This document shows, in pieces, positions 1-64,000 of a DNA stretch of 64,000 nt. The position numbers were made by a program, and so were the translations under genes. Below the pieces are notes generated by a model that was not told the DNA's origin, did not search any database, and worked only from the letters and a program-made list of their open reading frames with translations. The stretch lies in NCBI GenBank assembly GCA_012520575.1, contig JAAYOB010000017.1, forward strand, positions 1 through 64,000, written 5' to 3'. The first letter of the stretch is position 1. Every line of letters begins with the position of its first letter. Origin of the DNA: Candidatus Stramentimicrobium fermentans. GTDB lineage: Bacteria; Atribacterota; Phoenicimicrobiia; Phoenicimicrobiales; Stramentimicrobiaceae.

Positions 1-1
1 A

Positions 2-1063
2 ATCGGTAATGAGGCAATATTTACTAAAGAAAAACCGGCTCAGACCGGTCTTACCGGAATGGATCTGGTACGGTTAGGATTGGAGAGGAGCCGTTCGGCT
101 CGGGAGGCCCTGGATACCATTATCAAATTATTAGAGGAGTATGGGCAGGGAGGAAGTTGCGGTTATAGATACAAGCTATATTATATGAACAGCTTTATTA
201 TCGCTGATAAGAAAGAAGCGTTTGTCTTGGAAACGGTAAAAAGATGGTGGGCTTGGAAGAGGGTTAAAGATACCTGGAGTATATCTAATGTCATTTCTTT
301 GAGACGGGATTATGACGAATGTTCAGCCGGATTGATAAAAAATGCCGTTGAGAAGGGCTATTGTAAGAGTGACAATGATTTTGACTTCAGAGAATGTTAT
401 TCCGATAAATTTATGACCTGGGCGGCAAAGGGAAGAGAAAGAGAAAAACGTTCCCGGGAGCTGCTCTCTCGACAGGATAAAAAGCTTAACCTGCAGGATT
501 TCACCGGTATTCTTAGAGACCATGGAGAGAATTGTGATAACCAAAAGTGGTCACCGGACAAGAGCGGGGCTACTTTGTGCCTGCATTCTAAAGATCCGTT
601 AACCAACAGAACTCAATCGGTATGTTCTATGGTCGCTGAACTCAATCCGGAGAATAACTTCTATCTTACCACCGGGGCTTCTAACCCCTGCCTTAGCCCT
701 TTCTTCCCGATTTTTACTAAAGATACCGGGGTACCGGAAGGCTATCGGGAGGGCGGAGAATTATATAATCCGGAATCGTTCTGGTGGCAATGTGAGAAAT
801 ATCATCGCCTTGCTTTATGGTGTTTTCCCGATGCTCTATCTCAAATAAGTCCGTTATACAGGGATTTTGAAGGTAAAATAATAGACAGATTAAAAAAGAA
901 TAACTTCACAGCCAATCAGAAAGAGATTGATGGATATTTTAAAGAGGTAAGGGAAATGATTTCAGGGTGGGGTGGGCGGCTGGAAGGAGTTATTCCGGAA
1001 AAGACCAATTGGCTTTATCGCTATTACTGGCAAAGATATAATAAGTTAAACAGAATTACCTAA
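2..1063 (+). CDS. Secernin / peptidase C69-family protein, 5' end outside window
   Basis: The reading frame is open to the window edge, so the methionine at 59 is internal: the frame upstream of it reads IGNEAIFT...GLTGMDLVRLGLER, as in secernins and C69 dipeptidases. Those families are N-terminal-nucleophile hydrolases whose catalytic Cys sits at the mature N-terminus, which is missing here. Other family signatures are an EYGQGG segment early on and TTGASNPCLSPFFP in the second half, close to the TPNPCLS segment of secernins. The protein probably cleaves amide bonds of small peptides or acyl amino acids; the substrate cannot be told from sequence. It lies 550 nt upstream of an amino acid importer and would fit peptide use. 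Family assignment is fairly secure, activity is not. Confidence 0.7.
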   Translation: MGNEAIFTKEKPAQTGLTGMDLVRLGLERSRSAREALDTIIKLLEEYGQGGSCGYRYKLYYMNSFIIADKKEAFVLETVKRWWAWKRVKDTWSISNVISLRRDYDECSAGLIKNAVEKGYCKSDNDFDFRECYSDKFMTWAAKGREREKRSRELLSRQDKKLNLQDFTGILRDHGENCDNQKWSPDKSGATLCLHSKDPLTNRTQSVCSMVAELNPENNFYLTTGASNPCLSPFFPIFTKDTGVPEGYREGGELYNPESFWWQCEKYHRLALWCFPDALSQISPLYRDFEGKIIDRLKKNNFTANQKEIDGYFKEVREMISGWGGRLEGVIPEKTNWLYRYYWQRYNKLNRIT

Positions 1064-1109
1064 ACTCAAATCAAAAAGGAAAAATGAAAGGATTAACAGG
1101 AGAGGTAAT

Positions 1110-1348
1110 ATGTTAGAAATAGCGGAAGAGTTAAGAGCTGCCCTTCAGAGGTATAATGATGGAAGATGGAGAGGGTTGCTATCTCTGTTATTTCCTATGG
1201 ACAGGATAACTGCACTGAGATGAAAGAGAGTACCGATAGAGTTCTTTATACAGTATATGATATGCGCTACCCGGAATTGAGGGAATCTATAATGCACGAC
1301 GAACATTTTAATAATATTGCCCGCTATATGAACTTGGCAGCACCCTAA
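1110..1348 (+). pseudogene. Possible small gene broken by a frameshift
   Basis: An ATG at 1110, 7 nt after AGGAGAGG, opens a 37-codon frame (MLEIAEELRAALQRY...) that stops at 1223. A second frame (ATG 1166, 60 aa, stop 1346-1348) overlaps it and continues in a protein-like way. The layout suggests one short protein split by a -1/+1 shift near 1165-1200. I recognise no family. It could equally be non-coding sequence with chance frames. Confidence 0.22.
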
Positions 1349-1401
1349 GCACAAATAGCAGAATTAGAAGTACTCCCCTTGTAAATATATATTTTTTCTC
1401 T

Positions 1402-1430
1402 TTAAATTATAGTAGAACATATGCTATAAT
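1402..1430 (+). promoter_or_regulatory. Candidate promoter of the liv operon
   Basis: TATAAT at 1425-1430 with a 17-nt spacer to a poor -35 (TTAAAT, 1402-1407). It is placed about 185 nt upstream of livK, which leaves room for a long leader containing the extended Shine-Dalgarno at 1511. The -35 is weak, so this is tentative. Confidence 0.25.
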
Positions 1431-1510
1431 CAAAAAATATAACAAATCTTCAAATTATCAATAATAAGCTACTATTGTTCTTCCGGTTTCAACTTATTGA
1501 TGAAATAGAA

Positions 1511-1521
1511 GGGAGGTGGTC
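1511..1521 (+). promoter_or_regulatory. Extended Shine-Dalgarno in the livK leader, remote from the start codon
   Basis: GGGAGGTGGTC is nearly a full complement of the 16S rRNA 3' end but lies 95 nt before the livK ATG, which has its own AAAGGAGA. It may be a stand-by or mRNA-stabilising (STAB-SD-like) ribosome site, or it may serve the short frame that ends on the livK start. Similar sites precede the binding-protein genes at 15279 and 39738. Confidence 0.35.
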
Positions 1522-1542
1522 ATAACAAATAAAACGGGAAGA

Positions 1543-1620
1543 ATGAATAGATTTTTTTGCTTATTTTATGATTTTGGTTTTGCTAAAATTATTTTAAAAA
1601 ATAAAGGAGATAAAAAATGA
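1543..1620 (+). CDS. Possible 25-codon leader ORF overlapping the livK start
   Basis: ATG at 1543 opens a 25-residue frame (MNRFFCLFYDFGF...) whose TGA overlaps the livK ATG as ATGA, the usual geometry of translational coupling. In the same frame the strong Shine-Dalgarno at 1511 is followed at once by ATA (1522), not a normal start. The A+T-rich content makes chance plausible. Confidence 0.22.
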   Translation: MNRFFCLFYDFGFAKIILKNKGDKK

Positions 1621-2780
1621 ATTTATTCAAAAAACTCGGCATTACTTTGCTGCTGATTTCCCTGGTTTTAAGCATAAGCGCACCAGCCGCATTTGCCTTT
1701 GATACCATTAAGATCGGTTCCCTGGTAGCGCTTACCGGAGACTGGGCGGCTTATGGACAGACCGAGGAGAGATCCGGCCAATTAGCCGTTGATGAGATCA
1801 ATGCGGCAGGCGGGGTCCTGGGCAAGCAGGTAGAACTAGTGGTATATGATTTTCGGACCAGGGAAGAAGATGCCGTTAATGCAGTTCGACGTATGATTGA
1901 GGTAGATAAGGTTGTTGCTATAGTAGGTGCCAATGGCAGCGGTATAAATAATGCTACAAAATCCGTAGTTAATGCACTTAAAGTTCCTCAGTTGGGAACT
2001 GTGTCAACCAATCCGGATGTTACCGTAGACCCCAACACCGGGAAAGCCTATCCCTATTCTTTCCGAATCTGCTTTACTGATCCCTATCAGGGAAAACTAA
2101 TCGCCTTTTTTGCGGCTAACAATCTGGAGAGAATGAATGCTGCTATCCTTTATGATATCGGAAGCGATTATTCCCATGGTCTTCGTGAATTCTTCATTGA
2201 AAATTATGAAAATTATGGTGGTAATATTGTAGCAGACCTGGCTTTCCGAGCAGGAACAGATGTGGATTTTCGTGCTCAGCTTACCGAGATTAAAGATAAA
2301 AAAGCCGATGTGCTGATTCTTCCCGATATGGGCAAAGAGATGGCTCTTATCATGAAACAGGCACGTGAATTGGGCATGGATGATATCATATTTGTAGGCG
2401 GAGACGGTTATGGTGAATTTATGTGGGAGATTGCCGGAGATGCTATGGAAAACTCCTATTGGATTAACCATGTGGCACCCGAAGACCCGGCTATGGCTCC
2501 TTTCTTTGCTGCTTATAAAGAAAAATACAAAGATGAATGTAAAGAGTTTACCAACGGAATTTTGGCTTATGACGGTGTCTATCTGTTAGTCGATGCTATC
2601 CGACGCGCCGGTTCCGAAGACCCAACCGCTATCGCAGAAGCCTTGGCGGCCAGTGATCATGTACAACTTCACCATGCCGTTATTACTATGGATGAGTTCC
2701 ATAATCCCAAGGATAAAGAAGGAATAGTATTGATTGCCAAAGAGGGGAGAGGGCAATTCTTTACCAAGATACAGCCCTAA
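1617..2780 (+). CDS. livK: Branched-chain amino acid ABC transporter, periplasmic binding protein
   Basis: 387 aa. A Sec signal peptide (residues 1-28, hydrophobic core then PAAFAF) is followed by a type I periplasmic binding fold of the LivK/Peripla_BP_6 family: IKIGSLVALTGDWAAYG at the mature N-terminus, AVDEINAAGGVLGK in the first lobe, VAIVGANGSG in the ligand cleft and a C-terminal GILAYDGVYLLVDAI helix. No lipobox Cys is present, so the protein should be soluble in a periplasm. AAAGGAGA sits 6 nt before the ATG. The gene heads livKHMGF and is separated from livH by a terminator-like hairpin, which should keep the binding protein in excess over the permease. The ligand could be leucine/isoleucine/valine or another amide-type compound; the fold alone does not decide. 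Confidence 0.9.
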   Translation: MNLFKKLGITLLLISLVLSISAPAAFAFDTIKIGSLVALTGDWAAYGQTEERSGQLAVDEINAAGGVLGKQVELVVYDFRTREEDAVNAVRRMIEVDKVVAIVGANGSGINNATKSVVNALKVPQLGTVSTNPDVTVDPNTGKAYPYSFRICFTDPYQGKLIAFFAANNLERMNAAILYDIGSDYSHGLREFFIENYENYGGNIVADLAFRAGTDVDFRAQLTEIKDKKADVLILPDMGKEMALIMKQARELGMDDIIFVGGDGYGEFMWEIAGDAMENSYWINHVAPEDPAMAPFFAAYKEKYKDECKEFTNGILAYDGVYLLVDAIRRAGSEDPTAIAEALAASDHVQLHHAVITMDEFHNPKDKEGIVLIAKEGRGQFFTKIQP

Positions 2781-2827
2781 CTTATCCTATTATCTTGCGT
2801 ATTATGTGTGAAAGCTGATTATTTTTA

Positions 2828-2860
2828 ACGGGCACGAAGGGATGGTTTGTGCCCGTTTTT
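2828..2860 (+). terminator. Hairpin plus T-run between livK and livH
   Basis: ACGGGCAC (2828-2835) pairs perfectly with GTGCCCGT (2849-2856), followed by TTTTT through 2860: an intrinsic terminator. Lying between livK and livH, it probably terminates part of the transcripts and protects the livK message. The upstream in-frame GTG of livH (2849) falls inside the stem, which argues against it as a start. Confidence 0.75.
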
Positions 2861-2881
2861 AATATAGAAAGAGGTGAGAGC

Positions 2882-3763
2882 TTGGGAATTTTAATACAGC
2901 AGATCATAAATGGTCTATCTCTGGGTTCAGTCTATGCGCTTATTGCAGTCGGCTACTCTCTGGTCTACTCCATTCTTATGTTCTCCAATTTTGCCCATGG
3001 CGGTTTTTTAGTCATAGGGGGATATATCTGCTACTTTGTACTTAAAGATATGGGCGCCGGGATATTAATAGCCGGCTTCTTATCCCTGCTCGGTGCAGGA
3101 GCTGCTGCAATCCTGACCGAAAGACTGGCTTATAAACCAATTAGAGAAAAAACCAACAACACCCTTTATCTTTTAATTGCTTCAATGGGAATGAGTATTG
3201 TAATTGAAAATATATTTGTAGTTACTATAGGCGGAAGATTCCGTGCATTGCCGGATATAATACCTACTACCCCGATTCACCTATCCGGTATGGCTACCAT
3301 CAGTGCCTTTGACCTCATTTCTCTCTTAGCGGCGGTAGTCTTTTTGAGTATATTACAGTTAATACTGGTGAAAACCAAATGGGGTTTAGCCATCAGGGCT
3401 GCTGCCTATAATCTGAGAATCGCCAGTCTGATGGGAGTCAATGTTAACCTGCTCATATCCCTTACCTTTTTTATTGCCGGTACATTGGCTTCAGTGGGGG
3501 GAATCTTTCTGGCAGTTAGATATACTCTTTACCCACAGTTGGGAGGTATCACCATTAAAGCCTTTGTGGCGGCAGTGATAGGAGGGTTGGGCTCTCTGCC
3601 CGGAGCCGTGGTGGGCAGTATTATATTGGGGCTGGCAGAGATGTTGACCGCCGGTTTTATTTCCAGTCAATTACGTGACTTAGTGGTATTTTTCTTTCTG
3701 GTTATTACTCTGTTGGTTCGTCCTCAGGGACTGTTTGGCAAAGATGTCGGCGAGAAAGTTTAA
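2882..3763 (+). CDS. livH: Branched-chain amino acid ABC transporter permease
   Basis: Membrane subunit of the LivH family, 293 aa from the TTG at 2882. That start is preceded by AGAGGTGAG and begins directly at the conserved ILIQQIINGLSLGSVYALIAVGYSLVY segment (written here as its key residues: NGLSLGS, ALIAVGY). Repeated hydrophobic helices, a SNFAHGGF loop and the C-terminal AAVIGGLGSLPGAVVGS motif are typical; RPQGLFG closes the protein. It forms the translocation pore with LivM and is driven by LivG and LivF. livM follows after 12 nt. Confidence 0.9.
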   Translation: MGILIQQIINGLSLGSVYALIAVGYSLVYSILMFSNFAHGGFLVIGGYICYFVLKDMGAGILIAGFLSLLGAGAAAILTERLAYKPIREKTNNTLYLLIASMGMSIVIENIFVVTIGGRFRALPDIIPTTPIHLSGMATISAFDLISLLAAVVFLSILQLILVKTKWGLAIRAAAYNLRIASLMGVNVNLLISLTFFIAGTLASVGGIFLAVRYTLYPQLGGITIKAFVAAVIGGLGSLPGAVVGSIILGLAEMLTAGFISSQLRDLVVFFFLVITLLVRPQGLFGKDVGEKV

Positions 3764-3775
3764 GGAGGCCAATCT

Positions 3776-4663
3776 ATGTCTGCTTATACCGAAGGAATTA
3801 TTTGTGTACTCTGCATTAATGCTATTGCTGTAATGGGAGTTTCTCTGGTTACCGGTTATACGGGGATTTTCAGCCTGGGGCATGCCGGATATATGGCGAT
3901 AGGGGCATACACAGCAGCTATCCTTACCGCAAGATATAGTTTTTATTTTATTCCCGCAATAGTGGCAGGGGGTTTATTGGCAGCCCTGATAGCTTATATA
4001 ATAGGTGTCCCTACTCTCAAGCTAGTGGGAGATTATTATGCCATTGCCTCCATCGGTTTGGGTGAAGCCATTCGCTTAATCTTAGAAAATGGCGGAACTT
4101 TCACCCGAGGGGCAAGAGGATTTCCCGGGATACCGAATTATACCAATTTAACTGTGGCGGTCTGTTCTTTTGTTATTATGGCTTTTTTAATGTTTAATCT
4201 TATCAATGGCAGATTCGGTAGGGCTTTTAAGGCCTGCCGCGATGATTATATTGCTGCCTCTCTATTAGGTTATAATACCGCTAAATATCGTATTTTGAGT
4301 CTGGTTATATCGGGTTTTTATTGTGGAGTAGCGGGAGCCTTACTGGGAGGATTTCTTTTGTATATTAAACCGCTTATGTTTGATATGATGAAATCTACCG
4401 AGCTCACCTCGGTGGTGGTCTTTGGGGGGTTAGGCTCTATGTCGGGCACCTTGTTGGGAATGGTTATAATAACCTTAATTACAGAGGTTTTTCGTCCCAT
4501 ATCTCAGTATCGTATGCTGATCTATGGAGCAATTTTAGTCATTATTATGGTTCTTCGCCCAGAGGGAATTATGGGACAATATGAGTTTGGTCCCGGCATG
4601 TTCAAGGCGATAAAAGAAAAATTTAAAGGCGACCATTATTCTGAAGAGGGCAGGAAAGTGTGA
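3776..4663 (+). CDS. livM: Branched-chain amino acid ABC transporter permease
   Basis: 295 aa, about eight hydrophobic helices. The FSLGHAGYMAIGAYTAA segment near the N-terminus, TRGARGFPGIP mid-protein and FGGLGSMSGTLLG near the C-terminus mark the LivM permease family, and RPEGIMGQYE ends it. It lacks the long N-terminal extension of proteobacterial LivM, as is common outside that phylum. AAGGAGGCC lies before the ATG. The TGA overlaps the ATG of livG (TGATG), so the two are translationally coupled. Partner of LivH in the pore. Confidence 0.9.
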   Translation: MSAYTEGIICVLCINAIAVMGVSLVTGYTGIFSLGHAGYMAIGAYTAAILTARYSFYFIPAIVAGGLLAALIAYIIGVPTLKLVGDYYAIASIGLGEAIRLILENGGTFTRGARGFPGIPNYTNLTVAVCSFVIMAFLMFNLINGRFGRAFKACRDDYIAASLLGYNTAKYRILSLVISGFYCGVAGALLGGFLLYIKPLMFDMMKSTELTSVVVFGGLGSMSGTLLGMVIITLITEVFRPISQYRMLIYGAILVIIMVLRPEGIMGQYEFGPGMFKAIKEKFKGDHYSEEGRKV

Positions 4664-5439
4664 TGGCAAAAAAATCCAATCAGAATGTTTTACAATTAGA
4701 AAACCTAACTAAATATTTCGGTGGAGTGCCGGCAGTAAATGATATCAGTTTTTCTATAGAGGAAGGAAAGTTAGCAGGACTTATCGGTCCCAACGGTGCC
4801 GGTAAGACTACCATATTTAATCTTATAACCGGAGTATATCCTCCCGATAGCGGAAAAATATTATTCTGGGGTGAAGATATTACCTATTTAAAAACTTACC
4901 AGGCTATTGGCAGAAATATGGCCAGGACTTTTCAAAATCTTAGACTCTTTCCCCATTCTACCGCCTTGGAGAATGTAATGGTAGCCCTACAGCAGCACCA
5001 TTCTTATTCTTTTATTGAGGCTATTACTCATTTGGGTGGGTGGGGCAAGAAAGAGAGAGAAATTAAAGCAAAGAGTATGGATATTTTGGATAGAGTGGGC
5101 TTGGCGGATAGGGCTAATCAGAAAGCCAGGACTCTTCCTTATGGTATGCAGCGCAGACTGGAGATTGCCCGGGCGCTGGCCTTGGAGCCCAAATTTTTAT
5201 TTCTGGATGAACCTGCTGCCGGAATGAATCCGGAAGAGGTTAATGCTTTAAATACTCTTATTCTTGGTATCCATAAAGAATTAAAATTTACCATACTGGT
5301 AATTGAGCACCATATGGATTTAGTTATGGAAATCTGTTCTCATATTATCTGTATGAACTTTGGTACCAAGATTGCGGAAGGCAATCCAATGGAGATTCAG
5401 AGCCATCCTGAAGTTCTAAAGGCATATCTGGGTGAATAG
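4663..5439 (+). CDS. livG: Branched-chain amino acid ABC transporter ATP-binding protein
   Basis: ABC ATPase of the LivG type. Walker A GPNGAGKTT at about residues 42-50, Q-loop TFQNLRLF, the LivG-style signature LPYGMQRRLEIARAL in place of LSGGQ, Walker B FLFLDEP followed by AAGMNPEE, and switch His in EHHMDLV. I chose the ATG that overlaps the livM stop codon; a GTG one codon earlier is possible. Cytoplasmic, pairs with LivF to energise LivHM. Confidence 0.92.
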   Translation: MAKKSNQNVLQLENLTKYFGGVPAVNDISFSIEEGKLAGLIGPNGAGKTTIFNLITGVYPPDSGKILFWGEDITYLKTYQAIGRNMARTFQNLRLFPHSTALENVMVALQQHHSYSFIEAITHLGGWGKKEREIKAKSMDILDRVGLADRANQKARTLPYGMQRRLEIARALALEPKFLFLDEPAAGMNPEEVNALNTLILGIHKELKFTILVIEHHMDLVMEICSHIICMNFGTKIAEGNPMEIQSHPEVLKAYLGE

Positions 5440-5453
5440 GAGGGTGAATGGTG

Positions 5454-6197
5454 ATGAATGAGCGGCCAATACTGGAAATTAAAGACCTCCATGTCAGTTA
5501 TGGAGCAATTAAAGCATTAAATAATGTCTCTCTCTATATTGAAGAAGGGGAAATTGTCAGTGTCATCGGGTCTAATGGGGCGGGTAAATCAACCCTTATG
5601 CAGGCTATTATGGGGTTGGTTCCCCGTGAACGTGGTGAAATTTTCTTAAAAGGAGAACCTTTAGCCAGAAAAAGTTATCAGGTAATTAACCAGGGCATTA
5701 CCCTTACTCCTGAAGGGAGACAGGTTTTTGCCCCACTTACCGTCTATGAGAATTTAATGATGGGCGCTTTTTCCAGGAAAGATAGGGATAAGCTGGAAGA
5801 GGATATGAACTGGATATTTTCTCTTTTTCCGATTCTAAAAGAACGGCAACAACAGTATGCGGGAACCCTCTCCGGTGGAGAGCAGCAGATGTTAGCAATA
5901 GCCAGGTCTTTAATGTCCAGACCAAAAATACTCTTGCTGGATGAACCGTCCCTGGGGCTGGCGCCAATTATCATTAAGGATATATTTGAGGAACTGCGTA
6001 GAATTAACGCGGAAAAAGTTACTATTCTGCTGGTAGAACAGAATGCCCGGCAGGCATTAAAACTTTCCCACAGAGTTTATGTGATTCAGACCGGCAATAT
6101 CATTCTGCAGGGAGATTCTAAGGAGTTACTATCCCACCCTGATGTTGAGGCCGCCTATCTCGGTTTAAGAAAAAAATCTGCCATTCCCTGTGATTGA
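5454..6197 (+). CDS. livF: Branched-chain amino acid ABC transporter ATP-binding protein
   Basis: 247 aa from the ATG at 5454. AGGAGGG at 5438-5444 is spaced 9 nt from it; the in-frame ATG 5448 and GTG 5451 are closer than usual. Walker A GSNGAGKST, Q-loop TPEGRQVF (the LivF-type EGR motif), signature LSGGEQQMLAIARSL, Walker B ILLLDEPSLGLAP and VEQNARQAL. Last gene of the liv operon; 180 nt of A+T-rich sequence with no strong terminator follows. Confidence 0.92.
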   Translation: MNERPILEIKDLHVSYGAIKALNNVSLYIEEGEIVSVIGSNGAGKSTLMQAIMGLVPRERGEIFLKGEPLARKSYQVINQGITLTPEGRQVFAPLTVYENLMMGAFSRKDRDKLEEDMNWIFSLFPILKERQQQYAGTLSGGEQQMLAIARSLMSRPKILLLDEPSLGLAPIIIKDIFEELRRINAEKVTILLVEQNARQALKLSHRVYVIQTGNIILQGDSKELLSHPDVEAAYLGLRKKSAIPCD

Positions 6198-6377
6198 GTT
6201 AAAATACATAGTGCGGATTAAATTAAATCAAAATATCTGTAGAATTTCTAATCAACCGTTAAAATTGATAATCGGTTTTAAATAAATCGGTTAAATTTCT
6301 TTCTTTATGAGCAGTATGGAACCCATTGTTATATAAAATAAATATTCTATTTGGAAAAATGAGGAAAGGGGAACTTA

Positions 6378-7499
6378 ATGGTAGATAAAAAGAGGTTAGT
6401 GGAATCATTCATGGAATTGGTGAAGATAGATAGTATTTCCGGAGAAGAAAAGAATTTAGCAGACTTTTTGGTAGAAAAATTGAAGGAATTGGGTTTGGAG
6501 GTTAGAGTAGACCGGGCAGGCGAGAAGGCAGAATCAGATAGTGGTAATGTTATAGCTTATTTAAGGGGAGATGCAAAAGAGGCAGTTCCTATTCTATTCT
6601 CAGCCCATATGGATACCGTTGTTCCCGGGAAAAATATTAAGCCGAAATTTGATGGAAACAAGATAACCAGTAGCGGTGACACCATTTTAGGGGCAGATGA
6701 CAAAGCTGCCATAGCTGCAATATTAGAAGCATTACGAATTATTAATGAGAACAATATTTCTCATGGTGATATTGAAATAGTCTTTTCTATTTGCGAAGAG
6801 ATAGGTTTATTAGGTGCCAAGAATCTGGATATCTCCAGTTTAAAGGCTCGGATGGCATTTGTTTTAGATTCCGGCGGGCAAGTTGGTAAGATTATCAATG
6901 AAGCACCTTACCATAATGATATAAAAATAGTTATTTATGGAAAAGCTGCTCATGCCGGAGCCAATCCCGAAGAGGGAATCAATGCCATTAAGGTCGCAGG
7001 GGTTGCCCTTTCCCGGATGGCTTTAGGCCGATTAGAAGAGGATACCACTGCCAATATAGGAATTATTTCCGGTGGCAAGGCCTCTAATATTGTTCCGGAT
7101 GAAGTGATATTAAAAGGAGAACTCAGAAGTAAAAGCGAAGAAAAATTGGAAAAGTATACCAGCGAATTAAAACAGGTAATAGAAACCACTGTTCAGGAGT
7201 TTAACGCCAGGACAGAAGTTAAAGTTGAGAGGGGATACTATGGGTATCACCTGTCCGCTGATAGCGAAGTAATAAAAACTGCTATAAAGGCAGCTGAAGA
7301 GATAGATTTAAAGCCGGTATTGCTTCCCAGTGGAGGGGGAAGCGATGCCAATGTCTTTAACAGATTAGGTTTTCCAGCAACTAATCTAGCTATAGGAATA
7401 GAGAAGGCACATACAGTTGAGGAATATATTATGGTTGACAGTCTGATCAAATCGGTTGAATATATCCTATCTATTATAAAAACCGCAGCTTCTGCATAA
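6378..7499 (+). CDS. M20-family metallopeptidase, PepT-like
   Basis: 373 aa, the length of the PepT-like branch of M20 peptidases (aminotripeptidase relatives). Two-zinc ligands are visible: H77 and D79 in SAHMDTVVPG, D107 in GADDKAA, the catalytic pair E140/E141 in CEEIGLLGA, D164 in VLDSGG, and a C-terminal His in EKAHTVEEYI. The dimerisation lid lies between about 180 and 285 and includes AHAGANPEEGINAI. Cytoplasmic, no signal peptide. AGGAAAGGGGA precedes the ATG. It probably hydrolyses short peptides, matching the adjacent amino acid importer, but it is transcribed separately after 180 nt. It could instead deacylate another amide. Confidence 0.82.
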   Translation: MVDKKRLVESFMELVKIDSISGEEKNLADFLVEKLKELGLEVRVDRAGEKAESDSGNVIAYLRGDAKEAVPILFSAHMDTVVPGKNIKPKFDGNKITSSGDTILGADDKAAIAAILEALRIINENNISHGDIEIVFSICEEIGLLGAKNLDISSLKARMAFVLDSGGQVGKIINEAPYHNDIKIVIYGKAAHAGANPEEGINAIKVAGVALSRMALGRLEEDTTANIGIISGGKASNIVPDEVILKGELRSKSEEKLEKYTSELKQVIETTVQEFNARTEVKVERGYYGYHLSADSEVIKTAIKAAEEIDLKPVLLPSGGGSDANVFNRLGFPATNLAIGIEKAHTVEEYIMVDSLIKSVEYILSIIKTAASA

Positions 7500-7675
7500 A
7501 TGTTTAAAAAAATATTTGGCATAATACTGATAAGAATCAAAATAGCAAAGATATAACGAAGCGGAAGCTTTGCAGGAGATAAGCCTTTTATGCACAAAAT
7601 CAAACAAGAACAAAAGACCGGTATGAGCCAACTGGTGGAGGTACGTCTCATCGGTTAGGTTAATTACTATTTGAA

Positions 7676-7762
7676 CTGAACGGCCGTATATCCAAAGGTA
7701 CGTACGGTGGTGTGAGAGGAGCTAAGATTTTTAGAAAATTGCATATTTATTTAGTCCCTTCA
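7676..7762 (+). mobile_element. Group II intron 3'-end relic (domains V and VI)
   Basis: CCGTAT (7684-7689) pairs with GTACGG (7702-7707). Between them lie a short capped helix ATCC/AAAG/GT and an unpaired AC (7700-7701) on the 3' side: the layout of group II intron domain V, with its 2-nt bulge. GGTGGTGTGAGAGG follows directly, as in many bacterial introns, then a helix GGA-g-CTAA (7718-7725) with TTTAGTCC (7750-7757) that would be domain VI. The AGC triad expected at the domain V base reads GGC, and no reverse transcriptase frame is seen upstream, so this is a dead remnant. The rest of the 7500-7905 gap shows no gene. Confidence 0.45.
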
Positions 7763-7905
7763 AATAGAAAAATGCTTACAACAATTGAATTTTATGGTAT
7801 ACATAATATGTATACAGTTGTAATGGGACACATTTTTTAACTGTCTATTTGTAACAACAATATCATTTTCATTTATTCAAACAGGAATTGAATCGGTTGC
7901 TATTT

Positions 7906-10410
7906 ATGGAAACATTGTTTTTTTCGGTGGTAAAAAGAGGCAAGGCTAACTCTGTGCTGCGTAAGGCACAAAAATATGGAGCAGAGGATGGAACTATCTT
8001 CTTAGGAGAGGGGACAGTACAGTCTAAGTTATTGGAAAGGGTGGGCCTTGCTAAAACTTATAAAGAAATTTTGATGGTTTCAGCTACAGACGAACTCAGT
8101 ACTAAGCTACACAAAAAGCTGGGCAAAGATTTTCACTTTACCAAAAAAGACAAAGGAATTACCTTTTCTATTCCTTTTCAGAACCGGCAACTAAAGAATA
8201 GTGAACAGGAACAAGATAACTGGCGAAAAAACCCTGACTCTTCACATTTTTGCATCATCACCATCGTGGATAAGGGTAGGAGTAAAGAATGTTTAGAAGT
8301 GGCGAAAGCTGCAGGAGCAGGAGGAGGGACTCTTATCCATGGCCGAGGTGCCGGTATTCCTACTGATTATTATTTTCCTTTAGTTATAGAGCCGGAAAAA
8401 GATATCATAATGATTATTACACCCAAGGAAAAAGTTGCTGCTATCAGAGACAGTATTTTTTCCGAGCTGGAACTGGATAAAACGGGCAATGGAGTAGTAT
8501 TTGTTTTACCGGTACTGGAAACCACCGGACTTTTTGAAGACAGATATGAAGAACGTAAGGGGAGCGATGTTATTACTCAGATCCTGGAAAAAACACAGGA
8601 GGTTACCCGAACCCTGCTGCCGGTGGTGTTGTTGGTCCTCTTGCTCTGTTTTACCATCGTTGATGTTGAGACAGATATTATGCTCAGGTTTCTGGTGTGC
8701 AGCGTTATATTATTAATAGGACTATCTATCTTCTTGTGGGGTGTAGATTTAGCTATGAACCCCATTGGGGAGCACCTTTCTTGGGAAGTTGCCACCTCTA
8801 AAACGCCATTAAAGATTGCAGTCTTAAGTTTTATGTTAGGGTTTTTAATCAATGTTGCCGAGCCGGATTTACTGGTTCTCGGTTCGCAGATTGAGGCTGC
8901 CACCGGAGCCGCTATCAGCGGTCCTATCTTTGTTTATATTGTATCTGTAGGCGTGGGAATACTGGTCTCTTTGGGCGTTTTCAGATTATTACAGGATGTA
9001 CCGCATAGCAAGTTTATGGGAATTGTTTATTCCGCAATATTAGTACTTACTTTTTTTGCCTCTGAAGAATTTCTGGCTTTCTCCTTTGATGCATCAGGTG
9101 CCACTACAGGTGCACTTACCACCCCCTTTATTCTGGCATTGTCGTTAGGTTTGTCTAAAGTAAAAGGTGGCCAGACACGGGAAGAAAATTCTTTTGGCCT
9201 GGTGGGTATCATGAGTGCCGGACCAATGTTTGCAGTCATTATCATGTCTATCATTACTGGACAGAAAAATATTCAGGCTGCCACAGTTGATTTTTTAGCA
9301 GCGGAAGGCGTAATAGGTCCTATTCTGAAAATCATTCCGGAAACATTTATGGTCTCTCTGGTGGCAATACTGCCAATATCAACACTATTCTTTATCTACA
9401 ATTTTAAGAAATTTAAACTACAGAAGGATGAGTTAAAGGAAATTTGCAAAGGTTTAGCTTTCACATTATCAGGACTTGTTTTATTTTTAGTAGCCGTGAA
9501 TTCCGGATTTATGGATATGGGGCGGATAATCGGTATGGAAGTAGCAAAAATGAGCCAATGGCTATTAATCGTAGTAGGTTTTCTATTAGGACTAATTGTG
9601 GTTTTGGTGGAACCGGCTGTGCATGTCTTGGGTGAACAGGTGGAAAAGGTAACCGGCGGGCATATTCCTATCAGTATTATTAGAGCGACTCTTTCTATTG
9701 GAGTGGCCCTTGCCGTTTCCTTATCCATGGTTCGAATTTTAGTCCCTGTGGTTAAATTGCGGTATTTTCTGGTCCCGGGGTTTGCCATTGCTATACTACT
9801 TTCTTTTAAATCTGACCCGGTTTTTGTGGGAATTGCCTATGATGCCGGCGGAGTTGCCTCCGGCCCCATGACCGCTACCTTTGTGCTTGCATTTGCTCAG
9901 GGGGCAGCTACGGTAATTGAGACCGCCAATGTTTTGATGGACGGATTTGGAGTGATAGCCATGGTAGCTATGACTCCCGTCCTTTCCATAATGATTTTAG
10001 GAAATATCTTTAAACGCAAAGAGGTTAAACTTCCTGTTCTAGAAGTGAAGGAAGATTTACCTCCGGTTTTGCCGGCAGTTGATGAATTGGAGCACAATTG
10101 TATTATGGGAGTAGTAAACAGAGGTTTTGCCGAAAAGGTAGTGGAGGTAGCACGACATTCCGGTGCAACGGGTGCTACTATCATACATGGAAGGGGTTCA
10201 GGTAAACACCAGAAGATATTACCGCCTGTTATAAATATAGAGTTACAACCTGAAAAAGAAATAGTTTTATTAATTACCGGCAGCCACGTTAGTGAACAAA
10301 TAGCCGATAATTTGTTGAAAGATATTCAACTTAAAAAAGACGGTGAAATAGAAATATTTATTTCACATACCACAGCAATGGTCAAAACCCTTACAAATAC
10401 CGGGGAGTGA
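7906..10410 (+). CDS. DUF1538 membrane protein with three PII-like domains
   Basis: 834 aa from the ATG at 7906, immediately before the conserved LFFSVVKRGKANSVLRKA; TTG codons at 7888 and 7897 are alternatives. Domain order: PII-like (about 3-95), a second PII-like (about 110-200, with TIVDKGRSKECLEVAKAAGA and GGTLIHGRGAG), two homologous multi-helix DUF1538 membrane halves (about 230-475 and 485-725, each with a glycine-rich DASGATTG / DAGGVASGP loop), and a C-terminal PII-like domain (about 745-825, VVNRGFAEKVVEVARHSGA, IIHGRGSG). DUF1538 proteins are thought to be transporters or channels. PII-type folds sense nucleotides or 2-oxoglutarate, so regulated transport is the inference. Substrate unknown. 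Stand-alone gene. Confidence 0.8.
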   Translation: METLFFSVVKRGKANSVLRKAQKYGAEDGTIFLGEGTVQSKLLERVGLAKTYKEILMVSATDELSTKLHKKLGKDFHFTKKDKGITFSIPFQNRQLKNSEQEQDNWRKNPDSSHFCIITIVDKGRSKECLEVAKAAGAGGGTLIHGRGAGIPTDYYFPLVIEPEKDIIMIITPKEKVAAIRDSIFSELELDKTGNGVVFVLPVLETTGLFEDRYEERKGSDVITQILEKTQEVTRTLLPVVLLVLLLCFTIVDVETDIMLRFLVCSVILLIGLSIFLWGVDLAMNPIGEHLSWEVATSKTPLKIAVLSFMLGFLINVAEPDLLVLGSQIEAATGAAISGPIFVYIVSVGVGILVSLGVFRLLQDVPHSKFMGIVYSAILVLTFFASEEFLAFSFDASGATTGALTTPFILALSLGLSKVKGGQTREENSFGLVGIMSAGPMFAVIIMSIITGQKNIQAATVDFLAAEGVIGPILKIIPETFMVSLVAILPISTLFFIYNFKKFKLQKDELKEICKGLAFTLSGLVLFLVAVNSGFMDMGRIIGMEVAKMSQWLLIVVGFLLGLIVVLVEPAVHVLGEQVEKVTGGHIPISIIRATLSIGVALAVSLSMVRILVPVVKLRYFLVPGFAIAILLSFKSDPVFVGIAYDAGGVASGPMTATFVLAFAQGAATVIETANVLMDGFGVIAMVAMTPVLSIMILGNIFKRKEVKLPVLEVKEDLPPVLPAVDELEHNCIMGVVNRGFAEKVVEVARHSGATGATIIHGRGSGKHQKILPPVINIELQPEKEIVLLITGSHVSEQIADNLLKDIQLKKDGEIEIFISHTTAMVKTLTNTGE

Positions 10411-10439
10411 GATCTAAAAAGAGGAGTACATATCTTTGA

Positions 10440-10541
10440 TCTAATCTTGTTAACAACTCAGAGGGCATCGACACCATAGAGCAACCAAAAGAGAAGGGGT
10501 TACCAGTCGATACCACGGGAGCTATAGAGGGTAATTTAAAG
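10440..10541 (+). pseudogene. Possible transposase C-terminal relic
   Basis: A 34-codon stop-to-stop frame ends SEGIDTIEQPKEKGLPV, then DTTGAIEGNLK. The GAIEGN stretch resembles the C-terminal GAIEGNVDK segment of ISLre2-type transposases. No start codon and no upstream homology were seen, so this is at most a fragment. The remaining part of the 10411-10780 gap carries only the promoter described next. Confidence 0.25.
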
Positions 10542-10696
10542 TAGTAGCAACCTATTACATGTATTTTTTCATGTCTCATTTTACTGTTAAAACTTACTTA
10601 TCTTTACTCATACTTTGACTTGATCTTATTTTCATTAGTATTTGAGGTAAGAAAAGCACCATAAGTTGTTGACATGAACCCCCAACTCCCCATAAC

Positions 10697-10749
10697 TTGA
10701 CAAAGTAAACTATTTTTATATAAACTTAAAATGAAAATTTATTCTATAT
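10697..10749 (+). promoter_or_regulatory. Promoter and likely operator of the IclR gene
   Basis: TTGACA (10697-10702), 16-nt spacer, TATAAA (10719-10724). The downstream ATTCTATAT at 10741-10749 matches one arm of the palindrome before the aldolase gene (11646-11654), which suggests autoregulation by the IclR protein. Confidence 0.55.
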
Positions 10750-10780
10750 CACAGAAACAGGAAATAATTCTTTACCATAT

Positions 10781-11587
10781 ATGAATAATACAAATCCTAA
10801 GTATCCCATAAAAGTATTAAACAAGGCACTCGCTGTGCTGGAAGTATTGTTAGAGCACAAATCTCCCATTAGTATGACTGAAATCAGTGAAGAGCTGCAC
10901 TTGTATCCCAGTACCATCCACCGTATTCTAGATACTTTAAAGCACGGTGGGTATGTAGAGCAGGATCCGGTAACCCAAAAATATCAATTAGGCTTAAAGC
11001 TTTTAGAATTAGGAATGGTTAAGCTGCAACAAATTGACCTTATAAAAGAAGCCACCCCCTATTTAAAAGAATTAGCCAAAAGTTGTAATGAAACTGTCCA
11101 TTTGGGAGTATTAGATGGTACAAGCGTTCTCTATCTTGCCAAGGAAGAATCAACTCAGACCATCAGAATGATTTCTTATATTGGCAGACGTGCACCGCTA
11201 CACTGCACTTCTCTGGGGAAAGTCTTATTAGCAAACTTATCAGCAAATAAAAGAGAAAGAATGCTGGATAATATAGAGCTAATCAAACTTACTGAAAATA
11301 CCATAACTGATAAACAAGAGTTGTTAGATGAGCTCCATAAGATTGAACAACAGGGATTTGCTCTGGACAGAGAAGAGCATGAGAAATATGTTCGCTGTAT
11401 TGGCGCTCCCGTCAGGAACCATCAGGGGAAAGTAGTTGCTGCAGTAAGTATCTCCGGACCTTCATATCGTGTAAATGAAGTTATGAATAATTGCCTATTA
11501 AAAGAGCAACTAGCATCTGCTTGCCAAATGATTTCCCATCGACTGGGGTTCGATAATAAACAGATTTCTACAGGTTTTTTAGAATAA
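10781..11587 (+). CDS. IclR-family transcriptional regulator (KdgR-like)
   Basis: 268 aa. N-terminal winged helix-turn-helix (about 10-70: VLNKALAVLEVLLEH, MTEISEELHLYPSTIHRILDTL) and C-terminal IclR effector domain (about 85-255: CNETVHLGVLDGTSVLYL, GRRAPLHCTSLGKVLLA, GFALDREEHEKYVRCIGAPV, VVAAVSISGP). IclR proteins of this subgroup often sense 2-keto-3-deoxygluconate or related acids, which agrees with the downstream aldolase and KDG kinase. It sits at the head of the cluster behind its own promoter. The ribosome site is poor (AGGAAA lies too far upstream), so expression may be low. Ligand is inferred from context. Confidence 0.85.
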   Translation: MNNTNPKYPIKVLNKALAVLEVLLEHKSPISMTEISEELHLYPSTIHRILDTLKHGGYVEQDPVTQKYQLGLKLLELGMVKLQQIDLIKEATPYLKELAKSCNETVHLGVLDGTSVLYLAKEESTQTIRMISYIGRRAPLHCTSLGKVLLANLSANKRERMLDNIELIKLTENTITDKQELLDELHKIEQQGFALDREEHEKYVRCIGAPVRNHQGKVVAAVSISGPSYRVNEVMNNCLLKEQLASACQMISHRLGFDNKQISTGFLE

Positions 11588-11588
11588 T

Positions 11589-11654
11589 TTGACAAAAAGG
11601 ACTTATTGATTTAGCATTATGCTATATTGTTGTATATAGAATTACATTCTATAT
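11589..11654 (+). promoter_or_regulatory. Promoter region and 21-bp palindromic operator before the aldolase operon
   Basis: TTGACA at 11589-11594 with TAGCAT 17 nt downstream is a fair promoter. ATATAGAAT (11634-11642) and ATTCTATAT (11646-11654) form a perfect palindrome with a 3-nt centre. Further TAGAAT copies follow within 45 nt (ATTATAGAATAAT, TTTCTAGAATAAC). One arm recurs at 10741 in the IclR promoter. Most likely the IclR operator. Confidence 0.55.
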
Positions 11655-11731
11655 TATAGAATAATGTTTAATTTCTAGAATAACTACCATATTCAAATTA
11701 ATCTACAAAAACTAATTTATTGGAGTACCTA

Positions 11732-12691
11732 ATGAACGATATTTTTAAAAGAATCGAAGAATTGGGCATTGTCCCAGTAGTAAAAATTAATAAACCTCAA
11801 GATGCAGTCCCTTTAGGAAAGGCTTTACTTCTGGGAGATCTTCCGGTGGCTGAAATTACCTTTAGAACATCTGCAGCTGAGTATGCCATTAAAGCACTAA
11901 CTGAGGAGCTGCCAGAACTTTTAGTGGGAGCAGGAACTGTATTAACTATTGAGCAGGTTCAGAAGGCAATATCTGCCGGTGCCCAATTTATTGTAGCGCC
12001 AGGTTTTAACACCAAGGTAGTTGATTACTGTCTGGAGAATAATATACCGATAACACCTGGGGTGAATAGTCCTACTCAAATTGAAATAGCTTTAGAGAAA
12101 GGGTTGAAAATAGTGAAATTTTTTCCGGCTGAAGCCTCAGGAGGTCTTGCCCTACTTAAAGCAATGTCTGGACCATTTTCTGAGATTAATTTTATCCCTA
12201 CCGGAGGAATTGAACAAAATAATTTGCTATCATACCTGGCCCATCCTCAAGTTATTGCCTGCGGTGGTAGCTGGATGGTTAAATCAGATCTCATCTCTTC
12301 CCAAAACTTTGAACGTATTACTGAGCTCACCAGAGAAGCAGTCTCTACCATGTTAGGATTTCAACTTGCTCATTTAGGTATAAATGAAGAAAATCAGGAA
12401 AAAGCCCTTAGCTCAGCAAACCTACTTTCACGTCATTTTTATTTTAATATTAAAGAAGGCAATAGTTCTATCTTTGCCGGTACAGGTTTTGAAGTGATGA
12501 AAGAAAGATATTTAGGTGAGCATGGTCATATTGCCATTGCTACTAATAGTATTAATCGAGCAATTGCCTACTTAAAAAGAAAAGGTATTTCTATTTTGCC
12601 AGATACAGCTAAGGAGTCTGAAGGTAAGTTAAAAGCGGTTTATCTGGATATGGATATTTCCGGGTTTGCTGTTCATCTAATACAAAGATAG
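11732..12691 (+). CDS. eda: KDPG/KHG aldolase fused to a C-terminal VOC-like domain
   Basis: 319 aa from the ATG at 11732, 6 nt after TGGAG; a TTG at 11720 overlaps that ribosome site and is unlikely. Residues 1-205 are a class I 2-keto-3-deoxy-6-phosphogluconate aldolase: PVVKINK, the base Glu in VAEITFRT, VGAGTVLTIEQ, Schiff-base Lys in IVKFFPAEASGG, and the phosphate site PTGGIEQNN and ACGGSWMV. It would cleave KDPG to pyruvate and glyceraldehyde-3-phosphate. Residues about 215-319 (FQLAHLGINEENQEKALSS ... HGHIAIATNSINRAIAYLKRKGI) look like one glyoxalase/VOC half-module, absent from E. coli Eda (about 213 aa). Similar extensions occur in some anaerobes. kdgK follows after 29 nt. Confidence 0.88.
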   Translation: MNDIFKRIEELGIVPVVKINKPQDAVPLGKALLLGDLPVAEITFRTSAAEYAIKALTEELPELLVGAGTVLTIEQVQKAISAGAQFIVAPGFNTKVVDYCLENNIPITPGVNSPTQIEIALEKGLKIVKFFPAEASGGLALLKAMSGPFSEINFIPTGGIEQNNLLSYLAHPQVIACGGSWMVKSDLISSQNFERITELTREAVSTMLGFQLAHLGINEENQEKALSSANLLSRHFYFNIKEGNSSIFAGTGFEVMKERYLGEHGHIAIATNSINRAIAYLKRKGISILPDTAKESEGKLKAVYLDMDISGFAVHLIQR

Positions 12692-12720
12692 TGATTAAAA
12701 GTGATTGAAGGGAGAATGTA

Positions 12721-13749
12721 GTGAAAAGATATATTACTTTTGGTGAAATAATGTTAAGGCTTAAACCACCTCACTTTGAACGATTTTTACAGAGTCCTCT
12801 GTTGGAAGCTACCTTTGGCGGCGGTGAAGCAAATGTGTCAGTTGGTTTAGCCAGATTTGGCCTTGAAGTGGCTTATGTTTCAGTTATTCCCGCTAATCCC
12901 ATAGGTGAAGCCTGTATCAGAGAATTAAAAAGGCAAGGGGTAGATACCTCGCTTATAGTAAGAAAAGGGGAAAGACTCGGTATCTATTTTATAGAAGCGG
13001 GGGCTAACCAGAGACCCTCTGTGGTAGTCTATGATCGTTCTCACTCTGCTATTGCCGAAGCAAAGCCTGGGGATATTGATTGGGATAAAGTATTTGAAGG
13101 AGCAAGCTGGTTTCATATTACCGGTATAACACCTGCTATCTCCAGTTCAGCAGCCGGTCTATCTCTGGAAGCAGTGAGAAAAGCCCGAGAAAAAAATATT
13201 ACCGTATCCTGTGACCTCAATTATCGTAAGAATCTTTGGAAATATGGTAAATCTGCCCCGGAAATTATGGGTGAATTAGTAAAATACGTTGATATAGCTA
13301 TTGGTAACGAAGAGGATTGCCAAAAATCATTGGGCATTAAGATAGACATAGATGTTGAGTCCGGAGAATTGCCGGCAGAAAAATATCAGGAAATGACACG
13401 CAAGATACTTGCTTTGTACCCCAATATAAAGAAGATAGCAATTACTCTAAGGGAGAGCCATTCAGCTGATTACAATGGCTGGTCGGCGGTATTGGATAAT
13501 GGGGAAGATTTTTTTGTTTCTAAAAAATATGAAATTCACGACATTGTAGATAGAGTTGGCGGTGGGGACACCTTCGCAGCCGGTTTAATATATGGATTAA
13601 ATAATCTCTCCGGTGACCATGAAGCTTTAGAATTTGCTGTAGCAGCATCTTGCCTTAAACATTCCATATCGGGTGACCTGCCCTTGCTATCGGCCGATGA
13701 GGTTACAAAATTAGTTAAAGGGTCGGGCACCGGAAGAGTTCAAAGATAA
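12721..13749 (+). CDS. kdgK: 2-keto-3-deoxygluconate kinase, PfkB family
   Basis: 342 aa, GTG start preceded by GGGAGA. Ribokinase-fold features: N-terminal [10 protein letters not shown], substrate loop [15 protein letters not shown], a DLNYRKNLW segment as in KDG kinases, and the C-terminal anion hole with catalytic Asp, [17 protein letters not shown] (the usual GAGD reads GGGD). It phosphorylates KDG to KDPG, the substrate of the aldolase encoded just upstream. Cytoplasmic. The two genes make a complete lower Entner-Doudoroff branch. Confidence 0.9.
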
Positions 13750-13768
13750 TTAAAAAAAGAGATTGAAT

Positions 13769-14557
13769 ATGAAAAAGAATAGACTTAAAGATGCTTTGAA
13801 AAATGGAAAAACTGTATTCGGTCCCTTTCTCAAATTTACTGATCCGGCTGTAGTAGAAATTATGGGATTTGCTGGCTTTGATTTTGTGATAATTGACCAG
13901 GAACATGGACCTATCTCTATTGAAACAGCACAAAATATGATTAGGGCAGCCGAATCGGTAAACATCAGTCCTATTATACGTGTAGCTAAAAATGATGAAT
14001 CCTTAATTTTAAGGGCATTAGATATTGGAGCCCAGGGTGTGGAAATTCCTCAGATTAATTGTAAAGATGATGCAATCTTGGCTGTTAATTCGGTTAAATA
14101 TTCACCACAGGGATGCCGCGGTGTTTGCCGATATGTAAGGGCAGCTAATTATTCGTCAATGGACAGGTTTAAGTATTTTGAATCAGCAAATAAAGATACC
14201 ATGATTATTATTCATATAGAAGGGGTTAAGGGAATTAGTAATCTAGATGAAATATTATCTGTTCCCGGTATCGATGTTGTTTTTATTGGACCCTACGATC
14301 TCTCTCAATCCCTGGGAATTCCTGGGAAAGTGCATGACCCAATAGTGGAAGAAAAAATGCAGGAAGTAATCTTAAAATGCAGACAACAAAAAGTAGGGGT
14401 AGGCACTTTTACCGATGATGTGCAAACTGCAAAGAAATGGGTCTCTTTAGGAGTGCAATATATGTCTTTTTCTGTTGATGTAGGAATATTATATGACGCT
14501 TGCTGTTCTCTTCGAGACAATTTAAATTTAAAAAACAGTTCTTACGCTAATATTTGA
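13769..14557 (+). CDS. HpcH/HpaI-family class II aldolase
   Basis: 262 aa from the ATG at 13769 (a TTG two codons earlier is possible). Metal-dependent pyruvate aldolase family: DFVIIDQEHGPISIETAQ with the catalytic His, GAQGVEIPQI, the RYVRAANY segment, metal-binding Glu in IIHIEGVKGI, and GPYDLSQSLGIPG where most members have GSNDLS. Relatives split 2-keto-3-deoxy-glucarate, -rhamnonate or 4-hydroxy-2-oxoheptanedioate into pyruvate plus an aldehyde. With Eda in the same operon, it may provide a non-phosphorylated route for a second keto-deoxy acid. Exact substrate unknown. Confidence 0.8.
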   Translation: MKKNRLKDALKNGKTVFGPFLKFTDPAVVEIMGFAGFDFVIIDQEHGPISIETAQNMIRAAESVNISPIIRVAKNDESLILRALDIGAQGVEIPQINCKDDAILAVNSVKYSPQGCRGVCRYVRAANYSSMDRFKYFESANKDTMIIIHIEGVKGISNLDEILSVPGIDVVFIGPYDLSQSLGIPGKVHDPIVEEKMQEVILKCRQQKVGVGTFTDDVQTAKKWVSLGVQYMSFSVDVGILYDACCSLRDNLNLKNSSYANI

Positions 14558-14637
14558 TTTAGTTATAGGTATATAGACCTATACCATAAAATTAAAAGCA
14601 TATACTCAATTTTATTATACTAAAAGGAGGTTATCCT

Positions 14638-15102
14638 ATGCGGATAGAAGAAAGACTAAAAGAAATAGGCTTTAGTCTACCTGAGGCTGCTAAACCTCTT
14701 GCTGAGTACATTCCGGCTAAGCTGGTTGGTAATTTAGTCTTCTGTTCCGGTCAGGGTCCGGTCAAAGACGGTAAGATGGTTTTTATAGGCAGGGTAGGCA
14801 AAGAGCTGACTATGGAAGAAGGATACCAAGCAGCTCAAATATGTGCCCTCAATTGTCTTGCTGCCATCAAAACAGCCATCGGCTCTCTGGATCGTATAGA
14901 TGAAATTGTCAGCTTAAGAGGCTTTGTGAACAGTGATTTGGGTTTCTTCCGTCAACCGGAGGTAATCAATGGAGCTTCAGATCTAATGGTAAAGGTATTT
15001 GGCGAGAAAGGCAAACATGCCAGGTGTGCATTGGGGACCTCAGCTTTACCGGGGAACATTCCAGTAGAATTGGAGATGGTTGTGAGTATTAAACAAAATT
15101 AA
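14638..15102 (+). CDS. ridA: RidA/YjgF-family protein
   Basis: 154 aa, preceded by AAAGGAGG. The sequence LVGNLVFCSGQGPV, CALNCLAAIKTAIGSLDRI and the C-terminal GTSALPGNIPVELEMVVSI place it in the longer, YjgF/chorismate-mutase-like branch of RidA proteins. The conserved Arg of the active site appears as ARCALGTSALP. RidA hydrolyses enamine/imine intermediates released by PLP enzymes, so its position in a cluster with two SelA-like PLP lyases and an aminotransferase is informative. Trimeric cytoplasmic protein by family. Some members of this branch lack deaminase activity. Confidence 0.82.
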   Translation: MRIEERLKEIGFSLPEAAKPLAEYIPAKLVGNLVFCSGQGPVKDGKMVFIGRVGKELTMEEGYQAAQICALNCLAAIKTAIGSLDRIDEIVSLRGFVNSDLGFFRQPEVINGASDLMVKVFGEKGKHARCALGTSALPGNIPVELEMVVSIKQN

Positions 15103-15204
15103 AACTTATTGGGATTAGTGTAGATAGAGATTTAAGAATACCTGTAGGAAATAGTGAAAACATATTATAATCTTACTATGGGCGTGTGTTTTGTTTTCAC
15201 ATTA

Positions 15205-15215
15205 GGGAGGTGATC
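15205..15215 (+). promoter_or_regulatory. Extended Shine-Dalgarno 63 nt upstream of a binding-protein gene
   Basis: GGGAGGTGATC is an 11-nt perfect complement to the 16S rRNA 3' end. It is not followed by a usable start codon at normal spacing, and the gene at 15279 has its own AAGGAG. Just upstream, GTGAAAAC (15154-15161) and GTTTTCAC (15193-15200) can pair. Candidate mRNA-stabilising ribosome site. Confidence 0.4.
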
Positions 15216-15278
15216 TTATAGGGTAAACTAGGGTAATGTTATTTAGTTCTAAAAAGTATAGTATAAGGAGAAAGTCAG

Positions 15279-16301
15279 ATGAAAAGAAAGCTAATTATTA
15301 GCCTATTAAGCATATTGTTTGTGGCAACAACAGTAATGGGAGGAATTGCTGCAGATAAAGGACTGGTCTATTATCTCAGTCCAAACCAGTTTGATGAAAT
15401 GCAGACAGCCGCTTCCAAAATGGTTGAAAGTGCTGTGGAAAGAGCGGGCTATACCTGCCGGACACTAGTAGCGGGTAATGAAGATTCCAATCTACAGATG
15501 AACCAACTGGAAAATGCCATTACTCAGAATCCTAAGGCTATTATTGTGGCAGCAGTCGATGGAAATGCAATTGTGGGAGGTGTAGAGCAGGCAAAAGCCG
15601 CAGGAATTCCCGTAATTGTTTTTGACAGAGTTATAAGTGAAACAAAAGTTGACTTCACTTCTGTTGCCGGATGTAAGAGAATTGGTATTATGGCTGCACA
15701 TGAAATAGCAAATCTTCTTAAAGAGAAATACGGAGAGGTAAGAGGAACCATTCTCGATATTATGGGAGACCCCGGAGATTCATATACTACCTTAATAGAA
15801 GAAGGGTTAAGAGAGACAATGGAAAATGAATATCCGAATGTTCAGATTGAAACAAAAATCGCTTATGGATGGGAAGCAACAACGGCAGCAAATATTGCCG
15901 ATGACTACCTCTTAGCACATCCTGATACAGATTTAATCTTCCCGCACTCAGACCATATGACAGTTGCTACTGCCTCAGTTTTGCAAACTAAAGGTTTACA
16001 AAAGAATGAAATTTTACTGGTATCCACTGCAGGTATGCCAAGCGGATTGCAATTAATTAGAGATGGTTGGTTAAAGGCAACTGTAGAACAGCCAGTAAGT
16101 GCTCAGGCAGAGGGAATCGCAATGTTTTTAGATGACATTATTGAGGGCAAGAAAATAGAATTGGGCCCATATGAAGTAATGGAGATACCAGCGGAAATTA
16201 TCGAGCAGCCTTATGGTCTCGAATTAAGAATATCAGGTTCTGTGATTAATGCAGAAAACGTTGATAACCCCATTTTCTGGGGAAACCAGGTCGGAGATTA
16301 A
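15279..16301 (+). CDS. Sugar ABC transporter periplasmic binding protein (RbsB-like)
   Basis: 340 aa. Sec signal peptide (1-25, ending VMGGIAA) without a lipobox Cys; then a type I binding fold of the ribose/galactose group (Peripla_BP_4): FDEMQTAASKMVESAVERAGY, NAITQNPKAIIVAAVDGNAI, AAGIPVIVFDRVI at the hinge, DLIFPHSDHMTVA and ATVEQPVSAQAEGI near the C-terminus. It delivers a sugar or sugar acid to the permease at 16425, with the ATPase at 19962. A 17-bp hairpin separates it from the permease gene. The ligand should be the compound degraded by the surrounding enzymes and cannot be read directly. Confidence 0.87.
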   Translation: MKRKLIISLLSILFVATTVMGGIAADKGLVYYLSPNQFDEMQTAASKMVESAVERAGYTCRTLVAGNEDSNLQMNQLENAITQNPKAIIVAAVDGNAIVGGVEQAKAAGIPVIVFDRVISETKVDFTSVAGCKRIGIMAAHEIANLLKEKYGEVRGTILDIMGDPGDSYTTLIEEGLRETMENEYPNVQIETKIAYGWEATTAANIADDYLLAHPDTDLIFPHSDHMTVATASVLQTKGLQKNEILLVSTAGMPSGLQLIRDGWLKATVEQPVSAQAEGIAMFLDDIIEGKKIELGPYEVMEIPAEIIEQPYGLELRISGSVINAENVDNPIFWGNQVGD

Positions 16302-16308
16302 TAAGAAT

Positions 16309-16349
16309 AATTCTTTGGATGGGCTTTGGTTGAGCCCATCCAAAGAATT
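16309..16349 (+). terminator. 17-bp perfect hairpin after the RbsB-like gene
   Basis: AATTCTTTGGATGGGCT (16309-16325) pairs without mismatch with its complement at 16333-16349 across a 7-nt loop. No long T-run follows, so it is more likely an mRNA 3'-end stabiliser or processing stop than a full terminator. Confidence 0.65.
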
Positions 16350-16424
16350 ATATACCACATTGGCATTAATACTTTCAATAATATTTATCCGGTTTAAATA
16401 ATAGTAGGGAAAGGCACAATAAAT

Positions 16425-17408
16425 ATGACAATAATTCAGAAAAAAGAAACATTAAAATGGATATTGGATAATATTGCCTGGTTTATTTTATTAGCTATGC
16501 TTACCATATTCTCTTTCACTGTAAAGGGTTTTGCCCAGTGGCCTATTTATAGAAATATCCTTTATCATTCTGTCTTTGTAGGAATTTTAGCCATAGCAGA
16601 GGCTATTTGTATTTTAAGTAAGGAAATGGATTTATCGGTAGAATCAGTACTTGCACTGTCTGCTGTAGTAACTGCATATTTAGCTGGAATAGGGCTTGAT
16701 GCCTCTGGATTGCACCTCAATGGTCCTACAACTTTAATTATTGTACTTATCATGGGCGCAATAATTGGACTTTTTAATAGTTACTTTATCGTGAGGATGA
16801 AAATCAATTCTTTTATTGTCACCCTGGCAGGATATTTAATTTTTCGAGCAATTGGCCTTATTATCACAAAGGGCCATGGCGTAGTTAATATCAGTAAAGA
16901 CATTGTGGCAGTCGCCAGAACTAATATAGGACCAATACCGTTAATGGTTATTATATTACTAGTTATATATGTAATCTTTTCTCTATTTTTATCAAAAACA
17001 CAATTTGGTAGGTTCATATATTTTGTGGGTGATAATAGAGAAGCTAGCTATAATGCCGGGATTAAAACGGATAGAGTCTTAACCATTGTTTTTATAATGA
17101 GTGGAGTTTTATCTGCTTTGGCAGGCTGGTTGCTGGCTGCCAGAACAAACGGCAGTTCCCCCTCATTAGGTCAGGGAATATTATTTGAAGCCATGGCAGC
17201 CGTGGTAATAGGGGGAGTAAGTTTACAGGGCGGAGTTGGTAAATTAAGTGGTGTTTTTGCAGGAGCAGTAATCTTAAGTTCCATATCTACTGTAATCAAT
17301 ATTGTTAATATTAACCCCTATTATATGAATATAATTAGGGGAGCAATGATTATTATTGCTGTTTTACTCGATGCTATTATTAGAAAAATTCGTCCTAAAT
17401 TAATATAG
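16425..17408 (+). CDS. Sugar ABC transporter permease (RbsC/XylH family)
   Basis: 327 aa, about ten hydrophobic segments. The family motif EAICILSKEMDLSVESVLAL matches the ICxLxxEIDLSVG region, and the coupling-helix region reads TQFGRFIYFVGDNREASYNAGI. The C-terminal GGVSLQGGVGKLSGVFAGA is the usual GGxSLxGGxG motif. Inner membrane pore for the binding protein at 15279. AAAGGCACA lies upstream of the ATG. Enzyme genes are interposed between it and its ATPase. Confidence 0.88.
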   Translation: MTIIQKKETLKWILDNIAWFILLAMLTIFSFTVKGFAQWPIYRNILYHSVFVGILAIAEAICILSKEMDLSVESVLALSAVVTAYLAGIGLDASGLHLNGPTTLIIVLIMGAIIGLFNSYFIVRMKINSFIVTLAGYLIFRAIGLIITKGHGVVNISKDIVAVARTNIGPIPLMVIILLVIYVIFSLFLSKTQFGRFIYFVGDNREASYNAGIKTDRVLTIVFIMSGVLSALAGWLLAARTNGSSPSLGQGILFEAMAAVVIGGVSLQGGVGKLSGVFAGAVILSSISTVINIVNINPYYMNIIRGAMIIIAVLLDAIIRKIRPKLI

Positions 17409-17443
17409 AAAATCAACATTTTGCCAAAAGGTGAAAGTAGTTT

Positions 17444-17884
17444 ATGAATATTAAAATATTAAAAATTAAGGAAGATACATTTAAACCTTATGGAGAAATA
17501 CTTGTCCCGCCTATCGGGGCAACTCCAGAAGTATATGAAGATAGTGTATTTAAATATTTTGTCACTTTCAAAGAAGCAGCTATCGGCTGGCTGATAGGAT
17601 ATTTAGACCAGACCGGGAAAGAAGTGGAAAAATTAGAATGCCATCCTAATACCTCGGAAGTCTTTGTTCCCATGTCCGGAGAAGCAGTATTACTTCTTTC
17701 GGTCAATCCCCCGAAAGATATTTCTGCCTTTAAATTAGATATGCCGATTGTTTTAAACAAAGGGGTATGGCATGGAGTCATTTCTCTAACCGAAAATTCA
17801 AAAATCCTTATTGTAGAAAGCCCTGATGTTATAGACGAATACTATGAACTCAATGAGTTAATTAATCACAACAATTTAACATAG
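17444..17884 (+). CDS. AllA-like cupin (ureidoglycolate lyase family)
   Basis: 146 aa. Matches the ureidoglycolate lyase/AllA cupin layout: KEDTFKPYGEIL at the start, GYLDQTGKEVEKLECHPNTSE then VFVPMSGEAVLLL, and VLNKGVWHGVISL with the second cupin-box His, ending ILIVESPDV. In allantoin degradation AllA splits ureidoglycolate to glyoxylate and urea, but nothing else of that pathway is present. In sugar-acid clusters similar proteins are common and unassigned. A role on a keto or hydroxy acid of this pathway is only inferred. Confidence 0.7.
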   Translation: MNIKILKIKEDTFKPYGEILVPPIGATPEVYEDSVFKYFVTFKEAAIGWLIGYLDQTGKEVEKLECHPNTSEVFVPMSGEAVLLLSVNPPKDISAFKLDMPIVLNKGVWHGVISLTENSKILIVESPDVIDEYYELNELINHNNLT

Positions 17885-17941
17885 TTTAAAATTATTCAAG
17901 AATAAGACTATTTTTGAATTAATTGAAGAAAGGCAATTTTT

Positions 17942-18994
17942 ATGAATAAAAGTAATGAAACTATGAGAGCAGTTGTTTGGGACGGTCCTTATAAGCTTTC
18001 TTTAAAAGAAGTTAAAATGCCAGTTCCTAAAAAAAACGAGGTTCTGATAAGAACCAAATCTGTTGGTATTTGCGGCAGTGATTTGGAGGTGTATGATGGT
18101 CGTTTTAGACAGAGTATTCCTCCCCTCATAATCGGCCATGAGGGTGGTGGAATAGTAGAAAGTGTAGGAGACGAGGTAACAAGTGTAAGCAAAGGGGATA
18201 GAGTCATAGCAGAATGTTTAATCTATTGCGGTGAATGTGAGAACTGCAGAAAGGGATTATACAATCTATGCTCTAACCATAAAGTAATGGGAATGATAGA
18301 TTATGATGGAGAATATGCTGAATACTTTGTTGCCCCTGAGCGAAATCTCTATATACTTCCTGACAATATCAGCTGGGAAGAAGCGGGTTTAATTGATACC
18401 TTAGTTGGACCTGTGGGAGGGATAGATAAGACCAATGTCAATATTTGTGAAACAGTTGCTGTTTATGGGCCTGGTCCGGCAGGGCTGTTTTTTTGTAAAT
18501 TAGCCAAATTAAAGGGGGCTGGTAAGGTTTATCTTATTGGAACTCGTGATAGCAGATTAGCCTTTGGAGAAAAATATGGGGCAGATGTTATACTAAATAC
18601 CCAAAAAGATAAGGTAGAAGAATATATTATAAATGATACTAACGGGAGAGGTGTAGATTTAGTAATTGAATCTGCAGGTTCTCACCAAGCACTTAATAGC
18701 GGTATTGGAGTTATTAAAAAGGGTGGAGAATTATTAATCTATGGGGTATTTGGTGGTGGTCCCGTTCCGGTCGACATACAGCCCATCCAAATGAACGAGC
18801 TGACTATCAAAGGAATTAACAGCGGTCCTTTTAAGTATCCTGTAGCCATCAACTTAATAAGCAAGGGATTGATTGATGCTAAGAGTGTTATCTCACATAC
18901 TTTTAAAATCGAAGAACTGCCTAATCTGTTTGCTACCGGTTTTATTTCTAATAGAAAAGAGAACTATATGAAAGGGGTTGTCCTCTTCGATTGA
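17942..18994 (+). CDS. Zinc-dependent medium-chain dehydrogenase (sorbitol/threonine DH-like)
   Basis: 350 aa. GroES-like domain with catalytic zinc ligands in VGICGSDLEVYDG and IGHEGGGIVE, and a structural zinc lobe CGECENCRKGLYNLC with all four cysteines. The Rossmann domain has VYGPGPAGLFFCKLAKLKGA (GxGPxG type), and the segment IGTRDSR at the end of beta-2 replaces the usual acidic D/E, so cofactor preference is open. Family members oxidise polyols, L-idonate, L-galactonate or amino alcohols. With the following lactonase it may oxidise a sugar or sugar acid of the imported compound. Confidence 0.85.
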   Translation: MNKSNETMRAVVWDGPYKLSLKEVKMPVPKKNEVLIRTKSVGICGSDLEVYDGRFRQSIPPLIIGHEGGGIVESVGDEVTSVSKGDRVIAECLIYCGECENCRKGLYNLCSNHKVMGMIDYDGEYAEYFVAPERNLYILPDNISWEEAGLIDTLVGPVGGIDKTNVNICETVAVYGPGPAGLFFCKLAKLKGAGKVYLIGTRDSRLAFGEKYGADVILNTQKDKVEEYIINDTNGRGVDLVIESAGSHQALNSGIGVIKKGGELLIYGVFGGGPVPVDIQPIQMNELTIKGINSGPFKYPVAINLISKGLIDAKSVISHTFKIEELPNLFATGFISNRKENYMKGVVLFD

Positions 18995-19048
18995 TAATTT
19001 AGGTGAAATATAAAAGAACGAGTTTCTTTGTTCATAGGAGAGTTTATT

Positions 19049-19915
19049 ATGGTAGAACCAGTCATAGTTACGGATGTAAGGTGCCGCATTGGGGAAAACC
19101 CTAGCTGGCATACGCGAGAGAAGAAGCTGTATTGGCTTGATATACCAATTGGTACAATTTATAGATATGACCCAGCAAGTTCTATGGTAGAGAAAGTTGT
19201 GGAAAGTAATGAGGTTATCGGTGGTTTTACTTTACAAGAAGATGATTCCCTGCTTCTATTTATGGAAAGAGGGGCGATTAAAATATGGCGGAATAATTCT
19301 TTCCTTAGCATAATGGAAGAGATTCCTATTTTAAACAAGACCAGATTTAATGATGTAATTGTGGACCCTATGGGACGTGTCTTTTGTGGGACGATGCCGG
19401 ATGAAAATGGAGTGGCTTACTTATTTCTGCTTGAAACAAATGGTGATATCAAATTAATATTAGATAATGTTGGGCTATCCAATGGAATGGGATTTACACC
19501 GGATAAGAAAAAGATATACTTTACTGATTCTAAAAAAGGTGAAATACGCCTGTTTGATTATAATAAGAAAAATGGCTCTTTGAGTAAAGAAAGAATCTTT
19601 TTAAAGATAAAAGAACCAAATATAGAGCCGGATGGACTTACCGTTGATTCAGAAGGCTATATTTGGAGTGCACAATGGAATGGTGCCTGTATTAAAAGAT
19701 ACACCCCGCAGGGTGAAGAAGTAATGAAAATAGATCTCCCTACTAAAAAAATTACCTCTTTAACTTTTGCCGGAGAAAGTTTTCAGGAAGTATATGTTAC
19801 CAGTGCCATAGGAGAGGAGAATATACCTGGAACAGAGGATGAGGCAGGTGCACTGTTTTACTTTAAATCTGATATAGCAGGAATACCTGAAAATAGATCC
19901 AAAGTACTTATTTAA
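19049..19915 (+). CDS. SMP-30/gluconolactonase family lactonase
   Basis: 288 aa from the ATG at 19049, 6 nt after AGGAGAG; a TTG at 19028 lies upstream of that site. Six-bladed propeller with expected divalent metal ligands: Glu in RIGENPSWH, Asn in LSNGMGFTPD and Asp in EPDGLTVDSEG; RFNDVIVDPMGRVFCGTM is the substrate loop. It would hydrolyse a sugar lactone to the acid, probably after the dehydrogenase encoded just upstream. Cytoplasmic, no signal peptide. Confidence 0.85.
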   Translation: MVEPVIVTDVRCRIGENPSWHTREKKLYWLDIPIGTIYRYDPASSMVEKVVESNEVIGGFTLQEDDSLLLFMERGAIKIWRNNSFLSIMEEIPILNKTRFNDVIVDPMGRVFCGTMPDENGVAYLFLLETNGDIKLILDNVGLSNGMGFTPDKKKIYFTDSKKGEIRLFDYNKKNGSLSKERIFLKIKEPNIEPDGLTVDSEGYIWSAQWNGACIKRYTPQGEEVMKIDLPTKKITSLTFAGESFQEVYVTSAIGEENIPGTEDEAGALFYFKSDIAGIPENRSKVLI

Positions 19916-19961
19916 ATAAAAGTTTGAATAATAAAACTATATTAGAGGAAGGATGATAATA

Positions 19962-20738
19962 TTGATTAATGGTGCCTCTCAAAGTAATAATCAACCTATT
20001 CTGACCGTAAAAAATATTAGTAAACGATTTGGCAATGTGCAAGCTTTAAAAGATGTAAGCTTGGAGATATATAAAGGTGATGTCATTGGCTTGTTAGGAG
20101 ATAATGGAGCAGGTAAGTCTACTCTTATTAAGATAATAGCAGGAAATTTTCCTGCTGATGAGGGAGAAGTATTTTTAGAGGGTAAGAAGGTAAATTTTAA
20201 TTCACCCTCAGAAGCTCGTGCTGCAGGAATAGAGACAGTTTATCAAAACAGCCCCGTATGCATCAACGCAACAGTGTATGAAAATTTTTATATTGGCAGA
20301 GAACTGGTCAATAATTTTCTGGGTATTAAATTGGTTAGAAATAAAGAAATGCAGAATGGGACAATGGAAGTTTTAAAAAATCTTGAAATTTCCTTACCTT
20401 CTGTGAAGGCAGAAATAGGATTACTTTCCGGGGGTCAGAGACAAGCTATTATTTTAGGACGATTCTTTCATTGGGGAGGGAAAATTGCCTTACTTGATGA
20501 ACCCTTTGCTGCGCTGGGGGTTGCCGAATCGAGAAAAGGTTTAAAACTTATCCGTGATATTAGTCAAAAAGGACTCCCTATAATTTTAATTACCCATAAT
20601 ATTGAATACGCTTTTCAGGTAATGAATAAATTTGTGATTCTCAGGCATGGTGAAGTTGTTGGTGCGGGAGAAAAGAAAGATGTATCTGTAGAAGATATAG
20701 TGTCCCTGATAACTGGAGCGATCGAAATTAAAGAATAA
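19962..20738 (+). CDS. Sugar ABC transporter ATP-binding protein, single-domain
   Basis: About 258 aa from the TTG at 19962; GAGGAAGG ends 9 nt before it, while an ATG at 19953 abuts that site. Walker A GDNGAGKST, Q-loop VYQNSPV, signature [14 protein letters not shown], Walker B IALLDEPFAALG, switch His in ITHNIEYAF. RbsA/XylG-type proteins carry two such domains in about 500 aa; this has one, like FrcA, so it must work as a homodimer. Partner of the permease at 16425 and binding protein at 15279. Confidence 0.88.
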   Translation: MINGASQSNNQPILTVKNISKRFGNVQALKDVSLEIYKGDVIGLLGDNGAGKSTLIKIIAGNFPADEGEVFLEGKKVNFNSPSEARAAGIETVYQNSPVCINATVYENFYIGRELVNNFLGIKLVRNKEMQNGTMEVLKNLEISLPSVKAEIGLLSGGQRQAIILGRFFHWGGKIALLDEPFAALGVAESRKGLKLIRDISQKGLPIILITHNIEYAFQVMNKFVILRHGEVVGAGEKKDVSVEDIVSLITGAIEIKE

Positions 20739-20764
20739 ATAATGAATAAAATGGAGGGTTTAAG

Positions 20765-22090
20765 ATGGAGAAAATAAAAGTCGGGGTAATTACTCTGGCT
20801 TTACCAAGAGAAAGAGTAGATCTGGCCCGTGAGTTTCATTTCAATGCCATCTCCTCTTTAAAAGCTAATAATTTTGACATTTATTATCCCGATGAGCTAA
20901 CTTTTAATACAGAGGATTGTATCGGTTATGCTCGAGAATTTAAAGAGAAAGGTGTCTGTGCTATTCTGTTACTCTTGGGAACCTGGGTAGATTCTCCTAC
21001 CGTTATCGATACAATCAGGGAGGTTCAAGTACCTTTCGCAATCTGGTCTGAAGATAATCCTGCTTCATTTTCTTTGACGGCGGGGGGCATTGTTCATGGC
21101 TCATTGGATGAACTGGGTCTGGAGCATAAATTCTTCTATGGTTCCACTAACTCTATCGTTTTGCTGGAACAGATAGTGAATTATATCAAAGCATGTTCCA
21201 TAATAAAAGGATTGAATAATCAAAAGCTCTGTCTGGTTGGAGGACGGGTTCCAGGTATGTATACTACAATGGCCGATATTATTCAGCTAAAGAAAGTTTT
21301 TGGAATTGAATTAGAACATGTAGATTCACTGCAGGTATATTTAGAAGCGAAAAATGCCCCAGAGGAAGAAATCAAAGAGTTAAAAAGGCTATATTTGCCG
21401 CAGTTTGGAAGTATTGAACCGGAAGAGCAGATAATAGATAAATCTTTAAGACTCTATTTCGCATTACGCAAAATTTTTATTGATAGAAATTATAAAGTTG
21501 CAGCAGTTAAATGTATGGATGAAATGATCAATCGTTATTGCTCTTTTTGTTTGGCGAATTCTTTGCTCAATGATGAAGGATATACAGTTTCCTGCGAAGG
21601 TGACATTTATGGAGCCATTAGCATGCATATTTTACGCCTTGCCTCTGGTGATACTGCTCTCTTTGGAGACATCAATCATTTAGATTATCAAGAGAAGATG
21701 TTAAGAATTGTCAATTGCGGCTCAATGCCCTCTCTAATGTCAGGAAAAAGAAAAGAAGTTGATTTAGCTTGCCAGTATGATTACTTAAGTGAAGCCGGGG
21801 GTGCTACAACAGCTTTTTCAGTAAAAGACTCTACGGTAACTGCTGCTCGATTATTCAGGGTCAAAGGTAATTTAGGCATGGTATTATTTAACGGGAATAC
21901 CGTAAAACAACCAAAAGAGAGGTTAAAAGAATCACGAGAAAATTGGCCTCAGGCATTTATGAAATTCGATTATGATGCAGAAAAATTAGTGCAGAATTTT
22001 CGCTCCAACCATATGCATTTATGTTTTGGTAATTGTTTAAATATTATTAAAGAATTTTGCAATTTGAAAAACATCGATTGTTTTTCTTGA
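20765..22090 (+). CDS. L-fucose/L-arabinose isomerase-like protein
   Basis: 441 aa, COG2407-type fold. N-terminal KVGVITLALPRERVDLA, a Rossmann-like second domain (KGVCAILLLLGTWVDSPTVI) and a C-terminal metal domain with CEGDIYGAISMHIL, LFGDINHLD and HMHLCFGNCLNI. AGGGTTTAAG precedes the ATG. Members interconvert aldoses and ketoses in a metal-dependent manner, though many cluster-borne homologues have no known substrate. Sharing an operon with a phosphofructokinase-like gene fits aldose to ketose to ketose phosphate, but this is inference. Confidence 0.75.
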   Translation: MEKIKVGVITLALPRERVDLAREFHFNAISSLKANNFDIYYPDELTFNTEDCIGYAREFKEKGVCAILLLLGTWVDSPTVIDTIREVQVPFAIWSEDNPASFSLTAGGIVHGSLDELGLEHKFFYGSTNSIVLLEQIVNYIKACSIIKGLNNQKLCLVGGRVPGMYTTMADIIQLKKVFGIELEHVDSLQVYLEAKNAPEEEIKELKRLYLPQFGSIEPEEQIIDKSLRLYFALRKIFIDRNYKVAAVKCMDEMINRYCSFCLANSLLNDEGYTVSCEGDIYGAISMHILRLASGDTALFGDINHLDYQEKMLRIVNCGSMPSLMSGKRKEVDLACQYDYLSEAGGATTAFSVKDSTVTAARLFRVKGNLGMVLFNGNTVKQPKERLKESRENWPQAFMKFDYDAEKLVQNFRSNHMHLCFGNCLNIIKEFCNLKNIDCFS

Positions 22091-22106
22091 AAAAGTAAAG
22101 GAGAAA

Positions 22107-23240
22107 TTGGTGGTTACCTTTGAGAGTTTAGGTATAAAAAAAGTTATTAATGCCGCTGGAAATAACTCGCGATTAGGAAGCTCAACACTCAGTCCCGAAG
22201 TTTGCCAAGCTATGAGTGAAGCTAGCAAAATTTATGTTAACATGAATGAGCTGCAGGATCACTGTGGAGATTATATTGCTAAAATTACCGGTGCAGAGGC
22301 AGGATTAGTAACATCCGGTGCAGCCGGAGGGTTATTGCTGGCAGCAGCAGCCTGTGTTACCGGAACCAATATTGCCTTGATATTAGATTTACCTAAGCCA
22401 GCTATGGGTAAAGAAATAATTATTCAAAAAGGGCACCGTACACCTTATGACCAGGCCATAACCATCTCCGGGGTAAGTTTAAAAGAAGTTGGTATACCCT
22501 ACCAGACTCATTTGGAACAGATTGAGAATGCCATAAATGAAAATACGGTTGCTATCCTGTACACATTTGGAGAGACGGTAAACAGAAGTGGTGAGGTTTC
22601 GCTTAAAGATGTGATAAAAGTAGCACAAAAATATAGAATTCCTACTATTCTTGATGGCTCATTGATAAATTATCCATTTACCAGAATCAAAGACTGTATT
22701 AAGATGGGCGTAGATTTACTGGTAACCAGTGGAGGAAAACATATTTTCGGCCCCTCTTGTACCGGGTTCATTTGCGGGAGAAAGGATCTAGTTGAGGCTT
22801 GTCGTCTGCAAGCCTTTCCAAATTATGGCATTGGAAGAGTTATGAAGGTTGGGAAAGAAGATATCATCGGCTTACTGACCGCTCTTCAGATTTATTTGAA
22901 AAAAGATTTTAAAAAAGAACATCAGGAATGGAAGAATAAAATTCACTACCTGGTAGCAAATTTAAATAAATTACCATATTTGAAAGCAGTACAAACCGAA
23001 TTTGACGAAGTTGACCGGCCAGTTCCCAGGGTTCAGTTATGGGTTGATGAAAAGGATGTAAAATATACCGCTTATGAAATTGTTGCTAATCTTAAGAATA
23101 ATAACCCGCCAATATGGGTTCAGGAGTTTAGCTTACATGAAAGTATAATTCTCTTAAATCCAGTCTGTCTTGCGGATGGAGAAGAGAAACTTATTGTTGA
23201 GGGATTTCAAAATCTCTGGAAGTTATGGAATTTAATCTAG
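22107..23240 (+). CDS. SelA-like PLP enzyme, candidate amino-sugar-acid ammonia-lyase (1)
   Basis: 377 aa, TTG start after AAAGGAGA (a GTG follows at once). Selenocysteine-synthase fold: GIKKVINAAGNNSRLGSS, TGAEAGLVTSGAAGGLLLAAAAC, PLP-N1 Asp183 in ILDGS, Schiff-base Lys211 in VTSGGKHIFGP, GRKDLVEACR. True SelA is about 460 aa with an N-terminal tRNA(Sec) domain, absent here. The characterised short relative is DgaE, D-glucosaminate-6-phosphate ammonia-lyase, which yields a 2-keto-3-deoxy acid. In this cluster that product would feed KdgK/Eda. A second copy lies at 24584. Confidence 0.78.
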   Translation: MVVTFESLGIKKVINAAGNNSRLGSSTLSPEVCQAMSEASKIYVNMNELQDHCGDYIAKITGAEAGLVTSGAAGGLLLAAAACVTGTNIALILDLPKPAMGKEIIIQKGHRTPYDQAITISGVSLKEVGIPYQTHLEQIENAINENTVAILYTFGETVNRSGEVSLKDVIKVAQKYRIPTILDGSLINYPFTRIKDCIKMGVDLLVTSGGKHIFGPSCTGFICGRKDLVEACRLQAFPNYGIGRVMKVGKEDIIGLLTALQIYLKKDFKKEHQEWKNKIHYLVANLNKLPYLKAVQTEFDEVDRPVPRVQLWVDEKDVKYTAYEIVANLKNNNPPIWVQEFSLHESIILLNPVCLADGEEKLIVEGFQNLWKLWNLI

Positions 23241-23315
23241 TTATCAGATGCTGTATAGATAGTACTGGTATAACAGCAATGCTTATTTCTAAAAAGAGTA
23301 ACAGGTAATAATTTA

Positions 23316-24518
23316 GTGGTAAAAAGAAACGCAATTGTAGGACAGTTAGGTGGACCAACCTCCGTAATCAATGCCAGCCTTTCTGGACTTATTCAAGAAG
23401 GATTTAAGTCCAAAAAGATAAAACATATCCTTGGCATGAGGGATGGAATTACCGGTTTATTAAGAGATAGGATTGTAGATTTAGGAAAGGAAAGTCCAGA
23501 AGCAGTCCGTTCACTGAAATATATACCGTCATCTATTTTAGGTTCTTCCAGGTATATATTGAAAAAGAAAGACTTCCAGAAAATTATTAGACAACTTCAA
23601 AGATACAATATTGGTTACCTTTTCCTTATTGGGGGAAATGGTACCATGGAGATTAGCCGACAAATAGAGCAATACTGCAAAAAAAATGATTATCAGATAA
23701 ATGTAATCGGGATACCAAAAACAGTTGATAACGACCTTTGTTCTACTGACCATGCTCCCGGCTTTGCTTCTGCAGCCAGATATATCTGTCTTTCAGTTTT
23801 ACAGGGTGGAAGATTGGCCAGGGATATGCAGAGCATTGATAAATTTGTTATTCTACAAACGGTAGGCAGAAGCACAGGGTGGCTAGCTGCCTCTTCGATA
23901 ATGGCAAAACGTAAGGAAGAAGAAGCCCCACACCTTATTTACATACCAGAGCGACCTCTAAACCGAAGGAAATTTTTGTCAAGTGTAAAAGAGTGTATCG
24001 AGAAGTATGGGTGGGTTTATATTGTGTGTGGTGAAGGTATTGTTTGGGAGGATAATAGTTTTGTAGCCAGTCACTATTCCCCGGATACTAGCGAGAAAGA
24101 ATTCGGAGCGATGGGAGGAGGAAGTGCAGCACTTAATCTGCATAGGGCTATCTATCAAGAAATGAATTTAAGAGGAGAGTTTCAAATTACGGAATCTTTG
24201 CCAATGTGTGCAATGGACCGCGCAAGTGAAATTGATATTGAAGAAGCATATGCCTGTGGGGTAAAAGCTGTTAAATTAGCCGAAGAAGGATTTTCTGGAG
24301 GAATGGTTTCAATTACGCGTACCAGCAACAATCCTTATAAAATAGAGCTGAACTCAGTTCCCTTTGGAGAAGTAGCCCTCAAGGTTAGATTAATGGATGA
24401 TGTATTTATTAATAAGCAAGGCAATTTTGTAACAGATGAATTCATAAAATATATAAAACCCTTGGTGGGTAAAATTCCTGAATATGGTGAACTGAGATTA
24501 GAAAAAGTAGATTTTTGA
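23316..24518 (+). CDS. Phosphofructokinase-like, PPi-type signature
   Basis: 400 aa, GTG start. PfkA superfamily: QLGGPTSVINASLSGLI at the N-terminus, GGNGTM at 106-111 and IPKTVDNDL with catalytic Asp at 138, DHAPGFASAARY, and ILQTVGRSTGWLAASS. The Lys of PKTVDND (Gly in E. coli PfkA) is typical of PPi-dependent enzymes; the residue after GGN is Gly, as in ATP enzymes, not the Asp of strict PPi-PFKs. The Mg-binding Asp is Asn. Phosphate donor is therefore uncertain. The gene sits between two SelA-like genes, suggesting a sugar-phosphate role in this pathway rather than housekeeping glycolysis. Confidence 0.8.
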   Translation: MVKRNAIVGQLGGPTSVINASLSGLIQEGFKSKKIKHILGMRDGITGLLRDRIVDLGKESPEAVRSLKYIPSSILGSSRYILKKKDFQKIIRQLQRYNIGYLFLIGGNGTMEISRQIEQYCKKNDYQINVIGIPKTVDNDLCSTDHAPGFASAARYICLSVLQGGRLARDMQSIDKFVILQTVGRSTGWLAASSIMAKRKEEEAPHLIYIPERPLNRRKFLSSVKECIEKYGWVYIVCGEGIVWEDNSFVASHYSPDTSEKEFGAMGGGSAALNLHRAIYQEMNLRGEFQITESLPMCAMDRASEIDIEEAYACGVKAVKLAEEGFSGGMVSITRTSNNPYKIELNSVPFGEVALKVRLMDDVFINKQGNFVTDEFIKYIKPLVGKIPEYGELRLEKVDF

Positions 24519-24583
24519 GATGAAATAATAGTATTGGATTGAAATAATAGTTGTTGGTTCTTTGTTTGGAGAGGAGAAAATCA

Positions 24584-25705
24584 ATGGCCAACTATGAGGA
24601 TTTAGGCGTAAAGAGGATTATCAATGCAGCAGGTACCTATACCAAATTTGGTGGTTCTTTAATTCCTTCTGAAATAATAGAAGCAATGGAGGATGCTTCG
24701 CATTCTTTCGTGGATATAGATGAGTTATTGCAAAAATCTGGTGAGTATATTGCCAGATGTCTTAATGTGGAAGCTGCGTTGGTTACAGCCGGAGCAGCTG
24801 CCGGATTAACTTTATCAGCAGCAGCCTGTATAGCTGGGTCTGAACCTAAATGTATAAAAGCACTCCCCAATTCAGAAGGGATGAAAAATGAGTTCATAAT
24901 TATGCGTTGTCATCGTAATCCGTATGATCAAGCTTTAATAATGGCTGGTGCAAAACTAATTGAAGTTGGCAATGCCATTGAAACCCACCTATATGAGGTA
25001 GAGGGTGCTATTAATGAAAAGACAGTTGGGATAGTATTTTTTATACAGTCAGAGATGTTGGAAGCCTCTCTTTCTTTAAAAGAAATTATTACTATAGCTC
25101 AAGATAAAAATATTAAGGTTATTGTTGATGCGGCTGGTGAACTACCCCCCATTGAAAATCTCGTTAAATTTGTGAAAATGGGCGCAGATATCGTGCTGTT
25201 TAGTGGAGGAAAAGATATACGTGGTCCTCAATCTTCCGGGCTGATGGTGGGGAAAAAGGATATTGTTGAAATTTGCCGTTTGCATGGTTACCCGCATCAT
25301 GCCATTGGGAGGCCTATGAAATTAGACAAGGAAACAATTATGGGTTTGGTAAGAGCAATTGAGTTATACTTAAAAGAGGATCATCAGCAGAGAATAAAAA
25401 AATGGGAAGAACAGGTTGAATATCTTAAAAAAGGATTGGATAATATTCCTTATATCCAGGTCTTTTCTGGATATCCGACACAACCGTTAACCCAGCCTGC
25501 TACAATTCCCCGGGTTTATGTTAAATTTAATGAAAAAACCTTAGGTATGACCAAAGAAGATATTGCTCAAAAGCTATATGAAGGCAATCCACGCATTGCG
25601 ACTGTTGTGGAAAAAAATTATTTAACACTTAATCCTCATATGCTTGCCAGTGGAGAAGAGAAATTAGTGTTAGAGAAGATTAAAGAAATTATAAAGAAGA
25701 ATTAA
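24584..25705 (+). CDS. SelA-like PLP enzyme, candidate amino-sugar-acid ammonia-lyase (2)
   Basis: 373 aa from the ATG at 24584 (AGAGGAGAA upstream; an earlier TTG at 24551 lacks a ribosome site). Paralogue of the protein at 22107: GVKRIINAAGTYTKFGGS, NVEAALVTAGAAAGLTLSAAAC, PLP Asp182 in VIVDAAGELPP, Schiff-base Lys210 in FSGGKDIRGPQ, HAIGRPMKLDKE. Full catalytic core retained. Differences in substrate loops from copy 1 suggest a related but distinct substrate, or a hetero-oligomer. No tRNA-binding N-terminal domain. Confidence 0.78.
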   Translation: MANYEDLGVKRIINAAGTYTKFGGSLIPSEIIEAMEDASHSFVDIDELLQKSGEYIARCLNVEAALVTAGAAAGLTLSAAACIAGSEPKCIKALPNSEGMKNEFIIMRCHRNPYDQALIMAGAKLIEVGNAIETHLYEVEGAINEKTVGIVFFIQSEMLEASLSLKEIITIAQDKNIKVIVDAAGELPPIENLVKFVKMGADIVLFSGGKDIRGPQSSGLMVGKKDIVEICRLHGYPHHAIGRPMKLDKETIMGLVRAIELYLKEDHQQRIKKWEEQVEYLKKGLDNIPYIQVFSGYPTQPLTQPATIPRVYVKFNEKTLGMTKEDIAQKLYEGNPRIATVVEKNYLTLNPHMLASGEEKLVLEKIKEIIKKN

Positions 25706-25748
25706 TTAACACATTTTAATTACAAGAATGGATACGGAGGAATTGATT

Positions 25749-26840
25749 GTGATTAAATACCAGTTGTCAATACCAGGACCTACGGAATGTGACCCTGAAG
25801 TATTGAATGAACTTAACCGTCCCAGTATTCCACATTATGGTAATCTCTGGATGGATTATTATCTGGAAACGCTCCAGAAATTACAGAAAGTTTATCAAAC
25901 CGAGAATAGTGTCTTTATTATGCCATCTTCAGGCTCAGGAGCACTGGATGCCACCATGGCTAGTTTAAATGGTAAAAAGGGGCTGATTTTAAATAACGGC
26001 ACTTTCGGAGAACGTTTATACGAAATTGCCTCTCATTATTTAAAAGAAATAACTGTTATTAAAAAGGATCCTGGAGAATGGTTTTTAATAGAGGAGGTCG
26101 AAAAATATTTAAAAAAGAATAGGTATGATTTATTGGCAGTGGTGCATGGTGAAACTTCTACTGGTATGGTAAATCATTTGGAAGAGCTATCAAAATTGTG
26201 TGCAAAGAAAGATGTCTTGTTCGTGGTCGATGCCATCTCTTCATTAGGGGGAGTTGAGTTATCGGTTGATAAACTAGGAATTGATTTTTGCGTATCTGCC
26301 AGCCAGAAGGCCTTAGGCTCAGTCCCCGGTTTATCTACCATAGCTATCAGTGCCAAAGGATGGGAAAGAATGGCATCAGAATCTGATATTCCAGGCTGGT
26401 ATCTCAATCTAAGAACATGGCAAAGGTATGAGAAAGAATGGGGAGATTGGCACCCCTTTCCGATTACTTTACCGGTACACCTCTTTTTTGCTTTACACAA
26501 AGCTCTGGACCAGATTTTTGAAGAAGGCCTGGAACAAAGATGGACAAGGCATAAAAGGATTACTGAAATGCTATGCACTGCTTTAGAGCAAGAAGGGATA
26601 TCTTTATTCATAAAAAATAAAGAGTTTCTCCTACCTACAGTTACCTCGGCAGTCTTACCGGGAGAAAGGACCTCCGAAGGATTGCAAACATATTTGAAAG
26701 AGGAGTATGGAATACTGGTAGCAGGGGGCGTTGGACCATTAAGAAAAAAAGTTTTTAGAATAGGACATATGGCTTATTCTGCACAGGAACATTTAATTAA
26801 AAGAGTGATAGCAGGCATTAAGGCTTTCATGAAGATATAA
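25749..26840 (+). CDS. Class V aminotransferase, alanine-glyoxylate type
   Basis: About 363 aa from the GTG at 25749, 8 nt after GGAGG; an ATG at 25728 lies before that site. Fold type I: LSIPGPTECDPEVLNELNRP at the N-terminus (GPT motif), PSSGSGALDATMASL, HGETSTGMVN, Asp in FVVDAISSLGG and the Schiff-base Lys in VSASQKALGSVPGL. The motif set matches serine/alanine-glyoxylate aminotransferases and PucG. Likely transfers an amino group from, or to, a small oxo acid such as glyoxylate or a semialdehyde arising from the aldolases. Last gene of the compact block. Confidence 0.8.
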   Translation: MIKYQLSIPGPTECDPEVLNELNRPSIPHYGNLWMDYYLETLQKLQKVYQTENSVFIMPSSGSGALDATMASLNGKKGLILNNGTFGERLYEIASHYLKEITVIKKDPGEWFLIEEVEKYLKKNRYDLLAVVHGETSTGMVNHLEELSKLCAKKDVLFVVDAISSLGGVELSVDKLGIDFCVSASQKALGSVPGLSTIAISAKGWERMASESDIPGWYLNLRTWQRYEKEWGDWHPFPITLPVHLFFALHKALDQIFEEGLEQRWTRHKRITEMLCTALEQEGISLFIKNKEFLLPTVTSAVLPGERTSEGLQTYLKEEYGILVAGGVGPLRKKVFRIGHMAYSAQEHLIKRVIAGIKAFMKI

Positions 26841-27259
26841 TAGCTACCGGTGAAAATTAGATAACTTGTATCTGGCCGCCAGAATTTGCAAAATGTATCA
26901 TGATTTAAAGTAATAGTTTATCAGTTCCTTAGGGCAGAAAACCATGGGTTTACCTATGATAAATGAATAAGCGACGATATAATGCACTGACGGAGGAGTA
27001 TCCTAGCAAGTACGGAGGATATAAGAACTAGTCCCCATATCAAATATCAAATCTTGACGGCAAAGAATACCCACTTTGTAAAAAGTATTTCTTGCAAAAA
27101 TATATTTATTAGATTATTATTTTGCTCAGTTATATTTTCCAACTGTTCTTTTATTAATACATTATGATGGCACCTTTGTAGGTATATATAGAATGTTTAT
27201 TTGACAGCATTAATTCAATTTAACGTAGTTTTAAAATTTTGATGTGTAGGAGTTAATAT
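26841..27259. other. Intergenic gap without a recognisable gene
   Basis: No supported gene. A 20-codon frame around 26970-27030 (KRRYNALTEEYPSKYGGYKN) looks protein-like and may be a decayed C-terminus. TTGACA at 27201-27206 is a possible -35 for the dehydrogenase gene, but the -10 is poor. TATAGAATGTTT just before it resembles the TAGAAT repeats of the IclR operator at 11634. Confidence 0.3.
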
Positions 27260-28225
27260 ATGAAAATTGTAGTATTAAATGGATACGTGTTGAACCCTGG
27301 CGATCTTAAATGGGATAACTTAAAGGCATTAGGAGATGTAATAATATATGAACACACTTCATTAACAGATGAAGAAGAAATTATCTCACATATAAATGAT
27401 GCTGAAATTGTTTTTACAAGTATGTCACCAATTAAAGCCAAAGCTTTAAACGAATGTCCAAATATAAAATTTATTTGTACATTACACACCGGATACGACA
27501 ATATTGATATAGATCTCGCAAAAGAAAAGGGCATACTAGTTGCTAATATTCCTAATTACGGATCTGAAGCTGTTGCCCAACATGCTATTGCTCTACTATT
27601 AGAAATAACTAATCAGGTCGGTCATCATAACATGGCTGTGCATAAAGGTCGGTGGGAATCTACTAATGAATGGAGTTTTTGGGATTTTCCACTAGTTGAG
27701 CTTAATAGTAAGACCATTGGTATTATTGGATTTGGGAGAATAGGTCAAAAAACTGGCATGATTGCAAAAGCAATAGGTATGAAAGTAATAGCAAATGACT
27801 ATGTTCAGAATGACTCTGGAAGAGAAATAGGGGCATATGTGGAGTTAGATGAATTATTAAGATCATCTGATATCATAGCATTACATTGCCCGTTACTACC
27901 TTCAACAACAGGGATTATAAATAGGAATAATATTGCCAAGATGAAAGATGGAGTTATCATTATAAACAATAGCCGCGGACAGCTTGTAGTTGAGCAAGAT
28001 CTTGCAGATGCTTTAAATAGTGGGAAGGTTCTTGCTGCAGGTTTAGATGTGGTAAGCTCGGAACCTATAAAAAAAGATAATCCTCTCTTAAAGGCTAAAA
28101 ATTGTTTCATTACCCCACACATTTCCTGGGCACCAAGAGAAAGTAGGGAGAGATTACTAGATATCGCTATTAATAATTTGGTTAAATATATTGAAGGTAC
28201 TCCAGTAAATTTGGTTAATAGTTAA
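27260..28225 (+). CDS. NAD-dependent D-2-hydroxyacid dehydrogenase
   Basis: 321 aa. Catalytic and nucleotide domains of the D-isomer-specific family: CTLHTGYDNIDIDLAKEKG, AVAQHAIALLLEI, Rossmann GIIGFGRIGQKTG, catalytic Arg in NNSRGQLVVE, Glu in SSEPIKKDNPL and His in TPHISWAPRES. It would reduce glyoxylate/hydroxypyruvate or another 2-oxo acid, or the reverse. The preceding aminotransferase could generate such an oxo acid. AGGAGTT precedes the ATG. It has its own upstream gap, so it may be independently transcribed. Confidence 0.88.
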   Translation: MKIVVLNGYVLNPGDLKWDNLKALGDVIIYEHTSLTDEEEIISHINDAEIVFTSMSPIKAKALNECPNIKFICTLHTGYDNIDIDLAKEKGILVANIPNYGSEAVAQHAIALLLEITNQVGHHNMAVHKGRWESTNEWSFWDFPLVELNSKTIGIIGFGRIGQKTGMIAKAIGMKVIANDYVQNDSGREIGAYVELDELLRSSDIIALHCPLLPSTTGIINRNNIAKMKDGVIIINNSRGQLVVEQDLADALNSGKVLAAGLDVVSSEPIKKDNPLLKAKNCFITPHISWAPRESRERLLDIAINNLVKYIEGTPVNLVNS

Positions 28226-29175
28226 TATTGTCTTTAGTTATATCGACATATTGGTATTGCTTACTGTCTCATAAAATTGTATTTATACCATACGGATATC
28301 TATTGCAGCACTCAATCATGGTACCGGCAGAGTTTAAAATAAGGAAGGTCGGTTAAATTAAGGGAACCATCCGAGCTGATGAGTTTGATGATTAGATGGA
28401 CCGCCCTTCTTAAATCTTGGACAGTATCAGAAGCTGAACAGATTAAATCTTGTTTTAGCTTGGGTTGTCACAAGTAAAAGCTGCAAGAGGGGCATCCTAG
28501 GCAAACTCCCAATTAAAAAATCATAGACTTCATATTGTTCTAAATCTTCCATAATTTGATTCTAGCCCCGCTCTACAAAGCGGGGAGTTAGTTATTATAA
28601 GAGTGAAACAAATACAAATAAGACAATATAATTAATAGTTCATTAAATCCACCATTATTATTGATGAGCATGATACGCGGATATAGCAATAATATATTTT
28701 CTATTCCGGCTTAAGAACTCTCAGGTAACTTTAATTAGTTTTTACTCGAACGATTGCTTTAGCTAAAGCTAGTAATGAAAAAGTGGTTATTTGGACAACT
28801 GCAATAAATCAAAAGAAATTCTCTATCTACCTTTAAATTGTTTTCTTCCTAATATTGTTTTAAGGGAAAATCTCTAAGCAGATTTGGCATAAGATGGTTT
28901 ATATCGTATCGGAAGAAAACATTGTTTCCACTAGTAATTATAAAATAGCTAAACTGGTTAAATTATCAAATTTCTTTTAATGATTTTATTATTACAATTG
29001 CAATCTTACTACCCCCCTACATAGGAATAATCTTAAAATAAATAGTAATGAGTTAAAGTTTTTCTATTTAAGATTTCCTAAAAATAATTTAACTTTTATA
29101 CTTCCTTGCTCTGATTAAGCCGATATTTTTCAAAATAAGTTTCATAAAAACTTAGTAAAATGTTTAAAAAAATCC
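28226..29175. other. 1-kb gene desert with an IS200/IS605-type end hairpin
   Basis: No frame I can defend. CCCCGCT (28566-28572) and AGCGGGG (28579-28585) form a perfect hairpin with a CTACAA loop, very like the ends of the IS200 relic at 50.9 kb and probably a leftover terminus. Near 28330-28415, AAGGAAGGTCGGT and ACCGCCCTTCTT can pair around an inner CCATC/GATGG helix. A short frame around 28750-28830 (ALAKASNEKVVIWTTAIN) looks like a helicase-type fragment. The region appears to be decaying insertion debris. Confidence 0.4.
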
Positions 29176-29219
29176 TTGACACTCTGTAATACAATGTTCT
29201 ACTATGATATAAAATGATA
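29176..29219 (+). promoter_or_regulatory. Promoter of the 2-oxoacid dehydrogenase operon
   Basis: TTGACA (29176-29181), 18-nt spacer, TACTAT (29200-29205). The 15-mer TGATATAAAATGATA at 29205-29219 overlaps the -10 and is repeated exactly at 38771-38785 in the DeoR gene promoter, making it a candidate shared operator. Confidence 0.6.
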
Positions 29220-29257
29220 TTTATATTAAATTATAACGTATCGAGGGGTTAATATTG

Positions 29258-30040
29258 ATGAATCCATCAGAAATGTTTGACTTAAGTGGCAAAATAGCAT
29301 TGGTAACTGGAGGAGGCTCAGGCCTTGGGCAATCTAATGCAGTTGCTTTGGCAAAGGCTGGGGCTTCAATTATGTTAGCAGATATTGATTTTGAAAAAGC
29401 GGAAGATACAAGAAAAATAATATCAAAATTTAGTAATCGGGTAGATTGCTTTAAATGTGATGTTAGGTCTGCTATTGAGGTAAATAATTTGGTAGAAAAA
29501 ACTATTCAGGAGTTTGGCAAGATAGATATACTGTTAAACAGTGCAGGAATTATGCCCAAGCAAGAACCAATTTTAGAAATGAGTGAAGATAATTGGAATA
29601 GAGTAATAGATGTTAATCTAAAGGGTACTTTCCTAACTTGCCAGGCTGTTTTAAAGAAAATGATTCCCCAGAAAAAAGGAAGGATAATAAATATGGCTTC
29701 AGCTTCTGGGTTGGTGGTCAATTACAAAAGTTCACATGTTGCTCCATACTGCGCTTCGAAAGCCGGTGTAATTCTTTTAACTAAAGCTCTGGCTGTAGAA
29801 GTAGCTCCTTATGGAATCACAGTGAATGCAATTAGTCCGGCATATATGAAAACTCAAATGACAGCATTGAAATGGGAAAAAGATAAAAATGATTATCTTA
29901 AAAAAGTGTCTATGCTTCCAGTCGGCAGAATAGGCATTCCAGAAGAATTGAGCGGTCTCGTTATTTATCTGGCTTCCGATTGCTCTGCTTTTATGACCGG
30001 ATCAAATGTAGTTATTGATGGTGGGCTTACATGTTGGTAG
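29258..30040 (+). CDS. Short-chain dehydrogenase/reductase (1)
   Basis: 260 aa from the ATG at 29258 (GAGGGG upstream; a TTG directly before is possible). Classical SDR: TGGGSGLGQS dinucleotide loop, Asp at the end of beta-2 (LADIDF) favouring NAD, CDVRS, NSAGIMPKQ, catalytic Ser in MASASG and YCASK with Tyr/Lys, and a C-terminal GSNVVIDGG. It should oxidise a secondary alcohol. First gene of the operon; substrate presumably the hydroxy acid feeding the downstream dehydrogenase complex. Confidence 0.85.
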   Translation: MNPSEMFDLSGKIALVTGGGSGLGQSNAVALAKAGASIMLADIDFEKAEDTRKIISKFSNRVDCFKCDVRSAIEVNNLVEKTIQEFGKIDILLNSAGIMPKQEPILEMSEDNWNRVIDVNLKGTFLTCQAVLKKMIPQKKGRIINMASASGLVVNYKSSHVAPYCASKAGVILLTKALAVEVAPYGITVNAISPAYMKTQMTALKWEKDKNDYLKKVSMLPVGRIGIPEELSGLVIYLASDCSAFMTGSNVVIDGGLTCW

Positions 30041-30076
30041 GAATTATTAAACAATATTACAGGGGGGATAGTTTTA

Positions 30077-31030
30077 ATGAATTATAGCGGTGGTTTTTTG
30101 CAAAATATGTACGTTAATTTACTTAAAGCTAGAATGTTAGAAGAAAAAATTGTTGAGCTATATCATCAGGGCAGAGTTCCTGGCTCAGTACATTCAGGTG
30201 TTGGAGAGGAAGCTACTTTTGTTGGAGGGTGCTTAGCTCTCAACGAAGATGATTATATGATGACTACTCACAGAGCAGTTTGTGCTAATTGGACAAAGGG
30301 AATCGAAATAAATAAAATATTTTGCGATTTATTTGGGAAAAAAGAAGGTACTAATTGCGGGAAAGGAGCTGCAATTCGTATTTGTAGTGAAAAAGTATTG
30401 GGGATGAGCGGAACACAGGGAGGGGTTTTTGTAATTGCCACAGGAGCAGCTCTATCTTTAAAATTGTTAAATAAAAAAAGTGTAGTTTTGGCTTTTTTCG
30501 GGGACAATACATCAAATAGGGGAACCTTTCATGAATCTTTAAATATAGCCTCTCTTTGGAAACTACCAGTAATATTTTTGTGTGATAATAATCAATACGG
30601 TATCTCAATTAACATAAAAGACTCTACATCAGTTGAAAATATAGCTGATCGTGGTGTTGCGTATAATATACCTACAAAAATTGTTGATGGTAATTCGATT
30701 CTCGCTGTATATGAAGCGACAAAAGAAGCTGTAAACCACGCAAAATCTGGAAATGGGCCATACTTAATTGAGGCTAAAACTTATCGTTTTAGAGGCCATA
30801 TGGAAGGGGATCAGCGCTCTTATAGAACAAGAGAAGAAGAAAGTCAATGGATGGAAAAATGTCCCCTTCGTAGATTTGAAAATAAATTGCTCGAACAAGG
30901 GGTAATAACAGATACATGGATAGTTACAGAGAAGAATAAAATTGAGAAAGAAATTGAAAATGCTATCAGTTTTGCTGAAAATAGCATAGATCCCGGTAAG
31001 GAAGATTTGTTCAAAGATATTTATGCTTAG
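30077..31030 (+). CDS. 2-oxoacid dehydrogenase E1 component, alpha subunit
   Basis: 317 aa, PdhA/AcoA type. RVPGSVHSGVGEEATFVG near the N-terminus, TTHRAVCANWTKG, and the thiamine diphosphate motif GDNTSNRGTFHE ... CDNNQYGIS (GDG of the consensus is GDN; the metal Asn is kept), then YRFRGHMEGD with the regulatory-loop His. It decarboxylates a 2-oxo acid together with the beta subunit encoded 73 nt downstream. Substrates in the family include pyruvate, acetoin and branched-chain 2-oxo acids. Context with Ptb/Buk suggests an acyl-CoA that is turned into ATP. Confidence 0.87.
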   Translation: MNYSGGFLQNMYVNLLKARMLEEKIVELYHQGRVPGSVHSGVGEEATFVGGCLALNEDDYMMTTHRAVCANWTKGIEINKIFCDLFGKKEGTNCGKGAAIRICSEKVLGMSGTQGGVFVIATGAALSLKLLNKKSVVLAFFGDNTSNRGTFHESLNIASLWKLPVIFLCDNNQYGISINIKDSTSVENIADRGVAYNIPTKIVDGNSILAVYEATKEAVNHAKSGNGPYLIEAKTYRFRGHMEGDQRSYRTREEESQWMEKCPLRRFENKLLEQGVITDTWIVTEKNKIEKEIENAISFAENSIDPGKEDLFKDIYA

Positions 31031-31103
31031 TACCACAATTTGCAGATCGTTCCTCAAAAAATGTATTTAAAAAATTTAAAATAAACAATGATGGAGTATT
31101 AAA

Positions 31104-32081
31104 ATGAGGAAAATAACATTTGCCCAAGCCTTAAATGAGGCCTTACACGAAGAAATGATGAGAGATGAGAAGGTTTTTATTTATGGTCAAGATGTGGCAG
31201 TTGTGGGTGGACTTTGGAAAGTAACAACAGGGCTGTTGGATAAATTTGGTCCAGATAGGGTTAAGGACACACCGCTTTCTGAAGCAGCAATGGCAGGTAT
31301 GGCAGTGGGTGCTGCTATTACCGGCACTAGACCCATAGTTGAAATAATGTTCGCAGATTTTTTAGCAGTATGTTTTGATGAAGTTTATAATAAAGCAGCA
31401 AAATGGCGTTATGTTCATGGTGGGATGTTTGAAGTGCCACTAGTAATCAGGTCTTCCATGGGAGCAACCTTTGGAGGCAGTGCTGAGCATGCCCAGTGCA
31501 ATGAAGCATTATTTATGCATACTCCTGGCATAAAAATTGTTCTTCCTTCAACTCCTTATGATGCAAAGGGCTTGTTAAAAACAGCAATACGTGACAATAA
31601 TCCAGTACTCTTTTTTGAGCACCGAGCTTTGTATAATACAAAAGGAGAGGTTCCAGAAGAAGAATATACTATTCCATTCGGAAAAGCTGAGATTAAAAAA
31701 CAAGGAGAAGATATCACAGTAGTAGCAACTTCCAGAATGGTAAGCAGATCTTTAAGTGCAGCAGAAGATTTAAAAAAAGAAGGAATCAATATCGAAGTTA
31801 TTGATCCAAAAACCATTGTACCACTTGACATCGAAGCAATCAACCAATCGGTTAAAAAAACCGGTCACTTAGTTATAGTAGAAGAAGGGAATAGAACAGG
31901 AGGGGTTGGTGCAGAAATAACTGCTTTAGTTCAAGAAAATGTTTTCGACTTTCTCAAAAAACCTATATTGAGAATTTCTAGCTTAGATGTACCAATACCC
32001 TTTAATGACAATCTGAAAAATATGGTTATTCCAAGCACAACCAAGATTGTCGAAGAAATTAAAACATTAATTAAAAAATAA
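31104..32081 (+). CDS. 2-oxoacid dehydrogenase E1 component, beta subunit
   Basis: 325 aa, PdhB/AcoB type: TFAQALNEALHEEMMRDEK, FIYGQDVAVVGGLWKVT, RVKDTPLSEAAMAGMAVGAA, EIMFADFLAVCFDEVYNKAAK, RSSMGATFGGSAEHAQ and the C-terminal transketolase domain with EVIDPKTIVPLD and VEEGNRTGG. All family landmarks are in place and the length is normal. Pairs with the upstream alpha subunit. Confidence 0.9.
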   Translation: MRKITFAQALNEALHEEMMRDEKVFIYGQDVAVVGGLWKVTTGLLDKFGPDRVKDTPLSEAAMAGMAVGAAITGTRPIVEIMFADFLAVCFDEVYNKAAKWRYVHGGMFEVPLVIRSSMGATFGGSAEHAQCNEALFMHTPGIKIVLPSTPYDAKGLLKTAIRDNNPVLFFEHRALYNTKGEVPEEEYTIPFGKAEIKKQGEDITVVATSRMVSRSLSAAEDLKKEGINIEVIDPKTIVPLDIEAINQSVKKTGHLVIVEEGNRTGGVGAEITALVQENVFDFLKKPILRISSLDVPIPFNDNLKNMVIPSTTKIVEEIKTLIKK

Positions 32082-32113
32082 ATATTTTTGAAAACTAAAA
32101 AGGAGGAAAGAAA

Positions 32114-32377
32114 ATGTTTACCGAAGTGTTAATGCCTAAGGGTTCTCCAGATATGGAGACAGGTGTCATAATTAAATGGGAAAAAAAGGAAGGTGCAGCA
32201 GTAGAAAAAGCTGAAGAAATTGCCAATGTAGAAACAGACAAAGCAGTAGTTGTTGTAGAGGCGCCTTGTTCTGGAATATTAAATATTTTAGCGCAAGAAG
32301 GGGAAGAGGTGCCAGTTGGCAATGTTATTGGAGCAATTTATGATTCTAAAGATGAGTATGAGAAAAGCTTGAGATAA
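32114..32377 (+). CDS. Stand-alone lipoyl-domain protein (E2 lipoyl carrier)
   Basis: 87 aa, preceded by AAGGAGGAAAG. A complete lipoyl domain: VLMPKGSPDMETGVIIKW, then VETDKAVVVVEAP with the lipoyl-accepting Lys in DKA, SGILNILAQEGEEVPVG. The stop follows about ten residues after the domain, so no linker, subunit-binding domain or catalytic domain is attached. The catalytic half is a separate gene 56 nt downstream in another frame. It would shuttle the acyl group as a free carrier, like GcvH. Confidence 0.85.
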   Translation: MFTEVLMPKGSPDMETGVIIKWEKKEGAAVEKAEEIANVETDKAVVVVEAPCSGILNILAQEGEEVPVGNVIGAIYDSKDEYEKSLR

Positions 32378-32433
32378 TCAATAAATAACATAATAAAATA
32401 GAATGAAAATATACTGCAGGAGTATTAATAAGG

Positions 32434-33156
32434 ATGGAAGCAGAGTCTAAGGAAGTAAAGTTAAGCCCTCTTAGAAAAGCAATGATAAGAAATTTTCATT
32501 GGAGTAATCAAGTTGCAGCTCAGTCCACTGTTGGTATCGAAATAAATATGTCGAATTTTTTAAATGTTAAAAAAGAACTGGATCCTTTATGTCTAAACAA
32601 TTATCATTTAAAACTTACGTTTCTACCCCTTTTGGTTTATTCAATAGCTAGAACGCTAAACAAACACCCTGCTCTTAATGTAGCATTAGATTTAGAAAAT
32701 AATTCTATAATCCGTCATGCAGATATTAACATTGGCTTTGCCGTGGCTATTCAAAGAAGAGGAATGTCAGGTATTTTGGTACCAGTAATAACCCAAGCTA
32801 ACAAAAAAACATTAAGAGAAATGATTTCTTTGATCAAAGATTTGAGCGAAAAGGCGATTCAGGGCTCTATCACACCTGAAGAAATGAAAGGAGGAACGTT
32901 CTCTGTTTCAAGTGTAGGCAGCTATGCTGTAGACTTCATCCAACCACTCTTAACTTATCCGGAAGGAGCTATTCTGGGAATTACGCGCGCTAAAGATAAG
33001 CCAATAGTCGAAAAAGGGAAAATAATCATTGCTCCAATGGCTAATTTCATTATTACAGTTGACCATAGGATAATAGACGGTGTTCCCACCTATGAATTTT
33101 TGACAGATCTTAAGAACTACATTGAAAATTTCAATAAAGTGGAAATTGTTTTTTAA
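32434..33156 (+). CDS. 2-oxoacid dehydrogenase E2 acyltransferase, catalytic domain only
   Basis: 240 aa, starting within the catalytic fold: KLSPLRKAMIRNFHWSNQVAAQ, HADINIGFAVAIQRRGMSG, GGTFSVSSVGSYAVDF and the active-site VDHRIIDGVPTYEFL with His and Asp. Usual E2 proteins are 380-450 aa with one or more lipoyl domains and a peripheral subunit-binding domain at the N-terminus; both are missing. It transfers the acyl group from the lipoyl protein upstream to CoA. No E3 (dihydrolipoamide dehydrogenase) gene is in the window, so E3 must come from elsewhere. Confidence 0.87.
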   Translation: MEAESKEVKLSPLRKAMIRNFHWSNQVAAQSTVGIEINMSNFLNVKKELDPLCLNNYHLKLTFLPLLVYSIARTLNKHPALNVALDLENNSIIRHADINIGFAVAIQRRGMSGILVPVITQANKKTLREMISLIKDLSEKAIQGSITPEEMKGGTFSVSSVGSYAVDFIQPLLTYPEGAILGITRAKDKPIVEKGKIIIAPMANFIITVDHRIIDGVPTYEFLTDLKNYIENFNKVEIVF

Positions 33157-33251
33157 TCTAGCTGGAATTCTGCATTTTTTAGAGTGTAGGAATCAATAAG
33201 AGAATATATTAGAGTAGCAAGTATAGGATTTTTAGGAAGGAGAGAAATAAT

Positions 33252-34637
33252 ATTCTAAAAAGATTTTTACCAAAAATCATAAATAAAAGAGAATTGTCAA
33301 GCCATGGCTGTAAAAGTGGTAGAAAAATAGCCCTTGATATTATAGAGAAGACTCTGAATGAGATAAATCCATATAATGAAGTTTTGGAAAATATTAGATT
33401 TCAGGATAATATCCTTGCCGTCGATACGGAGCTAGAAACTATTACATTTGATTTAAAAAAGATAAATAATATTTTTGTGTTAGGTGGTGGCAAAGGTTCC
33501 CTATTAAGTGCATTAGCCCTAAATAAGGTTCTGGGAGATAAAATTACTGAAAGTATTATTGCAGTTAAAGGTATTGAATCGCAAAAAATTGATAAAATAG
33601 ATATTATTAAAACTGGGCATCCCTTGCCAGATGATGGAAGTATTAAAGCTGCAAAAGAAATAATAAGAATAGCCAATTTAGCAACAGAGAATGATTTAGT
33701 ATTTTTTATTGGCTCTAGCGGTACGTCTTCAATGATTAGCCTCCCTGTAGAAAGTGTTTCTTTGAAAGATATGCAAATCCTATATAATTTATTGCTTAAT
33801 AATATCAATAATATACAAGAAATAAACTGTGTGCGTAAGCATATTTCTTTAATTTCAGGCGGTCGCTTAGGTCAGTACATTTCTCCGGGAATTATTTTAA
33901 ATTTTCAGCCTGGGAATAAAAAGGAACAATTTAAAACAATGCCATGGCCCGACTTAATTTGGGAAGATCCTACTACTTTTCAGGATGCAATCTTTGTTTT
34001 AAAAAAATATCATATTTGGGAAGATACACCTATTTCAATAAAAAAGCACTTGTCCGAAGGAGTAGAAGGAAAACAACAGGAAACTGTTAAAAATATAGGT
34101 CCACTTAAAGTATATAATATTCCAATGAGCTATAGATATAGTGCTTGCATTGCGGCAAAAAGGATTGCCGAGGAACTTGGCTACAATGCAATGATTTTAT
34201 CAACAATGTTAGAGGGCGAAAGTAAAGAAGTAGGAATAGCTTTAGCCAGTATTGCTAAAGACATTGTGAAGTTCAATCATCCTATAAAGCCACCCTGTGT
34301 ATTAATTGCAGGTGGAGAAACATCGGTTAAAGTTACTAATAAAGATGGTAAAGGTGGCAGAAACCAAGAATTTGTTTTAGGGTTAGCTGGTAATATTTCC
34401 GGTTACAACATAACTGTTGCGGCAATTGATTCTGAAGGAACTGACGGTCCCACTCAAGTTGCTGGTGGAATTGCCGATGGTGGCACTGCAAAAACATGTC
34501 TAGAAAAAAATATAGATCTTTTTGGGCAGTTAAATAAGAATAACTCTTTTTATGTATTAGATAGTTTGCAAGACCATATAATAACAGGGCCCACAAATGT
34601 TGCTGTGCAAAGCATAAAAATAGTGGTTGTGCAGTAA
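33252..34637 (+). CDS. Glycerate 2-kinase family (GckA/MOFRL), atypical loops, probable ATT start
   Basis: The conserved N-terminus (NKRELSSHGCKSGRKIALDII) extends upstream of the TTG at 33294. The only start with a good ribosome site (GGAGAG, 7 nt away) is ATT at 33252, giving 461 aa. DUF4147 domain then C-terminal MOFRL domain: FVLGGGKGS, KTGHPLPDDGSI, VRKHISLISGGRLG, and GGETSVKV ... GGRNQEFVLGLA. Family members phosphorylate glycerate to 2-phosphoglycerate. Two loops deviate: the usual SGGGSALL reads GSSGTSSM, and the Lys of KGGRLA is Ser. A different hydroxy acid may be the substrate. An enolase-like gene follows after 37 nt. Confidence 0.75.
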   Translation: MLKRFLPKIINKRELSSHGCKSGRKIALDIIEKTLNEINPYNEVLENIRFQDNILAVDTELETITFDLKKINNIFVLGGGKGSLLSALALNKVLGDKITESIIAVKGIESQKIDKIDIIKTGHPLPDDGSIKAAKEIIRIANLATENDLVFFIGSSGTSSMISLPVESVSLKDMQILYNLLLNNINNIQEINCVRKHISLISGGRLGQYISPGIILNFQPGNKKEQFKTMPWPDLIWEDPTTFQDAIFVLKKYHIWEDTPISIKKHLSEGVEGKQQETVKNIGPLKVYNIPMSYRYSACIAAKRIAEELGYNAMILSTMLEGESKEVGIALASIAKDIVKFNHPIKPPCVLIAGGETSVKVTNKDGKGGRNQEFVLGLAGNISGYNITVAAIDSEGTDGPTQVAGGIADGGTAKTCLEKNIDLFGQLNKNNSFYVLDSLQDHIITGPTNVAVQSIKIVVVQ

Positions 34638-34674
34638 AAGTATTTATTTGAAACAATGTAAAAAGGTTTTTTAA

Positions 34675-35937
34675 ATGGATAAAATAAAAAAAGTAACGGC
34701 TAGAGAGATACTATCTTTAATGGCATTACCGACAATTGAGGTTGAAATTGAAACAGAAAGTGGAACCATTGGCAGGGCAGCTGTCGATATCGGAACCTCA
34801 ATAGGTAAGTATGAAGCTCTAACGCTATTTGATGGCGGAAAAAGGCTTTTTGGTCAAGGAAATCTTAAAGCGGTTCAAGCTGTCAATGAAAAAATTGCTC
34901 CTCAATTAATCGGATTGGAAATTACGGAACAAAAGACTATTGATAGTATAATGCTCGAATTGGATGGTACACCCAACAAAAATAATTTAGGTGGAAATTC
35001 ATTGCTAGGTGTGTCTATGGCAATAGCAAAAACGGCAGCCATGTCATTACGAGTACCTCTGCACAAGTACTTATGCCCTGATAATAAAGAGTATATGATC
35101 CCTGTTCCTATTTTTGTTATGATTCACGGTGGCGTTGGATTTGCTAATCAACTTGCATTGGAAGATTTTTGTATAATTCCCACAGGTTTTAATACTTTTA
35201 AAGAAGCTATAGAAAGTGGAATTGAAATATACTATAAACTTTATGATTTGTTGAAGGATAAACATTTGGTAGCCCCGGGGATTACTTTTGTGCCACAAAT
35301 GAGTAAAACACGGGAAGTTTTAGACTGTTTATTAAAGTCTATCAAACTATGTGGGTATCAGGAAAACTATACTTTAGGTTTAGACGCCGCAGCAACAGAA
35401 TGTTTTAATGCTAACCAGGGAACGTATAATATAGACCAAGAGGAAATGGATAAGTCGCAAACAGTAGATTTTTATAAGAAAATAATAAAGGAATATCCAA
35501 TTTTTTATTTAGAGGACCCTTTTGATGAAGAAGACATTGAAAGTTACCAAAAAATACAGCATAACGGTATTCAAATTGTTGGAGATGATTTAATTGCCTC
35601 TAATAAACAAAGATTAAAGATGTCTTCTGATTTAAAATTAATAAACAGTACTGTATTAAAGCCAAATCAAATTGGAACAATTACAGAATTATTGGAAATT
35701 GCTAAATATGCAAACCAGAATAATATTGACATTATTTCATCAATCAGAAGTAAAAGTACAAATGAACTTTTTTTGGCTGATTTTTCCATTGCAGTAAATG
35801 CTGTCCAAATTAAGGCAGGGTGTGTAGTTGGATACCCTGCAACGGGGATATACAATAGATTCCTTGAAATAGAAGATAAAAATAAATATAAATATCAAGG
35901 ACCATTTTTAAAAAATAAATATTCATTATTAACATAG
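34675..35937 (+). CDS. Divergent enolase-like protein (1), catalytic residues replaced
   Basis: 420 aa, full enolase length and fold. Retained: metal Asp in LGLDAAATE, Glu in YLEDPFDEED, Asp in IVGDDLI, base Lys in LKPNQIGTITE and Lys in VQIKAG. Changed: SRGNP is SLMALP, the mobile loop GASTG is GTSIG, the His-bearing GGEHADN is GGVGFAN, QEFM is EDFC (Glu to Asp), the acid Glu segment GDEGG is APGIT, and SHRSGE is SIRSKS. True 2-phosphoglycerate hydration would be compromised. A related reaction on a substituted 2-phospho-3-hydroxy acid is plausible, given the kinase upstream. Paralogue at 46503 shares the GTSxGKYEA loop. Confidence 0.8.
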   Translation: MDKIKKVTAREILSLMALPTIEVEIETESGTIGRAAVDIGTSIGKYEALTLFDGGKRLFGQGNLKAVQAVNEKIAPQLIGLEITEQKTIDSIMLELDGTPNKNNLGGNSLLGVSMAIAKTAAMSLRVPLHKYLCPDNKEYMIPVPIFVMIHGGVGFANQLALEDFCIIPTGFNTFKEAIESGIEIYYKLYDLLKDKHLVAPGITFVPQMSKTREVLDCLLKSIKLCGYQENYTLGLDAAATECFNANQGTYNIDQEEMDKSQTVDFYKKIIKEYPIFYLEDPFDEEDIESYQKIQHNGIQIVGDDLIASNKQRLKMSSDLKLINSTVLKPNQIGTITELLEIAKYANQNNIDIISSIRSKSTNELFLADFSIAVNAVQIKAGCVVGYPATGIYNRFLEIEDKNKYKYQGPFLKNKYSLLT

Positions 35938-35952
35938 ATAAAGGGGGACTGT

Positions 35953-36774
35953 ATGAGACTACTTGAGGGGAAAGTTGCCATCATAACTGGCGGGGGAAGT
36001 GGAATTGGTAAAGGTATTGCTGAGGTGTTTGCACGTGAAAATGCAAGCTTAGTTATTACAGGGATTGATTTCCTGGACACATCTGATAATCATTGCGAAA
36101 GCAAACAAATTGATGGCTATAAAAATGCTGTTAGCTTTGTTCAAGAATTAACAGAAATGGGTATTAAAGCCATAGCGCTAGAATCGAATGTTACTTTATG
36201 GAATGATGTTCAAAAAATGGTAGATGAAACTATGAATACTTTTGGGAAAATAGATATTTTAGTTAACAATGCCGGGATTGCTACTAGAAACAGACTAGAG
36301 GATTTAAGTGAACAGGAATGGGATAATTTAATGGAAGTTAATAGTAAGGGTGTTTTTCTATGTTGCAAAGCGGTTGTTCCAATTATGAAAAAAAATCGAA
36401 CTGGAAAAATAATAAACATAGCCTCTGTTTCTGGAAAAAGAGGTTATCCCGGACAAAGCCACTATTGCGCATCAAAGTTCGCAGTAGTCGGATTTACTAA
36501 TGCCATAGCAATGGAATTGGCGCCGGATAATATTAATGTGAATGCTATTTGTCCTGGCATTGTAGCAACAAGAATGTGGGAATATTCAAGAAAAAAGAAA
36601 GCATTGCCTGGTGAAGATGGAGAGGCTGCCTTTCAAAGAACCGTGAAAGAGGGAATCCCTCTAGGTGTACCGCAAACGCCTGCAGCTATTGGTGAAACTG
36701 CATTATTTTTGGCTTTATCAGAGCACATTACTGGCCAGGCTATAAATGTTGATGGGGGAATGGTTTTTCCATAA
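35953..36774 (+). CDS. Short-chain dehydrogenase/reductase (2)
   Basis: 273 aa, 15 nt after the enolase-like gene. TGGGSGIGKGIAEVF, ITGIDFLD (Asp favours NAD), NNAGIATRN, IASVSGKRGYPGQS with catalytic Ser, HYCASKFA with Tyr/Lys, GQAINVDGG. An insertion of about 20 residues (SDNHCESKQIDGYKN) after beta-2 is unusual for classical SDRs. Related to gluconate 5-dehydrogenase and 3-oxoacyl reductases. Presumably acts on an intermediate of the kinase/enolase-like pathway. Confidence 0.84.
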   Translation: MRLLEGKVAIITGGGSGIGKGIAEVFARENASLVITGIDFLDTSDNHCESKQIDGYKNAVSFVQELTEMGIKAIALESNVTLWNDVQKMVDETMNTFGKIDILVNNAGIATRNRLEDLSEQEWDNLMEVNSKGVFLCCKAVVPIMKKNRTGKIINIASVSGKRGYPGQSHYCASKFAVVGFTNAIAMELAPDNINVNAICPGIVATRMWEYSRKKKALPGEDGEAAFQRTVKEGIPLGVPQTPAAIGETALFLALSEHITGQAINVDGGMVFP

Positions 36775-36804
36775 AATAAAAAAATAAAAAGGACTTTAGG
36801 AAAT

Positions 36805-37860
36805 ATGTTGAAAATATTAACTATAAATCCCGGTTCAACTTCCACTAAAATAGCAATCTATGAAAATAAAAATTGCATTGAGAATCACTCTATTTTACAT
36901 AATCAAAAAGTACTTGATATGCCCCTATTCCCAGATCAACTAATTTATCGGCAAAAAGAAATTACGGAGTACCTACAAAAAAGATCACATGCAATCGAAA
37001 CAATTGATGCATTAGCTGTCAGAGGGGGACGATTAAAACCTTTGAGCTCCGGAGTGTACTCTGTTAATGAAGCAATGGTCAAAGATGCAGAAGCTGGTTT
37101 ACAAGGTTCACATCCCGCAAATTTAGCCGTAGTGATGGCATGGGACTTATTTAAAAAATATAAAATACCAGCTTATACTGTTGATCCAATTAGTGTTGAT
37201 GAATTAGAAGATTTTGTTAGAATAACAGGGATAAAAGGTATACAGAGGAACTGTCTTTCCCACGCCTTGAATATGAAAGCTGTTGCCAAAAAGGCTGCAT
37301 ACGATATAGGTAAGCCATATGAAGAATCTAATTTTATCATTGCTCATTTGGGTGGAGGAGGCTCCATTGGTGCCCATAAAAAAGGCAGGATGGTAGATGT
37401 CTATAACAGTGATAAAGAGGGTCCTTTTTCAGTTGAAAGAGCAGGAAACCTACCTTCGTTAGACCTTATTAGCTATCTTAATGAAGGAAAGCGATCTTTT
37501 GCACAATCTATAGATGAAATTACTCATAAATCAGGATTGTACAGCTATTTTGAGTCGCGTGATATGGCACATATTGAAGTCCAGTCTAAAAATGATAAAA
37601 AGTTAGCCATTATACTGCAGGCGTATATCTATAATATTTCTAAGTACGTTTGCAGTCTTCTACCCATACTTAATGGTGACTTAGATGCTGTGATTCTGAC
37701 AGGGGGAGTTTGTCACTCTAGCTTTATCCAAGAAATGTTGAATGAAAAACTCAGTTTTTTGGGGAAAATTATGTTTTATCCTGGTGAGTTTGAAAACGAA
37801 TCACTAGCTCACAATGTTTTTTTAGCCATAAAAGGAGATATTATAATAAATGAATATTAA
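36805..37860 (+). CDS. buk: Butyrate kinase family acid kinase
   Basis: 351 aa, the butyrate kinase length. ASKHA acetokinase fold: NPGSTSTKIAIYE, AVRGGRLKPLSSGVYSVN, YTVDPISVDELEDFVRITG, RNCLSHALNMKAVAKKAA, IAHLGGGGSIGAH, and ILTGGVCHS near the C-terminus. It converts an acyl phosphate and ADP to the acid and ATP. It overlaps ptb by 11 nt. Acyl-chain preference (butyryl, isobutyryl, propionyl) cannot be told, and the product of the upstream 2-oxoacid dehydrogenase would decide it. Confidence 0.9.
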   Translation: MLKILTINPGSTSTKIAIYENKNCIENHSILHNQKVLDMPLFPDQLIYRQKEITEYLQKRSHAIETIDALAVRGGRLKPLSSGVYSVNEAMVKDAEAGLQGSHPANLAVVMAWDLFKKYKIPAYTVDPISVDELEDFVRITGIKGIQRNCLSHALNMKAVAKKAAYDIGKPYEESNFIIAHLGGGGSIGAHKKGRMVDVYNSDKEGPFSVERAGNLPSLDLISYLNEGKRSFAQSIDEITHKSGLYSYFESRDMAHIEVQSKNDKKLAIILQAYIYNISKYVCSLLPILNGDLDAVILTGGVCHSSFIQEMLNEKLSFLGKIMFYPGEFENESLAHNVFLAIKGDIIINEY

Positions 37861-38728
37861 CACCATCTCTTTTGATTTTATTAAAAAACAAGCAGAAAAA
37901 AAACAATCAAATATTAGAATTATTCTTGTTTGTCCAGATGATTCATTACTAAATGCTGCAGAGCTTGCAAAGAAAAATAACATAGCCCAATTTATTGTTA
38001 TTGACACTAAAAAAAACAAACTGAGAGATACAATAATTGCTGAAAACTATGAAGAAGTAATGCGAAAAGTAGCTAGTCTTATTCTAAAAGGGGAAGCAGA
38101 CACCATGGCTAAGGGCTTAATTAATACATCAATATTTCTGAAGGAAATAATTCATTCAAAAATTAGCAACCAACTTTTAACTCATACCTCTATTGTTGAA
38201 CTTAAAGATTCAAAAAAAATTTTCATTATTTCTGACGGCACCGTTATTCCTAATCCAACGCTGGAGCAAAAAGTTACAATTATAGAAAATTCAATTAAAT
38301 GTGCCAATATCATGGGGATAGAAACCCCAAAGATTGCTCTCTTAAGTGCAAATGAATTAATTTTAAGAGGAATAGAATCAGGTTATGACTGTGCTATATT
38401 GAGCAAGATGGCTGAGAGGGGACAGATAAATAAAAAGAAAATTGTTTTAGATGGACCAATGTCTTTAGATACTGCAGTATCAGAGGAGGCAGCAAACAAT
38501 AAGAAACTTTCGTTTGCATTTAAACCACCTGCCGATATTCTAATAACCCCTAATTTGGAAAACGGAGCTTTTTTGATCAAGGCAGCTGTCTATATGGGAG
38601 GGGCTAAAGTAGCTGGGTTGCTGTGGGGAGCAAGCTATCCAATAATATTAACTTCGAGAGCAGATTCTGAGGAAGCTAAATATATATCTATTTGTTTATG
38701 TAGTTTAGCAAAAAGTAAAATTCAATGA
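37850..38728 (+). CDS. ptb: Phosphate butyryltransferase family
   Basis: 292 aa; ATG lies inside the end of buk, so the two are coupled. PTA/PTB fold: IILVCPDDSLLNAAELAKKNNI, GEADTMAKGLINTSIFLKEI, THTSIVEL, ISDGTVIPNPTLEQKVTIIENS, KIALLSANE, VLDGPMSLDTAVS and the C-terminal ILTSRADSEEAKYISICL. It makes acyl phosphate from acyl-CoA and phosphate. With buk it conserves the thioester energy of the dehydrogenase complex as ATP. Confidence 0.9.
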   Translation: MNINTISFDFIKKQAEKKQSNIRIILVCPDDSLLNAAELAKKNNIAQFIVIDTKKNKLRDTIIAENYEEVMRKVASLILKGEADTMAKGLINTSIFLKEIIHSKISNQLLTHTSIVELKDSKKIFIISDGTVIPNPTLEQKVTIIENSIKCANIMGIETPKIALLSANELILRGIESGYDCAILSKMAERGQINKKKIVLDGPMSLDTAVSEEAANNKKLSFAFKPPADILITPNLENGAFLIKAAVYMGGAKVAGLLWGASYPIILTSRADSEEAKYISICLCSLAKSKIQ

Positions 38729-38737
38729 TTAATAGAA

Positions 38738-38789
38738 TTCTTAAGTTAATATTAAGAAAATTGACAATATTGATATAAAATGATAGATT
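38738..38789 (+). promoter_or_regulatory. Promoter and inverted repeat before the DeoR gene
   Basis: TTGACA (38761-38766), 17-nt spacer, TAGATT (38784-38789). The spacer holds TGATATAAAATGATA (38771-38785), identical to 29205-29219. Directly upstream, TTCTTAA (38738-38744) and TTAAGAA (38752-38758) form an inverted repeat with a 7-nt centre. Autoregulation and control of the 29.2-kb operon by the DeoR protein is the simplest reading. Confidence 0.5.
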
Positions 38790-38842
38790 ATATTGTAATA
38801 TATTAAAAGATAACAATTTTATAGATATAATTGGAGTTAAAA

Positions 38843-39607
38843 TTGATTCCTTTTGAAAGAAGAGAAAAGATATTAGCATTATTAAAAAAAGAAAAATTTT
38901 GTAAAATTAGTTATCTTAGTAAACGCCTGAATGCATCTTACATGACAGTGCATAGAATGTTAAATGAGCTAGAGAGAGAAGGGCTTGTTAAGAAAGTGCA
39001 TGGAGGGGTTAGGCTAAATGAATCTACTTCTGCAAAAATAATGTTTGAGTTACGCATGAATGTTAACTTGCCCCAAAAAAGAGAGATTGCAAAGAAAGCA
39101 ATAGATTTTATAGAAGAAGATGATATTATTTTTTTAGATTCTTCTACCACTTGTTATGTATTAGCAAAAGAATTGTCTGCTCGTGACATAAATAATATAA
39201 CGCTTGTTACAACTTCCCCATTTATTATACATGAGCTTTCTGATTGTATAAATATGAATATAATTTCTACTGGAGGACAATTGGATACTAGAACTAAAGG
39301 CTTTGTAGGGCCATTGGCTATTAATACGCTGGACCAGGTACACATAAGCACAGCCTTTATTTCATCCGGAGCAATTAGTGTTGAACAAGGAATTAAAAGT
39401 TCATTCCCGTTTATAGTTGAGATAAGGAAAAGAGTAATTGAAAAAGCTAACAAGGTTATTTTTATTGGTGACAACTCAAAGTTTCATAATAACAGTCTGC
39501 TAACAATAGCACCGTTAAGTAAGATTGACTTAATAATAACAGATTCACAATTAGATCAAAAAATACTTAATTATTTTTTGGAAAAGGGTATTAAAATAAT
39601 TAATTAG
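38843..39607 (+). CDS. DeoR-family transcriptional regulator
   Basis: About 254 aa from the TTG at 38843, 6 nt after TTGGAG; the upstream TTG at 38831 is that ribosome site. N-terminal helix-turn-helix (ERREKILALLKKEKF, KISYLSKRLNASYMTVHRMLNELEREGLVKKVHGGV) and the DeoR sugar-phosphate sensor domain (EEDDIIFLDSSTTCYVLAKEL, ISTGGQLDTRTKGFVGPLA, VIFIGDNSKF). Such regulators sense phosphorylated intermediates, fitting the phosphorylating kinase in the operon before it and the transporters after it. Confidence 0.87.
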   Translation: MIPFERREKILALLKKEKFCKISYLSKRLNASYMTVHRMLNELEREGLVKKVHGGVRLNESTSAKIMFELRMNVNLPQKREIAKKAIDFIEEDDIIFLDSSTTCYVLAKELSARDINNITLVTTSPFIIHELSDCINMNIISTGGQLDTRTKGFVGPLAINTLDQVHISTAFISSGAISVEQGIKSSFPFIVEIRKRVIEKANKVIFIGDNSKFHNNSLLTIAPLSKIDLIITDSQLDQKILNYFLEKGIKIIN

Positions 39608-39650
39608 AATAAATGAAGAGCATAATCGAGCAAGAAAATAGTAAATATGC

Positions 39651-39745
39651 AAGGAGGTGAAGTGTTTTTATATCTTCTACCTGACTGTGCCGGTAGTTAT
39701 AGTAAAAAATTAGATTTAATAAAAGGAGAAAAAAGACATGAATAA
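39651..39745 (+). CDS. Possible 27-codon leader ORF with strong ribosome site, overlapping dctP
   Basis: AAGGAGGTGA at 39651-39660 directly precedes GTG 39662, which opens a 27-residue frame (MFLYLLPDCAGSYSKK...). Its TAA (39743-39745) overlaps the dctP ATG (39738). The geometry suits translational coupling, though the gap from ribosome site to GTG is short (1-2 nt). Alternatively the site is a stand-by/stabilising element, as at 1511 and 15205. dctP has its own AAAGGAGA. Confidence 0.3.
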
Positions 39746-40733
39746 AAAATTTAGATTAGTAATGTTAGGATTAGTACTTGCAATTTTCGCATTAACGATG
39801 TCAGCATTTGGAGCTCCGAAAGTAATGAAAATTGGTCATGAAATGAACCCCGAACACCCCGAACATCAAGCATTACTAAAATTCGAAGAATTGTTTGAAG
39901 AAAGAACTAATGGAGAATTTGATGTACAGATATTCCCATCTAATCAATTGGGAAGTTTTTTTGTACAGATTCAAAATATGAAGCAGAATATTCAGCAAGG
40001 ACACTTAAATGGTTTAGGCTGGCCGGGACATTTTGTTCCAGAATTTTTCTTATTTAATACCGCCTTTGCCTTCAAAAATTTTGATGAATATGCGAAAGCA
40101 ATCAATTCCCCGGTAGGTCTGGAAATTAGACAGAAATTGATTGATGAGCATGGGATAAGATTAGTGTCTGTGTCTGAATGGAGAAGAGGTGTTAGAAACC
40201 TTTTATGCAAGCATCCGATAAATTCAGTTGATGAGGTGGTAGGTTTAAAGATAAGAGTTCCTGAAACTCCTTCTTATATTGAATCTTGGAAAGCATTAGG
40301 TGCATCCCCAACCCCAGTTGCTTTTGGAGAAGTGTATCTTGCCCTACAACAGGGTGTTGTTGATGCAATGGAATGCCCTTTAGATCTGATATATTCTCAG
40401 AAATTCTATGAACCTGCTAAATACATTTCTCTTACCGGGCACCTACCTGAATTAGTTGCCTTAGGTGTAACGGAAAAATTTTATCAAAGTTTAACTGATG
40501 AACAAAAGGTAATTCTCGAAGAATGTGTTACAGAAGCCGGCATCTACAATCGTGAAATAGTAGCAAACAGCGAAGCAGATATAAAAGCAAAGATGGCAGA
40601 AGCTGGTGTTAAATATATCGAAGTTGATCAGAATGCTTTTTGGGAAAAAGGTAAGAATGCAGCATACAATTTAGAAGAGCTGGAAATTTGGCCAAAAGGT
40701 TTCTACGATAGAATTGCCGAATCAATAAAATAA
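39738..40733 (+). CDS. dctP: TRAP transporter periplasmic solute-binding protein, DctP type
   Basis: 331 aa. Signal peptide 1-25 (LVLAIFALTMSAFG), no lipobox. DctP landmarks: KIGHEMNPEHPEHQALLKFEE, IQIFPSNQLG-like VQIFPSNQLG, the carboxylate-binding Arg in GLKIRVPETPSYIESWKALGA, PTPVAFGEVYLALQQGVVDAME and the long C-terminal helix TDEQKVILEECV. Binds an organic or sugar acid in the periplasm and hands it to DctQM with sodium or proton coupling. Preceded by the DeoR gene and followed by a 13-bp hairpin. Confidence 0.9.
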   Translation: MNKKFRLVMLGLVLAIFALTMSAFGAPKVMKIGHEMNPEHPEHQALLKFEELFEERTNGEFDVQIFPSNQLGSFFVQIQNMKQNIQQGHLNGLGWPGHFVPEFFLFNTAFAFKNFDEYAKAINSPVGLEIRQKLIDEHGIRLVSVSEWRRGVRNLLCKHPINSVDEVVGLKIRVPETPSYIESWKALGASPTPVAFGEVYLALQQGVVDAMECPLDLIYSQKFYEPAKYISLTGHLPELVALGVTEKFYQSLTDEQKVILEECVTEAGIYNREIVANSEADIKAKMAEAGVKYIEVDQNAFWEKGKNAAYNLEELEIWPKGFYDRIAESIK

Positions 40734-40779
40734 TTAAATTACTTTATGACTGAAACACCTAAAACAATGCAATAAAAAC

Positions 40780-40814
40780 AAAGCAGGCAGTTTTTGCAAC
40801 TAACTGCCTGCTTT
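40780..40814 (+). terminator. 13-bp perfect hairpin between dctP and dctQ
   Basis: AAAGCAGGCAGTT (40780-40792) pairs perfectly with AACTGCCTGCTTT (40802-40814) around a 9-nt loop. Only three T residues follow, so attenuation or mRNA protection is likelier than full termination. An in-frame upstream start of dctQ at 40794 falls inside the loop and is rejected. Confidence 0.65.
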
Positions 40815-40913
40815 AAAAATACAATATACCTAAGTCAGTCAAATGTAATAATTGCTGGTATTGGACTAATACAATTATTTGGTTATAACATAATCATAAT
40901 GGGGGTGATGTTT

Positions 40914-41399
40914 GTGGAATTACTAAGACATAAATTAAATAGAACAGTTGTAATAATTGCTCAAATAATTCTTGTAGTTATGGTATTCACAGTGTTTTCC
41001 CAAGTAATAATGCGCTATATTTTTCAGAAACCGTTAATGTGGAGTGAAGAATTATCTAGATATCTGTATGCATACTTATGTTTTTTTGGAATCTCAATAT
41101 CAACATATGAAAAAACACACTTAGATGTTACCTTTTTAGTTAAAAAATTTCCTAAAACTATACAGCATTATTTAAAGATATTTTCAATGTTGCTAATGTT
41201 ATTGATTTTTATTATCGTATCTCGAAATGCTTTATTACTTCCAAAAGTAGGAGGCACTATTAGAGCATATAGTCTTGGGATACCATTTTGGGTGTTAAGT
41301 ATATCAATGGTTCCAGGGTTTATTATATCTTCAATATATATTATTACTTATCTATATGAAAGCATCATTAATCGGGGTCAGAAAGGGTTAGAAATATGA
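40914..41399 (+). CDS. dctQ: TRAP transporter small permease subunit
   Basis: About 161 aa from the GTG at 40914, preceded by GGGGGTGA; an ATG at 40908 abuts that site. Four hydrophobic helices, with the family motif QVIMRYIFQKPLMWSEELSRYLYAY reduced here to its key residues RYIF, W-SEELSRY, and GISISTYEKTHL in the second loop. Normal DctQ length. Its TGA overlaps the dctM ATG by four bases. Confidence 0.85.
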   Translation: MELLRHKLNRTVVIIAQIILVVMVFTVFSQVIMRYIFQKPLMWSEELSRYLYAYLCFFGISISTYEKTHLDVTFLVKKFPKTIQHYLKIFSMLLMLLIFIIVSRNALLLPKVGGTIRAYSLGIPFWVLSISMVPGFIISSIYIITYLYESIINRGQKGLEI

Positions 41400-42673
41400 G
41401 TGGAACAGTTCTTATAATATGTTTTCTTTTATTGATGTTAGTAGGTGTGCCTATTGGGTTTAGTATGGGGGCTACTTGTTTACTTTTTTTTGCTTTTAGT
41501 GATATTCCTTTTACAGCGATACCGCAAATTATGGTAAGTCTCTTTGAAAATTTTCCTTTTTTAGCGATTCCGTTTTTCGCTTTGGCGGGTCAACTAATGA
41601 ATACAGGGGGGGTCACTGACAGAATATTTGGCTTTGCTAAGACTCTGGTAGGTCATATACCCGGTGGTTTGGGCCATGCTAATGTTGTAGCAAGTATGAT
41701 TTTTGCGGGGATGAGTGGTTCTGCCGTTGCAGACAGTGCAGGGTTAGGAGTCATAGAAATAAAAGCTATGGTTGAAGATGGATATGATAGAGACTTCTCA
41801 GCCGCTGTTACTGCCTCTTCTTCAACCATTGGCCCCATTATACCTCCCAGCATTCCTTTTATTCTTTATGGGGCTATGGCGAATGTTTCAGTTGGTGCAC
41901 TTTTTATTGCTGGTGCAATACCAGGAATATTAATGGGATTAGGCTTAATGGTAGGTGTATACTTAATTGCTATAAAGAAAAATTATAAAGTATATAAAAA
42001 GGCCACGCTGAAAGAGTTATGGAATGATTTTAAAGACGCTTTTTTATCACTACTAACTCCGGTTATTATTATGGGCGGCATAATATTGGGTATAGCAACC
42101 CCGACAGAAGCTGCGGTTATTGCCGTGGTATACGCCTTTATACTACAGACCTTTATATACAATCAATTTACTTTTAAAGGTTTGCTTGAAAGTTTGGAAA
42201 ATGTGGCTAAAAGTATAGGCATGATTGCTTTTCTAAGTTGTACTGCATACTTATTCGGGTGGGTTCTCAGTTATGAGATGATACCGCAGCAATTTACTAA
42301 TCTGATTTTATCCGTAACTTCTAATAAATATATAGTGTTATTAATCATTAATTTATTGTTACTTTTAGTTGGATGTTTTATGGATACTACCGCAGCCATT
42401 GTTGTTTTAGTACCAGTTCTCTTACCAGTAATAGATCTTTTTGGAATAAACAGGGTCCATTTTGGTGTATTGTTGACTATAAATTTAATGATTGGTCTTC
42501 TTACTCCTCCCGTTGGTATGTGTGCATATTTAGTTGCAGACATAGCGAAAGTATCTTTTGAACAAGTAGTAAAAGCTTGCGTGCCTTTCATAATCATATT
42601 AATAGTAGTATTAATGTTAGTTACCTATTTCCCCCAAATTACTCTATTTCTACCGAATTTATTACTAAAATAA
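41396..42673 (+). CDS. dctM: TRAP transporter large permease subunit
   Basis: 425 aa, about twelve hydrophobic helices. DctM landmarks: LLMLVGVPIGFSMG, FPFLAIPFFALAGQLMNTGG, GHIPGGLGHANVVASMIFAGMSGSA (key residues GGL, AGMSGSA), SSSTIGPIIPPSIPFILYG, IATPTEAAVIAVVYA and the C-terminal LTPPVGMCAYLVADIA. It is the ion-coupled translocator and works with DctP and DctQ. Full length and intact. Confidence 0.92.
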   Translation: MSGTVLIICFLLLMLVGVPIGFSMGATCLLFFAFSDIPFTAIPQIMVSLFENFPFLAIPFFALAGQLMNTGGVTDRIFGFAKTLVGHIPGGLGHANVVASMIFAGMSGSAVADSAGLGVIEIKAMVEDGYDRDFSAAVTASSSTIGPIIPPSIPFILYGAMANVSVGALFIAGAIPGILMGLGLMVGVYLIAIKKNYKVYKKATLKELWNDFKDAFLSLLTPVIIMGGIILGIATPTEAAVIAVVYAFILQTFIYNQFTFKGLLESLENVAKSIGMIAFLSCTAYLFGWVLSYEMIPQQFTNLILSVTSNKYIVLLIINLLLLLVGCFMDTTAAIVVLVPVLLPVIDLFGINRVHFGVLLTINLMIGLLTPPVGMCAYLVADIAKVSFEQVVKACVPFIIILIVVLMLVTYFPQITLFLPNLLLK

Positions 42674-42794
42674 AAGCAACTCAGAAAACTTTGAACGAAA
42701 AGATATTGAAGGTAGTGGTAGGTCAGCATGTGATGCAAAGTGGTAGGATTAATAAATATTTAATTACATTCTATTCGAAATAAGGAGTCGTATT

Positions 42795-43760
42795 ATGAAA
42801 AAAATTTCAAGAAAAATAGTAATGTTTACCGCGTTTGCAATTCTGATTTCATCTGTAGGAGTTTTTGCTAATGATTATCCCGATAAACCAATAGAGATGG
42901 TCGTACCTTACGCACCGGGAGGCCGTAGCGATATCGCCGCAAGAATCCTGGGTAAATATTTTCCAAAATATTTAGATCAGCCCACAGTAATAGTCAATAT
43001 TGCTGGAGCTTCGGGAACTGTGGGATCTCAAAATGTTTTAGAATCAAGGCCGGATGGGTATAGATTACTTAACCATCACGAATCCATGTTGTCAAGCTTT
43101 GAAACTGGTCTTGTTAATTTTACCTGGAATGACTTTACTGTAATTTGTACCACAGTGGCTACTGACAATGTTGTTGTTGCTATGCCCGATGCACCCTATA
43201 GTAACTGGCAAGAATTAAAGGAGTATTCACAGAAAAATCCGAATGCTTTAACCATGGGTGTCTCAGTTGGGTCAAATGCACATTTAGCTGGAATTGTAAT
43301 GAATAAGGATGCTGGTGGCACATTAGATATTGCTCTTGGTGGCGGAGGAGATACCGATAGAATTACTAAGCTGCTAGGGGGCCATTTGGATCTTACCACG
43401 GCGAGTGTCCCTTCTGTGATGGGCTTCATTGAAGCGGGCCAACTCAAACCAATAGTATTGCAGTCAAGAGATAAAAGTAAATTTTTACCAAATGTTCAAA
43501 CATGGGAAGAAGCAAATCTAAAAGGGAATTTCGGCTATTATCAGGTCATATATGCACCACCCGGAACCCCAGACAATGTTGTGAGAATAATATCTGAAGC
43601 GATCAAAGAAATTAGTAGCAACTCTGAATATATAGAAGAAATTGAAAAAAATGGCATTGAAGTAACATATCTAGATACAAAAGAATCTATAGAATTCTTA
43701 AAACAAGAAGAAGATTATTTTAGACCTTTATTCGAAGAAGCAGGTTTAGTGAAAAAGTAA
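42795..43760 (+). CDS. tctC: Tripartite tricarboxylate transporter binding protein (Bug family)
   Basis: 321 aa. Signal peptide 1-25 (SSVGVFAN), no lipobox. Bug-family signatures: DYPDKPIEMVVPYAPGGRSDIAARIL (key: VPYAPGG, SDIAAR), VNIAGASGTVGSQNV, ITKLLGGHLDLTTASV, YAPPGTPDNVVRIISEAIKEI. Binds a carboxylate for TctAB. The second acid-uptake system in tandem with TRAP implies several related acids, or stereoisomers, are taken up. A 15-bp hairpin follows. Confidence 0.9.
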   Translation: MKKISRKIVMFTAFAILISSVGVFANDYPDKPIEMVVPYAPGGRSDIAARILGKYFPKYLDQPTVIVNIAGASGTVGSQNVLESRPDGYRLLNHHESMLSSFETGLVNFTWNDFTVICTTVATDNVVVAMPDAPYSNWQELKEYSQKNPNALTMGVSVGSNAHLAGIVMNKDAGGTLDIALGGGGDTDRITKLLGGHLDLTTASVPSVMGFIEAGQLKPIVLQSRDKSKFLPNVQTWEEANLKGNFGYYQVIYAPPGTPDNVVRIISEAIKEISSNSEYIEEIEKNGIEVTYLDTKESIEFLKQEEDYFRPLFEEAGLVKK

Positions 43761-43792
43761 GCACACTAAATTTAAAGCATAATTATTTAAAT

Positions 43793-43832
43793 GGTATTTG
43801 AGAAGGAGTTTATATTGTCCTTCTCAAATACC
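43793..43832 (+). terminator. 15-bp perfect hairpin after tctC
   Basis: GGTATTTGAGAAGGA (43793-43807) pairs perfectly with TCCTTCTCAAATACC (43818-43832) across a 10-nt loop, with no T-run after it. Same placement as the hairpins after the other binding-protein genes. Confidence 0.65.
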
Positions 43833-43980
43833 CTGAACAAAAGAAGCAAATAATCGGGCCACAGTTAAAAGCTGCGGACAGTAGTATAAAAAAGCATTTC
43901 AAAGATCATATGTATATTCTTACAATACTTTTACGAAGGATATTAAAAATAGATATATCGAAACAATAGGGAGAGGAAAA

Positions 43981-44451
43981 TTGAAATTAACAAAGGATTC
44001 AGTAATCGGGTTAATTGGAATGTTAGTTGGTTCAATATTATTTTTAAGTACCCAACGAATTAGAGATTGGCATTTAGATAGATTGGGAACTTCATTTTTC
44101 CCCAAAGTTTCCGCTATTTTAATAGTATTATGTAGTTTGATGATTTTATTATCCAGTTTAAAGAAGAACACTCTTATTACTGCAAGTGATAGGGAAAATA
44201 GCTTATCTGTGAAAATAGAGTTAGGCTTTTATAGTTATGTTTTCATTTTTATTTCGCTAATATTATATGTAATAGTTCTTCCTATATTAGGTTTTGTTAT
44301 TTCAAGTACTATGTTAATGTTATTCATTTATTTATTCATCGTTAAAGAAATTTCTATGCAGAACTTATTAAGTGGATTGGGATTTTCAGTGTTAAGTACA
44401 TTCATACTATGGTATCTTTTTACTAAACAACTTTATGTAATTTTACCTTAA
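43981..44451 (+). CDS. tctB: Tripartite tricarboxylate transporter small membrane subunit
   Basis: 156 aa, TTG start after GAGAGG. Four hydrophobic helices with the loose TctB pattern: DSVIGLIGMLVGSILFL, RLGTSFFPKVSAILIVLCSLMILL (key: GTSFFP), VIVLPILGFVISS-like LPILGFVIS, and a C-terminal aromatic helix. Poorly conserved family; position between tctC and tctA is the main support. Confidence 0.8.
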   Translation: MKLTKDSVIGLIGMLVGSILFLSTQRIRDWHLDRLGTSFFPKVSAILIVLCSLMILLSSLKKNTLITASDRENSLSVKIELGFYSYVFIFISLILYVIVLPILGFVISSTMLMLFIYLFIVKEISMQNLLSGLGFSVLSTFILWYLFTKQLYVILP

Positions 44452-44486
44452 ATTAAAGAATATAATAAAATGCTGGAGATTTGTTT

Positions 44487-46013
44487 ATGGAAGCATCTTC
44501 TTTTAGTAATGTTATAAGCAGTTTTCAAATAGTACTATCTCCTATTTCACTTATTCTAGCAACTATAGGTGTATTTGGGGGGATGGTTTTTGGGGCAATG
44601 CCAGGTCTTACAGCAGTTATGGCTATTACTATTGCCTTACCATTTACCTTTTTTATGAGCCCCAGTCATGCAATCATATTACTTATAGCAATTGATATTG
44701 GAGCTATTTCTGGAGGTTTTATCTCAGCTTGTTCATTAAATATGCCTGGCACTCCTTCCTCAGTCGCAACCACCTTTGATGGTTATCCAATGGGCCAAAA
44801 AGGTAAACTTGCGGAAGCTTTTGGAATTAGCATTATTTCTTCAGGAACAGCTGGGTTAGTAAGTGGTGTCATTCTTATTTTTGCAGCACCTGTATTGGCA
44901 AAAATAGCTTTAAAGTTTGGTCCTTTCGAATATTTTTCACTAGGTATTTTCACATTTTTAGCCATATCTGGGTTAATGTCTGGGGACCTATGGAAAAACC
45001 TATTAGGTGTTGCAGTTGGATTGGTTATTGCTAGTATTGGTTCTGATCCCATTACAGGGCTTCATCGTTTTACTTTTAATATTAGTAATTTATCAGGGGG
45101 AATAGCTTTACTACCTTTTATGGTTGGAATCTTTGTTTTACCACAACTTATTGATGATATTACAAGTTTTTCTGATGTTATGATTCCCCAAAATGCGCAT
45201 AATATTCAATTAAAACACATGTTGCCTGATTTAAAATTTTATAAAGATCAGGCTATAAACTACATACGTTCTTTCTTAATTGGAATTGGTATTGGTATTA
45301 TGCCAGGGATAGGGGGGACTACTAGTAATGTCATCAGTTATGAAGTGGCTAGATCTTATTCTAAGTATCCGGAGAAGTTTGGTACAGGAATACCTGATGG
45401 TGTTGTTGCGAGTGAAACAGCTAATAATGCATCAATTGGGGGAGCATTTATTACCTGGCTGGGATTAGGAATACCTGGTGATGCAGTAACTGCTATTTTA
45501 TTAGGTGCTTTAATGATTCATGGCATACAGCCTGGTCCACTTCTTTTTAAAAATCACCCTGTTCTCGTGAATGTAATTTTTACAACTAATTTAATTAGTA
45601 ATATTATTATGATTTTAATGGGATTTTTCCTAATCAAATGGTTCATTAAAATATTAGGTTTACATAAAAAGTTTCTTTTGCCCATTATTACAATATTTTG
45701 CATATTAGGTGCCTACTCTACAAATAATCGGATTTTTGATATCTGGGTAGTAATATTCTTTGGCATATTTGGTTTTATATGGAAAAAATTAGGGCTTTCC
45801 TTAGTGCCGGTTTTGATTGCCTATATTCTTCAGCCAATTGTTGAAAAAGGAATAAGAGAGGGAATATCTATCAGCAAGGGCAGCTTTTTACCATTAGTTA
45901 GTAGACCAATCTCTCTAACATTACTTATTATGGGCTTTTTATCGGTGTTGCTGGGAACTTATATGAAGCATAAAGTCAATGAGAGAAACAAGGATCAAGT
46001 ACTTGATGATTAA
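44487..46013 (+). CDS. tctA: Tripartite tricarboxylate transporter large membrane subunit
   Basis: 508 aa from the ATG at 44487. TctA landmarks: GMVFGAMPGLTAVMAITIALPFTF (key: GAMPGLT), ISGGFISACSLNMPGTPSSVATTFDGYPM (key: NMPGTPSS, DGYP), GIGIGIMPGIGGTTSNVISY, and ASIGGAFITWLGLGIPGDAVTAILLGAL (key: LGIPGDAVTA). About twelve helices; the repeated PG loops form the transport core. Complete. Confidence 0.92.
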   Translation: MEASSFSNVISSFQIVLSPISLILATIGVFGGMVFGAMPGLTAVMAITIALPFTFFMSPSHAIILLIAIDIGAISGGFISACSLNMPGTPSSVATTFDGYPMGQKGKLAEAFGISIISSGTAGLVSGVILIFAAPVLAKIALKFGPFEYFSLGIFTFLAISGLMSGDLWKNLLGVAVGLVIASIGSDPITGLHRFTFNISNLSGGIALLPFMVGIFVLPQLIDDITSFSDVMIPQNAHNIQLKHMLPDLKFYKDQAINYIRSFLIGIGIGIMPGIGGTTSNVISYEVARSYSKYPEKFGTGIPDGVVASETANNASIGGAFITWLGLGIPGDAVTAILLGALMIHGIQPGPLLFKNHPVLVNVIFTTNLISNIIMILMGFFLIKWFIKILGLHKKFLLPIITIFCILGAYSTNNRIFDIWVVIFFGIFGFIWKKLGLSLVPVLIAYILQPIVEKGIREGISISKGSFLPLVSRPISLTLLIMGFLSVLLGTYMKHKVNERNKDQVLDD

Positions 46014-46502
46014 TCAATAGTGAATTTCGAAATTATACTATTAGACTGTTAATAGGTGGATCCTTATAAAGGGTCGTATAATAACGTTTTTTTAGAATAT
46101 AATACTTTTTACTAAAGAGATTTGTTGTCAGGAGCAAAGCTATAGCTAACATATAAATAAAAATGTGAATTATGGAGAAAATTTGGCTAAGGGTTTGTTA
46201 ATCTGCAAGCTGCGGGCTAAGAAATGTATGGAAATAAATAAACGTATTTTTTGATATGTTCAAAAAGAATCTCACATCAATCAATATGGCTTGTGTGACG
46301 GCTTAAACCCTCGCTCCAAAAAAATAGTAATTTAAAATTACAATATTTAAAGGCAAAAACTGTCTTTTTAAAAGAAAATCCTAAACAATTAGCCCAATTA
46401 CACATTACTAATAAATACGATTGGCTACAAAGATTGTTTAATTAAAGAAATACAAGTAATTTAGCGCTAAATATAACTTAATATATTTTCTAGGAGGATG
46501 TT
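46014..46502. other. Intergenic gap with a 14-bp palindrome and a possible gene fragment
   Basis: No full gene. A 38-codon stop-to-stop frame at 46329-46445 (LKLQYLKAKTVFLKENPKQ ... LHITNKYDWLQRLFN) is protein-like and may be a decayed C-terminus of unknown origin. ATTTAGCGCTAAAT at 46459-46472 is a perfect palindrome 31 nt before the next start codon and could be an operator for the enolase-like/racemase operon. Confidence 0.35.
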
Positions 46503-47741
46503 TTGTTAAATAATATCAAGTCTGTAAGAGGTTTAGAAATTATTATTAGCCCAGGTATTCCCACTATAAAAGCAGTTGTTGAAACAGAAGGTAACCATAA
46601 AGGAGTCGCCACAATTCCTATAGGGACATCTCGGGGGAAGTACGAAGCTAACTATTTATACGACAATGAAGCAAGATTTAATGGTAAGGGTATGAGGAAG
46701 GCAGTAAAAAATATCAATGATGTTATTTCAAAGAGATTAAGAGGTGTAGAAGTATCCAATCAAAGAACTATCGATGAAATAATGCTTGAGCTTGATGGAA
46801 CTGAAGATAAATCTAAGTTAGGAGCTAATGCAATACTTGCAGTTTCTCTCGCTGCTGCAAGGGCAGGGGCAGAAACTGCAGGCCTACCACTATTTCGCTA
46901 TTTAGGTGGATTGTATGCCTATAGAATTCCGGATATTTCAACTACTGTGATTGCAGGAAGTAAATTTTCTCCATCACAAATAGATTTTGAGGATTATACT
47001 TATGTATTTTCCGGTTTCAGTTCGATAATGGATTCTATAGAAGCCCTCGCTAAAGTGTTTGGAAAACTTGAAGAAAATATTAGAAAAAAATATGGACCAA
47101 TCCCATCAGTAGTCGGGGGAGCACTTGCACCACCATTAAAGAGTAACGAAGAAGCCCTAGATTATATGATGGAGAGCGTATCTTTTTTTAACCTTGAAAA
47201 GCATATAGGAATAGGAATCGATATAGTTGGTGAGGAACTCTGCTCATCCCAGCCATTCACCTATTCTGTTAATGGGGGAAATTTATCAAAAGAGGAATAT
47301 ATAGAATACCTTAAGAATTTGACTAAGATATATCCAATTGTTTTCTTAGAAGACCCTTTTGGAGAGGATGATTTTGAGGGGTTTTCTCAACTAACTAATC
47401 AAATAGGAGATAGAATAAATATTGTTGGAGATGATCTGTTTGTAACAAATTATAGAAGAATTGAGGAAGGTATTAAAAAAACTGCGGGGAATGCAATTAT
47501 TTTTAAAATTAATCAAGCTGGTACTCTGACTGAAGCCCTTGAAGCTGCCCGGATAGCTAAGGAAAATAATTTTAAAATTATTGCTTCTGGCCGTTCAAGT
47601 GATTCTAATGATGATTTTGTATCCGACATAGCCGTAGCGCTTTCTGCCAATATAATGAAAAGTGGACCACTTGTCAGTGGCGAGAGAATTTCAAAATTTA
47701 ATAGATTGATTGAAATCGAGGAAATTATTAATAAAACCTAA
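46503..47741 (+). CDS. Divergent enolase-like protein (2), catalytic residues replaced
   Basis: 412 aa, TTG start 5 nt after AGGAGG. Enolase fold with metal residues kept (GIDIVGEEL, FLEDPFGEDD, IVGDDLFVTN) and Lys in FKINQAGTLTE and MKSGP. Changed: mobile loop GASTG is GTSRG, the GGEHADN His region is AGSKFSPS, QEF is FEDY, the acid-Glu segment GDEGGYAP is VGGALAP, and SHRSGE is SGRSSD. The changes parallel those at 34675, so the two form one subfamily distinct from housekeeping enolase. Neighbours (mandelate-racemase-type dehydratase, LarA) place it in sugar-acid metabolism. Confidence 0.8.
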   Translation: MLNNIKSVRGLEIIISPGIPTIKAVVETEGNHKGVATIPIGTSRGKYEANYLYDNEARFNGKGMRKAVKNINDVISKRLRGVEVSNQRTIDEIMLELDGTEDKSKLGANAILAVSLAAARAGAETAGLPLFRYLGGLYAYRIPDISTTVIAGSKFSPSQIDFEDYTYVFSGFSSIMDSIEALAKVFGKLEENIRKKYGPIPSVVGGALAPPLKSNEEALDYMMESVSFFNLEKHIGIGIDIVGEELCSSQPFTYSVNGGNLSKEEYIEYLKNLTKIYPIVFLEDPFGEDDFEGFSQLTNQIGDRINIVGDDLFVTNYRRIEEGIKKTAGNAIIFKINQAGTLTEALEAARIAKENNFKIIASGRSSDSNDDFVSDIAVALSANIMKSGPLVSGERISKFNRLIEIEEIINKT

Positions 47742-47897
47742 AAACACACATAATATATTATATTTATATTATTAAATTTACAAAACGAAATTTTCTATCA
47801 TAAAAAACTAAAGAAAATTGAAATTTTATATATTTTAAAATTTCTAACCAAATAAAGACAAAATTATTTTTAAAGTCAGGGGAAGGAGGTATTAGTA

Positions 47898-49028
47898 TTG
47901 AAAATCACACATATTGAGGCATATGATTTAAATATTCCTTGTGATATCAAATATAGTGCTGCATGGGCACCTGGGGTAAGTGAAGAATTCCGTAAATTCA
48001 CATTAGTAATAGTACGAACAGATGAGGGTCTGAGTGGGTATGGCGGTGGTAATGGACATTTTGCTGCAAGGATTGTCAAAATAGTCAAACCTTTCTTGCT
48101 TGGTGAAAATCCCTTTTTTGTAGAAAAATATATCAGAATTCTCCGTGATATTGGAGGAGTTTGGGCAATAGAAATAGCATTGTGGGATATAATAGGCAAA
48201 GCAGCTAATCTTCCGTTATATATGCTATGGGGGGCCTCTCGTACAAAGATTCCAGCCTACGCTAGCACTTGTGTTAGTGGACTACCAGGTAATTTTGACG
48301 AAAGAATCCAGCAAGTTAAAAGATATTATAATGAAGGATTTCAAGCAATCAAAATCCGACTTCACTTTGATACAATAGAGGAAGATTTGCAATATGTTGA
48401 TACCGTTATCGAGGCTGTAGGGGGAAAAGTAGATATAATGGTAGATGCAAATCAAGCCACATTAATGATTCCTTCCGCCGTTAAGAGCCCCAGATGGGAT
48501 TACCGCAGAGCCTTGAGAACCGCCAAAGAATTAGAAAAAAGAGGGGTTCTGTGGTTGGAAGAACCATTAGGTCGTTGGGACTTTGACGAATTAGCTCGCC
48601 TTAGAGAGAATACGGAAATATATATTGCCGGTGGAGAAATGAATAATGCTTTGCATGATTTCCGGTTAATGGTAGAGAAAAAATCTTATGACATAATTCA
48701 ACCGGATGTAGTAAATCAATCACTAACAGAGGTTATGAAAATAAAAGGTCTGTGCGAAACATTCAATATTCATTTTGTTCCACATCATGGTGTTAGTGCA
48801 ATTGGCTTAGCAGCAACTATTCATATCTTATGTACATATGATCATTGGACTTTTATGGAATATATATATGACCCCCCTTACCGTACAATTGAAAATTATC
48901 AATGTTTGGGTGGAATTGTAAGAACACCAATATTAGTAGATGGAACAGGCTCTATTTCCCCACCACTTGGACCAGGTCTTGGGATAGTAATCGATGAAGG
49001 CAAGATTAAAGAATATAAAGTGGACTGA
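47898..49028 (+). CDS. Mandelate racemase/muconate lactonizing enzyme family, likely sugar-acid dehydratase
   Basis: 376 aa, TTG start after AAGGAGGT. Enolase-superfamily capping domain and barrel. Catalytic Lys152 in AIKIRL, metal ligands Asp183 (MVDANQ), Glu221 (WLEEPL) and Glu247 (IAGGEMN), and the His/Asp dyad Asp270 (QPDVV) and His297 (VPHHG). The dyad identifies the mandelate-racemase subgroup, most members of which dehydrate aldonic or aldaric acids to 2-keto-3-deoxy acids. K-x-R instead of K-x-K at the barrel Lys pair may restrict it to one epimer. Specific acid unknown. Confidence 0.85.
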   Translation: MKITHIEAYDLNIPCDIKYSAAWAPGVSEEFRKFTLVIVRTDEGLSGYGGGNGHFAARIVKIVKPFLLGENPFFVEKYIRILRDIGGVWAIEIALWDIIGKAANLPLYMLWGASRTKIPAYASTCVSGLPGNFDERIQQVKRYYNEGFQAIKIRLHFDTIEEDLQYVDTVIEAVGGKVDIMVDANQATLMIPSAVKSPRWDYRRALRTAKELEKRGVLWLEEPLGRWDFDELARLRENTEIYIAGGEMNNALHDFRLMVEKKSYDIIQPDVVNQSLTEVMKIKGLCETFNIHFVPHHGVSAIGLAATIHILCTYDHWTFMEYIYDPPYRTIENYQCLGGIVRTPILVDGTGSISPPLGPGLGIVIDEGKIKEYKVD

Positions 49029-49188
49029 TATATGTAAATGATTAGTGCTGCTATAGTATCGAGGCACATATTTTAAAAAATTTAAATTTATTTGCAACTG
49101 ACAATATTGAATACCTGGATTGCTATATAGATTAAGATTAACTATTTAAAGAATTAATAAATGGTTGAAACTATAACCGGAGAATATC

Positions 49189-50553
49189 ATGAATACCGCT
49201 CATTGGAAAAAAATTAAAATAGATTATTTAGATAGCAATCTTGTGGTGGAAGTACCTCAAACCTGTGATATTTTGCAAATGAACCCGGTTTCACCGCTAC
49301 CGAATATACCTGAAGCAATTGAATATTCATTTCAAAACCCTATTCACAGTGAAACTATTGACGAGATAGTTTCTTATCATCCTAAGCCTGCTGAAGAAAT
49401 TACAGTTGCTATTGCTGTGTCTGACAATACACGTCCTGTTCCTTATAATTGCACTAATAAGAAGAATATACTATCGCCTGTAATAAACCGGTTGGAAAGG
49501 TCTGGTATTAATAGGCAGAATATCAGGATTATTATAGCAACCGGAACCCATGCCCCTACATCTATACAATGGAAGAAGGAAGCCTTTGGAGACGATATTT
49601 GTGAAAATTACATTATATTGGACCATGATTGCCGTAGTGAGGATTTAATCCCCATAGGGCTGATTAAAGGGGTGCCGGTAAAGATAAACCGAGACTTTAT
49701 TCAATCAGATATACATATTGTTACTGGTCTAGTTGAAGCTCATTTTATGGCCGGAGTTTCAGGAGGCCGTAAAGCCATTTGTCCCGGTCTTGTTAACTTA
49801 GAAGCTACACAAGTATTTCACGGGCCAGAATTCATGGCTGATACCAATGCTGATAATCTAGTCCTTTACCGTAATCCCTGCCATGAATTTGCTCTAGAAG
49901 TAGCTTTAAGGACGAGAGTGGACTTTACAGTAAATGTTTTGCTTAATGGCGACATGGATATTTGTGGTATTACCACTGGAGATTTAGAGATATCCCATCA
50001 GAAAGCATTAGCCCAGCTAAAGTCATTTTCTGAATTAAAACTTGATAAGAAGTATGATATTGTTTTAACCCATGGTGGAAAAGGTGCTGTAAATCACTAT
50101 CAGGCTGTCAAAGGAGCTTGGGCTGCACTACCAGCAGTTGATAGAGGTGGTCACATTATTTTATTAGCACACAACCAGGATAATGAACCAATTGGCAGCC
50201 CGCATTATAAAAATTTAATTAAAAAACTCAAAAAAGTAGGGATAGGTAATTTTTCTCCTTTGCTTTCTAAGCCAGATTGGGTTTTTACTCATGATCAATG
50301 GGAAGTACAAAAATGGGAACAAGTCTTTATGAGAATAGGTGGGGAACAACAATTAATATATTGCACAACAAATATTCCCCCTGAAATTTTAGCAGCTTTG
50401 CCTGGACTAAATGGTTATCAGTTTGTAGAAGATTCCTCAACTAATATCACAAATATGTTACAACAAGTAATTTACTATTGTGTTAAACAAAAAGGAAACG
50501 CATCCATGGCTTTTTTAAAGGAAGGACCCTATATAGTTTTAAAAAATCAATAA
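49189..50553 (+). CDS. LarA-family (lactate racemase-like) nickel-pincer racemase
   Basis: 454 aa. LarA/DUF2088 fold: AIAVSDNTRPVPYN, His121 in IATGTHAPT, His185 in VEAHFMAGVSGG and Lys195 in SGGRKAICPG. These match the two catalytic histidines and the Lys that tethers the nickel-pincer cofactor in lactate racemase. Family members also epimerise malate or sugar acids such as gluconate. No larB/C/E cofactor genes are in the window, so maturation genes must be elsewhere. Next to an acid dehydratase and behind two acid transporters, it likely converts one stereoisomer into the metabolised one. Confidence 0.85.
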   Translation: MNTAHWKKIKIDYLDSNLVVEVPQTCDILQMNPVSPLPNIPEAIEYSFQNPIHSETIDEIVSYHPKPAEEITVAIAVSDNTRPVPYNCTNKKNILSPVINRLERSGINRQNIRIIIATGTHAPTSIQWKKEAFGDDICENYIILDHDCRSEDLIPIGLIKGVPVKINRDFIQSDIHIVTGLVEAHFMAGVSGGRKAICPGLVNLEATQVFHGPEFMADTNADNLVLYRNPCHEFALEVALRTRVDFTVNVLLNGDMDICGITTGDLEISHQKALAQLKSFSELKLDKKYDIVLTHGGKGAVNHYQAVKGAWAALPAVDRGGHIILLAHNQDNEPIGSPHYKNLIKKLKKVGIGNFSPLLSKPDWVFTHDQWEVQKWEQVFMRIGGEQQLIYCTTNIPPEILAALPGLNGYQFVEDSSTNITNMLQQVIYYCVKQKGNASMAFLKEGPYIVLKNQ

Positions 50554-50878
50554 AATATAGTATATTTTCTTTTACTTGTATTGCGTTTGTACAATACAAC
50601 TCTGGTATTGCCCACACCATAAATTATATTGTTTCTGCAATAGAATATACTGATGTTGCAAGTTACTGAAAGCATATTGTCACCTCTCTCCTCACTTTTT
50701 CTCCATTAAGTGTTGCTAGCGATGAACATGTCTATAGTAGGTATAATATTAGGACAGAAATCAGGAAGCCTATGTAGTATTTAACAAAGCGGCACAGGGT
50801 ACTTTCTTTTAAAATAGCTTAATAATACACATTTTACGCTAACAGCTCTAAATATATCGATGCTTAATATATTATAGA

Positions 50879-50908
50879 AGATACCCGCGGGCAAACCCGT
50901 GGGTATCT
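50879..50908 (+). terminator. Strong hairpin left of the IS200 relic
   Basis: AGATACCCGCGGG (50879-50891) pairs with CCCGTGGGTATCT (50896-50908), one G-U, 4-nt loop; no T-run follows. It may end transcription from larA or be an outer structural part of the insertion. The stretch 50554-50878 holds no supported gene. Confidence 0.45.
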
Positions 50909-50920
50909 ATTAATCCACCA

Positions 50921-51410
50921 AGAACTCCCCACCTGTAAAGGTGGGGATGAGAGCTCTTTCCTGTTTCTTCTGGTCGTTCTTTGATAGAATAAAGAGTATG
51001 AAATTATACAAGTCAGCCCATAGCATATACCAGACCCAGTATCATATCGTATGGATAACCCGTTATCGGAGAAAGATTCTGGTTCCAGGGGTAAAAAGTT
51101 ATCTCAAGATCAAACTATTAAGAAATTAGAAAGTTCTATCCTGATTGGGATTACATAGAGATAGGAATTAAACCGGATTATGTGTACCCGTATATAGTGA
51201 TTCCTTTGAAATAAGCGGTAAGTGTGGTAGCAAAAACCATCAGGAAAAATACCAGTTCCTGCAAAAAGTCTACTGGGATCAAAAAGGTATCTGGAGCAGA
51301 GGTTATTTTGTTTCAACAGCAAATACGTTCAACACCAAGCCGAAGAAGAAACAGGACAAGCACAGCTTGAGTTTTAACCGTACCACGCCTGTAAAGGCGT
51401 GGGAATCGAT
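50921..51410 (+). mobile_element. Decayed IS200/IS605-type element
   Basis: Bounded by two subterminal hairpins with the same TGTAAA loop: CCCCACC/GGTGGGG (50927-50946) on the left and CCACGCC/GGCGTGG (51383-51402) on the right, as expected for the single-strand ends of IS200 elements. Only a broken tnpA lies between them and there is no tnpB. GAACTCCCCACC-type ends also resemble the lone hairpin at 28566. Confidence 0.7.
50998..51377 (+). pseudogene. tnpA: IS200-like transposase tnpA, inactivated
   Basis: Frame 1 from ATG 50998 reads KSAHSIYQTQYHIVWITRYR, the Y1 transposase N-terminus. After a shift near 51115 it continues EIRKFYPDWDYIEIGIKPDY to a stop at 51211-51213. Other frames then give FLQKVYWDQKGIWSRGYFVS and finally QHQAEEETGQAQLEF before TAA 51375. 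The HUH motif is YVY, so the catalytic histidines are gone. At least three lesions; clearly dead. Confidence 0.8.
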
Positions 51411-51557
51411 GAGCAAAATAGGTTTCTATAATATAATGATTAATCTATTGTTATAAATAATAATTTAAAAATAGTATTTTTACGGTTTTTAGTAGAAATT
51501 CCATATTATAATGGATATAATCATCGAATGACCCATATAATTTAAGAGGTTATAAAA

Positions 51558-52202
51558 ATGATTGAAAATAAGAAGGAATTCGTTATTATAAAAAGTCCCA
51601 ATAAAAATTTTAGTTTAAGTCTGAGAATACCAAATACAGATAAGTTTTTAAGGGTAACCTGCCCAAGTTGTGGAACAGAATTTCTATGTCCCCAAAAAAT
51701 TTCTTGGATAAAAAATGCTATAAAAAACCATCCTTTTTTCTTTGGACTGATTATAACTTTGTATTTAGCAACATTAACAGATGAATATTTAGCCAAAACG
51801 TTATTTATAAAAGATATTATCTTTATTCATGGAATATATTTAGCAATATGGTTAGTGGGTAATTGGATATTGAATAGTCTTGTAGACAAGAACACAAAAT
51901 GGTATTTTCAAAAGTGGTTTGTCTTAATAATGCTTTTTATATTGCCCCCTGTTGGCATAACTATTTTATGGGTAGGCTCCAATTTTTCTAAATTTTTTAA
52001 AATCGTGTTTTCAATACTTTTTAGCTTCTGGTTTGGTTACAGTCTTTTCACTATTAATCAGAAATATTTTTTAACATCTCCTCAGGAGTATATTATTGAG
52101 CTGATCTCCTCAAAAAAGGGAGATATTTTGTTTGATTCAGCAAGTTATCAGGCAAAAGAGCGGTTTCAAGAGTTTATTTTGAGTACCGGCTCGCCCTTAT
52201 GA
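51558..52202 (+). CDS. Hypothetical membrane protein with N-terminal zinc-ribbon-like motif
   Basis: 214 aa, AGAGGTTAT then ATG. Residues about 36-47 read CPSCGTEFLCPQ, a CxxC knuckle with a third Cys and no clear fourth. Hydrophobic helices at about 55-75, 90-115, 125-145 and 150-172 follow, then a soluble tail. No family recognised. The N-terminal 30 residues are basic and unlike a signal peptide. Single gene, no obvious partner; may be an accessory gene brought in beside the IS relic. Confidence 0.6.
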   Translation: MIENKKEFVIIKSPNKNFSLSLRIPNTDKFLRVTCPSCGTEFLCPQKISWIKNAIKNHPFFFGLIITLYLATLTDEYLAKTLFIKDIIFIHGIYLAIWLVGNWILNSLVDKNTKWYFQKWFVLIMLFILPPVGITILWVGSNFSKFFKIVFSILFSFWFGYSLFTINQKYFLTSPQEYIIELISSKKGDILFDSASYQAKERFQEFILSTGSPL

Positions 52203-52396
52203 GCAATTAAGGAAACCCTTGGCTGCATTCCGGAAAATAAGAATCCTTCACCCTAGGAATAAGAGAAAGATTATTTGCCCACATTTTAACTTAACGGTTA
52301 ACTTAGTTTTTTAAGTAATTAATAACTTATATTCAAAGTCATTTTTTCTAAGAGATTAATACCCTACGGATGTTTATGAGGTAAATATGTTAGGAT

Positions 52397-52425
52397 TTGA
52401 CATATCAATCCTATTATGATATAAT
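52397..52425 (+). promoter_or_regulatory. Consensus sigma-70-type promoter of the DGQHR/ARPP-1/vWA operon
   Basis: TTGACA (52397-52402), exactly 17 nt, TATAAT (52420-52425): both hexamers are perfect. This is the best promoter in the window, 41 nt upstream of the start codon at 52466, implying strong constitutive expression unless repressed. Confidence 0.8.
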
Positions 52426-52465
52426 AAAATAAAAGAATATAGCAAGAAAAGAAAGGAGGTTTTTA

Positions 52466-53761
52466 ATGGGGTTACGGATCAAAGGAGTATTTTTCAACCA
52501 GCATGGTGTTGAATTTCTTATCGGTTATGCCCGAGCAGCGGATATTTTGAAGCAGATTAAGGTAGATGAATGGAGCCCGAAAAATCCATCCGGATATCAG
52601 AGGAGAGTGAACGAAAGAAGAGCAAGGGAGTTTGGGCATTTTATAGCCAAAGAGGGGATTTTCCCTAATGCAGTGATTTTAAATATTAGAGAACAAGACA
52701 AATATAATTTCAGAAAAACTGATGACTCAGAGTACGAAATAGCTGATAGGGTTACGCTTTGGGTTTTAGACGGACAGCACCGCTTAAAGGGATTAGAATA
52801 TATCGGAATAAACCACCCTGCCATCCTCAATATAGATATACCGGTAACTATTATAAACTTAAAATCCCGCAATCCGGAGGAAGCACGGGAAAAAGAGGCA
52901 GCCCAGTTTTTGATAATAAATAAGACCCATAGAGGTTTTCGTACCGATTTAGCCGAGCGTATTTTAATAGAGGCAGAAGAAAAAAGGAAGAAATATGAAC
53001 ATTGCCAAGTGTGTCAGCACCAACTCCTGGAAGAATCGGATTTTTCTGTTGCTTACCACAACCAAGTCGTGACACGTAAAAAAGAGTTCATGGTTCTTTC
53101 CTGCGAAGAGTCTGCTCCTTTCCATGATAGGAAAATTTCTAGATACAATGATACAAAAACTGTACTTCCCAGTAGCCTTAAAAGAGAAATGCGCTGGAAA
53201 CCAAGGGCAGTCCGTATTTCCGACCTTTTGAATGAGCGTTGCGATTCTCCGCTTTTCGGAAAAATGAAATTACCCAATGTTCGTCCTAAAGGGGCTACCT
53301 TTAGTCAGGTTGCTATGGTAAATTCACTGAAAAATATTTTAAATACCGCTCCCTTTGACCAATTAACAGATGAGGAGATAGCATCCATTTTAATTAATTT
53401 TTGGCAGGCGGTAAAAGACCTTTGTCCGCAACCTTTCCGGGAAGTGGAAAAGAAAATGAGGGCTGATGATTATGTGCTGCTCAAAACAACCGGCATTTAT
53501 GTCATTCCTAAGGTTTTAGAAGGATTAAATACATATCTGCCTCGCAGAAACGGCACTTCTTTTTATACTGTGGAAATATTCAGGCGATTTTTGTCACGTG
53601 CCGGCGAGCTGATGCAGCCATACTTCTGGCGAACTTCCGGTTCGGGAACTGCCGGTGCCATGGGTACCGGTCAGAAGAGTTTTTCCAAGATAGCGGAAAT
53701 GATTATCAGCCGCATTATCGGGAGGGGGGATGAGCGAGGAGAGCAAAAGATAATACTTTAG
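52466..53761 (+). CDS. DGQHR-domain protein (DndB-like)
   Basis: 431 aa, start after AAAGGAGG. Family hallmark VLDGQHRLKGL at 100-110, preceded by YQRRVNERRAREFGHFI and followed by AAQFLIINKTHRGFRTDLAERIL, as in DndB and orphan DGQHR proteins. An insert of about 70 residues (180-250) bears CQVC and interrupts the core before RAVRISDLLNERCDSPLFGKM. DndB regulates DNA phosphorothioation; orphan DGQHR proteins occur in defence or mobile regions with unknown function. No dndACDE genes are nearby. Followed by an ARPP-1 gene after 33 nt. Confidence 0.8.
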   Translation: MGLRIKGVFFNQHGVEFLIGYARAADILKQIKVDEWSPKNPSGYQRRVNERRAREFGHFIAKEGIFPNAVILNIREQDKYNFRKTDDSEYEIADRVTLWVLDGQHRLKGLEYIGINHPAILNIDIPVTIINLKSRNPEEAREKEAAQFLIINKTHRGFRTDLAERILIEAEEKRKKYEHCQVCQHQLLEESDFSVAYHNQVVTRKKEFMVLSCEESAPFHDRKISRYNDTKTVLPSSLKREMRWKPRAVRISDLLNERCDSPLFGKMKLPNVRPKGATFSQVAMVNSLKNILNTAPFDQLTDEEIASILINFWQAVKDLCPQPFREVEKKMRADDYVLLKTTGIYVIPKVLEGLNTYLPRRNGTSFYTVEIFRRFLSRAGELMQPYFWRTSGSGTAGAMGTGQKSFSKIAEMIISRIIGRGDERGEQKIIL

Positions 53762-53794
53762 TATATTTCGTTATTTAGTGAGGAGGAAAGAATA

Positions 53795-54781
53795 ATGAAA
53801 ATTGAAATAAGTAGCTTTATTGCACAAATCCGTTTGGGAGAGGTACAGAGTTTTCAGAATATGCAGGTTATTCCTCTCTTTTCGGACCAAGAAGAAGAGC
53901 TGGTTTATTGGACTTTAAAAGAGGCATTGGATAAAGGATTATTGTTAATACAGGAGGTTAGTTCGGGAGGTTCAGTGCCGGAATTGAAAGTGATTAACCA
54001 GGGAGATATCCCCGTCTTGCTGCTCGATGGAGAGGAAGTGGCCGGGGCAAAACAGAATAGGATATTGAATACTACTATTCTGGTGAAGGAAAAATCTGAA
54101 ATTATTATACCGGTCAGCTGTACTGAACAGGGAAGATGGTCTTACCGCACCAAACATTTTTACGATTCCGGAGTAGTGTCTCCTTCTTTTATGCGGGCGC
54201 AAAAAACTTCAGCTGTCAATGCCTCTCTGGTACAGTACCGGACCTATGATTCTGACCAGGGGGCGGTCTGGAAAGATGTGAGATGCTTAAGCAAGCAAAT
54301 GGAAGTGGAATCACCTACCGGGGCAATGAGGGATGTTTTTGAACAAAAAAGGGATACCTTGGAAGATTATATTAAGGCATTCAATGTAGTACCTTCACAA
54401 AAGGGAATCTTGGTTTTCGTGGACGGCGAAATTGCCGGATGTGATATTTTTTCCCGCACAGATGTTTTTGAGCAAATATTTCCTAAATTGATAAAAAGCT
54501 ATGCCATGGATTCACTGATAGGGGATAGGAGGAAGATTACCGTTTCCAGTAACCCACAGGGGGAAGCCGCACAATTTTTAGAGGAGATAAAGTACTGCGA
54601 AGAAAAGAGATATTTTTCACCGGGATGGGGAGCAGACTATCGTTTTGAAGGTCCGGATAAAGTGGGAACAGCATTAGTAGTGGAAGATCAGGTAATTCAC
54701 ATGGCTGTTTTCAAGACTAAGAAAGAGGAGAAAATCGACCCGATGCCCGGTTACCGAACCAGGAGAGGCCACCGCATTTAA
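53795..54781 (+). CDS. ARPP-1 domain protein
   Basis: 328 aa, AGGAGGAAAG before the ATG. N-terminal QIRLGEVQSFQNMQVIPLF, VINQGDIPVLLLDGEEVAGAKQNR (key: LLDGEEVAGAKQNR), VSCTEQGRWSY and the FVDGEIAGCDIFSR segment identify the ARPP-1 family (named for association with ADP-ribosylglycohydrolase and phosphatase genes in NAD/ADP-ribose conflict islands). Biochemical function is unknown. It covers the whole protein with no signal or membrane segments. Encoded between a DGQHR and a vWA gene, all in one direction. Confidence 0.72.
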   Translation: MKIEISSFIAQIRLGEVQSFQNMQVIPLFSDQEEELVYWTLKEALDKGLLLIQEVSSGGSVPELKVINQGDIPVLLLDGEEVAGAKQNRILNTTILVKEKSEIIIPVSCTEQGRWSYRTKHFYDSGVVSPSFMRAQKTSAVNASLVQYRTYDSDQGAVWKDVRCLSKQMEVESPTGAMRDVFEQKRDTLEDYIKAFNVVPSQKGILVFVDGEIAGCDIFSRTDVFEQIFPKLIKSYAMDSLIGDRRKITVSSNPQGEAAQFLEEIKYCEEKRYFSPGWGADYRFEGPDKVGTALVVEDQVIHMAVFKTKKEEKIDPMPGYRTRRGHRI

Positions 54782-54852
54782 CTAAACGGCTTAGCCTAAA
54801 ACAAGTTAATAAAATTATAGGATAAATAATTTTTAAATAAAGGATTAGAAAA

Positions 54853-55458
54853 ATGTCTAAACATAATTACACCGAGATCGTCTGTATCATAGACCGTTCC
54901 GGCTCAATGGGTGCTATTAAAGATGATGCCATTGGAGGGTTCAATAATTTTCTGGAGTCACAGAAGAAATTACCCGGTGAGGCTTCTATCTCTTTAATAC
55001 TTTTTGACCATGAATATCTGATGCCTATTCAGAATACAGATTTAATGTCAGTCGAACCTCTTACCGAAAAGACCTATGTTCCCCGAGGCACAACGGCATT
55101 ATTAGATGCAGTAGGTAAAACCATAAACAATTTATGGAATAGGCTGGCAAATATGACCGAACAGGAACGCCCGGACCGGGTTATCGTCTGCATTCTGACT
55201 GACGGATATGAAAATGCCTCCCATGAGTTCTCACGTTCCAAAATCAAAGAAATGATTGAATACCACCAGGAGAAGTACCAATGGCAATTTCTATTTTTAG
55301 CCGCAAATCAAGATGCCTTTGCCGAAGGTGCAAAAATAGGTATTCCCCGAAGGATGGCATACCAATTCGAATCGACAGAAGAGCTTGCAGCCGAAGCTTA
55401 TGTATGTATGAATAAAGCGGTAGCTAGCATAAGAATGGATGGAAGAGAGAAAGAATAA
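54853..55458 (+). CDS. von Willebrand factor A domain protein
   Basis: 201 aa, one vWA domain. MIDAS residues: DRSGSM (Asp14, Ser16, Ser18), Thr in PRGTTALLDA and Asp in ILTDGYENA. Cytoplasmic, no signal. Small stand-alone vWA proteins of this type occur with TerY-like or ARPP/phosphatase partners and probably scaffold metal-dependent protein complexes. Third gene of the operon; the last residues (SIRMDGREKE) follow the domain directly. Confidence 0.85.
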   Translation: MSKHNYTEIVCIIDRSGSMGAIKDDAIGGFNNFLESQKKLPGEASISLILFDHEYLMPIQNTDLMSVEPLTEKTYVPRGTTALLDAVGKTINNLWNRLANMTEQERPDRVIVCILTDGYENASHEFSRSKIKEMIEYHQEKYQWQFLFLAANQDAFAEGAKIGIPRRMAYQFESTEELAAEAYVCMNKAVASIRMDGREKE

Positions 55459-55581
55459 TAAGAATTAAGCCGCTATAAGGAGCTATACGGTTTTCAATAG
55501 TATTATGAGATTGCAGAAACCATCAAATTTTTCTTATATAGGCAAAGGTAATAGTTCAGAATAAGAGTAATGTTATAAACA

Positions 55582-55643
55582 AACAGGGGTCAGTAATGTG
55601 AGTTAGCCTGAAAGTTGACTAACCACAATTACTGACCCCTGTT
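55582..55643. repeat. 62-bp palindromic element, REP/MITE-like or terminator
   Basis: AACAGGGGTCAGTAAT (55582-55597) pairs perfectly with its complement at 55628-55643, and inside it GTG-a-GTTAG pairs with CTAAC-CAC. The GGGGTCAG core resembles palindromes mobilised by REP-associated transposases. It could also end transcription from both directions. The surrounding gap 55459-55771 contains no gene; TATAAT at 55695-55700 may serve the next gene. Confidence 0.6.
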
Positions 55644-55771
55644 ATTTGTGCAGGTGAGATTGTTACTTTTTTATTTTTTAAAATGTTTATATGTTATAAT
55701 GAATATGAAATAGTATTAGCTAGAAAATGATTCGTCTTCTGAAAGCTTTAAATATACGGAGGTAATCAATA

Positions 55772-56566
55772 GTGAAAAGATATTCTCTTACCAGTAAAAG
55801 TAATTTAGTATTGTTCTTTTTTATTTCGACGGTATTTTTACTCAGCTTTTTAATCTGCGGTATTTCAACTAATGCCCAGCAGATAAAGATTGGCGGACTT
55901 TTTATTGACTCTAACCCAAGAGGTGCCCGGGTTTATCTGGACAATGCCTATAAGGGAGAAACACCTTTAGATTTAAAAAATGTTAATCCCGGCCAATATA
56001 GCATTAGACTTTCTTTGCCCGGTTATCAGGACTGGTCTACTACCGTAATTGCTTTACCGATACTGACCGTAAAAGTTACCGCAGATTTGACACCAAAAGA
56101 GGAAAGAGGACTCGGTTCAATCTCTATTAACTCTAATCCACAGGGAGCCGATGTTTATTTAGACGGAAAGTATGTCGGGTTAACACCTCTTAATTTACAG
56201 AATATCTCTACCGGCAGACATAGAATCGAGCTGTCTTTACCCGATTATGACGAATGGGCAGACGTGATAGAAGTGGCGGCATCTAAAACAGAGAGAGTAT
56301 TTGTTGAATTATTGCCTCAATTAAAGTATGGTTCTCTGTCAATTTATTGCGAACAAGAAGATGCCAAAGTCTTTTTAAACGGTTCTTATCAGGCAGATAC
56401 CAAAGAAGGTCCCACCGTATTGGAGGATTTAGAGGTTGGAGATTATGAGTTGGTGATAATCAAAGAGGAATTCAGAGCATGGGTAGGAGATATGGAGATT
56501 TATCCTGATGAGGTTACCTCAGTTGATATAATAATGACCCCCATCTCCGGCAAGACACTACTATAG
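55772..56566 (+). CDS. PEGA-repeat surface or periplasmic protein
   Basis: 264 aa, GTG start after GGAGGTAATC. A hydrophobic segment (about 13-33, no lipobox-like Cys at a cleavage site although a Cys lies in the core LICGIS) targets it to the envelope. Three tandem PEGA domains follow: about 40-112 (SNPRGARVYLDNAYKGETPL), 116-185 (SNPQGADVYLDGKYVGLTPL) and 190-258 (EQEDAKVFLNGSYQ). PEGA domains bind polysaccharide or protein surfaces, with no catalytic residues. Probably envelope anchoring. Ends convergent to the minus-strand importer. Confidence 0.82.
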   Translation: MKRYSLTSKSNLVLFFFISTVFLLSFLICGISTNAQQIKIGGLFIDSNPRGARVYLDNAYKGETPLDLKNVNPGQYSIRLSLPGYQDWSTTVIALPILTVKVTADLTPKEERGLGSISINSNPQGADVYLDGKYVGLTPLNLQNISTGRHRIELSLPDYDEWADVIEVAASKTERVFVELLPQLKYGSLSIYCEQEDAKVFLNGSYQADTKEGPTVLEDLEVGDYELVIIKEEFRAWVGDMEIYPDEVTSVDIIMTPISGKTLL

Positions 56567-56664
56567 TTTTTAAAAAATATTTTATTGAAAGGAAAATAAA
56601 GCCAATTTATCTTGATGGGAGCAGACGCCCTAAATCTGTAAAGTTATTACTTTAAAATCAGGGT

Positions 56665-57894
56665 TTAGGTGATTTCTTCTTTTTTGTTGCGTGTTGCCAC
56701 ATCGAATACTACAGCAGCTACCAGAACCAGCGCGCGAACAACATATTGATAGGAAATATCAATACCCATCAAGTTCATACCACTGGTCAGGGACATCATG
56801 ACAAAGGCACCTACAATAGAGCCGCTGATTTTTCCAATGCCGCCGGATGGTGAGGCACCTCCCACAAAAGCTGCGGCAACAGCATCCAGTTCAAATAATG
56901 TTCCGGCTGTGGTTGTAGCTGATTTAAAACGTGATGCATAAAGTATTCCAGATAACGCGGCAAGTATACCCATAGAGCAAAATACAGTATAAGTTATTCT
57001 TTTAACACTGATTCCGGTAAGCTGTGCAGCTTCGGGATTACCACCAACCGCATAGATATGCCGACCTAAATTAGTTCTGTTCATAATAAAATGGTAGAAC
57101 AGAACCACCACTATCACAGTTACTGCCGTCCAGGATAGCCCTCTATAACCTGAAAGTATCCAGGTTATTACGCCTATTAAGGCTGACATGAGAACCAGTT
57201 TTACAATAAAAAGGTGAATAGGGGAGACCTTGAAATTGTGGTAGAGCATCCTATTCCGTCTATTAATTTCGCTTAAAATATAAAAAATGATTACTAAAAT
57301 TCCCAGGAGAAAAGTCAGTTTATGTATTCCCCTTAAAAATCCTACATCGGGAATAAAAGAAAGGTCAGGAATATAACCATTACCAATAGCATTAAAAAAA
57401 TTATTGGTTATAACAATGGTGCCCCGGTGCATGGTTACCAGTTGTAATGCCCCGCGGTAACCTAACCAACCTGCAAGCGTTGCCACAAAAGCCGGGATTT
57501 TCATCTGACCAACCAGAAACCCGGTTAAAAATCCTGCCAGTATTCCTAAAGCGAATATTAAAGCAATGCTAAGAGGTGCCGACCAATGCCAGAATTCCAT
57601 AGCAGTTGCTGCCACCGCTCCTAAGAAACCGGAAAGATAGCCCACTGAAAGGTCAATATGAGAAATAATAATTACCAGGGTCATTCCTATGGCTAATACC
57701 GCAATATAACCGGTCTGGTTTATAAGATTGCTGATGTTTCGGGAGGAAAGGAAGACACCTTTGGTAGTGATAGTAAAGATTATTATAATAACTAAGAGAG
57801 CAATATACATACCCCATTCACGTATGTTTTCCTGCAATATCTTATTGGCACTTTTTATTAAAGCAGTTTCTTCCGGATTATTTATAAGCGGCAT
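56665..57894 (-). CDS. xylH: Xylose-type sugar ABC transporter permease
   Basis: 409 aa from the ATG at 57894, preceded on its strand by AAAGAGGTAAAAAGG; earlier in-frame starts overlap the ATPase gene. Ten or more helices, longer than RbsC (about 325 aa) as in XylH. Motifs: GMTLVIIISHIDLSVGYLSG (key: HIDLSVG), TNLGRHIYAVGGNPEAAQLTGI, and GGASPSGGIGKISGSIVGA. Inner-membrane pore for the binding protein encoded at 58924-60012. Confidence 0.9.
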   Translation of the reverse strand: MPLINNPEETALIKSANKILQENIREWGMYIALLVIIIIFTITTKGVFLSSRNISNLINQTGYIAVLAIGMTLVIIISHIDLSVGYLSGFLGAVAATAMEFWHWSAPLSIALIFALGILAGFLTGFLVGQMKIPAFVATLAGWLGYRGALQLVTMHRGTIVITNNFFNAIGNGYIPDLSFIPDVGFLRGIHKLTFLLGILVIIFYILSEINRRNRMLYHNFKVSPIHLFIVKLVLMSALIGVITWILSGYRGLSWTAVTVIVVVLFYHFIMNRTNLGRHIYAVGGNPEAAQLTGISVKRITYTVFCSMGILAALSGILYASRFKSATTTAGTLFELDAVAAAFVGGASPSGGIGKISGSIVGAFVMMSLTSGMNLMGIDISYQYVVRALVLVAAVVFDVATRNKKEEIT

Positions 57895-57913
57895 AATCCT
57901 TTTTACCTCTTTC

Positions 57914-58684
57914 TTAAGCATAATCGTCTCTTGCACCAATAATATAGGCAACTACGTGTTCGCGAAAGGTGTCGATATCACCGGTCACTCTTGTGTCGCA
58001 AACTTTACGTCCCTGACGCAGTACAATCATACGGTCACTTACCTGATAGATATCTTCGATGCGGTGGCTGATAATAATAATAGAATTGCCCTGTTTCTTT
58101 AGTTCTTTTACTAAATCTAAAACTTTCTTGATAGCAGCAACACTGAGTGCGGCGGTGGGTTCGTCCATTATGGTAACCCGGGCATTAAAAGCAGTAGCCC
58201 GGGCAATTGCTATAGCTTGTCTTTGTCCACCGGAGAGGCTTTCTACTTTTAGACGTACGGAGGCAAGATCGATTTTGAGTCTATCCAGGAGTCGCTCTGT
58301 TTCTCTTTCCATATAGTGTTCATCCAGTATCCCTATATCACCAATCTTAAAATTCATCTTTTCTCTGCCCATAAATACATTAGCGACCACATCCAAGTTA
58401 TTGGCTAATGCCAGGTCTTGGTATAGCATCTCTATTCCATAGTGATGTGCATCACGGGAGCTGGCCATATTTATCTTCTTACCTTCTATAAATATTTCCC
58501 CTTCGTCAGGAATGTAAGCCCCGCTAAGTATTTTCATCAAAGTGGATTTTCCGGCAGCATTATCACCCACCAGTCCCAATATCTCATTATGATGTAATAC
58601 CAAATCCACGCCTTTTAAAGCCTGTACACCGCCAAAATTTTTCTTAATATTACACATCTTCACAACCGGTACTCTGTCTATCAT
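57914..58684 (-). CDS. Sugar ABC transporter ATP-binding protein, single-domain
   Basis: 256 aa. Walker [11 protein letters not shown]-loop LYQDLAL, signature [14 protein letters not shown], Walker [13 protein letters not shown], switch His in ISHRIEDIY. As with the ATPase at 19962, only one nucleotide-binding domain is present where XylG has two; both importers therefore use the compact FrcA-like form. GGGGAAG precedes the ATG. The permease gene begins 19 nt after the stop. Confidence 0.9.
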
Positions 58685-58815
58685 TAGTCTTCCCCAGTCT
58701 TCCTCTTGGTATCTTGTTTTGAGAATTTATAGAAACATAAAATTAAATAAAGACTTATGATCTTCAATTCATTTCTAGGCTAGATTTTATTTGCCTTATC
58801 TATCGGCCGTCAGTT

Positions 58816-58868
58816 AAAATGAGCGAAGTGAAACATTTTTAATTTAAAAGCCTCACTCCGCTCATTTT
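58816..58868 (-). terminator. 16-bp hairpin after the XylF-like gene
   Basis: AAAATGAGCGAAGTGA (58816-58831, plus strand) pairs with TCACTCCGCTCATTTT (58853-58868) with one mismatch and a 21-nt loop. It lies between the binding-protein and ATPase genes on the minus strand, as in the other importers here. Confidence 0.6.
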
Positions 58869-58923
58869 GTCAATTTAAAACAGGAAAGAACTATTTAATA
58901 TTCTGAATTAGTCCCTGTTTCTT

Positions 58924-60012
58924 CTAATCTAAGCCGGTAAACTCGGAGGCATCCCAGTAACCGGAGTCAATTATTGCTGCCTTAACGTTACCCTTATCTA
59001 CTGAAATAACCTGAGAGGGTTTGGCCGGAACATCTATTCTGCCATTATTGTAGGTATGCGTTGCCTCAGGTACCCCGCCTTCCAGGAAAGTAACTGCTGC
59101 ATCGCTGGCATCTTTTACTAAAGTTCTGACGTCTTTCAAAACTGTCATAGATTGTTTTCCATCGATGATGTACTGTACTGAGGGTATTTCGGCATCCTGA
59201 CCACTGATAACATAGCTCTTTATATCTTTATCATCGGCAAACGCATCTGCAATAGCACGGGAAGTACCATCATTAGGGGCAAGTATAAATACATCACCCT
59301 TGTCTGCCACTTCAGCAACGGTTAAATTTGCTTCAGCTAAATTTTTTGCAGTAGTAAAATCCCATTCAGTGGTAACTTGACCAAGGATATCTCCCATTTC
59401 AGCACGAGTTAATTCAGCTTTACCCTGTAAATCGATGGCTTTGCTGGAATTCTTAATTACAAAAGTACCGTCAGCTATCTTGGGCTGCAGAACATTCCAG
59501 GCACCTTCAAAGAACAGGAAAGAGTTATTATCGGTTGCGGCACCCGCATAGAGATAAAGCGGATTTCCAGTGCCGGAAGCCTTGTCAACGAGATATTGCG
59601 CCTGGGCAGCTCCCACGGCAATGCTGTCAAAGGTTACATAATAATCGACCGATTCGGTTTCCAGAATCAAGCGGTCATAAGAGATAACCTTTAAACCCGC
59701 TTCCCTTGCCTCATCGGCAGAGGCGGCAGCAGCAGTAGCATCATGAGGGCAAATAATTAATATTTTGGCACCTTTGGTAATTAATGCTTCAACATTTTCT
59801 TTTTCTCGGGCAGAAGAACCTTGACTGAAGAGAATTTCGGCACTGTAACCGGCAGTTTTAAGGGCATCATTGAAACGAGCTTCATCTTGTATCCAGCGAG
59901 GCTCATCTTTGGTGGGGAGAACTATACCAACTTCGATGGTTTGGGCAAAGGAATAGCTGATGGCTGTTGCCACAAAAAATAGAACTAAAATCCATACAAT
60001 TGACCTTCTCAT
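58924..60012 (-). CDS. xylF: Xylose-type periplasmic sugar-binding protein
   Basis: 362 aa. Signal peptide 1-23 (VATAISYSFA), no lipobox. Type I binding fold of the XylF/ChvE group: EVGIVLPTKDEPRWIQDEARF, LITKGAKILIICPHDATAAAASADEA (key: CPHDATAA), LKVISYDRLILET at the hinge, DVFILAPNDGTSRAI, and YVISGQDAEIPSVQYIIDGKQSMTV (key: SGQDAE, GKQSMTV). The GQDAE and KQSMTV segments are characteristic of XylF/ChvE. Likely ligand is an aldose such as xylose or glucose. AAAGGAGTGA precedes the ATG. Confidence 0.9.
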   Translation of the reverse strand: MRRSIVWILVLFFVATAISYSFAQTIEVGIVLPTKDEPRWIQDEARFNDALKTAGYSAEILFSQGSSAREKENVEALITKGAKILIICPHDATAAAASADEAREAGLKVISYDRLILETESVDYYVTFDSIAVGAAQAQYLVDKASGTGNPLYLYAGAATDNNSFLFFEGAWNVLQPKIADGTFVIKNSSKAIDLQGKAELTRAEMGDILGQVTTEWDFTTAKNLAEANLTVAEVADKGDVFILAPNDGTSRAIADAFADDKDIKSYVISGQDAEIPSVQYIIDGKQSMTVLKDVRTLVKDASDAAVTFLEGGVPEATHTYNNGRIDVPAKPSQVISVDKGNVKAAIIDSGYWDASEFTGLD

Positions 60013-60078
60013 TATTTTATCACTCCTTTAAAATTTTTAAACTGTGGTTAATAATACTGATATACTTTTATTCTAATG

Positions 60079-60091
60079 AATCACCGCCTTT
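60079..60091 (-). promoter_or_regulatory. Weak extended Shine-Dalgarno in the xylF leader
   Basis: On the minus strand AAAGGCGGTGATT, one mismatch from the anti-16S consensus, 66 nt upstream of the xylF start. Same relative position as the sites at 1511, 15205 and 39651. Confidence 0.3.
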
Positions 60092-60139
60092 CAAGGTTTA
60101 GGTATTTTAAAAGCTTCTGTAAAAGTGAACCCTATTGTT

Positions 60140-60168
60140 ATAATATATTTCTATACTTTTAATGTCAA
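60140..60168 (-). promoter_or_regulatory. Promoter of the xylF-led importer operon
   Basis: Minus strand: TTGACA (60168-60163), 17 nt, TATTAT (60145-60140). The -35 overlaps the stop codon of the upstream oxidoreductase gene. It gives a leader of about 120 nt before xylF. Confidence 0.65.
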
Positions 60169-61319
60169 ATTGCTATCCATTTTTCAGAGGATTGATTGCT
60201 CTTTAGAATTGCCTCCACAAAGGCAAGTCCTGCTATCCCTTCTTCTATTCCGGGAAAATTCCAGCCGCTTTCGCCACCGGGACAGGGCTGCTGCTTATTC
60301 CTTAAGCAGTGTATTGCCTTAAAGAAGGAGGAATAGATATTGGCGAAGGCACAGAGAAAGCCCTCCGGGTGTCCGGGAGGGAAGTTTGATGCCTTTCGAG
60401 CATCCTCACTCAATACCGGAACACCCTTTTTAAATATTGTGCTGGTTCCGTCTGAATTCATCATTTCCAATGTTTCTGGAAATTCCTGGTCCCAGGATAA
60501 ACCGGCAATATCTCCATAAATTTTAATACGCAAGGCATTTCCTTCACCGGTAGAAACCTGAGAGGCATGGAGAAGGCCATTAATCCCATTATTAAATTTA
60601 AGGAGTACCGTACCATTATCGTCCAGACAATTTCCCGGAATTGTCGAGTTGAGGTTGGCACATACTTTTTCAGGAACTAAACCGGTAATAGTTTGAACTA
60701 AGTTTAAGGCATGGATTCCGATATCGAGCATAGTACAGGAGGGTCCTGAGATGGCCGGGTCAAGATGCCAGGTTTTAAATTCCTCCGGGTTTTTAATGAG
60801 GGGAGAAAGCCATCCCTGACTGTAACTTACTAAAATATTGATCAAATTTCCTAATTTTCCGGACTTAATCAGATATCTGGCTTGTTTTACCATAGGATAG
60901 CCGGTATACCCATGAGTAAGAGCAAGGACCATTTCGGTCTTTTTCTGGACGTCCTTTATTTCCAGCGCCTCAGCGAGGGATATAGCTATCGGTTTATCAG
61001 CTATTACGTGAAATCCATTTTCCAGAAAAGCTTTTATCATCTTACAATGCAGGTAATTAGGGGTGGCAATTATAACAAAGTCAATTCTCTCTTCAGCGGG
61101 GAGAGTATTTTCTTTTTCAATCATTTCAGTACAATTACAATAGATTCGGCATCGTTCTATTCCCAGTTCCAATCCCCGCTTGATACATCGGTCAGGGTCA
61201 CTGGAAAATACACCGGCTATTATCTCAGCTTCATTATAAAGAGCAGCGGCTGCGTAATGGGCAAAGCCAATAAAGGAATCTTTACCCGCTCCTATTATTC
61301 CTCCCTTTAACTTGTCCAT
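60165..61319 (-). CDS. Gfo/Idh/MocA-family oxidoreductase
   Basis: 384 aa from the ATG at 61319 (AGGCAG upstream; a TTG 27 nt earlier lacks a ribosome site). N-terminal Rossmann GGIIGAGKDSFIGFAH, FVIIATPNYLHCKMIKAFL, HVIADKPIAISLAEA with the EKP-type catalytic Lys (here DKP), then the C-terminal domain with YSQGWLSPLI, DIGIHALNLVQTITG and PGHPEGFLCAFANIY. NAD(P)-dependent sugar dehydrogenases of this subgroup (GHPEG...) act on aldoses or inositols. It precedes the xylose-type importer on the same strand and may oxidise the imported sugar. Confidence 0.87.
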   Translation of the reverse strand: MDKLKGGIIGAGKDSFIGFAHYAAAALYNEAEIIAGVFSSDPDRCIKRGLELGIERCRIYCNCTEMIEKENTLPAEERIDFVIIATPNYLHCKMIKAFLENGFHVIADKPIAISLAEALEIKDVQKKTEMVLALTHGYTGYPMVKQARYLIKSGKLGNLINILVSYSQGWLSPLIKNPEEFKTWHLDPAISGPSCTMLDIGIHALNLVQTITGLVPEKVCANLNSTIPGNCLDDNGTVLLKFNNGINGLLHASQVSTGEGNALRIKIYGDIAGLSWDQEFPETLEMMNSDGTSTIFKKGVPVLSEDARKASNFPPGHPEGFLCAFANIYSSFFKAIHCLRNKQQPCPGGESGWNFPGIEEGIAGLAFVEAILKSNQSSEKWIAI

Positions 61320-61627
61320 AAGGAACTGCCTAAATTTAATTGCCAATTTTTAACAGTTTGAACAATTCTTTGACCAACAAATGGCTCTCTTTTTATTTTA
61401 GCACAAAAATAATTCTTTTTCTATAAGGCTGCCTTACGCTTTATGATATGTTGTTAAAAAATCCGCCTTCAGAGTAATATAAATAAAGTCATAGAAAAAA
61501 TATTCCATTTATTTTATATTATATTATGAATAAAAAAACAATTTTTTTGTATAATTAGATTTGTTATTATCATTAAAATTGTGCAAAATAGACAGACATA
61601 CAGACACAGAAATGGGAGTCCTCAAGA

Positions 61628-63406
61628 TTGTTTAAAATATTAAAAAAGTTAAAACCCTATCGGTTATCGATTGTCGGGGTAGTATTTTTTGTTTTTTTAC
61701 AGGCTATTTCGGAGTTATTCTTGCCTACTCTGATGTCCAATATTGTAGATACGGGGGTAGTACAAGGAGATATAGGCTATATTCTGCGAATCGGGGGCAT
61801 AATGCTGCTCATTACCCTTATAGCCATGTTCGGTTCTGTTATCGGTAGTTTTTTATCTTCCCGGGTGGCTATAGGATTTGCCAGAGACTTAAGGGCACAG
61901 GTTTTTAGGAAAGTGGAAAGTTTTTCCTTGGAAGAATTCAGTGAGATTGGGGCTGCCTCTTTAATTGTAAGAACAACTAACGATGTTACTCAGATTCAGC
62001 AGTTAACAGTCGTTTTATTGAGGATGTTTTTACGAGCCCCCATGCTCTTTATCGGGGGTATTGTTATGGCTATCACCAAGAATATCGAATTGGCTATGCT
62101 GTTGGTGGCAATTTTGCCTATCCTGGTGATTATTGTCTTTTTTGTGGCCAAGAAGAGTACGGCACTCTTTCAGGCGATGCAAAAGAGAATAGATAGACTG
62201 AATATGATATTTCGGGACTATCTTACCGGTATCAGGGTTATAAGAGCCTTTAACAGGGAGAATTATGAACAGCAGAGATTCGATAAGAGTAACTTAGAGT
62301 TAACCGATACCTCTAAAAGAGTTAACGCACTTCTGGCTCTCTTGATGCCGCTTATGGTTCTGATTCTCAATCTGACTATTGTAGCTATAGTTTGGCTGGG
62401 GAGTATCAGAGTGGAGCATAGGGGTATGCAGGTAGGAGACCTGATGGCCTTCGTGCAATATGCCTCACAAATCATGTTCTCCTTAATTATGTTTTCCATG
62501 ATGTTCATGATGATTCCCAGAGCCTCCGTCTCGGCGGTCAGAATTAATGAGGTTTTAGATATTGAGCCGAATATTGAGGACCCGGCCATATCATTGCTAC
62601 AAACTCTATTAGAAAAGGATAAAGAAAAACAACTTCCGGATGCACCGGATAAAAAAAGAACCGGTTATTTAAAGTTTGACAAGGTAAGCTTCTGTTACCA
62701 AAATGCTGCAGAACAAGTTCTGAAAGACATCTCCTTCCAAGCCAATCCCGGTGAGACTACTGCTATTATCGGAAGCACCGGCTCAGGGAAATCAACTTTA
62801 ATCAATCTCATTCCCAGATTTTATGATGTTTCAAAGGGTAGTATTTCCATTAATGGTGTGGATATCAGAAATATTTCTCAGGAAGAACTACGCAATATGA
62901 TTGGTTTAGTCCCGCAAAAGGCCATCCTTTTTACCGGAACTATTGCGGAAAATATCAGTTTTGGTAATAATACCTTGAATATAGATGAAATTAAGAGGGC
63001 GGCAAAGATAGCACAGGCGGCGAGATTTATTGAGAGGATGCCTAATGGGTATAATTCTTTGATTGCCCAAGGCGGCACTAATCTGTCGGGAGGAGAAAAG
63101 CAGCGTATGTCCATTGCCCGGGCCATTGCCCGGCATCCTGATATCTTTATCTTTGACGATAGCTTCTCTGCGCTTGATTTTAAGACCGAAGCCGGACTGA
63201 GGGAAGCTTTAAAGGATGAGATAAAAGATAAGACAGTATTAATAGTTGCCCAAAGGGTAACCACAGTAATGGGGGCAGATCAGATTATTGTTTTGGATAA
63301 AGGTGAAATTGTAGGTATTGGAAAACACCATGAACTGATTAAGACTAGTCCGGTATATAAGGAAATCGTAGTTTCACAACTGGCAGAAGAGGGTTTACAT
63401 GAATAA
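61628..63406 (+). CDS. ABC exporter half-transporter with degenerate ATPase site
   Basis: 592 aa, TTG start. Six-helix exporter domain (1-310), then an ATPase: Walker A GSTGSGKST (about 388), Q-loop LVPQKAILFTGTI, signature LSGGEKQRMSIARAI, Walker B IFIFDDSFSALD where the catalytic Glu is Asp, and switch His replaced in IVAQRVTTV by Gln. Loss of both residues marks the degenerate-site subunit of heterodimeric exporters (LmrCD, BmrCD, TM287/288). Overlaps the next subunit by 8 nt. TATAAT at 61550-61555 is a possible promoter. Substrate unknown: drugs, lipids or peptides. Confidence 0.9.
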   Translation: MFKILKKLKPYRLSIVGVVFFVFLQAISELFLPTLMSNIVDTGVVQGDIGYILRIGGIMLLITLIAMFGSVIGSFLSSRVAIGFARDLRAQVFRKVESFSLEEFSEIGAASLIVRTTNDVTQIQQLTVVLLRMFLRAPMLFIGGIVMAITKNIELAMLLVAILPILVIIVFFVAKKSTALFQAMQKRIDRLNMIFRDYLTGIRVIRAFNRENYEQQRFDKSNLELTDTSKRVNALLALLMPLMVLILNLTIVAIVWLGSIRVEHRGMQVGDLMAFVQYASQIMFSLIMFSMMFMMIPRASVSAVRINEVLDIEPNIEDPAISLLQTLLEKDKEKQLPDAPDKKRTGYLKFDKVSFCYQNAAEQVLKDISFQANPGETTAIIGSTGSGKSTLINLIPRFYDVSKGSISINGVDIRNISQEELRNMIGLVPQKAILFTGTIAENISFGNNTLNIDEIKRAAKIAQAARFIERMPNGYNSLIAQGGTNLSGGEKQRMSIARAIARHPDIFIFDDSFSALDFKTEAGLREALKDEIKDKTVLIVAQRVTTVMGADQIIVLDKGEIVGIGKHHELIKTSPVYKEIVVSQLAEEGLHE

Positions 63407-64000
63407 AAAAGAAGACAGACCAACCATACAGATGGGAGGATTTGGCAGAGGACCGGGCAGTCGTCGTGGTTTAACGACCTTAGTAGAAAAACCGAAGGAT
63501 TTTAAAGGGAGCCTATGGCGGCTGATTGCTTATTTAAAACCACATTGGGTTAAGATTATATTTACCTTCTTAGCAGCTATTACCGGTTCTATCTTTGTTA
63601 TTATAAGTCCCAAGGTAATGGGTCTTGCTACCACTAAATTATTTGAGGGCTATCTTTTAAAAATAAGGCAGGTTCCGGGGGCAGCTATCGATTTTGACTA
63701 TATCTTTAATATTATTGCTATTTTGATCGGGTTATATATCTTCAATGCATTATTTGCCTATCTGCAGAATTATATTATGGTCGGAGTTACCCAGCAAATC
63801 GTCTACGAGCTGCGCAAAGGTATCAGTGCTAAACTGATCAGATTGCCTCTCAGTTATTTTGATGGCAGAACACATGGGGAAATTATGAGCCGTGTGACCA
63901 ATGATATAGATACCGTGAGTAATACCTTGCAGCAGAGCATTACCCAATTTATTACTGCTGTAGTAACTTTAACGGGCACTATGATCATGATGCTGACCAT
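63399..64000 (+). CDS. ABC exporter half-transporter, partner subunit, truncated by window
   Basis: ATG at 63399 overlaps the previous stop; the frame is open to the window end (about 200 aa seen). A glycine/arginine-rich start (MGGFGRGPGSRRGL) precedes an exporter membrane domain: LWRLIAYLKPHW, LPLSYFDGRTHGEIMSRVTNDID (key: YFDGRTHGEIMSRVTND, the first coupling region) and the next helix. Such extended N-termini typify the catalytically competent partner in heterodimeric exporters; its ATPase domain lies beyond the window. Confidence 0.87.
   Translation, partial: MNKKEDRPTIQMGGFGRGPGSRRGLTTLVEKPKDFKGSLWRLIAYLKPHWVKIIFTFLAAITGSIFVIISPKVMGLATTKLFEGYLLKIRQVPGAAIDFDYIFNIIAILIGLYIFNALFAYLQNYIMVGVTQQIVYELRKGISAKLIRLPLSYFDGRTHGEIMSRVTNDIDTVSNTLQQSITQFITAVVTLTGTMIMMLT

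Follow-up and report, generated by a model that had tools for sequence, protein, structure and literature searches.

A divergent glycerate 2-kinase homologue and its neighbouring enolase homologue as a putative outlying variant of a widespread kinase-enolase module

Adjacent genes for a glycerate 2-kinase homologue (GckX) and a divergent enolase (EnoX) were identified in the window, the whole 64,000-nt stretch of DNA analysed here, and sequence comparisons suggest that they are an outlying variant of a widespread kinase-enolase module, more divergent than any other example found. Such pairing of a kinase with an enolase is not a one-off, and recurs widely. On balance, GckX and EnoX probably represent the most divergent member of a module that mimics lower glycolysis on a C3-substituted glycerate.

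Gene content of the window

The operon is arranged in the order SDR1-E1alpha-E1beta-lipoyl-E2-GckX-EnoX-SDR2-Buk-Ptb on the plus strand, with intergenic gaps of -11 to +95 nt from SDR1 through Ptb. SDR1 (29255..30040; GolD/DthD-like dehydrogenase profile, 247.8 bits) is its first gene, followed by those encoding the 2-oxoacid dehydrogenase subunits E1 alpha (30077..31030; TIGR03182, 295.9 bits, below the cut-off of 393.85) and E1 beta (31104..32081; NF006667, 388 bits, above the cut-off of 321). E2 is encoded in two pieces, a free-standing lipoyl-domain protein (32114..32377; NF011457, 3.4e-20 across the lipoyl region) and a catalytic domain without a lipoyl domain (32434..33156; NF008814, 2.3e-43, matching the C-terminal part of the profile only). 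The reading frames of GckX (33252..34637; PF13660, 6e-44; PF05161, 8e-27) and EnoX (34675..35937; PF00113, 5e-61) are intact, and these neighbours share the operon with the 2-oxoacid dehydrogenase, Buk and Ptb. Beyond them lie the short-chain dehydrogenase SDR2 (35953..36774; PF00106, 7.5e-59), the butyrate-kinase family acyl kinase Buk (36805..37860; TIGR02707, 354 bits, cut-off 289) and a Ptb-like phosphotransacylase (37850..38728; PF01515, 1.4e-31; TIGR02706, 198.8 bits, below the cut-off of 410.5). All of the genes listed in an earlier note on this DNA (the kinase, enolase, two SDRs, 2-oxoacid dehydrogenase, Ptb and Buk) were present. The adjacent Buk and Ptb homologues recall the ATP-forming acid release of the butyrate Ptb/Buk system, although the window Ptb falls under the equivalog cut-off.

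A DeoR-family regulator (38831..39607, plus strand; PF00455, 2.6e-44) is encoded 102 nt past Ptb, and the DctP component of a TRAP transporter (39738..40733, plus strand; best PDB relatives 4ovt, 4pc9 and 4p1e) 130 nt beyond the regulator, followed by DctQ-like (40794-41399) and DctM (41396-42673) genes. Upstream of the operon, on the same strand, are a class V aminotransferase (25728..26840; PF00266, 5.4e-22) and a 2-hydroxyacid dehydrogenase (27260..28225; PF02826, 4.4e-56), the latter of a type that also adjoins the kinase-enolase pair in other genomes. Further downstream, again on the plus strand, were found a second divergent enolase, Eno2 (46503..47741; 36% identical to EnoX), an enolase-superfamily (MR/MLE) sugar-acid dehydratase-like protein (47898..49028; NF040866, 150.8 bits, below the cut-off) and a LarA-like racemase (49189..50553; PF09861, 7e-41). 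The second divergent enolase, LarA-like gene, TRAP transporter and upstream 2-hydroxyacid dehydrogenase, all within 25 kb, had previously been overlooked.

The kinase GckX

The GckX start was placed at an ATT codon at 33252, preceded by AAGGAG, in preference to an alternative TTG at 33294, because the extra N-terminus (IINKRELSSHG) resembles the YIKN..LLSHG of its relatives. Both DUF4147 and MOFRL domains were found with Pfam, and 1x3l and 2b8n are PDB relatives; scores lay under the NCBIfam glycerate kinase equivalog cut-offs (175.8 versus 550 bits and 123.7 versus 670 bits). Alignment confirmed the loop changes described in the earlier note (SGGGSALL to GSSGTSSM and KGGRL to SGGRL). GckX retains both K47 and R325 (T. 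maritima numbering), which we take to be the catalytic residues of class II glycerate 2-kinases. It shares two domains and K47 with members of that class (TM1585, PH0495, TtuD and PA1499), whereas its nucleotide/substrate loops are rewritten, and the kinases linked to enolases elsewhere carry proline at R325.

A canonical enolase is encoded elsewhere in the same genome (G000:C50:129504-130769), in agreement with the separate housekeeping enolase that the earlier note had required; of the canonical gckA sought alongside it, there was no sign, in that no DUF4147 kinase other than GckX was found in this 98% complete genome, a count confined to the DUF4147 class. The description of the module as parallel to glycolysis is consequently backed for its enolase half and not for its kinase half. 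Pyruvate kinase is absent from the operon, as had been stated, but a single copy is present in the genome (G000:C4), away from the operon.

A widespread kinase-enolase module

In the kinase tree, GckX was sister to the enolase-linked kinase clade (support 100/97), with the non-canonical EnoX adjacent to it. The linked clade spans Deltaproteobacteria, Synergistota, Bacillota, Alpha-, Beta- and Gammaproteobacteria, together with a window relative; within the phylum, a related kinase was found in genome G010 only. A divergent enolase adjoins the kinase in 17/18 clade members outside the window, and none of the 74 other DUF4147 kinases examined had such a neighbour, the flanks compared being unequal in size. 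The clade member of R. rhizogenes K84 has no enolase nearby; this plasmid kinase, with insertion sequences alongside, was set aside as a substrate clue. Pairwise distances among the kinases and among the enolases were correlated (r 0.92, or 0.94 with the window included), with 0/5000 permutations as high. That the pair is specialised away from glycerate within a catabolic operon, the housekeeping enolase being separate, is supported by this co-occurrence and co-evolution.

The usual company of the pair in the 17 loci outside the window comprises a TRAP transporter, LarA (adjoining the pair in 11 loci, with catalytic and cofactor residues intact) and a 2-hydroxyacid dehydrogenase, to which the Citrobacter and Salmonella clusters add a pyruvate kinase gene. 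By analogy with these clusters, the dephosphorylation step that had been left unexplained can be supplied. The earlier note had proposed a search for conserved co-occurrence of kinase, enolase and Ptb/Buk; the pair was found in many genomes, but Ptb/Buk accompanied it only in the window among the loci examined and were rejected as conserved components of the module. They were also judged too weak a direct pointer to substrate identity. When the Citrobacter cluster was sought in E. coli genomes, csiR alone was in common, and no literature describing a kinase-enolase module was found.

All 23 canonical control enolases carry A38, H159, E211 and H373 (yeast numbering). The linked enolases are marked by the changes A38R (15/17), H159L (14/17) and H373E (17/17) and retain the dehydration machinery, with K345, K396 and the metal ligands kept in 17/17 and position 211 occupied by Glu (15/17) or Asp (2/17). 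In the kinases, R325 is replaced by proline in all 16 linked sequences and kept in all 43 others. This core signature is absent from the window pair, EnoX having T38, G159, I373 and G211, and GckX having R325.

The divergent enolases EnoX and Eno2

EnoX scored 360.8 bits against TIGR01060 (cut-off 300), and its predicted structure (pLDDT 87) has a complete fold, with TM scores of 0.92-0.94 against enolases. The rebuilt catalytic region reported earlier was evident on residue alignment, with the substitutions S36I, A38T, H159G, Q167E, E168D, D210P, E211G, H373I, G376K and E377S, whilst D246, E295, D320, K345, K396, S39, R374 and S375 are unchanged. Relative to enolase (EC 4.2.1.11, TIGR01060), EnoX has the full-length fold, both domains, the metal ligands, both lysines, R374 and S375, but the E168/E211 acid pair, H159 and H373 are replaced by D168, G211, G159 and I373; its linked relatives, with R38, L159 and E373, keep E211. 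Eno2 is likewise an open frame retaining all metal ligands, K345 and K396. It has D168, G211, F159 and G373 (Gly211 being read by hand, as the alignment is gapped at 210/211), and shares I36, T38, E167 and D168 with EnoX.

The branches of EnoX and Eno2, which met in the enolase tree, were very long, at 2.2-2.5 changes per site, and the position of EnoX shifted once Eno2 was omitted. A single-protein scan of genome contigs retrieved no EnoX relatives, and profile searches with EnoX and Eno2 against 103 and 386 genomes returned canonical enolases or no match; across these genome sets no EnoX orthologue was found. A duplicate enolase in one of the searched genomes, and the best EnoX match among the first 101 genomes (G099), were both canonical. 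Since E211, the dehydration acid, and H373 are lost from both proteins, their exact chemistry is uncertain; as departure of the 3-OH is assisted by E211 acting as an acid, dehydration by EnoX is doubtful.

Substrate clues and a proposed pathway

All catalytic and cofactor (NPN)-binding residues are present in the window LarA-like racemase, and its selectivity signature is of the short-chain type (F,M,W,E). The LarAs of the module carry E175 and H/Q359, with E,F,D,H/Q as selectivity residues. Their catalytic and cofactor residues are the same as those of the LarA nickel-pincer 2-hydroxyacid racemases and epimerases (PMC7583248, PMC11770544), whereas E,F,D,H/Q has no exact match among the described groups, the nearest being the gluconate epimerases (E,V,A,H; PMC11770544). 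Enolase partners for LarA are not mentioned in either paper. LarC was found in 5/5 tested genomes with a LarA-bearing module, and Citrobacter, without LarA, was also without LarC; in the window's genome (98% complete) there was no match to LarC (PF01969), and none over the cut-off to LarE (TIGR00268). The ligands of the TRAP structures 4p9k, 4pdd, 4pdh and 4pak are presumed ones, and no literature on erythronate as a TRAP ligand was found. For the core family, the LarA and TRAP signatures lean towards a tetronate such as erythronate or threonate, which would be the likeliest substrate; a hydroxylated acid of this kind fits the residue changes and the LarA signature better than 2,3-dihydroxybutyrate does.

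We infer all reactions and all substrates of the following pathway. In the core module, the acid would be imported by a TRAP or MFS transporter and its C2 configuration set by LarA, where present, after which the DUF4147 kinase would phosphorylate O2. K345 of the specialised enolase would take H2 with expulsion of the 3-OH, giving an enol phosphate, from which pyruvate kinase (an own copy in Enterobacteria, the housekeeping enzyme elsewhere) would generate ATP together with a 2-oxo-3-deoxy acid, the probable substrate of the 2-hydroxyacid dehydrogenase. In the window, the 2-oxo acid may be converted by E1/E2 to an acyl-CoA, and by Ptb/Buk to an acid and ATP. The canonical enolase in the same genome, the sister position of GckX (100/97), the 17/18 adjacency and the r of 0.92 favour this explanation, as do the shared replacements in the linked enolases and kinases, the pyruvate kinase genes of the Citrobacter and Salmonella clusters, and the intact module LarAs with LarC in the same genomes tested. 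Against it stand EnoX, with Asp168 and without E211, R38, L159 or E373, of unsettled place in the tree and with no orthologue found; the R325 of GckX, which core kinases do not keep; the LarA of a genome without LarC or LarE over cut-off; and the K84 member without an enolase.

Alternative explanations

The earlier suggestion of 2,3-dihydroxybutyrate is possible, in that LarA homologues epimerise all of its isomers (PMC11770544), though the core family leans to tetronate. For the window, its phosphorylation and conversion through phosphoenol-2-oxobutyrate, 2-oxobutyrate and propionyl-CoA to propionate and ATP is an unlikely alternative: I373 of EnoX could accommodate a methyl, the operon holds E1/E2 and Ptb/Buk, and a LarA of short-chain type is encoded in the window, but EnoX is without E211, Ptb/Buk are not conserved as partners elsewhere and the genome yielded no genes for LarA maturation.

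Similarly improbable is that EnoX and Eno2 no longer eliminate water, and use metal-enolate chemistry for epimerisation or with an acid-independent leaving group. Both have G211, E167-D168 in place of Q-E, no H159 or H373 and intact frames, whilst K345, K396, the three metal ligands and the phosphate-side R374 and S375 are kept; however, E167 or D168 could still serve as the acid, dehydration suits the logic of the operon, and only two such sequences are known. We give the same low probability to EnoX and Eno2 forming a new catalytic class within the true enolase family, performing a non-dehydrating reaction on a 2-phosphorylated acid in a phosphorylative sugar-acid pathway, the ordinary members being the widespread undescribed module.

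Somewhat less likely still is ordinary glycerate use, with the pair as a dedicated route from D-glycerate to PEP and the paralogues unchanged in specificity. Precedent exists in P. aeruginosa PA1498-1502, where a DUF4147-type glycerate kinase and PykF are encoded in one cluster (PMC12694930); this and similar operons have the DUF4147-type kinase and dedicated pyruvate kinase in common with the module, but the cluster, whose substrate is glycerate, contains no enolase (a word absent from PMC12694930) and uses the housekeeping enzyme. Also in favour are the racemisation of glycerate by LarA homologues (PMC11770544), the short-chain signature of the window LarA and the K47 and R325 retained by GckX. 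Conversely, positions that are constant across the 23 canonical enolases carry the same substitutions in many lineages, 16/16 linked kinases are without R325, and an extra enolase for 2-phosphoglycerate would be pointless given the canonical enzyme in the genome. Decay of EnoX and Eno2 into non-catalytic (structural or regulatory) paralogues, with which the very long branches and lack of orthologues in genome searches would agree, is very improbable given their open frames, the metal ligands and both lysines kept, the complete predicted fold of EnoX and its tight operon beside a kinase partner.

Implications for the enolase family

Enolase-like sugar-acid dehydratases, of the MR/MLE and other groups, are well mapped; to our knowledge, the glycolytic enolase family is regarded as having one reaction. 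Should the module act on a C3-substituted glycerate, the true-enolase family would gain a second physiological substrate, and a route of phosphorylated sugar-acid dehydration would recover ATP through pyruvate kinase. The linked enolase genes are currently annotated 'eno', a label that misleads metabolic models.

Organisation of the window operon

The operon proposed in the earlier note was borne out: neighbouring genes from SDR1 through Ptb are separated by -11 to +95 nt, in the order SDR1-E1alpha-E1beta-free lipoyl protein-E2 core-GckX-EnoX-SDR2-Buk-Ptb, followed by a DeoR regulator and then a TRAP transporter. The 2-oxoacid dehydrogenase E2 is encoded in two pieces, the free lipoyl protein and a separate catalytic domain (32114-33156). 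For GckX (33252-34637, forward strand), a DUF4147/MOFRL glycerate 2-kinase homologue, the most probable start codon is the ATT at 33252, in line with the earlier note; it follows a good ribosome-binding site, and the extra residues resemble the N-termini of relatives. A search for the DUF4147 class retrieved only GckX from the 1.58 Mb genome. A separate housekeeping enolase, presupposed by the earlier note, was located as a canonical enolase on another contig, whilst the stated absence of pyruvate kinase holds for the operon but not for the genome, which encodes one. Elsewhere in the window, a PPi-type phosphofructokinase homologue lies between two DgaE/SelA-like PLP enzymes (22107-25705).

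Divergent enolases of the window

EnoX (34675-35937, forward strand) scored above the enolase profile cut-off, and its predicted structure is a complete enolase fold (pLDDT 87; TM 0.92-0.94 against solved enolases). Alignment indicated that the three metal ligands, K345, K396, R374 and S375 (yeast numbering) are retained, with Gly replacing E211 and H159, Ile replacing H373, and Asp at position 168; in a gap-free alignment, its VAPGITF corresponds to VGDEGGF of the canonical enolase encoded in this genome. A second divergent enolase, Eno2 (46503-47741), has the same kind of active-site losses, lies in the gene run TctCBA-Eno2-MR/MLE dehydratase-like-LarA, and shares I36, T38, E167 and D168 with EnoX. 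Its position 211 also reads as Gly if VVGGALAP is aligned to GDEGGFAP with no gap. The two clustered in one tree, though both branches are very long and their joining is not safe. Given the loss of E211, EnoX and Eno2 possibly catalyse some other reaction.

Distribution of the kinase-enolase pair

Among 50 genomes of the phylum searched, a related kinase was found in one other, G010, at a locus ordered DctM-DctP-DctQ-LarA-enolase-kinase-GntR-hydroxyacid dehydrogenase. Scanning of genome contigs with both kinases yielded 58 loci. The G010-type arrangement recurred in Deltaproteobacteria, Desulfuromonadaceae, Syntrophaceae, Synergistota and Bacillota, with variants in Kiloniellaceae, Citrobacter amalonaticus and Desulfovibrio, and the pair was also plasmid-borne in Salmonella and Paraburkholderia. 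A divergent enolase adjoins the kinase in 17 of the 18 clade members outside the window, the exception being R. rhizogenes K84, whose kinase, on plasmid pAtK84c, has a class III aminotransferase and insertion sequences as neighbours (L127:14920-17779). No divergent enolase was found beside the 74 other DUF4147 kinases, where the flanks covered reached at most 10 kb in 44 cases and 1.5 kb in 30. At one archaeal MAG locus (L092:1828-4380), a DUF4147 kinase directly adjoins a canonical-residue enolase on the opposite strand. In Paraburkholderia (L093:13090-25443), the pair is accompanied by an ABC transporter, FAD oxidoreductase, RidA, GhrA and class II aldolase, neighbours that might point to a substrate derived from an amino acid.

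That a glycerate kinase can be paired with a pyruvate kinase of its own is already known (PMC12694930). The literature searched, which took in a minority of subscription papers, yielded no account of a non-glycolytic enolase clade linked to a kinase; this absence is weak evidence.

Coordinated divergence in the core module

The linked kinases, those of the core module outside the window, formed a single clade (support 100/98), to which GckX is sister (100/97). One clade was likewise recovered for the linked enolases (99/93), with weaker support once one of the two long branches (EnoX and Eno2) was dropped. Pairwise kinase and enolase distances correlated at 0.92 (0.94 including the window pair), exceeding all 5000 permutations, although this correlation is partly due to shared species history.

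All 17 linked enolases carry Glu373, K345, K396 and the metal ligands, with Arg38 in 15, Leu159 in 14, and Glu (15) or Asp (2) at position 211; the Glu373, Arg38, Leu159 and Asp211 changes were seen in none of 23 canonical control enolases. R325 (T. maritima numbering) is replaced by Pro in 16/16 complete linked kinases, yet is intact in 43/43 readable outgroup kinases. Such coordinated replacements in both enzymes acting on the shared intermediate argue, at the level of sequence, that it is not 2-phosphoglycerate.

Candidate substrate of the core module

The Citrobacter and Salmonella clusters add an MFS transporter, an ATP-grasp (D-Ala-D-Ala ligase-like) gene and pyruvate kinase, which would account for the step that the earlier note left unexplained, removal of phosphate from an enol phosphate. 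The ATP-grasp gene lies between the kinase and pyruvate kinase in the enterobacterial loci L051:7143-14757 and L094:9001-16412. Module LarA proteins have the full catalytic and nickel-cofactor residue set, and their selectivity pattern (E, F, D, H/Q) is nearest to the E, V, A, H of gluconate epimerases, in a family known for glycerate racemisation and epimerisation of 2,3-dihydroxybutyrates, tartrates and aldonates (PMC11770544). Of the genomes tested for LarC, all five whose module includes LarA encode it, and it was not found in that of Citrobacter, whose cluster lacks LarA. The nearest PDB relatives of the module DctP are 4p47, 7bbr, 4p9k, 4pdd, 4xeq and 4pdh, several of which bind D-erythronate or pantoate. 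Taken together, these features tentatively suggest a tetronate or a similar small hydroxylated acid as substrate.

The window pair as an outlier

All component types of the core module (TRAP, LarA-like, enolase, kinase and hydroxyacid dehydrogenase) occur within 25 kb in the window. Nonetheless, the window pair is an outlier of this module: EnoX, unlike the module enolases, lacks the dehydration acid E211 and the core signature, and GckX, unlike the module kinases, retains R325. The LarA-like gene (49189-50553) has intact catalytic residues, and neither LarC nor LarE was found over the cut-off in this genome (98% complete). Its selectivity pattern (F, M, W, E) is of the short-chain type, and would fit a small acid such as 2,3-dihydroxybutyrate. 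In principle, a 2-oxo acid could be converted via E1/E2 to an acyl-CoA, and onward via Ptb/Buk. Because of this LarA pattern and the presence of E1/E2 and Ptb/Buk, the route envisaged in the earlier note, from a 2,3-dihydroxy acid via an enol phosphate and 2-oxo acid to acyl-CoA, acid and ATP, is possible for the window but unproven, the loss of E211 from EnoX standing against it. A relative of the window organism encodes a further enolase variant (L026:780-2090; H373A, E168D, E211 intact), whose gene belongs to a sugar-utilisation cluster that also encodes PfkB kinases.
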